Assembly: GCA_013359135.1 (NCBI GenBank)
Contig: JABWCN010000045.1
Span: 1 to 35,738, forward strand
Length of the DNA: 35,738 nt
Source of the DNA: Pseudobdellovibrionaceae bacterium
Lineage (GTDB): Bacteria; Bdellovibrionota; Bdellovibrionia; Bdellovibrionales; Bdellovibrionaceae
Direction of reading: 5' to 3'
The translations under genes and the position numbers were made by a program. The number at the start of each line of letters is the position of its first letter. The first letter of the stretch is position 1. Below the pieces are notes generated by a model that had not been told where the DNA came from, searched no databases, and saw only the letters and a program-made list of their open reading frames with translations. Positions 1 through 35,738 of this stretch are shown here, in pieces.

Positions 1-74
1 CGATCCTGTTTGTTTGTTGCTAAACAAAAGGGTAACTGAGTTATCCACATCTTTTCATCCCTAGATGTGTCAGA
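1..74. other. Downstream flank of the glycosyltransferase gene
   Basis: Non-coding as far as visible. On the minus strand, after the glycosyltransferase stop codon, there are two small inverted repeats: 7-bp arms with a 10-base loop at about 45-69, and TTTGTTT/AAACAAA at about 9-28. Neither is followed by a clear T-run, so I do not call a terminator. Confidence 0.3.
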
Positions 75-1211
75 TCAAGTCGTAGCTTCTACAGATAATT
101 CTGTGGTTTCCGAATTAACAACTTGGTTCTTAATTTTTTCAAATATTAAATCTTTGTTATAGATTTTTGATTTCTCAATCGCCTTTATAGAGAGGTTTTG
201 CTTAAGAATCTCATTTGATGCTAAACTAGCTATTTTTTCTTCAATATCCTTTGCATCTTTAGCGTTATGTAGAAGACCGTTGATATTTTCATCGATAATA
301 AAGGGAATACTACCGCTTCGGCTTCCAATTACTGGTGTTCCCACATACATGGACTCAATCACAATACGTCCAAAAGTCTCTTCGTAGGAAGGAACTAAAG
401 TAAAATCAGCGCCTTTAAGGTAAGGAAAAATATTTTCCTGATGACCGATAAATGTAACGTATTTTTCTAAGCCCATAGAAATAACTTTCTCGTGTAATTC
501 TTTTTTGATATTGCGCTCACCATAAGTATTATCACCAAGGATTAGCAATAGAAAAGGTCGATCGTTGTTGTGAGCTATTGCAAGTGCTTCTATGGCAAGA
601 TCTTGACCCTTTTGTGGGTCAAGTCTAGAGGCCATAATTGCTGTTTTCAGTGAAGAAAGTTCCTTAGGAAAAAAAATCTTCAAGTCTTTTTTTTCATGTT
701 TAAAATTTTTAGGTGTCGAAATCCAATCAGGAATGATCTCTATTTTTGAATTATCAATGGGTAAGTAGTTTAAATGATTTCTTCTTTGATATTCAGTTAA
801 AACAATTAATTTATTTATTCTAGAGTACAAAAGCTTGTGAAATATATCTTTTTTTGTGTAGTTTACCAACATGTGGGACAGACAAGTTAGTTTGATATTT
901 TTTTTTCCGACTAATGCTGGCGTTATGTACTTAAGGCTTGGTAGCCTATTTACAATAATAGAGCTTGGTTCAAAGTGATTAATTATTTTGTAAATGCTTA
1001 TAATTTTTTGGATAAATGAGGATTTTGGATTAATCGTGGCAGTTCTAAGGTTTTTTTCTTTAAGTCTTAAATCAATAGAAGAACCTTCATAACATAGAAA
1101 AATAGCTTCGTAACCATGATCAATGAACTCAATAAAAAGTTCACTTGAAACCATTTCTAGTCCACCCCATGAGTTAGATAAGCAGGAAACTAATATTTTA
1201 TCTTTTTTCAT
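75..1211 (-). CDS. Glycosyltransferase family 4 (GT-B fold)
   Basis: 378 residues with no signal peptide or clear membrane segment, so probably cytosolic or membrane-peripheral. The C-terminal half carries the GT4 donor-site features: SRLDPQKG at 195-202, with the Arg and Lys that bind the nucleotide-sugar phosphates, and the EX7E motif E278-x7-E286 in EETFGRIVIE, followed by GTPVIGSRSGSIPF. The N-terminal acceptor domain is divergent (WGGLEMVSSEL near 15-25, normal for this fold). It probably adds a sugar from a nucleotide donor to a lipid or surface glycan; the sugar and acceptor cannot be read from sequence. It stands alone here, with no other polysaccharide genes to its right. The last ~12 residues (SETTELSVEATT) look like a disordered tail. 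The family call is firm; the substrate is unknown. Confidence 0.9.
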   Translation of the reverse strand: MKKDKILVSCLSNSWGGLEMVSSELFIEFIDHGYEAIFLCYEGSSIDLRLKEKNLRTATINPKSSFIQKIISIYKIINHFEPSSIIVNRLPSLKYITPALVGKKNIKLTCLSHMLVNYTKKDIFHKLLYSRINKLIVLTEYQRRNHLNYLPIDNSKIEIIPDWISTPKNFKHEKKDLKIFFPKELSSLKTAIMASRLDPQKGQDLAIEALAIAHNNDRPFLLLILGDNTYGERNIKKELHEKVISMGLEKYVTFIGHQENIFPYLKGADFTLVPSYEETFGRIVIESMYVGTPVIGSRSGSIPFIIDENINGLLHNAKDAKDIEEKIASLASNEILKQNLSIKAIEKSKIYNKDLIFEKIKNQVVNSETTELSVEATT

Positions 1212-1566
1212 AGATTTTCGATTCTTTAAAGAGAAACTTACACTTTGATGTTAAAATAAAGCGGTTAAAATAACTAGTTATTTGTAAAATCAATCTATGG
1301 ATTAAGCTGCACTAAAGTCTGGTTGGTTGTAGTGATTACACGATGAATAAAAGGTCTCTTCTAAAAAACTAAGAACAAGATAATTGCAACTAAAATTTAA
1401 ATTTGTATAAAATAGAGACTTTTTCTTTAAAGAGATTTTACTCATTTTTCTATATTGCGTATCAATAATAATCACTTTTTTCTTTAATATATAAAACTTA
1501 GTCAAAAAATTAAAAATTTTGCTTTAGACTGTCTTGTTGCTTTTTTTTCTTACCGATAGTTAGGCA
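1212..1566. other. 355-base divergent intergenic region
   Basis: It separates the minus-strand glycosyltransferase from the plus-strand lipoprotein/fibre operon and so should hold both promoters. It is extremely AT-rich. A perfect 16-bp palindrome sits at 1268-1283. AT-rich -10-like strings such as TATAAA near 1491-1496 (plus strand) are present, but I cannot choose one. A 67-codon minus-strand ORF at 1302-1505 has a Lys/Phe/Asn-dominated composition and no RBS, and I treat it as chance. Confidence 0.5.
1268..1283. promoter_or_regulatory. Perfect 16-bp palindrome
   Basis: AAATAACTAGTTATTT reads identically on both strands. It lies 57 bases upstream of the glycosyltransferase start and about 285 bases upstream of the lipoprotein/fibre operon. 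It could be a dimeric repressor operator for the glycosyltransferase promoter. It is AT-rich, so chance cannot be excluded. Confidence 0.3.
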
Positions 1567-1860
1567 GTGAGAAAGTTGAGATTTTTTTTTACTTTAGTTG
1601 TGATCTTTTTGGCTGGATGTTATATGAACGCGTCCATAACTAGTCTTACACCAGAAGCACCAACACTTTCTTTCAGTAAAATGGCATTGATGGAAAATGT
1701 CTCAGGAGCTAGTCACTACGAAGTCACATCAATAAATGGATATCGGGTCAGGCAGGCTGCGGGAATTCTTATCAATAAACAGATGGCAAAAACCCCAAAT
1801 GGATACAGAGTTTTTTTGAACGTTAATGGACGTATTTCATCACAGGAGCTAGATCAATGA
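1567..1860 (+). CDS. Small lipoprotein encoded with the fibre adhesin
   Basis: 97 residues from a GTG start. GTG is the first possible start after an in-frame TAG at 1561-1563, and the first ATG lies beyond the lipobox. The signal peptide ends in a clean lipobox, L15-A-G-C18, so the mature protein is a lipidated ~80-residue domain, probably in the outer membrane. I do not recognise the mature domain; it looks beta-rich (NGYRV occurs twice, at about 57-61 and 78-82, hinting at a short internal repeat). Its stop codon overlaps the ATG of the giant fibre gene (ATGA at 1857-1860), so the two are translationally coupled. A role as anchor, secretion aid or periplasmic partner of the fibre is inferred from that coupling alone. 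Confidence 0.7.
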   Translation: MRKLRFFFTLVVIFLAGCYMNASITSLTPEAPTLSFSKMALMENVSGASHYEVTSINGYRVRQAAGILINKQMAKTPNGYRVFLNVNGRISSQELDQ

Positions 1861-4800
1861 AAAATATTTTTTTTGCTCTACTATTGTTTCTGTTTGATAT
1901 CGCTATTGCCAGTAATCCAGGTGTTTCTTATCAAGGACGAATTTTTAAACCTGATGGTAGCCCATTAGAGGGTGCGAGTGTTCAGTTTCGGATGCAGATT
2001 AGATCCCCAGGTTCAGAGAACTGTCTTTTATATGAAGAGGTTCAAGTTATAAACATGGTTGGCAGTTCGGGAATTTTTTCTATTACGTTGAATGATGGGA
2101 CAGGGACTCGTCTAGACACACCGACATACCAAGTAAATCGTATTTTTGCAAATCGTGATATAATGACCTTTGATTCTTCAAGATGTGCTGCTGGTACTAC
2201 GTATACCCCCAATACCGCTGATGGAAGAAAGTTTGTAGTTTATTTTAAAGATGAAACTATGAGTGCCTATGAGCCATTGCCTATCATGAGTTTAAATTAT
2301 GTACCTCAAGCTATGTATGCACTCGAAACTCAAAAAATAGATACTTTTGGTAGTTCAAATTTATTGAGAGCTGTTGATGGCAGCGGTAATCCAACTTCAG
2401 CACCGGCTCTTGATCCGGCACAGTTAGCAAATTTGAATAGTTTGCTTGCGGGAACTTCTACCCAATACGCGACTAGCGCTTCTTTTAGTACTGTTCAGAG
2501 TTTTGCAAAAACAACATTGCCGACATGTGCAATTGGAGAAGTTCTTAAGTCAAATGGGACATCACTTGCTTGTGTGACCGATGCAACAGGTTCAGCTGGA
2601 GGGAGTGGAACAGTAACAGATGTCACTTCTGGTAATGCTTATCTGGCGGTGGCAACGGGAACAACGACTCCTGTTTTGACATTAAATGTGGGTACTTCGG
2701 CTAACACCGTAGCGGCTGGAAATGACGGTCGTATTACAGGTGCGCTTCAAAGTGGATCTGCAGCTGGTGGAAGTCTGACGGGTTCATACCCAAATCCTAC
2801 CCTAGCTAACGGTGTGATAGCAGATGCTCAAATCTCAGGTACTGCTGGGATCAGTGATTCTAAACTGGCAACTATTTCAACTGCGGGCAAAGTTTCAGGA
2901 AATGCAATTACAAGCGGAACTATAGGTGGCAGTACTTCTGTAAATACAAGCGGAAATATTCAAACTACTGGTGCTATTAAGTTATATGATTCAACGCCTA
3001 GTAATTCAGTGAGTCTTAAAGCTCCAGCAACAATAACAACAAGTTATGATTTGATTTTTCCATCTGATAAGCCTTCTGTCTCTGGATATATTCTTGCTGG
3101 AGATACATCGGGGAATTTAACATGGGTAGCTCCAAGTTCTGGAAGTGTAACAAGCGTGACAGCAACAGCACCTGTTGCCTCCACAGGAGGAGCAACACCA
3201 GTTATTTCTATGAGTCAGGCGAATAACACTACTGCTGGATATTTATCAAGTGCGGATTGGAATAGTTTCAATGGTAAGATGACATCGACTTTGAGTTCGG
3301 GCAATATATTCGTTGGTAATGGATCCAATGTAGCTACGGGTGTGGCTCCTTCTGGTGATGTATCTGTTACAAATGCAGGAGCCTTTACGGTAACCAAAGT
3401 GCAAAATACGGCAGTGAGTTCAACGACGCCAACAACAGCGGGACAAGTTTTACGATTTTCAGGGACTCAGTGGGCACCAAATTTTTTATCGATGTTTGAT
3501 TTACGTTCTACAATAACCGGGACTCAAGCCTTTGGAGGAGTTGGTTGTACTGCGGGACAAACACTGACTTGGACTGTGGCTACAGACAATCTATCATGTA
3601 CGACCATAGCTATCAATGATGGTCAAATTACCAATAGTGTTTCACGTACAGCTAATACATTTCTAGCTGCTCCAAATGGTTCAGCAGGCATTGCGAGTTA
3701 TAGAACGATAGCAAGTGCTGATCTTCCAAGTATTAGTAGTGGAATGACAGGAACATTACCTGCGACTAACGGTGGAACAGGTCAAGCAAGCTACACAACC
3801 GGTGATATATTGTATGCCTCTTCTTCTACAGCATTATCATCACTAGCGGCTGGAACAAGTGGGTATGTGCTAACAAGTGGTGGACCTGGTGTAGCACCAA
3901 GTTGGACTGCAGCAACGAGTGGAGCTTTGTCATCGTTAGGTGCGGCAGCTTCGACAAATACAATTAATAACGCCAATTTTGGCCAAGTTTGGAACTGGCC
4001 ATCGGCAACGACTCAAAGTCCGTTAACTATCACAGCGAATAGCTTAACTACTGGTAGTTTACTTAGTTTAACAACATCAAGCACTTCAGTGAATTCAGCA
4101 TATGGATTGCTAAACGTGGCGAATTCAAGCTCAACAACAGCTGGTGTTCTAGCAAGATTTCAAGCCAATTCAACGACAGATTCAGGGTTTACCATTTTAA
4201 ATTCTGGAAATATTGGTGTTGGTATAACTGCGCCGCAAGCAGCATTGCATGTTGTTGGGACTTCAAGCTCTACAGGGGCTGCCCCATTGGCTTTAAAAGT
4301 TGTGGGAGGTCAAGGTGCTGCCACTTATCAAGGTGGTGGTATTTCATTACAAAGTGGTGTTGGAAATACGACTGGTCGAGGCGGAGATATTACGCTGACA
4401 TCAGGTGACGGCGGAGCCTCGGGAACCTCTGCCGGCAATATAACTTTGCAAGCCGGACAAACAACAGGATTTGGTGATGGCTGGAGTAATGGATACATTA
4501 AACTGATTTCAGGCTGTTTTTCTGGAAGCACTTGTGGCGCTTCAATTCAATTGACTACGTCAACAAATTCAACCACTGGCGGAGTAAGTATTAGTTCAGG
4601 AGTTCCTAACGTGTCCCAGTCTTCTAGTGGAAGTGTGAGTATTCTAACTGCAAATGCAATGTACACTACTAGTGGGACTATTAACTTAACAACAGGAAAT
4701 GCCGCTGGAAACTCTAATGCTGGAGATATAATTTTAGCGGCTGGTTCAGGCTCGGGATCTGGCAGTGGTGGTATAGTCAACATTACTGCAGGAGCTGGCG

Positions 4801-5987
4801 GCGCAACTAATACCGATGGTTCAAATGTTGTTATTAATGGTGGAGCTAAAGGTGGAGGTGGTGCAGATGGAAATGTTATTTTAGCTAACAATCGTGGAAA
4901 AGTGGGAATTGGAACATCTTCACCGTCTGTAGATTTACACGTCAAAAGTTCTAGCACCTATTCTCAGATAATGATTCAGTCATCGGGATCAAATGCAGAC
5001 AGTGGGTTGAGGATAAAAGATACTTCTGCTGATTGGAAAATTGGTAATAATATTTATGGAGCTGGAGCTGGAAAGTTTGGAATTTTCGATATGACAGCTT
5101 TGGAAAATAGATTACTGATTGATTCATCTGGAAAAGTGGGAATTGGAACAGCCTTTCCTGTGACAAGACTTCATGTTTCAAGCAACTCGACTGACTCTCA
5201 GTTTGCTTTATCGAATCCAAGTTATGGCGGATTTATAACAACTTCACCTTCAAGTAGTGGGCTGGTTTTGTCTGGAGGAGCTTCTTATTCTGGTGGCTCT
5301 TGGGTTCCTACTGGGAGTGCTGCAACTCATGTATCTGCAGCAAGTACCGGTTTTTCAGTCTATTCTGATTCGGGATTAACCAATGGAGTTTCATATACCC
5401 CAACAGAAAGATTTAGTATTTTAAACTCGGGGAGAGTAGGTGTTAATAATGGATCACCTTCTTATCAATTAGATGTTACGGGTGATATAAATACGACTAC
5501 CTTATTGAGAATCGGTGGAACACAGATCTGTTCAAGTTCAGGTTGTACATCTTCATCTGACTTACGATTAAAAGAAGATATACAGCCTTTGTATGGAGCT
5601 CTGGAAAGTTTATTAAAGCTTCAAGGTGTTACTTACAATTGGCGAGACCGAGAAAAATTTGGCGATAAACATCAAATCGGTTTGATTGCTCAAGATTTAG
5701 AAAAAGTCTTTCCAGAAGTGGTTGTTACGGACAAAGAAACTGGTCTTAAATCAGTGGCCTATGACCATTTAATAGCTCCAGTTATTGAAGCGATTAAAAC
5801 TTTAAATGATAAAATTGAAAAAATTTTTCAGACACAAGAGCAGCAAAAAAGAAAAATAGCTAATCTTAATGAGAAGTTAAATTATGGAATTATTGATCAA
5901 AATGAAAGAATAAAAAAATTAGAGAAAGAAAATGAGGATCTTAAACAACGTCTCGAGCTTTTAGAAAAAACTATACAGAATAAGTAG
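1857..5987 (+). CDS. Giant trimeric fibre/adhesin with S74 self-cleaving chaperone
   Basis: 1376 residues. Signal peptide at 1-18, then a compact N-terminal beta domain (YQGRIFKPDGSPLEGA, about 23-160). A very long Gly/Ser/Thr-rich, beta-helix-like shaft follows, with tail-fibre motifs (NGGTGQ; GSLTGSYPNPTL) and four GxVGxxxxxPxxxLxV-type repeats. The last ~142 residues are a Peptidase_S74 intramolecular chaperone: SDLRLKEDI at 1234-1242, then IGLIAQDLEKVFPEVV, ending in a coiled coil (about 1300-1375). The serine-aspartate cleavage pair (S1234/D1235) and the lysine five residues on (K1239) match the endosialidase autoprotease. By family knowledge the chaperone trimerises the shaft and then cuts itself off. 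Bdellovibrio encodes many such mosaic adhesive trimer proteins, used in prey recognition. The ligand is unknown; the distal tip would be the region just before residue 1234. Confidence 0.88.
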   Translation: MKNIFFALLLFLFDIAIASNPGVSYQGRIFKPDGSPLEGASVQFRMQIRSPGSENCLLYEEVQVINMVGSSGIFSITLNDGTGTRLDTPTYQVNRIFANRDIMTFDSSRCAAGTTYTPNTADGRKFVVYFKDETMSAYEPLPIMSLNYVPQAMYALETQKIDTFGSSNLLRAVDGSGNPTSAPALDPAQLANLNSLLAGTSTQYATSASFSTVQSFAKTTLPTCAIGEVLKSNGTSLACVTDATGSAGGSGTVTDVTSGNAYLAVATGTTTPVLTLNVGTSANTVAAGNDGRITGALQSGSAAGGSLTGSYPNPTLANGVIADAQISGTAGISDSKLATISTAGKVSGNAITSGTIGGSTSVNTSGNIQTTGAIKLYDSTPSNSVSLKAPATITTSYDLIFPSDKPSVSGYILAGDTSGNLTWVAPSSGSVTSVTATAPVASTGGATPVISMSQANNTTAGYLSSADWNSFNGKMTSTLSSGNIFVGNGSNVATGVAPSGDVSVTNAGAFTVTKVQNTAVSSTTPTTAGQVLRFSGTQWAPNFLSMFDLRSTITGTQAFGGVGCTAGQTLTWTVATDNLSCTTIAINDGQITNSVSRTANTFLAAPNGSAGIASYRTIASADLPSISSGMTGTLPATNGGTGQASYTTGDILYASSSTALSSLAAGTSGYVLTSGGPGVAPSWTAATSGALSSLGAAASTNTINNANFGQVWNWPSATTQSPLTITANSLTTGSLLSLTTSSTSVNSAYGLLNVANSSSTTAGVLARFQANSTTDSGFTILNSGNIGVGITAPQAALHVVGTSSSTGAAPLALKVVGGQGAATYQGGGISLQSGVGNTTGRGGDITLTSGDGGASGTSAGNITLQAGQTTGFGDGWSNGYIKLISGCFSGSTCGASIQLTTSTNSTTGGVSISSGVPNVSQSSSGSVSILTANAMYTTSGTINLTTGNAAGNSNAGDIILAAGSGSGSGSGGIVNITAGAGGATNTDGSNVVINGGAKGGGGADGNVILANNRGKVGIGTSSPSVDLHVKSSSTYSQIMIQSSGSNADSGLRIKDTSADWKIGNNIYGAGAGKFGIFDMTALENRLLIDSSGKVGIGTAFPVTRLHVSSNSTDSQFALSNPSYGGFITTSPSSSGLVLSGGASYSGGSWVPTGSAATHVSAASTGFSVYSDSGLTNGVSYTPTERFSILNSGRVGVNNGSPSYQLDVTGDINTTTLLRIGGTQICSSSGCTSSSDLRLKEDIQPLYGALESLLKLQGVTYNWRDREKFGDKHQIGLIAQDLEKVFPEVVVTDKETGLKSVAYDHLIAPVIEAIKTLNDKIEKIFQTQEQQKRKIANLNEKLNYGIIDQNERIKKLEKENEDLKQRLELLEKTIQNK
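4895..5150 (+). repeat. 22-bp direct repeat inside the fibre shaft
   Basis: The same 22 bases (T, then GGAAAAGTGGGAATTGGAAC, then A) occur at 4895-4916 and 5129-5150. They encode the GKVGIGT core of two shaft repeats. Such identical blocks allow in-frame recombination that lengthens, shortens or swaps shaft modules. Two more diverged copies of the protein motif lie at about 4210-4255 and 5430-5475. Confidence 0.6.
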
Positions 5988-6015
5988 GTTGGAGTTTATT
6001 AACTACACTATTGAG

Positions 6016-6504
6016 TTACTTAGACGCTTCCATTTTTAGGAGTTTTTTCTTATAATGTAAACCACCAGAATAACCTCCAATAGAACCATCAGCTGCAATC
6101 ACTCGATGGCAAGGAATAATAATACAAATTGGATTTTTACCATTAGCAGAGCCCACAGCTCTATAAGCTTTAGCATTGTTAATAGCAGTAGCAATGTCTT
6201 TATATGACTTAGTTGTACCAAAGGGAATTCTGGAAAGTTGTTTCCATACCTTTTTTTGAAAAAGTGTTCCCTCGGGATCTAAGGGTAAATCAAAAGTTTT
6301 TCTGGTCCCAGAAAAAAACTCATTGAGTTGTTTTTCAGTTTCAAGAAGTAGCTCCTGTACTGATTTAGGTTGATCCTTGAGTGTAGAAGTATGCTTAGCT
6401 AAATTTTTTGATTTTTCCCAACCTACACTTTTAAGGCCTGTTTCACTAGCAACAATATAAATTGTGCCTATCAACGTATTTATTTTTTTTTCAACCAAAC
6501 TCAT
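6016..6504 (-). CDS. ogt: Methylated-DNA--[protein]-cysteine S-methyltransferase
   Basis: 162 residues, normal for the single-enzyme Ogt type without an Ada regulatory domain. It moves the alkyl group from O6-alkylguanine (or O4-alkylthymine) in DNA to its own cysteine, a suicidal repair reaction in the cytoplasm. The active-site PCHR motif is at 131-134 (acceptor C132). It is preceded by the helix-turn-helix signature IPFGTTKSYKDIA (93-105) and the arginine-finger region YRAVGSANGKNP (114-125), and followed by GSIGGYSGG. It is the last gene of a four-gene minus-strand operon. Its ATG overlaps the stop of the DUF1232 gene by 4 bases, so it should be co-translated with it. Its 3' end faces the fibre gene across only 28 bases. 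Confidence 0.95.
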   Translation of the reverse strand: MSLVEKKINTLIGTIYIVASETGLKSVGWEKSKNLAKHTSTLKDQPKSVQELLLETEKQLNEFFSGTRKTFDLPLDPEGTLFQKKVWKQLSRIPFGTTKSYKDIATAINNAKAYRAVGSANGKNPICIIIPCHRVIAADGSIGGYSGGLHYKKKLLKMEASK

Positions 6505-7022
6505 AATCTATTCTTCTTTATTTTAGCTAAAATATAGCTTATTACGCCAAAGTCGTCAATAAAACCAAGAAATCCAACTCCATCTGGAATAATATCGAAA
6601 GGATTTAAAAGATAGGCTAGAGCTCCAATAGCTAAAAGTTTCATTTTTTTGTTTTGAGTGGCTTTAATAAAAAATAAGAGTTCTTTAACTAACAAGGTTA
6701 TCTCATTTTGTTTTACAGACGTTTTTAAGTAGGAATTAACTCTTTTAATGAAGTTTTTGTTTTGAAGCTCCTTTTCTCCTTGTCGAGTAAGGTCTTTTTC
6801 AAAATCGGCCTCAGTTTTTATTTCGTTCAAATTAAAATTAAGATCATTAGTTTTTTGCTGAAAATAAATATGATACTTAACAGGAATTTCAAAAGAATCA
6901 GCTTTTGTCAGCCACCTTCTAATCGTCATGTTTGATATTGGTAAATCCTGAGCCAATTGTTCCGGAGACAAAGAGCTATCCTTAATTATTTTCTTCAGAT
7001 CTTGAACTTTAATTTTTTTCAT
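6501..7022 (-). CDS. DUF1232 (YkvA-like) protein with N-terminal HTH-like segment
   Basis: 173 residues. The C-terminal third is a DUF1232 domain: YLLNPFDIIPD at 137-147 followed by GFLGFIDDFGV (about 150-160), a pattern with two short hydrophobic hairpin segments that may dip into the membrane. The N-terminus (about 18-40, LSPEQLAQDLPISNMTIRRW) looks like a helix-turn-helix of the kind that recognises DNA. The middle (about 60-110) is a charged helical linker. DUF1232 proteins have no established biochemical role. The start lies 14 bases inside the preceding TolC-like gene, with an AAAAGG ribosome-binding site just upstream, and the stop overlaps ogt. The HTH reading is tentative, as no profile search was possible. 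Confidence 0.75.
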   Translation of the reverse strand: MKKIKVQDLKKIIKDSSLSPEQLAQDLPISNMTIRRWLTKADSFEIPVKYHIYFQQKTNDLNFNLNEIKTEADFEKDLTRQGEKELQNKNFIKRVNSYLKTSVKQNEITLLVKELLFFIKATQNKKMKLLAIGALAYLLNPFDIIPDGVGFLGFIDDFGVISYILAKIKKNRL

Positions 7023-8628
7023 TGACCTTTTCGCCTTGGCTAGAAGTTAAAAGTAGTCTGTTTATTCTAGCTCGAGCTAATCGATAATTCAAGTGAGCTT
7101 CTGCAATTTTTGATTTTGCAGTTAGATGGTCCTGGAGTACCGATAGTAATCCAAAAAAGTCTACTTGTAACCCTAAATTAATTTTTTGTTCAAAAAGTTG
7201 TTTTCTTTTGTTTTGTAGATCAAGATTCAATAGAGAAAGATCGTATGATTTTAATGAAGCCAGATAGTTTTGGTAAACCTCATTAGCTTTTTGTTGAGTA
7301 AAAGCGTTTAGTTGTTCTTTTTGTAGAACTAACTCTTTGGTTTTGATTTTTGAAATTTCAATCATGACACCGTAAGGTAATCCTAAACCAGTAAGAGAAG
7401 AGCCAGATGGGTCAATCCAACTCCAATAAGCTTTTTTCTGTTCAACTTTAGATATTTCTATAATTTTATCTAACTGTTTAACTTCTAATGAAAGGTTAAC
7501 AGAATCATTGAATAAGCTATTTTTGTTTACGGCTATGGGGTGAGAAATTGAATTTTGCTCTTTTCTCCAGGAGATCATTTTAATTTTTTCTGGATTTGAA
7601 AAACCAACCAGAACTGATAAATTTCCTTTTTGAATAACAATGTTCTTAGCAATTTCATTTTTGTCTGAAACTAAATTGTTAAGAATGGATTGAATATTAT
7701 CCGTAGATCCTACAGGATACTGACCAAGATTTTCTCTTATTTCTATGCTGTCATGTAGGAATTGAGCATACTTAATCATAGCGTCATAGTATCCCAAAAC
7801 TTCCTCGTCTCTGAGGATCATATTAGCAAGAGCTTCTACCTGAAGTTGAGTATCTAGTTTTAAAATTTGCAAAGTTATTTTTTCAGCCTCTGCTTGGATA
7901 TTCGTTTCTTTCGATTTAAGCCAATTTGAAGGGAAAAGGAATGGCGTCAGATCCCCAAGAACACCAATCAAGTTAGCGATTCCTCCTCCACTTAAGATAG
8001 CTCCAATAGAGCTAATTGTTAATCTTGGGGCAAGAGCTAGGTAGTTAGCTTCTGCATTTTTTCTGGCTTCAATAACTTTTTGGTATTCAATTCTGGTATC
8101 AAAAGATTTTTCTGACGTAATGGCGAGAAGATCTTCAATATAAAAATTGCTTTTACCCTTAAATCCGGGGATATCATTTTCATGATAGTTCCTCTTGGCT
8201 GAAAGATGAAAAGGAGTTAGTTTCTCGTCTTGTATTTGAAAATCAAAAGTTTCCTCATTATAGCAGAGGATAATCTTTAAATCTTTTCCATAAAGACAAT
8301 TATCTTTTTCGTTTAGGATGAGTTCAGTAGAATTTGTTTCTGAGTCTATACCTTTAAGTGTTACTGTACTTTGAGTAAAACCAGATAGACTTAGTTGATA
8401 TTCATTCTTTATCGGAATTACTTTTTTATCTTTGGAAAATATTTTAATTAAAATATTATTCTTATCTTCGTTGTTGATATCTACTTTGACAATAAAACTT
8501 TCATTACTTTTTTTGGAATTGATAGTGTTTAAAACCCCATAGTAACTGCCATTAATATCGAGTTCAATACAGCCTGTTTCAAAAAAAGCAATACAACATA
8601 ATATGAAAAATGGAATTAGTTTTTTCAT
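7009..8628 (-). CDS. TolC-like outer-membrane efflux lipoprotein with extra N-terminal domain
   Basis: About 539 residues if translation starts at the ATG overlapping the upstream stop (TAATG at 8626-8630); a start 12 bases earlier at 8640 is also possible. The signal peptide ends in ETGC, a plausible though unusual lipobox. A ~120-residue beta-rich domain beginning NGSYYG follows. The rest is an outer-membrane efflux (TolC/OEP) region of long heptad-like helices, containing SVLVGF and ending in a helix of the type LNYRLARARINRLLL. TolC proteins form trimeric channels across the outer membrane. No pump or adaptor gene lies in this operon, so it may pair with the RND pumps encoded to the right or act with another exporter. 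At ~540 residues it exceeds the usual 420-480 because of the N-terminal insert. Confidence 0.75.
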   Translation of the reverse strand: MKKLIPFFILCCIAFFETGCIELDINGSYYGVLNTINSKKSNESFIVKVDINNEDKNNILIKIFSKDKKVIPIKNEYQLSLSGFTQSTVTLKGIDSETNSTELILNEKDNCLYGKDLKIILCYNEETFDFQIQDEKLTPFHLSAKRNYHENDIPGFKGKSNFYIEDLLAITSEKSFDTRIEYQKVIEARKNAEANYLALAPRLTISSIGAILSGGGIANLIGVLGDLTPFLFPSNWLKSKETNIQAEAEKITLQILKLDTQLQVEALANMILRDEEVLGYYDAMIKYAQFLHDSIEIRENLGQYPVGSTDNIQSILNNLVSDKNEIAKNIVIQKGNLSVLVGFSNPEKIKMISWRKEQNSISHPIAVNKNSLFNDSVNLSLEVKQLDKIIEISKVEQKKAYWSWIDPSGSSLTGLGLPYGVMIEISKIKTKELVLQKEQLNAFTQQKANEVYQNYLASLKSYDLSLLNLDLQNKRKQLFEQKINLGLQVDFFGLLSVLQDHLTAKSKIAEAHLNYRLARARINRLLLTSSQGEKVNEKN

Positions 8629-9293
8629 TAAAACACCCATCCTAGTCCTAAACTTGAAAAATTATTGTTTTTAAAAATTTTAGATTCACCGAAGTTTTTT
8701 CGGTTGTTATACATAGCTTCTATAGTTAAGCTTGAGAATAAAGTTTTACACCTTAATCCTAGACTCAGCTCACTAGCTTCAGAATGTCCTTCAGTTTCAG
8801 CTGAGGTTAATGAGCTAGAAACTCTATATGGTATAGTCTGCAAATTTACTTTGAATAATGGTTGCAAAAAAAAGTTCCAATCAACTATTAAACCTAATCC
8901 CAGCGACAGCGGTAAAGCCAGTAGCTCACTATTTTGATAAGCATAACTAGTGCCATTCACTAAACTAGAGATTAGCCCCTCTTTTCTTAAGAATCCAATA
9001 GAATAGTCGCTGAAAAAGCTTAGTGTTTTTGTATTATAAAAAATAAGTTCTGTTTCAATTGAAGGATAATTTGTGTTTTTATCATCAAAATGAATTTGAA
9101 AGTTATTCAGATCTAGTAAAGATTTAACGATGTTGGAATTAGTTAAACTAATCCCAACAAAACCTTGAGGTTTGTCAAATTTCCATTGATTTGAGTCAGT
9201 AAAAATGCTCTGAGCTAATTCTGTTTCAGCGCTCACTGGTTTTGGAGGCCAGGTTATTATAAATAAAAGTAATATTAAGTATTTATTTTTCAT
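8628..9293 (-). CDS. Probable outer-membrane beta-barrel protein, unknown function
   Basis: About 221 residues from the ATG at 9293, which gives a clean signal peptide (MKNKYLILLLFII...PVSA). A GTG three codons upstream (9302) is an alternative. The mature protein alternates short amphipathic strands and aromatic residues, with GLGLIVDWNFFLQPLFKVNL, ELSLGLRCKTLF and a terminal FSSLGLGWVF. The final phenylalanine is typical of BAM-assembled beta-barrels. I do not recognise a specific family. It is the first gene of the operon and overlaps the TolC-like gene by one base (TAATG), so the two are likely partners in the outer membrane. The divergent promoter region with inverted repeats lies directly upstream. 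Confidence 0.6.
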   Translation of the reverse strand: MKNKYLILLLFIITWPPKPVSAETELAQSIFTDSNQWKFDKPQGFVGISLTNSNIVKSLLDLNNFQIHFDDKNTNYPSIETELIFYNTKTLSFFSDYSIGFLRKEGLISSLVNGTSYAYQNSELLALPLSLGLGLIVDWNFFLQPLFKVNLQTIPYRVSSSLTSAETEGHSEASELSLGLRCKTLFSSLTIEAMYNNRKNFGESKIFKNNNFSSLGLGWVF

Positions 9294-9300
9294 AAAATTC

Positions 9301-9343
9301 ACATTTGTTAATTATTGATTGACTGACAATTAACATATGTTAA
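9301..9343. promoter_or_regulatory. Overlapping inverted repeats between two divergent efflux operons
   Basis: Two symmetric elements share half-sites. First, ACATTTGTTAATT (9301-9313) and AATTAACATATGT (9328-9340) form an inverted repeat matching at 12 of 13 positions with a 14-base spacer. Second, TTAACATATGTTAA (9330-9343) is a perfect 14-bp palindrome. They sit between the barrel/TolC operon (minus) and the lipoprotein/TolC/RND operon (plus). A dimeric repressor of the TetR, MarR or MerR type controlling both is a reasonable inference; no regulator gene is present in the window. Confidence 0.5.
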
Positions 9344-9410
9344 CTATCACTACAAAGCAATTTAAAAAAATATCTGTGTTGTTAGCATATTTTTCAAGGG
9401 AACATTTTAT

Positions 9411-9416
9411 TATAAT
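9411..9416 (+). promoter_or_regulatory. Candidate -10 box of the RND efflux operon
   Basis: TATAAT is a perfect sigma70 -10 hexamer, 29 bases before the preferred GTG start at 9445. I see no convincing -35 at 16-18 bases upstream, which would fit a promoter needing an activator. The inverted repeats at 9301-9343 lie 70-110 bases upstream. Confidence 0.35.
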
Positions 9417-9444
9417 GTAGCTTTGATTAAAAATGGGGGCATTT

Positions 9445-10458
9445 GTGAAATTAAATTTTGATAAGGTAGTTCAGTATATTTCAATTTTATTTTTGTTAGG
9501 GATTAATATCTCTTGTGGAAATCACAGCAGTACAGAAGATACTGTAAAAAAAGATCGAGAGCGCGCTCAAACAAAATCAGACTCAATTTATACCGAGTAT
9601 AGTACTATTTCTGGAAATTATCACGGAAGTAATGAAATAGGTGATTTTTTGCTACAATTAAAGCCAGCTTGGAATGCTGAACTTAATGAAAATCATATTC
9701 CTACTCCGATTATTCTCGGAACTTTATCTTTTTTTCCAAATGTGAATATAGCAGGAGCTGAGCCTGTTCAAATGGCTTACCCTATAAGCAATGGAAACTA
9801 TATGAAGAATACTGGAGATCTGACATTAAATATTGGAACTAGTGAAAATTTAACCCAAATGAGTTGCCATCAAAAAAATACGCAAGAATTAAACTGTGAC
9901 TGGTTTAGCGCTAGGGGAAAATTGAATCTTACTTTTAAACAGCTGGTTCAAGAAAAAAGTATTGTTCCGCTAAGAAGTCAAGGAGTCTATAAAGCTGAGA
10001 CAGAAGAGTACTTTATTGAGGCTACATTCAGAAGCTTTTATTCTAGTTCTAACGAATCTCAAATTTCAAAAATTCAAATTTCAGCTGAATTTGCTTTTAT
10101 TTCAAAAAAATCTGAGGCCCTTAAAAATTATAAAACGATTTTTAAATCAAACGATGGAATTTTAGATCCTTTTACTAACATTCTTTCCTTTAATATTCCT
10201 GGAGATAACCAGATTACCGTTAATTGTAAGTTTATTAGTAAGACTAATTTAGATTGCCAGTGGATTTCAATACACTCATTACGTTTTGTGTTAATTCAAG
10301 ACGTCACAAACAGTATTCAGGAGAACTCTCAAACTAAGTTAATCCCATCTTTAGAGGTGGCATCTTCAAAAGATGAAAAAAATAGTCAGACAGAAGTTAA
10401 AAAAATAATTAAAAAATCAGCTTCAAAAAGAAAATTAAAAAAAGATAGTAATTTATGA
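9445..10458 (+). CDS. Lipoprotein with two tandem C-x9-C-x-W domains, efflux operon leader
   Basis: I prefer the GTG at 9445: it has GGGGGC just upstream and gives a standard signal peptide ending at the lipobox cysteine (INISC). The ATG at 9433 would add four residues. Counting from that ATG (341 residues), the mature protein is a duplicated beta-rich module. Each copy starts with G-x-Y (G61-N-Y; G184-V-Y) and ends with C-x9-C-x-W-x-S (C145/C155/W157; C265/C275/W277). The C-terminal ~40 residues are lysine-rich. I know no named family for it. The stop overlaps the TolC ATG by 4 bases (ATGA), so it is made together with the efflux channel. A role as an outer-membrane accessory of the pump, or as a sensor of its substrate, is inferred from position only. 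Confidence 0.7.
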   Translation: MKLNFDKVVQYISILFLLGINISCGNHSSTEDTVKKDRERAQTKSDSIYTEYSTISGNYHGSNEIGDFLLQLKPAWNAELNENHIPTPIILGTLSFFPNVNIAGAEPVQMAYPISNGNYMKNTGDLTLNIGTSENLTQMSCHQKNTQELNCDWFSARGKLNLTFKQLVQEKSIVPLRSQGVYKAETEEYFIEATFRSFYSSSNESQISKIQISAEFAFISKKSEALKNYKTIFKSNDGILDPFTNILSFNIPGDNQITVNCKFISKTNLDCQWISIHSLRFVLIQDVTNSIQENSQTKLIPSLEVASSKDEKNSQTEVKKIIKKSASKRKLKKDSNL

Positions 10459-11735
10459 TTAAGATGATTTTTTTATTAACAATATTGTTGTTTTATACAT
10501 TAGCATTTGGAAAAGTTTTAACTTTTGAAGAAGCCGTGCAAATTTCACTAGAAAACAATCATGACTTAAAGTCGTTAAGAGATCAGGCTAATTCTTTGAA
10601 ATATAAATCAGCACAAAGTTTAGCTCCTAATTCTCCAACAATTAGTTATCAAAAAAGTGATATTTCTGGATTTGACCCCTCTGCTCAGTCAGCGTCTGAG
10701 ACAATAACTTTGGGCTATACTTTGAATTTTCCAGGTAAGTCCATAAGCCAAAGTCATATGTACAAACATCAGGCGGAATCGTTAAGGGAAGATGCCTTTG
10801 GGCATGAAGTGACTTTGATGAGTTTACTTTATATTAATATGAGTAGTCAGTATGCTAACGAGGAGCTTGTAAAAACATTGACTGATGAAATAAAAAAGAC
10901 AAAAGATATTATCTTAATTCAAGAGAGAAAATTTTCGACTGGACAAGTTGGACAAGTTGATATTCTAAACTCTAGAGTGACGTTAGCGAAGCTAGAACAA
11001 GAGTTATTATCTTTAAGAAATGAACAAATCCTTTTGAATAATGAATTTTACAACATACTGGGTAGGCCAAACGATACATTTACGGCTAAGTTAGAATCTT
11101 TTTCAGTGGTGACTAAAATTGATTTAGACGTCAATCAGTTGATTGAAATCATGAAAAAAAATAGATCAACTCTTAAGTCTCAAGACCATCAAGTTGAATC
11201 ACTTAAAAATTCTTTGACCTACAGCTCCTTGCAAGGACTTCCTGACTTTCAATTTACAACTGGAGTGACTCAGTGGAATCGTCCTGAAGCTGCGCCTATT
11301 TCTGGTTTAACAAGAGATTATAATTTTGGTATTACAATTACGATTCCTCTTTTCCTTCCGATGAATGAATGGCAAGGAATAAAATCAGCTCAAGCTGATT
11401 TGGAGAATGCAGAAAATAAAAGAAAAGCACTTCTAGCTCAATCGATTTCTGACTTATCAAATGCTTATGTCGCCTACAAAGCTTCGATTGATGAACTTGA
11501 GCGTCTAACGAAAGTTATTTTGCCAGCGGCAAGGGCTAGTTACCAGCTCACTCTATCCTCGTACTCTAACGGGAAAACTGATTTTTTAAGACTTAATGAA
11601 GCTAGGTCTACCTTCTTGCAAACTGAAAAAGATATTATTGTTAAAAGAAAAAAAATTAATCAATCCTATGTTGAATTGTTACAAGCTGTAGGATGTGAGT
11701 TTATTAAAAAGGATGGACCTCATGCTTGCCTCTAA
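10455..11735 (+). CDS. TolC-family outer-membrane channel of RND efflux system
   Basis: 426 residues, the usual length for a CzcC/CusC-type protein. A signal peptide (about 1-19, ending LAFG) is followed by VLTFEEAVQISLENN, the standard start of an OEP repeat. Two long helical repeats follow, each with the conserved coiled-coil pattern, including FSTGQVGQVDILNSRVTLAKLE in the first and YSNGKTDFLRLNEARSTFL in the second. It should form the trimeric duct through the outer membrane and periplasm for the pump at 12750-15914. It overlaps the upstream lipoprotein by 4 bases and the downstream adaptor by 14, so the whole set is one transcription and translation unit. It ends VGCEFIKKDGPHACL, with two cysteines at the very C-terminus. 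Confidence 0.9.
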   Translation: MIKMIFLLTILLFYTLAFGKVLTFEEAVQISLENNHDLKSLRDQANSLKYKSAQSLAPNSPTISYQKSDISGFDPSAQSASETITLGYTLNFPGKSISQSHMYKHQAESLREDAFGHEVTLMSLLYINMSSQYANEELVKTLTDEIKKTKDIILIQERKFSTGQVGQVDILNSRVTLAKLEQELLSLRNEQILLNNEFYNILGRPNDTFTAKLESFSVVTKIDLDVNQLIEIMKKNRSTLKSQDHQVESLKNSLTYSSLQGLPDFQFTTGVTQWNRPEAAPISGLTRDYNFGITITIPLFLPMNEWQGIKSAQADLENAENKRKALLAQSISDLSNAYVAYKASIDELERLTKVILPAARASYQLTLSSYSNGKTDFLRLNEARSTFLQTEKDIIVKRKKINQSYVELLQAVGCEFIKKDGPHACL

Positions 11736-12750
11736 GTTTTCATTGTTGATTGTGGCTTTTATATTTATCTCTACTGTTTCATGCACTAAAGAAGAAGAGA
11801 AACCTAAAGTTAGAGTGGTGGAAAAAGTTGATGATAACAGTGTCAAAATTAATGAAACCAAAAATATCATGATAGAAACTGTAGAAGAAAAAAACTTTGC
11901 AGTTGAGCTTGAGTTTAATGGTCGTATTACAGTTCCTGAGAAAGATATTTCTTCTGTATCGGCTAGAGTCACTGGGAGGATTGAGTCTTTAACTCAGTCT
12001 GTAGGTGATAAAGTGACCAAGGGACAAGTTCTTGGATACCTATGGTCAGCAGATTTGGCATCAGCGGGTGAAGAGTATGAAATTGCAAAAAAAGAGGGTG
12101 GAAGTTTACTATCGCTAACTGAAAAAAAGCTAAGATCACTTGGCGTTGAACCTTCAGAAGTCTCTAATGGTAAAACTATTTTTGCCATTAGATCACCTCT
12201 AACAGGGGTGATTTTAGATAAAAAATTAAATACAGGGTCAACGGTTAATGTTGGAGATATTATTTTAACTGTCGGAAAAATAGGGACTTTACAATTTGTA
12301 GGAGATTTTCCTCCAGAGCAAGCGATCAAGGTAAAAAAAGGAATGAAAGTTGCTTTTGACGATGTTCCTACATTAACTGCTACTATAGAAAATGTTAGTC
12401 CTATATCAGATCCAACAACTCATTTAGTGAAAATTAGAGCTAGTTTTGTAAGTCAACCAGGCCAAGAAATCCCCCAAGAGTCTTTTTTAAAAGCTCATAT
12501 TGTCTTATCAGAACTCCCAGCTTTAGTGTTCCCGATTAAATCAATCATAGCTAAAAGTGATGGAGACTATGCCTTTATTTCAGATGTTGGAGATACTAAA
12601 ATTTTTAAGCGAGTTAAGATTGATATTACATCTAGAAACTCTAAGCAGGTTGCCGTTAATTCAGCTAATTTTCCAAAAAAGTCATTTAAAGTCATTTCTG
12701 ATGGTGCTTTGTTGATCAATGATTCTCTTGAAGAAGGGGAAAAAGACTAA
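11722..12750 (+). CDS. Periplasmic adaptor (membrane fusion protein) of RND efflux system
   Basis: About 342 residues from ATG 11722, which has AAAAAGG nine bases upstream and gives a lipoprotein-like signal peptide ending TVSC. A GTG at 11695 and an ATG at 11713 are in frame but poorly spaced. After the lipid anchor comes the beta-barrel/lipoyl core (VSARVTGRIESLTQSVGDKVTKGQVLGYL), a short helical hairpin (about 30 residues on each side of LLSLTEKKL), the second lipoyl half (IRSPLTGVILDKKLNTGSTV) and the membrane-proximal domain. The short hairpin is as in CusB/CzcB-type proteins. It should bridge the TolC channel and the RND pump. It has no Met- or His-rich metal-binding tail, so the substrate is not indicated. 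The stop and the pump ATG overlap by one base (TAATG). Confidence 0.9.
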   Translation: MLASKFSLLIVAFIFISTVSCTKEEEKPKVRVVEKVDDNSVKINETKNIMIETVEEKNFAVELEFNGRITVPEKDISSVSARVTGRIESLTQSVGDKVTKGQVLGYLWSADLASAGEEYEIAKKEGGSLLSLTEKKLRSLGVEPSEVSNGKTIFAIRSPLTGVILDKKLNTGSTVNVGDIILTVGKIGTLQFVGDFPPEQAIKVKKGMKVAFDDVPTLTATIENVSPISDPTTHLVKIRASFVSQPGQEIPQESFLKAHIVLSELPALVFPIKSIIAKSDGDYAFISDVGDTKIFKRVKIDITSRNSKQVAVNSANFPKKSFKVISDGALLINDSLEEGEKD

Positions 12751-15700
12751 TGTTAGAGTCACTGATTCGTTTTTCTTTGAAACAAAAACTAATAATTTTT
12801 TTAGGTGTTGTGGGCTTAATAGCTGTTGGGATTTGGTCTTTTACGGTTTTGCCGATAGAAGCTTTTCCAGATGTTTTAAATGAATCAGTACAGGTCATTA
12901 CGCAAATGCCTGGTCAGTCAGCTGAAGATATTGAAAAGAAAATTACACTTCCTCTTGAAAGAGAATTTACTGGAATTCCTAAGATTAGGCAATCTAGGAG
13001 TGTTTCTGAATTTGGCCTCTCTGTAGTCTATTTAAGTTTTGAGGATGGAGTTGATAAGTACTGGGCAAGATCTCAAGTTATGGAAAAAGTTTCTACAGCT
13101 TCTTTACCAATAGGTGTTACACCTGATTTAGCTCCTATGGCGGCCGTGACAGGAGAGATTTTACGCTATGAACTTAAAGGTAAACAGTACACCGACAAAG
13201 AGTTAAGAACAACTCAGGATTGGGTTTTAGAGAAACAGTTTCGTTCCATTCCTGGAGTTGCAGATGTCACTAGTTATGGTGGTAGAGTTAAAGCCTGGGA
13301 TGTTCTTGTTGATCCTCTAAAACTCTCTAACTTTGGTATCCCACTAAGACAAGTTTTTGATGTTATTAGTAACTCTAATGTGAATGCTGGAGGTAATCTA
13401 ATAAATTACCCTAACCAATCCTTTGTTATTCGCTCTTTGGGGCAATATCAATCAAAGTCTGATCTTGAGCATGTCGGCATTACGAATCGTGGAGATGCTA
13501 TTTTATCTGTTAAAGAATTAGCGCAAGTCGTGGATTCTAACTTGCCATTACGAGGGGTTGTTGGCAGGGATGACAAAGATAATATTGTTCAAGGAATTGT
13601 TTTGCTTCGAAAAGGTGAAAATCCAGTTGTTGTTGGTCAAGCAGTTACTGACAAAGTGAAAGAATTAAATAATAGCAATTTGTTACCAGAAGGTATGAAT
13701 TTGCAGGTTTATTATAACCGAATGAATTTGGTTAATGTAACGACAAAGACAGTTTGGAAAAACTTATTTGAAGGTCTTGTTTTAGTTTTTGTTATTTTAT
13801 TAATTTTTTTAAGAAATTTGCGAGCGACACTTTTAGTTGCGGCCGTAGTCCCATTAAGTTTATTATTTGCATTTAGTATGATAGTTTTTTTTCATACTCC
13901 CGCTAATCTCATTTCTTTAGGTGCGATTGATTTTGGAATGGTGGTCGATGGTGCTGTTTTGATTGTAGAAATGGTTTTAACGTATTGGCATACACATGCT
14001 CATGTTAAGGATGGAGAAGGTGATTCTGAATCTAAGTTAGAAGAAATAGTTGCGAAAATTGTCAAACCAGTTTTCTACTCAATGATTATGATTATTATTG
14101 CCTATATGCCAATTTTTACCTTAGAGCAGGTTGAAGGTAAGATGTTTAGACCCTTAGCTTGGACTGTTTGTTTTACTTTGGCTGGAGCATTGTTGTTGTC
14201 ATTGTTGTTTATTCCAGCCTGGTTACCTTGGTTGCAAAAGCATAGCATGAAGGCAAGCCAACATGAAGATCCGAAATGGTTAGTCTACTTAAAAACCAAC
14301 TATCAAAGGATTTTGTTGCACTATGATCGCTCACCAGGCTTGTTATTTAAGCATGTGATTTTACTAGTAGTGGTAGGTTTTTTTGCTATTAAAAATACAG
14401 GAACTGAGTTTTTGCCTGAACTAGATGAAGGAGCTTTATGGATTAGAGCTAGTTTTCCACACTCATTGGCTATGGAGGAAGGTAAGAAAGTAGCTCAAAA
14501 GATTAGAAAAATCATTAAGTCTCAAGAAGAGGTTGTAACAGTGATTTCTCAGTTGGGTGGTCCTGAAGATGGAACTGATCCTAATTTATTTGATAACTCA
14601 GAATTTTTTGTCGATCTAAAACCACGAGTTGAATGGAAAAGGTTTTCACATCAAAGAGAGAAATTAATAGATCATCTTCGTGAAGAGTTAGAACATATTC
14701 CAGGAATTGAATTAAGTATTTCTCAACCTATTGCTGATAATGTAGAAGAGGCTGTATCAGGGGTTAAAGGAAAAAATGCTGCCAAAATTTATGGACCAGA
14801 TCTTGAGGTTTTGAAAAAAACTGCCACAGAAATTGGTGAACTGATAAGAAGTGTAAAGGGTACTGTTGAAGTTGGAATTACTTCGTCTACACCTTTAGTT
14901 CCTCATTTAACAGTGAAAGTAGATCGTGTTAAAGTCGCTCAGTCTGGTTTAAATCTACAAGATGTTAATGATCTTGTAGAAATTGCTGTCGGTGGCAAGA
15001 CGGTGACTCAGGTGTATGAGGGAGAGACCAAAATTGATGTCGTCTTAAAAGCTCCGGAAAAGTATCGTAGTACCATGCAAAATATTAAAGACTTACCATT
15101 GACCTTGAGCTCGGGGAAAAGAATTTTATTAAGCCAAGTTGCCGAGGTTAAAATGGAAGATTCACCTCAGGCGATATTCCGTGAAAATGGTTCAAGACGT
15201 ATTGGTGTTAAATTCAATGTCGAAGAGCGTGATTTAGGTTCAGTCATGAAAGATATTTTTGCTAAATTCAAAGATTTTAAAATCCCTACTGGTTATCAGG
15301 TGACTTGGGGTGGTGAATATGAAAATCAACAGCGAGCAATGAAACGACTTTCTTTTGCAGTACCACTGACTGTTCTTATGCTTTCTGTTTTACTGTTTGT
15401 TTTATTGAAAGATGTCAGTTTAGTTGGAGTAGTTCTTTTCAATTTAATTCTGAGTTCTACAGGTGGTGCTATTCTTCTTTTTTTAAGAGGCATTCCATTC
15501 TCCGTTTCAGCAGGTGTTGGTGTATTAGCATTGCTTGGTGTGGTATCGTTAAGTAGCGTAACTTTGACAAGTGAATATGTGACACAAAAAAAAGATATTT
15601 CTGATCCTTGGCAGAATTTACTGAAGGCTTGTGATAATTTATTTAGGCCTATTTTGATGACAGCAATGCTTGCGGCTTTAGCAATTTTACCGGCAGCTAT

Positions 15701-15914
15701 TAGCACTGGAATGGGATCAGAGACCCAAAGACCATTGGCTACGATTGTTATTGGTGGACTGATGACAGCGATTCCTTCAACTTTATTTGTTCTTCCTTTA
15801 CTTATTAAACATTTGGAGCATGGAACCATGAGAGTACTGTTCTTAGATACTCTAAAGGAAATAAAAAACGATCTTTTCTTCTTGAGAAAAATTATTTTTA
15901 AGAAGAAAAAATAA
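12750..15914 (+). CDS. RND efflux pump, heavy-metal (CzcA-like) class
   Basis: 1054 residues: inner-membrane proton-driven trimeric pump with TM1 at about 10-32, a large periplasmic loop, TM2-TM6 (about 335-490), TM7 near 540, a second loop and TM8-TM12 (about 865-1020). The TM4 signature DFGMVVDGAVLIVE carries D394, D400 and E407. These have the same spacing as the three acidic residues essential in Cupriavidus CzcA (D402/D408/E415). This DFGxxxDGA form is typical of divalent-cation pumps (Co/Zn/Cd/Ni) rather than the Cu/Ag CusA type. The usual VEN is VEM here and is followed by a histidine-rich loop (WHTHAH, 413-418). It is the last gene of the operon, with the TolC channel and adaptor directly upstream. 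The exact metal is not certain, and a non-metal substrate is possible. Confidence 0.9.
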   Translation: MLESLIRFSLKQKLIIFLGVVGLIAVGIWSFTVLPIEAFPDVLNESVQVITQMPGQSAEDIEKKITLPLEREFTGIPKIRQSRSVSEFGLSVVYLSFEDGVDKYWARSQVMEKVSTASLPIGVTPDLAPMAAVTGEILRYELKGKQYTDKELRTTQDWVLEKQFRSIPGVADVTSYGGRVKAWDVLVDPLKLSNFGIPLRQVFDVISNSNVNAGGNLINYPNQSFVIRSLGQYQSKSDLEHVGITNRGDAILSVKELAQVVDSNLPLRGVVGRDDKDNIVQGIVLLRKGENPVVVGQAVTDKVKELNNSNLLPEGMNLQVYYNRMNLVNVTTKTVWKNLFEGLVLVFVILLIFLRNLRATLLVAAVVPLSLLFAFSMIVFFHTPANLISLGAIDFGMVVDGAVLIVEMVLTYWHTHAHVKDGEGDSESKLEEIVAKIVKPVFYSMIMIIIAYMPIFTLEQVEGKMFRPLAWTVCFTLAGALLLSLLFIPAWLPWLQKHSMKASQHEDPKWLVYLKTNYQRILLHYDRSPGLLFKHVILLVVVGFFAIKNTGTEFLPELDEGALWIRASFPHSLAMEEGKKVAQKIRKIIKSQEEVVTVISQLGGPEDGTDPNLFDNSEFFVDLKPRVEWKRFSHQREKLIDHLREELEHIPGIELSISQPIADNVEEAVSGVKGKNAAKIYGPDLEVLKKTATEIGELIRSVKGTVEVGITSSTPLVPHLTVKVDRVKVAQSGLNLQDVNDLVEIAVGGKTVTQVYEGETKIDVVLKAPEKYRSTMQNIKDLPLTLSSGKRILLSQVAEVKMEDSPQAIFRENGSRRIGVKFNVEERDLGSVMKDIFAKFKDFKIPTGYQVTWGGEYENQQRAMKRLSFAVPLTVLMLSVLLFVLLKDVSLVGVVLFNLILSSTGGAILLFLRGIPFSVSAGVGVLALLGVVSLSSVTLTSEYVTQKKDISDPWQNLLKACDNLFRPILMTAMLAALAILPAAISTGMGSETQRPLATIVIGGLMTAIPSTLFVLPLLIKHLEHGTMRVLFLDTLKEIKNDLFFLRKIIFKKKK

Positions 15915-15966
15915 TTTTATTCTCGTTGAAATTAAATATATTTTATTCTCGTTGAAATTAAATATA
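15915..15966. repeat. Perfect 26-bp tandem duplication after the RND pump gene
   Basis: Two identical 26-base units at 15915-15940 and 15941-15966, each beginning TTTTATTCTCGTTGAAATTA. They start at the base after the pump's TAA stop, and a third unit is begun (three matching bases). It looks like a simple slippage or duplication event in the 148-base gap between two convergent pump genes. Confidence 0.9.
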
Positions 15967-15996
15967 TTTGAACAATATAAAAATTAAAATAAATAC

Positions 15997-16034
15997 TTAA
16001 ACTAGCTCACTAGGTTTAAAAGAGTAGTTAATTT
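15997..16034 (+). terminator. Possible terminator of the plus-strand RND operon
   Basis: The arms TTAAACTAG (15997-16005) and CTAGGTTTAA (16010-16019) pair with one bulge around a 4-base loop. A run of seven T follows after an 11-base AT-rich spacer. The stem is weak and the spacing long, so this is tentative. Confidence 0.3.
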
Positions 16035-16062
16035 TTTTGTAAGTGCATATTTTTATTTAAAA

Positions 16063-19000
16063 TTAGTGCGTTACTTTTCCTTTCATTTTTTTTTCAAAGA
16101 TAGAAAAAAGTATAGGTAGAATAATCAAAGTTAGTAGTGTTGATGAGACAACTCCGCCAATAACGACTGAAGCAAGAGGCCTTTGCACTTCAGAACCAAC
16201 CCCTGTTGAGAGCATCATAGGAACAAATCCAAAGATAGCAACTAGAGCTGTCATTAGAACAGGTCTCAGTCTAATAAGAGTACCAGAAAGGACCAGTTCT
16301 TTTCCGGTTTTACCTTGAGTTTTTAATTTATTAAAAAAACTTACTAGGACAACACCATTAAGAACTGCTATCCCAGATAGAGCTATGAATCCAACTCCTG
16401 CAGAGATACTAAAAGGTAGTCCATTAAGCATCAATCCAAGTACTCCACCAACTAGAGACATTGGTACACAGGCAAAAATTAATAGTGTTTCTGCAAAACT
16501 TCCAAAGGCGGCATAGACCATCATGAGCACTAATATTAGAGCGAGTGGGCCAAGAATTAGTAAGCGAGATTTAGCTTGTTCCAAGTTTTTAAAATTTCCA
16601 CCCCATTCAAAGTAGTATCCGTCTGGAAGCTGAAGGTTTTCATTAACTTTCCTTTGTGCCTCTAAAACAAATGATTCTGTATCACGGCCTCGCAAGTTAA
16701 TAAGAACAGCCGTTCTTCGATTTGAATTTTCTCTATTAATAGAAGCATAAGTTTCTTTAAATGAAATATTAGCTAGGCTTTCAAGTGGAATAGTTAAGTT
16801 GGTTCCAATCCCTACGGGGAGATTTTTAATCGCAGTTAAATCACTACGCAGCTCATCTTGTAGCCTGATGACAATCGGAAATTTTCTTTCTCCCTCGAAA
16901 ATAACTCCAGCTTCTTCGCCACCAAGAGCGATAGATACTGTATCAAGAACATCTTTGATGGAAGCATTGTAATTAATTAGGTTATCTTCTTTGGGTTCTA
17001 TTTTGAGCACAGGTGAAGTTCCTGCTAGGTCTACTTCAACATCACCAGCTCCTTTGATTTGTGAAACTATTTCCTGGATTGTTTTTGCTATTTCTACAAT
17101 TTTTTTTAGATCTGGTCCAAAAACTTTTATAGATACATCGGCACGCGTGCCTTCTAGTAACTCGTTGAATCTCATCTGAATAGGTTGAGACGCTAAGTAG
17201 GTTTGTCCTGGAAGTTGTTGCTCTAATTTTTCAACAATGAGAGTTGTTAACTCTTGATAAGTTCTTTTTTTGCCATCAATTTTTGACCAGTTATGAGTTG
17301 GCTTTAGCATGATGTAAGTATCAGAAACATTTACACCCATTGGATCTGTAGCGACTTCACTTGTGCCTATTCTAGAAAACACATGATCGACCTCTTGAAA
17401 CCCTTCAATAATTTTATCAGCCTTTTTTTGAAATTCAATTGATTGAGACAGAGAAGCATTCACTGGCCTAATCATGTGAAATGCAAACGAGCCTTCACTA
17501 AGTTGTGGTAAGAATTCAGCACCACGTTTTCCAAATAAAAATATTCCAAGAAGAACTGCTAACATGGCGAGGGTAATAGTTACTTTTTTAAATTTAAAAG
17601 CCAGTTCAAATGCAGGTATATAAATTTGTCTAAAGAAAATCATTAGCCAAGGTTCTTTATCATTTACTTTTCCAGAAAGAAATAGACTTGCAAGTGCTGG
17701 AGCCGTGGTGAATGAAAAAATAAGTGCTGCAAAAACAGCTAGGATAAAGGTAGCAGCCATTGGTGTGAACATTTTTCCTTCGACATTTGTGAGAGCAAAA
17801 ACAGGTATGAAAACCATAATGACAATTAATTCTCCAAATCCAGCAGCGGTTCTAATTTCTAAAGTAGCCTCATAGACTGCTTGTTTAATCTCTTCAGGAG
17901 TTAGATTTCTTTTTAATTCTTTATAGCGCGCTTGTATAAAGCGAACACAGTTATCCAGAACGATGACAGTGCCATCAACAATGATTCCGAAATCTAATGC
18001 TCCTAAGCTCATCAAGTTTCCTGAAAGTCCTAGAGGCTTCATTAGTAAAAAAGTTACAAGTAGAGAGATGGGAATTGTTATGGCTGTGATTAGAGCAGCT
18101 CTGATGTTTCCTAAAAATATGAGTAGAACAATTGTAACCAGCAAGGCACCCATAATTAAATTGTGTTCAACTGTACCAAGGGTTTGATTCACTAGATCAG
18201 AGCGGTTGTATACGGTTTGAAGTTCGATATTTTCTGGTAACGTTTTTTTTATTTCACTTATTTTGTCATGAATACGCATTGAAACTGTCCTTGAATTCTC
18301 ACCAAGAAGCATCATTACAGTTCCAAGAACGACTTCATTACCATCGAAAGTAGCAGCTCCTGTTCTTAGTTCTTTTCCTAATTCAATTTTAGCAATATCG
18401 CCAATTTTAATAGTTTTAAATGACTCAAGCTGTTTGACGGGAATTCTAGCAATTTCTTTTGGAGATGTTAAAAGTCCTATTCCTTGAATTAAAAATTGCT
18501 CGGCTGTTTGTTCAACATAACCTCCACCTACATTGCGATTACCTTTTTCTAGGGCTTCTTTGATCTCTTCAAAGTGAATTCCAAAAGATGCCATTTTCTG
18601 AGGATCTGGTTGAACATGGTATTGCTTCTCAAAACCTCCAGAGGTATTAATTTCGGCCACTCCCTCTATAGTTAACAACCTAGGTTTTAGGTACCAATCT
18701 TGTAGAGCTTTGATTTCCATGAGCTGTTCGGTACGAGCTTGACCTGTTTTTTTTATTTTGAAATCTAAAATGTACTGATAGATTTCGCCAAGTCCTGTTG
18801 AGATAGGGCCAAGTTGAGGGCTAGCACCTCGTGGAAGCTCATTAGAAATACCTTGTAGTTTTTCGGTTACAAGTTGTCTAGCACGATAAATATCTACAGA
18901 GTCTTTAAATACTACAGTGATTTGGGACAGCCCGAAACGCGTTATCGACCTGACTTGATCGACACCAGGAACTCCTCGTATGGTAGCTTCAATAGGAAAT

Positions 19001-19197
19001 GTCACTGTTCGTTCTATTTCCTCTGGAGCTAGTCCATCGATTACAGTATTTACTTGAACTTGATTATTAGTGATATCAGGTACGGCATCAATCGGCAGAT
19101 GTTGAAAACTATAAACTCCTGCAATTATTAGAAGTGAGGTCAAAAAAAGAATAAATCCTCGATTGTATACTGAAAAATGAATGATTCGATTTGTCAT
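16063..19197 (-). CDS. RND efflux pump, CzcA-like heavy-metal class
   Basis: 1044 residues, the standard CzcA length. TM1 is at 15-32, followed by the conserved start LPIDAVPDITNNQVQV (34-49), periplasmic loops and 12 predicted TM helices. The TM4 motif DFGIIVDGTVIVLDN places D402 and D408 exactly where CzcA has them, but the third acidic residue, Glu in CzcA, is aspartate here (D415). It should export divalent cations from periplasm or cytoplasm using the proton gradient. It is the last gene of a minus-strand operon with TolC (CzcC-like) and a mini-adaptor. GGAG lies 8 bases before the ATG, and a strong GC hairpin in the preceding coding end may modulate its translation. It converges on the other pump gene and shares only moderate similarity with it, so the two are not recent duplicates. 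Confidence 0.92.
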   Translation of the reverse strand: MTNRIIHFSVYNRGFILFLTSLLIIAGVYSFQHLPIDAVPDITNNQVQVNTVIDGLAPEEIERTVTFPIEATIRGVPGVDQVRSITRFGLSQITVVFKDSVDIYRARQLVTEKLQGISNELPRGASPQLGPISTGLGEIYQYILDFKIKKTGQARTEQLMEIKALQDWYLKPRLLTIEGVAEINTSGGFEKQYHVQPDPQKMASFGIHFEEIKEALEKGNRNVGGGYVEQTAEQFLIQGIGLLTSPKEIARIPVKQLESFKTIKIGDIAKIELGKELRTGAATFDGNEVVLGTVMMLLGENSRTVSMRIHDKISEIKKTLPENIELQTVYNRSDLVNQTLGTVEHNLIMGALLVTIVLLIFLGNIRAALITAITIPISLLVTFLLMKPLGLSGNLMSLGALDFGIIVDGTVIVLDNCVRFIQARYKELKRNLTPEEIKQAVYEATLEIRTAAGFGELIVIMVFIPVFALTNVEGKMFTPMAATFILAVFAALIFSFTTAPALASLFLSGKVNDKEPWLMIFFRQIYIPAFELAFKFKKVTITLAMLAVLLGIFLFGKRGAEFLPQLSEGSFAFHMIRPVNASLSQSIEFQKKADKIIEGFQEVDHVFSRIGTSEVATDPMGVNVSDTYIMLKPTHNWSKIDGKKRTYQELTTLIVEKLEQQLPGQTYLASQPIQMRFNELLEGTRADVSIKVFGPDLKKIVEIAKTIQEIVSQIKGAGDVEVDLAGTSPVLKIEPKEDNLINYNASIKDVLDTVSIALGGEEAGVIFEGERKFPIVIRLQDELRSDLTAIKNLPVGIGTNLTIPLESLANISFKETYASINRENSNRRTAVLINLRGRDTESFVLEAQRKVNENLQLPDGYYFEWGGNFKNLEQAKSRLLILGPLALILVLMMVYAAFGSFAETLLIFACVPMSLVGGVLGLMLNGLPFSISAGVGFIALSGIAVLNGVVLVSFFNKLKTQGKTGKELVLSGTLIRLRPVLMTALVAIFGFVPMMLSTGVGSEVQRPLASVVIGGVVSSTLLTLIILPILFSIFEKKMKGKVTH

Positions 19198-19215
19198 AAA
19201 ATTAACTCCAATGGG

Positions 19216-19680
19216 TTAGTGAGAGTGGCCTTCGGGAGCTCCCCCGAAGGCAGTAATTTCTGCAATTCTTAAAAATCCAAGTCCGGTGAGTGCTACTTCG
19301 TCTCCTAATTGTAATTCATCCGAATTGATAATTATTTTATCCTTATTTTTTTTGATGATTTGAAAATCTACTCTTTTAAAATAACTATTGCGGATACGGA
19401 AAATATTTTGCTCAGTACCTGTACTTAGTATAGCGGTTTTAGGAATATTCACAGAGTGATTTATACTTACTTTCATTTTTTCAATCTCAAAGTTTTTTTC
19501 TGCAGAGGGTGATAGTTGAAAACCTAAAGTGTCATCAGCAGATAAAATTCCTTTGTTGGGACCTACTTGAGAATTTTCATTACTATGATTTGTTTGATGA
19601 TCGTGATCATCTGGCTCGGAAGTAGCGAGAGTTTTTAAAACCAGAAGTAAAAGACAAGAAATAAGAATTTTATATCTCAT
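19216..19680 (-). CDS. Mini periplasmic adaptor (CzcB C-terminal-like), His-rich
   Basis: 154 residues with a signal peptide (about 1-19). A histidine/acid-rich stretch (DDHDHQTNH, about 24-32) follows, then a beta-rich body (QLSPSAEKNFEIEKMKVS; NIPKTAILSTGTEQNIFRIRN) like the membrane-proximal domain of CzcB-type adaptors. The end is GDEVALTGLGFLRIAEITAF plus GHSH. Standard adaptors are 350-500 residues; this one has no lipoyl domain and no helical hairpin. It overlaps the upstream TolC gene by 4 bases (ATGA) with AGGAG as ribosome-binding site, and sits directly before the pump gene, exactly the czcB position. The two His clusters suggest metal binding. It could be a reduced adaptor or a metal-loading chaperone. 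The ORF is intact, with no sign of decay. Confidence 0.75.
   Translation of the reverse strand: MRYKILISCLLLLVLKTLATSEPDDHDHQTNHSNENSQVGPNKGILSADDTLGFQLSPSAEKNFEIEKMKVSINHSVNIPKTAILSTGTEQNIFRIRNSYFKRVDFQIIKKNKDKIIINSDELQLGDEVALTGLGFLRIAEITAFGGAPEGHSH
19228..19251 (-). promoter_or_regulatory. Strong GC-rich hairpin at the mini-adaptor/czcA junction
   Basis: GCCTTCGGG (19228-19236) and CCCGAAGGC (19243-19251) form a perfect 9-bp stem with a 6-base loop, seven of nine pairs G-C, in an otherwise AT-rich region. It lies in the last codons of the mini-adaptor, 31 bases before the czcA start. There is no T-run, so a role in mRNA stability or in setting adaptor:pump ratio fits better than termination. 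Confidence 0.5.
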
Positions 19681-20909
19681 AAAATCTCCTCTTGAAATTG
19701 GTTGTCAATAGTGAGGATTTTTCCAAGAGCTTCAATGGCTTCTAGTTCAGCAGTGTTTCTACGTCCCTCTAGATCTATTAATTGTCTATGAGCTTCAATA
19801 ACTAGGGCGCTAGAAACAAGTCCTTTAAAGAATTGCTTTTCAATTTGGGAGTGATTTTCATTAATAGTATTAAGACTTAATGTCCCTTTTAACGCTTGAA
19901 CTGTTTTATAATATTTATGAACAAGTTGATTTCTAGTTGAGGATTCAGTGTTTTTTACTTGTTCTAAAGCTAAACTAGCAGATACTTTTTTTTGTTCGAA
20001 AAAACTTATATGTCCTGAATTGCGATTAAATACAGGAAGAGAAATATTAAAACTGATTCCTATATAAGTGTCTGTCGCAGAACTTTCTTTAGTTGATCTT
20101 AAAGTAGGTCCTAGTTTAAGATCAGGCCAGGCTTCAGCTCGAGCTTTAACTGCTAGACTTTCCGCGATCTCTACTTCAGCTAGAGCTTTTCTAGTGGATG
20201 GAGATAAGTCATGGTCAGTTTTATTTTCTTTAATTTCTGGCCAGGTGAGTTTTCTGGTGGGAAGATTTTTTTCTATAAGTTCACGTTTCACTTGTGAAAT
20301 GGCATTAAGTGATTGGTAAAGTTTCTCTTCAAAAGATTTTATAGATGTTAATTTTAGCTGATGATCTGCAAGCGCCATTTTAAAAACAGCTAGAGAAACA
20401 TTTTGTTCCGGTGTTAAAACTGGTCTTTTTTCAAATTGTGAAATGATTTTAGCAAAAGTTTCTGTAGATTCCTTTTCAATTAAAATTTCATTTTGAATTT
20501 GTGATAAACGGTAAAGTGTCAAAATTATTTCTAAGCGGGTTTGTTGAGAAACTTCATCTCGCTCGGCTGTAGATTTTTTTATTTCACCTTGAGCTGCAGT
20601 AATATTAGCACTACGTTTATTGCCAAGTGGTAAAGTGAACAAAAGAGTCGCTGAGGTTTCTGACGTCGTCGATCCTTTTGAAAATGACTCTGCCTCTAAC
20701 TCAGGGTTAATTAACTTATGGGCTATATGTTCTAAATGCTTTGTTGCTAGCAAATTTTGTTCAACTATCTTAATAGGTGAAGCTGCTTTTTCAAGACATT
20801 TTACTAGCTCTTGGTAGCTTTTTATAGGACATTCTGTGTTGGCTGCCTGGGCATTATTATAATTTATGAAAAGCCAGAAAGCTAACAAGTGATATAAAAA
20901 AGAACTCAT
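19677..20909 (-). CDS. TolC-family outer-membrane channel (CzcC-like)
   Basis: 410 residues with a signal peptide (about 1-22, ending AQA). The body has the CzcC hallmarks: LINPELEAESFSKGS near 66-80, a strand pair LLFTLPLGNKRSANITAAQGE (about 88-110), then WPDLKLGPTLRSTKES and FNISLPVFNRNSGHI in the second half, where the channel's second barrel strands lie. It should be the outer-membrane duct of the CBA pump encoded downstream. It overlaps the mini-adaptor by 4 bases and is separated from the upstream His/Cys-rich peptide gene by 115 bases. An early cysteine pair (CPIKSYQELVKCLEKA) follows the signal peptide. Confidence 0.9.
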   Translation of the reverse strand: MSSFLYHLLAFWLFINYNNAQAANTECPIKSYQELVKCLEKAASPIKIVEQNLLATKHLEHIAHKLINPELEAESFSKGSTTSETSATLLFTLPLGNKRSANITAAQGEIKKSTAERDEVSQQTRLEIILTLYRLSQIQNEILIEKESTETFAKIISQFEKRPVLTPEQNVSLAVFKMALADHQLKLTSIKSFEEKLYQSLNAISQVKRELIEKNLPTRKLTWPEIKENKTDHDLSPSTRKALAEVEIAESLAVKARAEAWPDLKLGPTLRSTKESSATDTYIGISFNISLPVFNRNSGHISFFEQKKVSASLALEQVKNTESSTRNQLVHKYYKTVQALKGTLSLNTINENHSQIEKQFFKGLVSSALVIEAHRQLIDLEGRRNTAELEAIEALGKILTIDNQFQEEIL

Positions 20910-21024
20910 GAATTTTCTCCAAAATAGAATTTAAATTTTATTAAGATAATGAATCAGAACATTAGAATTACTGTTCATTTGTTATCAAGTGTTTATACTA
21001 GTAATATGAAGTGACTAGAAAAAA

Positions 21025-21372
21025 TTAACAAATAGGAGGACGGAAGGGATTTGTGTTAAAATCAGAAATAAGATACAAGGCTTCAAACAAATGAATTGCT
21101 CCCCTGGGAGGAGTTAGAAAATCATTAAATAAAGAAGATATAGTAAAAGCGCAATGTCCCATGTGACAGTGGTGACAATTGGATTCCGCGTGTGAAGATT
21201 CTGTGCTGTGAGTAGTAACAGGCCGTTGAGTTTCCGTCACAACAGAGTGTGATACTAATGAGGATTCAGTAGAACTTTTTAATTTCTCAGAAAAAAAATG
21301 ACTCTCTAAAGCAACACTTGATGTGCTAATAAGAGAAATTATAATAAAAGTAAAGGTAATCAGTAATTTCAA
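21025..21372 (-). CDS. Secreted His/Cys-rich peptide, CzcI/DUF2946-like
   Basis: 115 residues. The signal peptide (about 1-21) is followed by a Ser/Thr/His-rich stretch, then the cluster CHHCHMGHC (66-74), a hydrophobic stretch and a C-terminus ending NPFRPPIC. Small periplasmic proteins of this layout (central His/Cys motif, terminal RPP/RPQ) are encoded at the head of czc-type operons as CzcI, and related ones are classed as DUF2946. They are thought to bind or sense metals. The resemblance is by pattern and position, not by alignment. It precedes the CzcC-like gene in the same direction by 115 bases. Its ribosome-binding site lies within an inverted repeat. Confidence 0.6.
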   Translation of the reverse strand: MKLLITFTFIIISLISTSSVALESHFFSEKLKSSTESSLVSHSVVTETQRPVTTHSTESSHAESNCHHCHMGHCAFTISSLFNDFLTPPRGAIHLFEALYLISDFNTNPFRPPIC

Positions 21373-21378
21373 AAGTTT

Positions 21379-21405
21379 GAGCTCCTTAAGGGAATTTAAG
21401 AGCTC
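21379..21405 (-). promoter_or_regulatory. Inverted repeat enclosing the ribosome-binding site of the CzcI-like gene
   Basis: GAGCTCCTTAA (21379-21389) pairs with TTAAGAGCTC (21396-21405), 10 bp with one bulged base and a loop of about 6. In the mRNA the arm nearer the start contains AAGGAG, the probable Shine-Dalgarno sequence, 14 bases before the ATG. It may be a translational switch, a DNA operator, or a weak terminator for the gene at 21444-22802. Confidence 0.45.
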
Positions 21406-21443
21406 ATCTTAGTGAGGTCAAGTTAAATAATATTGAGTCATAA

Positions 21444-22802
21444 CTAGTGTAGACTTAAAATTTCATCTGCGGCTCTTTGGCTTGGAGATTTAAGAGCCAA
21501 AGAAATAAGTTCTTCAGTTGTAAGATTACTTGCATGCGTAGTAGCATAACTTATTAATACATCCTTCTGAAGACGTTCAGAGGGGATTAATTTAAATAAA
21601 AGCCAAAAGTCTTTTAACGAAATCGATAAAATTTGATAATTAATGTGATGTCTTAATACTTGTTCTCTAACCCGCTCCGAATTAAGTTTTCGAACAAGAT
21701 TAGGAATTAGATTGGGAGTTAATACATCATAATTTTCGACATAAAATTCATAAAGATAATTATCTATTTTACTTTGAGATGAGAAATTACTTGAAATCTT
21801 TAGGGCATTATCTAAGTTTTTCTCAATATTATTCTTTCTTTCAGGATAAGTTTCAATTCTTCGTCTTTCTTTTTCTAATGCTTGAGCCTTTTCCTGTTCT
21901 CTCTGAAGTAGGGCAGCTTCCTTTTGTTTTTCCTCTTTAATTAAGCGATCTTGTCTTTCTTTTTCCATTGCAGCATTACGTTGATTAAGAATGCTAAATA
22001 ATTCCTGTAACTTTGGAGATCCTTCTCTGAGATTTTGAAATCCCAAGCTAACTAACTCGTAACTGCTATCATGAAGTTGCTGATTTGAGATCAATAGTAA
22101 TTCTAGTGCGGACTTTTTTTGCTGAAAGATAGATATTAAATTATTAATCATATAACTTTTTAAAAATAACTCGGAGGAAATTTCGTGGGCATTATAATCA
22201 GTAAGAGATGTGATCAATGTAGAGATATAGTCATTTTCTCGTTCAAGACTTAAGATGTATTTTTCAATCGTAGTCATTTTATTCTTAAGCATACTAATTT
22301 CGTTTACAATAGAAGCTCTAGATTGTGATATAGATTCGTCTAAGGATTTTAATGTAGCTATTTTTTTTTCTAATGAGTTGGCTTTCATTCTTTTAGTTGC
22401 TAAGGAGAATTTTTTTTCTGCTAAATTTTTAATTGCACTGAGTTCTGCGTAATATAGATCTTGAAGATTTCTAAAGGATTTAGAAACCGTCGAACCATGA
22501 GCTATGTTTAAGCTTAACTTTGTGTCTTTTTCATTAAAATTTGAGGCATCTTGTATTATACTTTCTGTTTGTTTTAACACAAAGCTACTAATGACTGATT
22601 GATGTATTCTGTTTGTATCTAACTGTGGAAGAATTACTCTAAGTGTTTGTTGAACACGCTCTTGATTTGAGATTAAAGAAGTAAACTTTTCCGTTTTCAC
22701 AGTATTTGAATAATGTGTAAAACACTTTTCATTAGCATTAGAATAGGAACATAAAGTGAGCGACATAGATAATAAGCCAAGTTTTATTTTATGAATACTC
22801 AT
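21444..22802 (-). CDS. Secreted coiled-coil protein of unknown function
   Basis: 452 residues with a signal peptide (about 1-23, ending SNA). The mature protein is nearly all helix: long heptad regions at about 110-240 and a highly charged Lys/Glu/Arg/Gln coiled coil at about 276-318. A C-terminal helical part (about 325-452) contains regularly spaced helical pairs (LTPNLIPNLVRKLNSERVRE; ISLKDFWLLFKLIPSERLQK) that may form a HEAT-like solenoid. I recognise no family. AAGGA lies 7 bases before the ATG. It is 71 bases upstream of the CzcI-like gene in the same direction, with the inverted repeat at 21379-21405 between them. It may be transcribed with the metal-efflux operon or stand alone. Confidence 0.7.
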   Translation of the reverse strand: MSIHKIKLGLLSMSLTLCSYSNANEKCFTHYSNTVKTEKFTSLISNQERVQQTLRVILPQLDTNRIHQSVISSFVLKQTESIIQDASNFNEKDTKLSLNIAHGSTVSKSFRNLQDLYYAELSAIKNLAEKKFSLATKRMKANSLEKKIATLKSLDESISQSRASIVNEISMLKNKMTTIEKYILSLERENDYISTLITSLTDYNAHEISSELFLKSYMINNLISIFQQKKSALELLLISNQQLHDSSYELVSLGFQNLREGSPKLQELFSILNQRNAAMEKERQDRLIKEEKQKEAALLQREQEKAQALEKERRRIETYPERKNNIEKNLDNALKISSNFSSQSKIDNYLYEFYVENYDVLTPNLIPNLVRKLNSERVREQVLRHHINYQILSISLKDFWLLFKLIPSERLQKDVLISYATTHASNLTTEELISLALKSPSQRAADEILSLH

Positions 22803-22924
22803 AGTAAATCCTTTTTGCCTTTATGTCATCAACAGTTTTAGTTTAAGAACTCCAGCTAAGTAAGTTTAGCTTAAATAAAATGTAAATAAGATTAAATGAC
22901 AACAAAGATTAGCTTAAAACTTTG

Positions 22925-22954
22925 AAAAAATCATCTGTAGATTAATCTACAGAT
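22925..22954 (-). terminator. Rho-independent terminator of the photolyase operon
   Basis: A perfect 22-bp palindrome at 22933-22954 folds into a 9-bp stem (ATCTGTAGA / TCTACAGAT) with a TTAA loop. On the minus strand it is followed by GATTTTTT. It sits 133 bases past the stop of the DUF2805 gene, the last gene of that operon. The stem is only moderately G-C rich, but the T-run on one side fits a minus-strand terminator. Confidence 0.6.
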
Positions 22955-23086
22955 TGCCAAAAATTGTCACGATAATAAATCTTCAAACAGAAATGAATAG
23001 GATTAATTTACTCTAGGTTTTGCGCTTAGATCCACATAAGATAAATAAGAAAATAAACCTTAATCTAGATGTAGTTTAAATGTGTC

Positions 23087-23392
23087 CTACTTCCAACCTT
23101 TTGTTAGCCCATCGATGGTTTGTCTAGAACATTTAAATCTAGTAGTTTTAAAACCTCTTTTAGTTTCGTGTTTTAGATGACCTTGATTATGTATGCGTTT
23201 TCTCCATCGACAAAAAACTGAGTGACTTAACTGTCTTCTCATAACTCGAACTAATTCGTTTTCAGAAAATAAAAACTGTTCAGCTATTGATTCGAAGGTC
23301 GTTCTGTCTTCCCAGCCCATTCTAACTATACGATCGATATCATTAGGAGTTAGTGTTGCTATCTTTTTTTTTAGATTATTTGAAATTCCCAT
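23087..23392 (-). CDS. DUF2805 / TIGR03643 family protein
   Basis: 101 residues, cytosolic and basic. It matches the family core: DIDRIVRMGWEDRTTFESIA (18-37), FLFSENELVRVMRRQL (40-55) and CRWRKRIHNQGHLKHE (61-76). This is a small helical, possibly HTH-like fold with a WRKR...KH motif. The basic tail (77-101, with C88) is longer than I recall for the family and of unknown role. The family has no known function. From memory it often sits beside photolyase/cryptochrome genes, which is the case here. Its ATG overlaps the stop of the membrane-protein gene by one base (TAATG), making it the last gene of the photolyase operon. Confidence 0.85.
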   Translation of the reverse strand: MGISNNLKKKIATLTPNDIDRIVRMGWEDRTTFESIAEQFLFSENELVRVMRRQLSHSVFCRWRKRIHNQGHLKHETKRGFKTTRFKCSRQTIDGLTKGWK

Positions 23393-23817
23393 TAATCCTT
23401 CTTTATTTTTTCGATAAGCCAGTAAATCAAGACTATCAAGCGAAACGTCCAGATGATTGTGCGTGGCCAGTTTCTGGACACAAGATTATTTTTTGATAAT
23501 AAGTTTTGATATAATAATTTTTTGTGAGTTGGAACGTTAACTAAAGCTGTTAAAAACCAAAGAGCTAAAATGAAAATAAAGTTCCATAAAAAAAATAAGT
23601 TTTGAGACTTTAATAAAAGCCAAGTTCCTGTTACTAATTCAAGGATCATCATAGGTCCAACAATCCAACTTATACGATTTATATGAAAATGATGAAATTT
23701 TTCAAATTCAGCATTTCCAACATTTTTAAAATTTGGATAGATTAAAATTTGAACTAGCCAGATCACTCCGGTCATAAAACTACAGCAAAAAATATGCATT
23801 ACTAAGATAATATTCAT
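23392..23817 (-). CDS. Four-TM membrane protein in the photolyase operon
   Basis: 141 residues with four predicted TM helices (about 3-24, 48-70, 73-94 and 116-135). The first loop has FEKFHHFHINRISW, a His-rich stretch at the end of a short extramembrane segment. Size and layout resemble the small DUF1772-like integral membrane proteins, but I cannot assign a family securely. It overlaps the photolyase by 4 bases and the DUF2805 gene by one, so all three should be co-translated. Clustered His residues next to a TM helix could bind haem or metal, but this is only a possibility. Confidence 0.65.
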   Translation of the reverse strand: MNIILVMHIFCCSFMTGVIWLVQILIYPNFKNVGNAEFEKFHHFHINRISWIVGPMMILELVTGTWLLLKSQNLFFLWNFIFILALWFLTALVNVPTHKKLLYQNLLSKNNLVSRNWPRTIIWTFRLIVLIYWLIEKIKKD

Positions 23818-25376
23818 AAAGAAACCACTAACTTTTGGCGCAGATTTGTAGCTGCACTACTTAAAACTTCCCATCTTTGCTTTGAAATTTTTTGACTGGA
23901 TTTTACCATCATTGAAAGGCGAGGGTTTTTAAGAAAGAAGTTTTCATGTTTTTTAATGAATTCCCAGTACAATCCATCTACACCATCGCACCAATCCTCT
24001 TTTTTATAGCCCCCCATTTTTCGTAAGTAATTTGATCCACAGATATATGGTTTTGTTGCAAAGACACCTCCATCAGAGAAAAGAGCCATTCCATAAACAT
24101 TTGGTCCCATAACCCAGTCTGAAGAGTCTACAAACATTTCCATAAACCAGCGGTGAGCTTCACTAGGATGTACTTCTAGGAGTAACATTAAGCTTCCTAT
24201 AATCATTAGTCTTTCTATATGATGGGCATAGCCGCGTTTTATTACTCGCCGAAGAGTTTCATCTAAGGGAGGAATCCCAGTATCACCCTTATACCAAAGA
24301 GGACTAAGTTTATTGTTATGATTCCAAAAATTGGTTGTTTCCTGCTTTTGACTGAAATTCTGATATATTCCACGAATAAACTCACGCCAACCGATAACTT
24401 GTCTAATGAATCCTTCCAGTGAAGCCAAAGGAATTTTATTTTTTAATCCAAACGCAAGAGTTTCTTTTACCACCTCATCAGGTGTGAGAAGCCCAGAGTT
24501 TAAAAACGGAGTTAATACAGAATGAAATACAAATTCGGAATGAGGCGGAATGGCATCTTCATAGGGACCGAATTTTTCTAGTCTATCTTTCAAAAATGTA
24601 TGGAACCATTGTCTTGCTGTTTTTCTGTCAGTCGGCAACCAGTAATCTAAAGAGTTTCCTGGGTGAAGTGAAAATTCTTGATCTACTAGTTTTGAGACTT
24701 CTTTAATACCTTTTGTTAATTCTAATTTTGGCAAAGTTGGTGTTTTTATATTTTTAGGAAGAGCCATGCGATTTTCATTATCAAAGCTCCAGGCTCCACC
24801 AACAGGTTTATTTCCTTCGATTAGTATTTCGTGTTTTCTTCGTTGATATTCATAGAAGGTTTTCATAAATGGGCGATGTGTTGACTGTAGATAAACTTGA
24901 AATTCACTACGTGATGTCAAAAACATTGGACTTTGCCAAATTGATAGGGAAATTTTTTTGTTTTTAAAAAAATTAATAATGCGACCTTCAAAAAATTTGT
25001 CTTCTATTTCAAACCCAAATACCGAATTTATTTTAAACTTGTTAATAATTCTTTCAAGAGAGCTCTCATAGTTATTGAATTTTAATTCTTCACTTGCTCC
25101 ATGAAGAGTTTCGTAGTGAACATTGTAGCCATAACTTATTAGCTCATCACGATAAGATCTCATGGCAGCAAAAAAGAAAATGATTTTGTGCTTATGAAAC
25201 TTGAAGTAAGATGCCAGCTCTTTATCTTCTTTCATAAAAAAGATAGAATTTTTAGGGTCAACTTTATATTGTTTAAAAATTTTAGGGTTAAATAATTGAT
25301 TTCCTAAAACCAAAATTAGATTAAAATTCTGAGTATTTTTAAGTTGAGTTTTTTGTTTAATATTAGTATTGTTCAT
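23814..25376 (-). CDS. Cryptochrome/photolyase of the bacterial Fe-S (PhrB-like) family lacking the cluster cysteines
   Basis: 520 residues. An N-terminal Rossmann-like antenna domain (LILVLGNQLF, about 20-29; through ~150) is followed by an all-helical FAD-binding domain (about 240-490). Family motifs include LNSGLLTPDEVV, GFIRQVIGWREFIRG, RGYAHHIERLMIIG, EMFVDSSDWVMGPNVYGMAL and GVFATKPY. Relatives such as Agrobacterium PhrB repair (6-4) photoproducts and hold a 4Fe-4S cluster on four Cys. Here the whole protein has only two Cys, C446 (KPYICGSN) and C463 (EDWCDG), and the CxxC pair is replaced by KKEDWC, so a four-Cys cluster cannot form. The protein starts inside a perfect inverted repeat. 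It could be a DNA repair enzyme or a blue-light receptor; sequence alone does not settle which. Confidence 0.9.
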   Translation of the reverse strand: MNNTNIKQKTQLKNTQNFNLILVLGNQLFNPKIFKQYKVDPKNSIFFMKEDKELASYFKFHKHKIIFFFAAMRSYRDELISYGYNVHYETLHGASEELKFNNYESSLERIINKFKINSVFGFEIEDKFFEGRIINFFKNKKISLSIWQSPMFLTSRSEFQVYLQSTHRPFMKTFYEYQRRKHEILIEGNKPVGGAWSFDNENRMALPKNIKTPTLPKLELTKGIKEVSKLVDQEFSLHPGNSLDYWLPTDRKTARQWFHTFLKDRLEKFGPYEDAIPPHSEFVFHSVLTPFLNSGLLTPDEVVKETLAFGLKNKIPLASLEGFIRQVIGWREFIRGIYQNFSQKQETTNFWNHNNKLSPLWYKGDTGIPPLDETLRRVIKRGYAHHIERLMIIGSLMLLLEVHPSEAHRWFMEMFVDSSDWVMGPNVYGMALFSDGGVFATKPYICGSNYLRKMGGYKKEDWCDGVDGLYWEFIKKHENFFLKNPRLSMMVKSSQKISKQRWEVLSSAATNLRQKLVVSL

Positions 25377-25396
25377 ACAACTATGAACAATACTAA
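25363..25396. promoter_or_regulatory. Perfect 14-bp inverted repeat covering the photolyase start codon
   Basis: TTAGTATTGTTCAT (25363-25376) and ATGAACAATACTAA (25383-25396) are exact reverse complements around a 6-base spacer. The left arm holds the photolyase ATG and its first codons, so the leader carries an inverted copy of the gene start. In mRNA the AUG would be buried in a 14-bp stem with no clear ribosome-binding site in the loop. It could be a repressor operator or a translation switch. Confidence 0.65.
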
Positions 25397-25448
25397 ATTA
25401 TAGTAAAATTTGATAGATTATTCAGTAAACTATGTTAGTTGTCATTTT

Positions 25449-25466
25449 TTCTTAAGGTCTTAAGAA
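25449..25466. promoter_or_regulatory. 8+2+8 inverted repeat upstream of the photolyase operon
   Basis: TTCTTAAG and CTTAAGAA are separated by two bases, about 75 bases upstream of the photolyase start. This is the typical size and symmetry of a dimeric operator. Nothing else identifies the regulator. Confidence 0.3.
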
Positions 25467-25759
25467 GAGATAAAGATAATTCATGAATATTATTCTACTT
25501 AGTAGAGACCAGATCTAAGTGTTGAATTATCCTTTTAGACAATTTAATGCAAGTTGCAATGTAATCTTTGCGACTACAAAAACATAAGAATTGGCAGTTT
25601 AGCTTCTAGTCAAGAGTTCAAGCCATACAGACCAATATCATAACATTTTGTTAAGAAACATTCGCGAGTTTTATTCTCATATTTATGAGTCTTAAATGTT
25701 AATTTTTCTTATTTAATCTCCAAAGTGAAGTTTAATTTTAATTAGGAATAATAAATGAC

Positions 25760-25787
25760 TTAAGGAGTATCATTATTCGGTCGAAAT
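25760..25787 (+). promoter_or_regulatory. Weak sigma28-like promoter before the chemoreceptor
   Basis: TTAA at 25760-25763 and GTCGAAAT at 25780-25787, 16 bases apart, resemble the flagellar sigma factor consensus (TAAA-N15-GCCGATAA) with several mismatches. Chemoreceptor genes are often driven by this factor, which is why I note it. AAGGA (25801-25805) lies six bases before the ATG and is a good ribosome-binding site. Confidence 0.2.
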
Positions 25788-25811
25788 AGATTTAAGGATA
25801 AAGGATTTAAA

Positions 25812-27818
25812 ATGAAAATGACATTAAAGCAAAAAATGATAGGGCTCACAGCTTTTAGCTCTTTGGGGCTATTAATAATTGGTTTACTTGGAGTCAACAC
25901 TTCAAATCACCTTCTTGTTGATTTAGATGACGTGATTTTTAAGTCAATCCCAATAATAAGAAATCTAACTCTCATCGATATGGTTCACGAGGGGGTAAGA
26001 GGAGCTACATTAGAAAGCTATAAAGGACATTTACTAAAGGATTCTGTTTCTATAAATAGTTCAGCTAAAATTTTGGCCCAACTTAAAGAGACTATTGAGA
26101 AAGATTTTAAGGATATTGAAGATAAACTTGACAATGAAAACGACAAAAAAAACTTTAAACATGCAAAAATTTTAATGATGGAATATATTGTCACTTCTGA
26201 AGAGTTTAATATTTTATGTAGAAGTGAAAAAACAGAAGATTTAGCAAAAGTTTGGAAAAAATTTGATTTGCAATTTGAAAAACTTGAAAAAGTTTTGGGC
26301 GATTTGGGTGATTCTACAGAGAAAAAAATTCAAGCTAATTTTTTGGCAAAAATTGAAAGTGGAAAAACAGCAAGCCAGCGTAATATTTTTTTTGGTATAT
26401 TTTTCATTTTATTTTCTTTTGGGATGTCCCTTATTTCAGTTACTAAAATTTCCAATATATTCAATAATATAACAAGTGAGGTTGGTAGTGCTTCAAGTAA
26501 TGTAGGTATACAGCTTAACGTAGTTTCTACAAGTACTCAAGATGTAGTAAGCTCTGTTCAAACACAAGCATATGCCCTTGAACAGACAAGTACTGTGGTT
26601 GAGGAAATTTCTACTATGGTTGCAAAGACTTCCGAAAGAGTTGAAAATGTTGAAAAAACCACAATTGAGTCAAAAGTATTGGCAAATGAGGGGCGAAAAG
26701 TTTTAGAAAAGCTAGTCGAATCGATTAAATTTTTGAAAGATTCAAATGATAATTCAGCACGAGAACTCTACGACAGTAATGAAAAAATAAGTTCTATTGT
26801 AAATATCATAAAGAATGTAGCGGAAAAAACTAGGGTGATTAATGAAATTGTATTTCAAACAAAACTACTTTCATTCAATGCTTCGGTAGAAGCTGCTCGA
26901 GCTGGAGAAAACGGCAAAGGCTTTGCTGTTGTAGCAGAAGAAGTCGGCAATTTAGCACAAATGTCAGGAAGTGCGGCTCAAGAAATTAACTTATTGCTTG
27001 ATTCCTGTATAACTCAAGTTAGTTCAACAGTGAATGAAAGCAAAAGTAGAGTAGAAAAAATGATTCACTCATCAACGCTTTTGTTAGATACAAGTATTAA
27101 AACAGCAGAAGAAAGTAAGTCTTCACTTGAAAAAATATTTTATATGTCAGATTCAGTTTCTAAAATGATTCAAGATATTACTACGAGTAGTAAAGAGTCA
27201 GCTAACGGAGTTACTGAAATTACAAAGTCAATACATCAGATAGATTCAACAAGTAAAATTACCTTGAAAGCTGTTGATGAAACAAAAAAATCAATAAATT
27301 TATTAAACAAAGAGGTTGATTTGTTAAGAACTATTGCATCTGAATTAAATCTTACAGTTCAGGCTAAACCTTGGATAAATCTATTTCAATGGCAAGATAA
27401 TTACTATCTTCATGTGGACTCAATGGATGATGAGCATATAGTTCTTGTTGAAAAGATAAACTCCTTGGCTGAAAATCTTGGTAATAATAATTTCGACAAA
27501 ATACTACATTCTTTTACGGAGTTAGCAAGCTATACGGCCATTCACTTTGAAAACGAAGAAAAATACATGCGTTCTATTAGATACCCCGATTTAGAAATTC
27601 ATCACAACATACATGCAAAACTATTGAAGCAGGTCGGAGAATATGCTGAAAAGTTAAAATCCAAGCAACTTGATAGTTCTGAGCTTATGACTTTTCTTAA
27701 TGATTGGTTGTTAAAGCATATTCTTGGTGTTGATATGAAATATGCAAGATACAGTCGAGGAGAAAGAGATTCAAGTGTGATTTCACTCAAGTCAAAAGCT
27801 CCTCCTGTGAGTGCATAA
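25812..27818 (+). CDS. Methyl-accepting chemotaxis protein with C-terminal bacteriohemerythrin
   Basis: 668 residues. TM1 is at about 10-29, a helical periplasmic sensor domain (four-helix-bundle type) at about 30-187, and TM2 at about 190-212. There is no obvious HAMP. A cytoplasmic signalling hairpin follows, whose tip (about 343-375) reads [19 protein letters not shown], where CheA/CheW dock. The last ~125 residues are a hemerythrin domain with all seven di-iron ligands at canonical spacing: H542, H578, E582, H597, H601, H636 and D641. This layout is known from DcrH-like receptors that bind O2 at a non-haem di-iron site, so it probably steers cells in response to oxygen or redox state. It stands alone, with no che genes nearby. 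The C-terminal tail after ~648 is short and polar. Confidence 0.95.
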
Positions 27819-27862
27819 AAAAGTATAAAGTTATAATGAAAGAAAAAGATTTATATCTAAAT

Positions 27863-29635
27863 TTATTGCTGAGACCAGGAGTCTTTAATAGTTTCAAATC
27901 TAATGTCGATTCCATTAGCTGCTGAAGGGCCATAGGAGCGAAAATTCGAAAAAATAAGATAAGAGTTGCTTACTGCATTTCTATAATCCTTCCATGAGAC
28001 TGGTCCAACCAATTTTTTATAAGCAGAAAGTGCGATCCAGTCTATTTCTGCGTGACTTTGATTATAAAGGCGCGAATATTCTTCCGGTTTTATGCCACTA
28101 ATTAACTTTTCATAGGTCTTAGTCATAGGTGTGGTTGCATCCATAGAAATGCCACCATTTATTGAGGTGAAATTTTTATCTATGTTAACAAGATGCCACT
28201 CATAAATGTAATGAGAAAGTTCGTGAATCAAGACAAATTTGATAAGAAGTTTTTTTTCATTATCACTATGAATTTGATCGTAAATTTCATCTAAGATTTC
28301 TTTTGAAAATAAGATGTATCCATGTTCATTTGGTCCATCTGAAAAACTTTTATTCAAAATAATTTTAATGGTTTTTTGTTTAGAGAGGAAAAAAGGAAAT
28401 AAAACATTACCAAATATTTTTCTTTGAAATTCATTGCTAAAGTTTTGAATCCAAAAGTACTTTTTCGGTAATTTTACTTCATTTTTCGAAATTTCGAAAG
28501 GTTGTTTTCGACCCATTACCTCAAGAGGATTACCATTTTTTACAGCCAATAAGAGCTTGTCTAGAGCTTTCTTTCCTGAAGCTTTGCTAAACACTTTATA
28601 GCTCCCTGATACTCGTCTGTCGTAATCCTTGAACCAGGGTAGAATACAGCCACTAAGTGTGACATTGAAAATGCCTTTTGAATCAAAACATTTATAAAGA
28701 CTTCTCAGATCTTGAGCATAGTTAAATTGTTCAACTGTTTTTTTTCCTTGGAAAAGTTCACAAGGTGTATTTGCATTACAGAGATTATTAGTATTTTCGC
28801 TGTCAGGTGAAGTATTATGAATAGCAAAAAGCTCCCAAATTTTTTGTTCATTGTTATAACTAATAAGAGGTCCACCAGACGAGCCATGCTGACTATTGCA
28901 GGTATGGCGAAAGGATCTTGGATAAATAAAATTTGCTTCCATCAAGTTGACTTGATCACCAAGCTTGCAGGATGAGACTCTGCCAACTCGTGTTTCAATT
29001 GCATTAGCATTGTCATTGATTGTTGGAAAGCTTGGAAGGTAAAAAATTTTTCCAGACAAATCAGGTGTTAAATCAATATTTGATATCTTTATGGGCTCTA
29101 ATCCTAAAGATTTTATCTCAGTATCTATTTTTTCTAGCTCTAAGATAGCGATATCGGTTAAATACATTGTTAAATAGATTATTTTAGAAACTTTTAGTCT
29201 AGTTTTTTTTTGTGCTAAATCTAAATCATTAAACTCTACAAAATAATTTTGATCTGGAGTTATATTAGTCCGAGCTGTCTGAGGGTAAAATGGTAAGCCA
29301 AAGCAGTGACCGTTGGTTACTCCATAAATTGGAGCTCTATCTTTTGGCTCAATTCTGACCTGTGCTAAAAATACGGTGCATCCGATCGGGAAAAGTTTGC
29401 CAATAGATTTAAACTCATTAGGAACAGAAAGTTTCTTGTCAGTTATTTCCGGCCAGCTACTGGATAATTCTGGATCAAAATTTGAATAAGCAGATTGTTT
29501 TTTTGCGAAATATTCTTCAACTGAAAAGTAGTTTTTATTATTTATTGTCACGATTGCCTTAGCGAAAGGTAGATCAACTATGAAAGTATAAAGAATTCCA
29601 ACAATTACCTGTAGTACCATCCTGAGAATTGTCAT
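27863..29635 (-). CDS. Secreted dual protease: trypsin-like domain plus HExxH metallopeptidase-like domain
   Basis: 590 residues with a signal peptide (about 1-27; M6 is an alternative start). The N-terminal part is a chymotrypsin-fold serine protease: H110 in VTNGHCFG, D161 in LTDIAILEL and S253 in GSSGGPL (usual GDSGGPL, with Asp replaced by Ser252). Several Cys probably form disulfides (C111, C223, C246). The C-terminal part (about 390-590) holds HELSH at 471-475 (zinc ligands H471/H475, base E472) and HAEIDWIA at 528-535, whose E530 could be the third ligand, as in gluzincins. I know no named family with both. It faces the chemoreceptor gene convergently, 44 bases away. It is probably exported to periplasm or medium; substrate unknown. 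Confidence 0.8.
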   Translation of the reverse strand: MTILRMVLQVIVGILYTFIVDLPFAKAIVTINNKNYFSVEEYFAKKQSAYSNFDPELSSSWPEITDKKLSVPNEFKSIGKLFPIGCTVFLAQVRIEPKDRAPIYGVTNGHCFGLPFYPQTARTNITPDQNYFVEFNDLDLAQKKTRLKVSKIIYLTMYLTDIAILELEKIDTEIKSLGLEPIKISNIDLTPDLSGKIFYLPSFPTINDNANAIETRVGRVSSCKLGDQVNLMEANFIYPRSFRHTCNSQHGSSGGPLISYNNEQKIWELFAIHNTSPDSENTNNLCNANTPCELFQGKKTVEQFNYAQDLRSLYKCFDSKGIFNVTLSGCILPWFKDYDRRVSGSYKVFSKASGKKALDKLLLAVKNGNPLEVMGRKQPFEISKNEVKLPKKYFWIQNFSNEFQRKIFGNVLFPFFLSKQKTIKIILNKSFSDGPNEHGYILFSKEILDEIYDQIHSDNEKKLLIKFVLIHELSHYIYEWHLVNIDKNFTSINGGISMDATTPMTKTYEKLISGIKPEEYSRLYNQSHAEIDWIALSAYKKLVGPVSWKDYRNAVSNSYLIFSNFRSYGPSAANGIDIRFETIKDSWSQQ

Positions 29636-30052
29636 CGCTTTTTATCCTTTCTTAATCGTTCATATTTTTTTATTACAAGAATTATGCCCTTATTATGTCG
29701 TTGAACTTACCAAGGGGCTTCTTAAAATTACAATTATTGTTATCTAATCAAGAGTTAGTAGACATATCAAATTAAGACAGAAAGTTGGACTGATACAAAT
29801 TAGATTGATTTTTTTATGAATCAAATAATTTGTTAGTAGTTGTAAGTTGTAATACTGAAATTTTAGTTGATAGCTCAGGTCTTGTCAGGCCTTGATTGTG
29901 GCGTTCTTTTATTCCAAAGCGCTTTGAATTTTTTATAAAAATAAGTAAATTTCTTTTTATATTAAAGAATTCATTGAATAGTTGCCGTTAAATGCTTATA
30001 AATCGGAGAAATATTTTTTAGAATAATAAATAGCTTATTGAAAGGTAATTTT
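29636..30052. other. 417-base intergenic region, possible small RNA
   Basis: No ORF with coding character. At 29915-29926 there is a 12-bp palindrome CAAAGCGCTTTG, followed by AATTTTTTAT, which resembles a plus-strand terminator. No plus-strand gene precedes it, so it could end an unannotated small RNA starting somewhere after 29700. The segment at about 29875-29910 is less AT-rich than its surroundings. The promoter of the dual protease (minus) must lie near 29640-29720. Confidence 0.3.
29915..29935 (+). terminator. Terminator-like palindrome plus T-run
   Basis: CAAAGCGCTTTG followed by AATTTTTTA. The stem is short (4-5 bp once a loop is allowed), so termination would be weak. Its orientation fits transcription on the plus strand across 29700-29930. 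Confidence 0.3.
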
Positions 30053-30496
30053 ATGAAAAGTATATTTAATCTTACATTTTTCTTAATTTTTTTCCCCTTT
30101 TTTTCCTTCTCTAAAGTAATTACTATTAAAACAAATTGTGTTATTGTTCACAATGAGCCTGCTCGATTTGCATCGATGCTTAAGCTGAATAATTCAGAAG
30201 TCATAACAGGAAGAGCATTAGCAACTCTTGCTGGAGAACTAGATCCAATGGTTCTTGGTGATGGTGGTTTAATCGCTGTTGATCTTGGGGATAAACGACT
30301 TTTGGTTTATGAAACTAATGAGTCTGCTGAGGTAGCGATGAAAGTAAACTCACTTTTGGGAAAAAAATTCTCTTATATAGAATTAAACAAATCATGTTTA
30401 GCTCCAGTAACAAATAAACTTCAAATCAAAACTATGAGTGATCTTTCAACAAGACATATGCAAGCATACGGTCCTTATATTACTGTAAAAATTTAA
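30053..30496 (+). CDS. Small secreted protein of unknown function
   Basis: About 147 residues from the ATG at 30053, which has GAAAGG upstream (30039-30044). A TTG at 30038 would put that site inside the gene, so I reject it. The signal peptide is very hydrophobic (FFLIFFPFFSFS) with cleavage near residue 20. The mature part has two cysteines (in KTNCVIV and NKSCLAP) that could form one disulfide, and motifs such as GDGGLIAVDLGDKRLLVYET. I recognise no family. It appears monocistronic; the next plus-strand gene starts 180 bases on. Confidence 0.6.
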   Translation: MKSIFNLTFFLIFFPFFSFSKVITIKTNCVIVHNEPARFASMLKLNNSEVITGRALATLAGELDPMVLGDGGLIAVDLGDKRLLVYETNESAEVAMKVNSLLGKKFSYIELNKSCLAPVTNKLQIKTMSDLSTRHMQAYGPYITVKI

Positions 30497-30581
30497 TTTT
30501 AAGTAATGTAAATATAGATGCTATAGGCCTTAGAGACCTTTGTTAGCGCAAACTTTGTCACTAGTATATAGTACAGATACC

Positions 30582-30597
30582 TTAATTTATAAATTAA
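30582..30597. promoter_or_regulatory. Perfect 16-bp AT palindrome
   Basis: TTAATTTATAAATTAA reads the same on both strands. It lies 83 bases past the small secreted protein's stop and 82 bases before the broken gene. It contains only A and T, so it may be chance, an AT-hook site, or part of a promoter. Confidence 0.25.
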
Positions 30598-30679
30598 AGG
30601 GACATCTAATTATATTAAATGGCTTTTATAATTTTATTATCAATTTGAGACAGGAATGCCGGTTGCATAGACTAAGTGT

Positions 30680-31266
30680 ATGCAATTCCGAATGTCATTT
30701 CTATTACTAATACTATTTTTTATAACAACTCATGCTGCTCGCAATACACCAAGCGGGAAGTTCAAGAGTTACTTCGGTACGAAAAAGCTAATTTTCTGTC
30801 TGAATCGTCGCCGATCAGAATTGTTAATGTTATCAGTGGTACACCCCTGGTAAGTGAACAAGATCCCACTGGTGGTTTTGGTGATATAGCTTCTAATTTA
30901 TTTGCTGCCCGCGAATTGAAAAAAAGAAATCCAAAACTAGAAATCAATTTTATTATTACGACTCAAAACCTTTCCGATGATGACATAAAATATGGGGTTA
31001 GACGAACCGATGACATAATGAAAATTCTAGTCCCATCATTAGATATTCATATGTACGATAAACCTCAACAGATTGAAGGGATTAATTTCATACTTCTTCC
31101 ACAGGACGCGGAGGCTATGTCATATAAAGAATACCTGAACCAACACAAGTCTTTTGGACGTACAATTATTCCTTCAGATTTGTCGATTCAATTCTCGGCT
31201 AATGAATTTTCAAAAGTGGCTGTGCTGAATTCGAACAGTAAAGTTGCTTTCAGTCAACAGCACTAG
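30680..31266 (+). pseudogene. Frameshifted secreted-protein gene, 5' part
   Basis: Two frames make sense in turn. From ATG 30680 the reading is a good signal peptide (MQFRMSFLLLILFFITTHA|A), but that frame soon turns basic and stops at 30851. The frame one base back is open from 30676 to 31266. It reads as normal protein only after about 30760 (RIVNVISGTPLVSEQDPTGG; FGDIASNLFAARELKKRNPK). So one base seems lost between about 30737 and 30775. The second shift, back to the first frame, falls at 31229-31264 and joins it to the segment at 31229-32173. GFGDIASNLFAARELK has a glycosyltransferase-like look, but I assign no family. Sequencing error is possible, though two shifts so close together favour real decay. 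Confidence 0.6.
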
Positions 31267-32173
31267 TGCTTATCTAGGATTAAATATTCCACCCAATGTG
31301 AAACTGATAACGTTTCCACCCATTGCTGATAAATTAATGGATGCCTTTATCTCTGAATCTCACCTTTCTCCTATGTTAACGGGGGATTTGTCGGTGTCGA
31401 CTGCCATTAGTTCTGTACGCCCACGCAAGAGTTTCTTCTATGAAATCTTGCCATGGAAGCAAGAATTCGCTAAAGCTCTTCGCCACAAATTGATTGAAAT
31501 TTCGGGGGAAGAGCACAGTGTGGCCCGCATTTTTGTGACTCCCACAACTAAAGCTGAGAGCCTCTTAACTAATTTGGAAGACGATGCATTTAACACGAAC
31601 TTAGCCAAGAAATTACGAGAAAACCGTCATCGTATGGATGTACTTTCGCAACTGCCCATACTGTATGAGTTCTCGCGTGTTTTTAAGTATGAACTGCAGA
31701 CGTTCAATGCCGAAGAAGAAATCCAGAAAATTGGTGAAGTGTTTTTGTCCGCACAATCTATCGAAGATGTCCCTCGTGTGGCACGAGAAAATCTGATGAA
31801 TACGACCGACCCGTTCAATCAAGTCCTAGCAGGTTTAATTTTGCTAAAATCTAGACCGGGAATGAATCTAATGGAAATGCAAATGATGGGAAAAGCACTT
31901 TCCAAGCTGAAAGATTGGCAATTAGCGCGCACTTTATTCTTTTTTGAAATTACGCTCGGTCGCACATCCGTGCAGAGCTTGATGAGCTTTCTTGTTTCGC
32001 ACCCTGATCCTAAAATTCGTTCAAGTGGTTTGACTATTTTTGAAGATATAGATTACCGTAAGGACTACAATGAACTCAATCCGCATAAATTTTTAGATCG
32101 TATTCTTGCCGTTCATGCCAAGGCTCATAGAAATGGCTTCAAACCAACCATGTGTTTACACTTTTACTTATAG
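31229..32173 (+). pseudogene. Frameshifted secreted-protein gene, 3' part
   Basis: This frame opens after a TGA at 31226-31228. The only early start is a TTG at 31244 with no ribosome-binding site, inside the previous frame. It continues naturally from the 5' part (...KVAFS then TSAYLGLNIPPNVKLITFPP). The product (about 310 residues) is mostly helical, with PWKQEFAKALRHKLIEISGE, a run of helix pairs near 150-260 and HPDPKIRSSGLTIFEDIDY near the end. It stops after KPTMCLHFYL. G+C is clearly above that of the genes to the left (53% in one 60-base line, 37% in another), suggesting acquired DNA. No family is recognised. It is probably the C-terminal two thirds of one broken gene rather than an independent gene. 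Confidence 0.6.
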
Positions 32174-32392
32174 TAACTGCATCTATGGCCCCTCTCTATC
32201 AAGGGAGAGATGGATGGACTTCGTTAAAAGGGCAGTCAATAAATCAAAGAATTTCAAACTTTAGCTGACATATCAGTCTAATCATCAAAATCAAATCAAT
32301 CAAAAACTGGATAAACAGAGAATAAAATTGAGGAAAAGGAAAAAATAAATTTGGGCTTTGATTCGATACATTTGCAATAAATCAGTGTTATA

Positions 32393-32764
32393 TTATAATT
32401 TTGATGAGTCTTTTGATAGCTGTTTCATTTTCTTACTTATGAGCTGACTTCTACAATTAACCTCTGAACATTCGAATTCTTTGCAATCATCGCTATAAAC
32501 TAATTCTTTTTGGTTCGGACCATTCAAGATAAACATTTTCTCACAATCACATCTAAGTCTACGTATAACTTTCTTATTAATCTTTTTTTTCAATTCAGCA
32601 ACCCAACAAGAATCAGCGCATCCACACGAGTGATACTCCAAATATTCAGATGGAGTATCCCAATTTAGGCGGGATTTTTCTGTTCCTCCACTACCAAAAA
32701 CAATAAGTGGTTGAATAAAAAAAAATAAAACTAGAGAAAGTTCTTTTGAAGAAAAATTTTTCAT
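32393..32764 (-). CDS. Small secreted cysteine-rich protein
   Basis: 123 residues. The signal peptide (about 1-24, ending VFGSG) is followed by a mature ~98-residue peptide with eight cysteines: CGC at 47-49, C53, CDC at 72-74, C94, C99 and C104. An even number in an exported protein suggests four disulfides; the tight CxC pairs could also bind metal. The C-terminus is lysine/serine-rich. No family is recognised and no neighbours share its direction closely. The ribosome-binding site is weak. Confidence 0.6.
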   Translation of the reverse strand: MKNFSSKELSLVLFFFIQPLIVFGSGGTEKSRLNWDTPSEYLEYHSCGCADSCWVAELKKKINKKVIRRLRCDCEKMFILNGPNQKELVYSDDCKEFECSEVNCRSQLISKKMKQLSKDSSKL

Positions 32765-32975
32765 ATTGTTATGATTATATGATTAATTCAAAACTCTGGT
32801 CAATTATGGCGTATAGAGAAATACTAATTGTTTTAAGCACAAGAAATCTGAAGATATGTCTAGATCATTTATTTATACACATAGTAGAATTAGCGAGAAG
32901 TACTTCTTCTTTTTAGGAGAGAATGTTGAAATGACTTCGATGTTCAATTCAAGCTTGGTAGTTTTTGAAGCTGTT

Positions 32976-32996
32976 CTTTGGCTTGACAAGCTAAAG
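32976..32996. other. Stem-loop downstream of the ankyrin gene
   Basis: CTTTGGCTT and AAGCTAAAG pair over 9 bp (one G-T) around a 3-base loop, 36 bases past the ankyrin gene's stop on the minus strand. No T-run follows, so a standard terminator is not supported. It may be a weak terminator or a boundary element of the acquired segment. Confidence 0.3.
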
Positions 32997-33031
32997 AAAC
33001 CAACATCATTATGGTTTTTAAATCTTTATCT

Positions 33032-34096
33032 CTAGCGCCTGTAGCTTGGCTTTTCCAGCGGTTTCGGTTGAGGATTTAGCAAAACCCAGGAAACTGCGCT
33101 TTTGGCAAGAAGGTAGGCATCACCTGCTTCACGCCTGTTAAGCGATACTATAATGGCCTCGCAATCCTGAAGCTGCTCAAAAGGCAAGGCAGTGCCACTC
33201 CTCACTATATCGAGAAATGCCTTCGACATTTTCCTAAAATCGGCGTCCCAATTGGCTCCACCATTGCGGCTGATTTCGTCAGTAATGCGTCCTGAGATCC
33301 GGATCACCTCACCTTGCATAGTCGCTGCCGGTCCAGTACCTGGCACTAGCTGTCGCCAGAGCTCTTGATGTTGTTCAGTCCAGACTATAGCTTTGACGTG
33401 AATTGGCTTTTTTCCATCATGAATTTGTCGACGTGGGACGGGTGGGACATCGAAAAGGCTGTAGAGTTCATCAAGTGAAGAGCTGGAGACATCAACAGTC
33501 TCTGGATTAAATTTATCTCGAATGAACTCGAATCTTTCGCCGATTTGGGTAACAAATTGCTTGGCTGTCGGTGTTTTTTCGGCCCCTGTATTTAGAAGTA
33601 CCCTTGCCAATGGCGCCATCCGCTCAATGTCAGACGAACTACATCCCTGTAATGCGACCTCTAGCGGACTAAGGTCTGAGCGATTCTTCCCATTAACATG
33701 GGCACCATGAGCTATGAGTAATGCTGCATTAGGAGCATTCTTGGAGTCAGCCGCCGCGTGCAGTGGAGATCCGATCGAGGCGCTGGCATTAACATCAGCA
33801 CCCAGCTCGATCAAAAGTTGCACGGACGGCTGTGTGGGACCTCGCCAATATCGGGCTATGTGATGCAAAGGAGTGTTACCGTATTGATCGGTCACGTTCA
33901 GGTCAGCGCCATTTTTTACTAACCAGCGAGTCAATTCGTCAGGACATTCGGAAAAACTCAGCGCTGTTGATTTGAAAACGCCCCCGCGTGCATTGACATC
34001 GCATTCCTCAAACACAGCTTTAAGTGCTTCAATGTCACCGAACTTCAATAACTCTTTGAAATTTTTAGGAAGTGACTTTTTCTTGGCTTTTGACAT
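33032..34096 (-). CDS. Ankyrin-repeat protein of high G+C, likely acquired
   Basis: 354 residues, no signal peptide. Ankyrin repeats span about 20-175: WLVKNGADLNVTDQYGNTPLHHIA, then LLIELGADVN...GSPLHAAA, LLIAHGAHVNGKNRSDLSPLEVAL and a degenerate LLNTGAEKTP. The C-terminal ~120 residues form a separate conserved-looking domain (MQGEVIRISGRITDEISRNG; GANWDADF; AVSWVLLNPQP). I recall it from uncharacterised proteins in many bacteria but know of no function. Two sampled 60-base lines have 57% G+C and one 40%, against about 30% in the flanks, and codon use shifts to GC-ending codons: strong signs of horizontal transfer. It stands alone. A role as immunity or interaction protein is possible but unsupported. 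Confidence 0.85.
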   Translation of the reverse strand: MSKAKKKSLPKNFKELLKFGDIEALKAVFEECDVNARGGVFKSTALSFSECPDELTRWLVKNGADLNVTDQYGNTPLHHIARYWRGPTQPSVQLLIELGADVNASASIGSPLHAAADSKNAPNAALLIAHGAHVNGKNRSDLSPLEVALQGCSSSDIERMAPLARVLLNTGAEKTPTAKQFVTQIGERFEFIRDKFNPETVDVSSSSLDELYSLFDVPPVPRRQIHDGKKPIHVKAIVWTEQHQELWRQLVPGTGPAATMQGEVIRISGRITDEISRNGGANWDADFRKMSKAFLDIVRSGTALPFEQLQDCEAIIVSLNRREAGDAYLLAKSAVSWVLLNPQPKPLEKPSYRR

Positions 34097-34752
34097 AAAT
34101 TTCCCCCATCAAAGTCACTCATATCTTGTCAGACTTTCATGCAGAGTCAATATGATCAATCACTAGGTTAGCTTGTGGATTTAGCTACCACAAATAATCT
34201 TCATTGAAGTCGAAATGCCACTGTCTACAGACTTTGTTTTTAAAGCACAGAGCTGGTCTTTAAGAGCCAACTATAAAACAACTAAACTAGTACCGAACAA
34301 AGTAAAATTTATTCAAATTAATTTATAATAATTGTTGTTGGGTGTTTGCCCCATGAACTTCCATCTCCTAACTATCCATAGCGATTGTCCTCTCAACATC
34401 AAAGGGCACCAGAAACAATTGCGCAGGTGTGTAAGCGCCCAAGAGAAATTATGTCAACTTTTGTGAGTCAAAAAAATATGTTTAAAATTTAAACTATTAT
34501 TCAGATTAGTTGAGCAAAGCATTTGCAGGATTTAGTTTTAAATAGTTAATATTTATTTGACGGCTGGATTTTATCTCATTTTGTAAAACAACTCTGCTAT
34601 GAACTTAATAATTTCAATATTTCATAGTCTAAGAGATTTTTCTAATTTAACAATTCTTTACTGCTAGACAATTTCGCTTTTTTGAAGCTTGACTAGATCC
34701 CTTCTTATTTTAAAACTAATCACTAAACCAAGTAACAAGAAAACACGACTGC
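34097..34752. other. 656-base stretch without a gene
   Basis: No supported ORF or RNA gene. It contains a near-palindrome TGGTCTTTAAGAGCCA (34254-34269) and a less AT-rich patch at about 34330-34450 (GGGTGTTTGCCCC; GGTGTGTAAGCGCCC) that may be debris of a former gene or the edge of the acquired ankyrin segment. The rest is very AT-rich. Confidence 0.4.
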
Positions 34753-35199
34753 ATGAAAACTTTTTTATTAACACTATTAATACTACCAGTTTGTACTTTT
34801 GCTAAAGCTAGAAAGGAAAATGCAAGGGAATTAACTGATAACAATAAAATTGAAATCATGGCTCAATTAATACAACAACAGAATTTAAGCTTTGACTCAA
34901 ACAATTCAACTGGCTGTAATGATGAATCAATTGGAAAATATTTATCAAGACTTACTGCTCTAGCCTTAAATACTAGTGAATCTAAAAACAGTTTTAAAGT
35001 CGTTTGTAAAGAGTATAATAAAAATGAAAAAAGCCCACTTCCACCACCAGACAAACAATCAACTGATCTTGATTGTAAATTAACAGCAAGCTCGACAGAA
35101 CGTAATGGTTTTAGTCAATCAGCTATTATTTTATTTTTTAGAATGAGTTCTGACTTAAAATCACTAAATAAAAACATTTTTGGATGTAACGAAACATAG
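34753..35199 (+). CDS. Small secreted protein of unknown function
   Basis: 148 residues. A standard signal peptide (MKTFLLTLLILPVCTFAKA, cleavage near 19) is followed by a mature ~129-residue protein with four cysteines (C55, C85, C108, C145) that could make two disulfides. A helical N-terminal part (NNKIEIMAQLIQQQNLSF) and a proline-rich turn (SPLPPPDK, 94-101) can be seen. No family is recognised. A hairpin lies 11 bases past the stop. It resembles the other short exported proteins in this accessory stretch in size and composition only. Confidence 0.6.
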   Translation: MKTFLLTLLILPVCTFAKARKENARELTDNNKIEIMAQLIQQQNLSFDSNNSTGCNDESIGKYLSRLTALALNTSESKNSFKVVCKEYNKNEKSPLPPPDKQSTDLDCKLTASSTERNGFSQSAIILFFRMSSDLKSLNKNIFGCNET

Positions 35200-35209
35200 A
35201 CATATGTAA

Positions 35210-35246
35210 TAATAAAATGGTTAGCTTTCTACTGTCCATTTTATTA
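35210..35246 (+). terminator. Hairpin after the small secreted protein gene
   Basis: TAATAAAATGG (35210-35220) and CCATTTTATTA (35236-35246) form a perfect 11-bp stem with a 15-base loop starting 11 bases past the stop codon. There is no T-run beyond the stem, but the 3' arm is itself U-rich. It is symmetric enough to act in both directions. Confidence 0.45.
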
Positions 35247-35347
35247 AAATTCACAATTAGGTAACGAAAACCTACTTCTACATAACTAGCTGAGACACTT
35301 CGTTATATCTTGAATAACAATCATATTTACACTATGATAACGCTGCT

Positions 35348-35670
35348 ATGCTTGAGGCCACACTTGTCGCTGGATCTCTTGATAACTAAAAATATCGCAT
35401 TAATGCTTTTGTTGATTTAAAAAATGTACAAGAAAAAAACTGGGGTGAGATTCTTGATTTCTACGCAGATGAAGGATTTTCTGCGAAAGAAAAGCACTGC
35501 GTCGTCTAATTAAGGAAATTCTGATCACTTCTGAAGGAGTGGATATCTATTACTACTTTAATTCATTGGCTGGACTTGGGATTCCTTCTTTTAAACTCCC
35601 CTCTTTTGGCTTGTCATCATTAATAAACTGGAGTTTACTTTGGACATGGAAATCAAAAATCTACAATTAA
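35348..35670 (+). pseudogene. Decayed gene, possibly the tail of a serine recombinase
   Basis: Reading from ATG 35348 gives MLEATLVAGSLDN, an in-frame TAA, then KYRINAFVDLKNVQEKNWGE and ILDFYADEGFSAKEK before a stop. One base back, from about 35491, the text continues KALRRLIKEILITSEGVDIY and YYFNSLAGL, to a stop at 35668. So one nonsense codon and one lost base (in the A-rich GCGAAAGAAAAG) break it. The K-x-L-R-x-L-[IV]-K-E-I-x-[IV]-x-x-[DE]-G-[IV]-x-I-[YH]-[YF] pattern resembles the extreme C-terminus of large serine recombinases, but only faintly. No catalytic part is present. If right, it is a scar of a mobile element next to the acquired region. Confidence 0.4.
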
Positions 35671-35738
35671 AAATCGGTGATTATGAAGTGCATGCAGTTC
35701 CCACTGGGGAGTTCGGTCTTGACGGTGGAGCCATGTTT
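35646..35738 (+). CDS. MBL-fold metallo-hydrolase, N-terminus only (runs off the window)
   Basis: The ATG at 35646 opens a frame that stays open to the window edge (31 codons), reading MEIKNLQLKIGDYEVHAVPT then GEFGLDGGAMF. The short strand pair followed by F-x-L-D-G-G-A-M-F is the familiar start of a family of metallo-beta-lactamase-fold hydrolases, whose zinc-binding HxHxDH motif would lie further on and is not visible. A GGAGTTTACTTTGGAC stretch just upstream offers a ribosome-binding site. It overlaps the end of the decayed gene by 25 bases. Confidence 0.65.
   Translation, partial: MEIKNLQLKIGDYEVHAVPTGEFGLDGGAMF

What the first reader, a model, noticed from the sequence alone, without database searches (positions are those of the whole stretch)
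27863..29635. Secreted fusion of a trypsin-like protease and an HExxH metallopeptidase-like domain
Seen: H110/D161/S253 triad and, 218 residues on, HELSH at 471-475 with HAEID at 528-532. Two catalytic classes in one exported chain is rare. The metal domain might cut a different substrate or act as a self-processing or pro-domain. For a predatory bacterium this is a plausible prey-degrading or surface-processing enzyme. GSSGGPL replaces GDSGGPL, so the Ser-preceding Asp is lost.
Basis: partly seen in the sequence, partly recalled or inferred. Interest (0 to 1): 0.6.

Follow-up and report, generated by a model that had tools for sequence, protein, structure and literature searches.

The report
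Exported serine-plus-zinc double protease
A Bdellovibrio-type bacterium encodes one exported protein that joins a trypsin-like serine protease to an unnamed kind of zinc-peptidase-like domain, two protein-cutting chemistries in one chain, a pairing not found in any relative examined.

Summary
In detail: one intact 590-aa minus-strand ORF (27863-29635) carries H110/D161/S253 and HELSH 471-475 / HAEID 528-532, all numbered correctly. Residues 76-333 are a trypsin-fold (S1, Trypsin_2) domain; 30 related S1 genes were found in the order and none has the Asp of GDSGG, so nothing was "lost" in this protein. Residues 334-590 match no named family, but are a domain also found as stand-alone exported proteins scattered through Bdellovibrionota. 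Profile alignment to M48 peptidases (96.6-96.9% probability) puts H528, not E530, on the third zinc-ligand position. A predicted model matches gluzincin metallopeptidases best (BepA Z 8.7). So the C-domain is probably a zinc peptidase with a three-histidine site. The S1-zinc fusion was not found elsewhere in 141 genomes of the order or 369 of the phylum. Best reading: an exported enzyme with two catalytic classes, made by adding a metallopeptidase domain to the end of an S1 protease. Activity, zinc geometry and any predation role are untested. New variant of a known kind; moderate interest.

The parts
27863..29635 (-). Whole gene, 590-aa S1 protease / metallopeptidase-like fusion
   Evidence: Single open frame, ATG start, no internal stop
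29645..29650 (-). Likely ribosome-binding site AAAGGA
   Evidence: Sequence upstream of ATG
29555..29635 (-). Signal-peptide-like segment, residues 1-27 (cleavage after A25-K-A27 inferred)
   Evidence: Sequence pattern; predicted helix 2-29. No signal-peptide predictor was available
29411..29554 (-). N-terminal segment, residues 28-75, possibly a short pro-segment or linker (inferred)
   Evidence: Low model confidence 29-69
28637..29410 (-). S1 (trypsin-fold) protease domain, residues 76-333
   Evidence: Pfam Trypsin_2 28.8 bits vs cut-off 27.6; 30 relatives; S1 structures Z up to 18.6
29306..29308 (-). Catalytic His110
   Evidence: Invariant in A4
29153..29155 (-). Catalytic Asp161
   Evidence: Invariant in A4
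28877..28879 (-). Catalytic Ser253 in GSSGGP
   Evidence: Invariant in A4
27866..28636 (-). C-terminal gluzincin-like domain, residues 334-590
   Evidence: Stand-alone homologues; profile match to M48; model m7c81c2096df4
28211..28225 (-). HELSH, residues 471-475: proposed zinc ligands H471, H475 and general base E472
   Evidence: H, E, H invariant in 15 members
28040..28054 (-). HAEID, residues 528-532: proposed third zinc ligand H528 and supporting D532
   Evidence: H invariant, D in 14 of 15; H528 aligned with ligand Glu of M48 ExxAD

Best explanation
An exported bifunctional endopeptidase. Shown by sequence and model: a trypsin-fold S1 domain with an intact triad and eight conserved cysteines, followed directly at about residue 334, where most stand-alone S1 relatives end, by a domain that exists elsewhere as a separate exported protein and is related to gluzincin-fold metallopeptidases (M48, selecase). 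Inferred mechanism: the Sec signal is removed; the S1 domain cuts peptide bonds by the Ser/His/Asp mechanism and, like HtrA- and V8-type enzymes, does not use the Ile16-Asp194 activation of trypsin. The C-domain holds one zinc through H471, H475 and H528, with E472 activating the zinc-bound water and D532 steadying the site as the Asp of ExxxD does in M48. Tethering lets the two chemistries act on the same protein substrates outside the cytoplasm. Digestion of prey or environmental protein is the most likely use, but this last step is a guess from the lineage.
For: Pfam Trypsin_2 above its cut-off, 32 of 141 genomes of the order (this one included) with the S1 domain, triad and cysteines invariant, S1 structures at Z 17.6-18.6. 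C-domain: ten-member alignment with only F, HExxH and HxxxD columns fixed; 15 members with H, E, H, H invariant and D in 14; hhalign to M48 96.9%, 1.8e-10 and 96.6%, 5.8e-10 with another M48 set, against 0.1% for an S1 control; profile hit to selecase MJ1213 at 4.7e-5; model pTM 0.79, with the top 30 structural rows all metallopeptidases, BepA Z 8.7, rmsd 3.8, 164 residues. Junction: 26 of 29 S1 relatives end within about 12 residues of the C-x-L that closes the domain here. Stand-alone C-domain homologues have signal-peptide- or lipoprotein-like starts.
Against: No activity data. The model of the C-domain is of middling confidence (pLDDT 75) and Foldseek itself gave no significant match, so the fold rests on the second-look aligner and on profiles; Z 7-9 can be a common arrangement. 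Zinc distances could not be measured. Against a large HtpX-dominated M48 set the match fell to 75.6% and covered only the HExxH half. No stand-alone C-domain gene has an S1 gene within about 5 kb, so there is no independent sign that the two work together. The gene is absent from the five congeneric genomes, so conservation of the fusion itself cannot be shown.
Confidence: 0.55

Rival explanations
1. Only the S1 half is a working protease; the C-domain is a zinc-dependent binding, inhibitory or maturation module that may be clipped off after folding.
For: Three S1 relatives (L002, L003, L065) carry a different 146-194-aa C-terminal extension at the same junction, so this spot accepts accessory domains. 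L029 is a C-domain relative that has lost HExxH and the H of HxExD, so the fold can outlive catalysis.
Against: In this protein and 14 relatives all four core residues H, E, H, H are kept, which pure binding would not need, E472 above all.
Confidence: 0.22
2. A standard Glu-zincin C-domain with ligands H471, H475, E530.
For: E530 is present in 13 of 15 members and gluzincins by definition use Glu.
Against: E530 is D in L031 and L in L030, while H528 is never replaced; the M48 ligand Glu aligns with H528 and the M48 Asp with D532.
Confidence: 0.12
3. The C-domain uses its HExxH site for something other than peptide cutting, such as an iron-dependent oxygenase.
For: An HExxH-fold oxygenase (ChlB HExxH domain, 8s5f) appears at rank 31, Z 4.3; a three-His site could bind iron.
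Against: Thirty metallopeptidase entries rank above it, up to Z 8.7; profiles match M48 and selecase. Fusion to a protease and export point to proteolysis.
Confidence: 0.06
4. The fusion is an assembly artefact joining two genes.
For: The genome is a 94-contig draft and no other genome holds the fusion.
Against: The frame is continuous with even base composition on both sides (GC 0.339 and 0.325). The C part starts where mature stand-alone C-domains start, without a leftover signal peptide, so a chance in-frame join at both domain edges is unlikely.
Confidence: 0.04

Closest known systems
S1 peptidases of the Trypsin_2 (PF13365) type, including HtrA/Deg and the many exported single-domain trypsin-like proteins of Bdellovibrio
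   Same: Trypsin fold, His/Asp/Ser triad, no Asp before the Ser (GTSGSP, GSSGS), exported, cysteine-rich
   Different: Extra C-terminal metallopeptidase-like domain. PMC2605481 reports 24 trypsin-like proteins in B. bacteriovorus, all but one single-domain, and no metallopeptidase partner among the S1 architectures of 91 genomes
Peptidase family M48 (BepA, HtpX, Ste24)
   Same: HExxH on one helix, a second helix with xxxD further on, similar predicted topology, hhalign 96.6-96.9%
   Different: M48 has Glu as third ligand (ExxAD); here the same position is His (HxxxD). No Pfam M48 match over cut-off. No membrane helices, no TPR
Minigluzincins / selecase (MJ1213, jannalysin, abylysin)
   Same: Best sequence-profile match among solved structures (4.7e-5); PMC6925264 states that minigluzincins use a third histidine, so a three-His site on this scaffold has a precedent
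   Different: Selecase is about 110 aa; this domain is 257 aa, exported and found in Bdellovibrionota
WLM / Wss1 metalloproteases
   Same: HExxH plus a third His as zinc ligand (Wss1 His115, His119, His125; PMC5557861)
   Different: There the third His follows within six residues on a loop; here it is 53 residues on, in a predicted helix with an Asp four residues later

Membership tests
S1 / Trypsin_2 peptidase (N-terminal domain) | Profile match above the curated cut-off | tested here: met
   PF13365 28.8 bits vs 27.6, residues 106-261; marginal but backed by 30 relatives
S1 / Trypsin_2 peptidase (N-terminal domain) | His/Asp/Ser triad in order, conserved | tested here: met
   H110, D161, S253 invariant
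S1 / Trypsin_2 peptidase (N-terminal domain) | Trypsin fold | tested here: met
   Model residues 61-335, Z up to 18.6; Foldseek E down to 5.9e-8
S1 / Trypsin_2 peptidase (N-terminal domain) | Oxyanion-hole geometry and activity | not testable with these tools
   Coordinates not returned; no assay
Peptidase M48 | Pfam PF01435 above cut-off | tested here: not met
   No match for P0001; 5 of 15 members match weakly, best E 0.0015
Peptidase M48 | HExxH plus Glu ligand in ExxAD | tested here: not met
   HExxH present, but H528 stands at the Glu position
Peptidase M48 | Gluzincin fold | tested here: inconclusive
   BepA Z 8.7, rmsd 3.8 over 164 residues, but no significant Foldseek match and a middling model
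Minigluzincin / selecase | HExxH plus third His zinc ligand on a gluzincin scaffold | tested here: inconclusive
   H528 invariant; selecase matched by profile in the HExxH half only, Z 7.0, rmsd 3.1 over 106 residues; geometry not seen
Minigluzincin / selecase | Minimal size, about 110 residues | tested here: not met
   Domain is about 257 residues
HExxH metallopeptidases (clan MA) in general | HExxH with downstream third ligand, bound zinc and catalytic activity | tested here: inconclusive
   Motif and downstream candidate ligand conserved; metal binding and activity not tested

The most novel reading that the evidence does not exclude
The C-domain founds a new clan-MA peptidase family, seen so far only in Bdellovibrionota, with an M48-like layout but a fixed HExxH...HxxxD three-histidine zinc site; and this protein is a true dual-class exported protease in which the serine and zinc halves act together or process each other.
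Probability: 0.3. Interest if true: 0.6.

Novelty: new variant of a known kind. Interest (0 to 1): 0.4.

Why it matters
Bdellovibrio and its relatives carry large protease sets that are mostly single-domain. A chain with two catalytic classes would be a compact digestive tool and a possible reagent, and the stand-alone relatives define an unnamed metallopeptidase-like family whose third ligand is probably His where M48 has Glu, useful for testing how gluzincin zinc sites evolve.

Tried and rejected
Phages: no match; plasmids: only the S1 domain in three Streptomyces records, 28% identity. Aligning single-domain S1 and single-domain C homologues with the full protein in one MAFFT run put the C homologues on the S1 half, so the halves were modelled with separate alignments; the C half of the full-length model is unusable. 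Foldseek gave no significant match for the C-domain. A large M48 set dominated by HtpX, with long loops between the motifs, aligned only over HExxH. Gene neighbourhoods of 14 C-domain loci show no S1 partner, and ten neighbours tested show no shared theme. The S1 tree places this protein on a long, unreliable branch. The query had its first two residues mistyped (ES for RR), without effect on the matches. Bd2269, a prey-exit protease of B. bacteriovorus, was considered as a functional model but is annotated as a subtilase (PMC12546842), not S1. Weak hits that belong to other families or look like chance (L018, L019, L047, L048, L051-L056) were set aside. Other phyla were not searched for the fusion.

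Full report
What is there. The coordinates hold one intact minus-strand ORF of 590 codons, a single copy in its 3.84-Mb genome. The other strand is closed by stops. The start has an AAAGGA ribosome-binding-like site and a signal-peptide-like N-terminus; the eight cysteines all lie in the first domain. The gene runs tail to tail with an MCP-hemerythrin gene and has no evident operon partner.

N-terminal domain. Residues 76-333 are a trypsin-fold S1 protease. Pfam Trypsin_2 is just over its cut-off. 32 of 141 genomes of the order, this one included, hold the domain, with H110, D161, S253 and seven cysteines invariant in a 15-row alignment. The predicted model of this part is good (pLDDT mostly 75-95) and matches S1 structures at Z 17.6-18.6. 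The 30 relatives have GTSGSP-, GSSGS- or GASGS-type motifs, so the missing Asp194 is a trait of the subfamily, as in HtrA- and V8-type enzymes (established knowledge), and not a loss in this protein.

Junction. 26 of 29 S1 relatives end within about 12 residues of the C-x-L motif that here ends at residue 332. Three carry another C-terminal extension of 146-194 residues at the same point. Here a different domain begins.

C-terminal domain. Residues 334-590 match no Pfam or NCBIfam model, and no PDB sequence convincingly. Searching the order, class and phylum gave stand-alone homologues: L014, L015, L016, L017 first, then L025-L028 and L031, then more distant ones such as L043, L044, L050, L058. 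They are about 210-330 residues long, many with signal-peptide or lipoprotein starts. The named records behind two of them are Bdellovibrionales and Bdellovibrionota bacteria, which places the lineage. Across ten members H471, E472, H475, H528 and D532 are invariant; across 15, H, E, H, H are invariant and D is in 14. E530 is D or L in two members.

Which zinc ligands. Profile comparison with M48 peptidases of the same phylum gave 96.9% and 96.6% with a larger mixed set, against 0.1% for S1 as a control. In these alignments SHAEIDWIALSAYKKL lies on QELAADLYALRILKKK or HESEADIIGLELMAKA, so H528 sits on the first Glu of ExxAD, the M48 zinc ligand (established knowledge), and D532 on its Asp. The likely ligands are therefore H471, H475 and H528, not E530. 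Three-histidine sites have precedents: minigluzincins are described as using a third histidine (PMC6925264), and Wss1 does so with another spacing (PMC5557861). The best solved-structure profile match is the minigluzincin selecase.

Fold. A C-domain model from 15 sequences has pLDDT 75 and pTM 0.79, with HExxH on helix 125-151 and H528/D532 on helix 184-210 of the model. Foldseek found nothing significant. The second-look aligner placed metallopeptidases in all of the first 30 rows, BepA first (Z 8.7, rmsd 3.8, 164 residues), selecase at Z 7.0, rmsd 3.1 over 106 residues. This supports a gluzincin fold but is not proof; Z values of 7-9 can be a common arrangement, and the coordinates could not be inspected.

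Distribution of the fusion. None of the 30 S1 relatives contains HExxH in the same frame, and none of 14 other C-domain loci has an S1 gene within about 5 kb. In the held genomes of the order (141) and phylum (369), only this genome has the fusion. The five other genomes of the genus lack the gene. A survey of 247 prokaryotic S1 proteins lists their multi-domain architectures, none with a metallopeptidase, and notes that all but one of 24 B. [quoted passage not shown] Other phyla were not searched, so rarity is shown only for this phylum.

Mechanism. Shown: two domains, conserved catalytic residues in both, likely export. Inferred: zinc binding by three histidines, two proteolytic activities, shared substrates. 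Guessed: use in digesting prey or environmental protein. A non-catalytic or self-processed C-domain remains a real alternative; one relative, L029, has lost the motif while keeping the profile match.

Verdict. A sound observation with a correct core reading, corrected in the zinc ligand and in the meaning of GSSGG. It is a new variant of known kinds rather than a new kind of system.

Noticed in passing
L012:1501-1728 (G042:C94:8522-8749): A remnant of about 50 residues next to a folA-like gene matches the extreme C-terminus of this protein (VSWHEYKEVVGKCYL...IRFETLKDSW) without any HExxH left; it looks like a decayed copy.
   Followed up: partly
L029:34-1629 (G097:C223): A 532-aa frame with a degenerate relative of the C-domain: HExxH lost, HxExD changed to RAEVD, and an extra N-terminal part; a likely pseudoenzyme and a second fusion of this domain.
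   Followed up: partly
window 25812-27818 (+): Chemotaxis receptor with a C-terminal bacteriohemerythrin domain (MCPsignal plus Hemerythrin), convergent with the protease gene; possibly oxygen sensing.
   Followed up: no
window 33032-34096 (-): Ankyrin-repeat protein of 354 aa.
   Followed up: no
window 23814-25376 (-): Cryptochrome/photolyase-related protein (DPRP plus FAD_binding_7), next to a small UPF0093-like protein.
   Followed up: no
window 9433-20909: Two RND efflux systems (AcrB-type pumps at 12750-15914 + and 16063-19197 -) with outer membrane efflux proteins, side by side on opposite strands.
   Followed up: no
window 1857-5987 (+): 1376-aa protein ending in a Peptidase_S74 intramolecular chaperone domain, of the kind found on phage tail spikes.
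   Followed up: no
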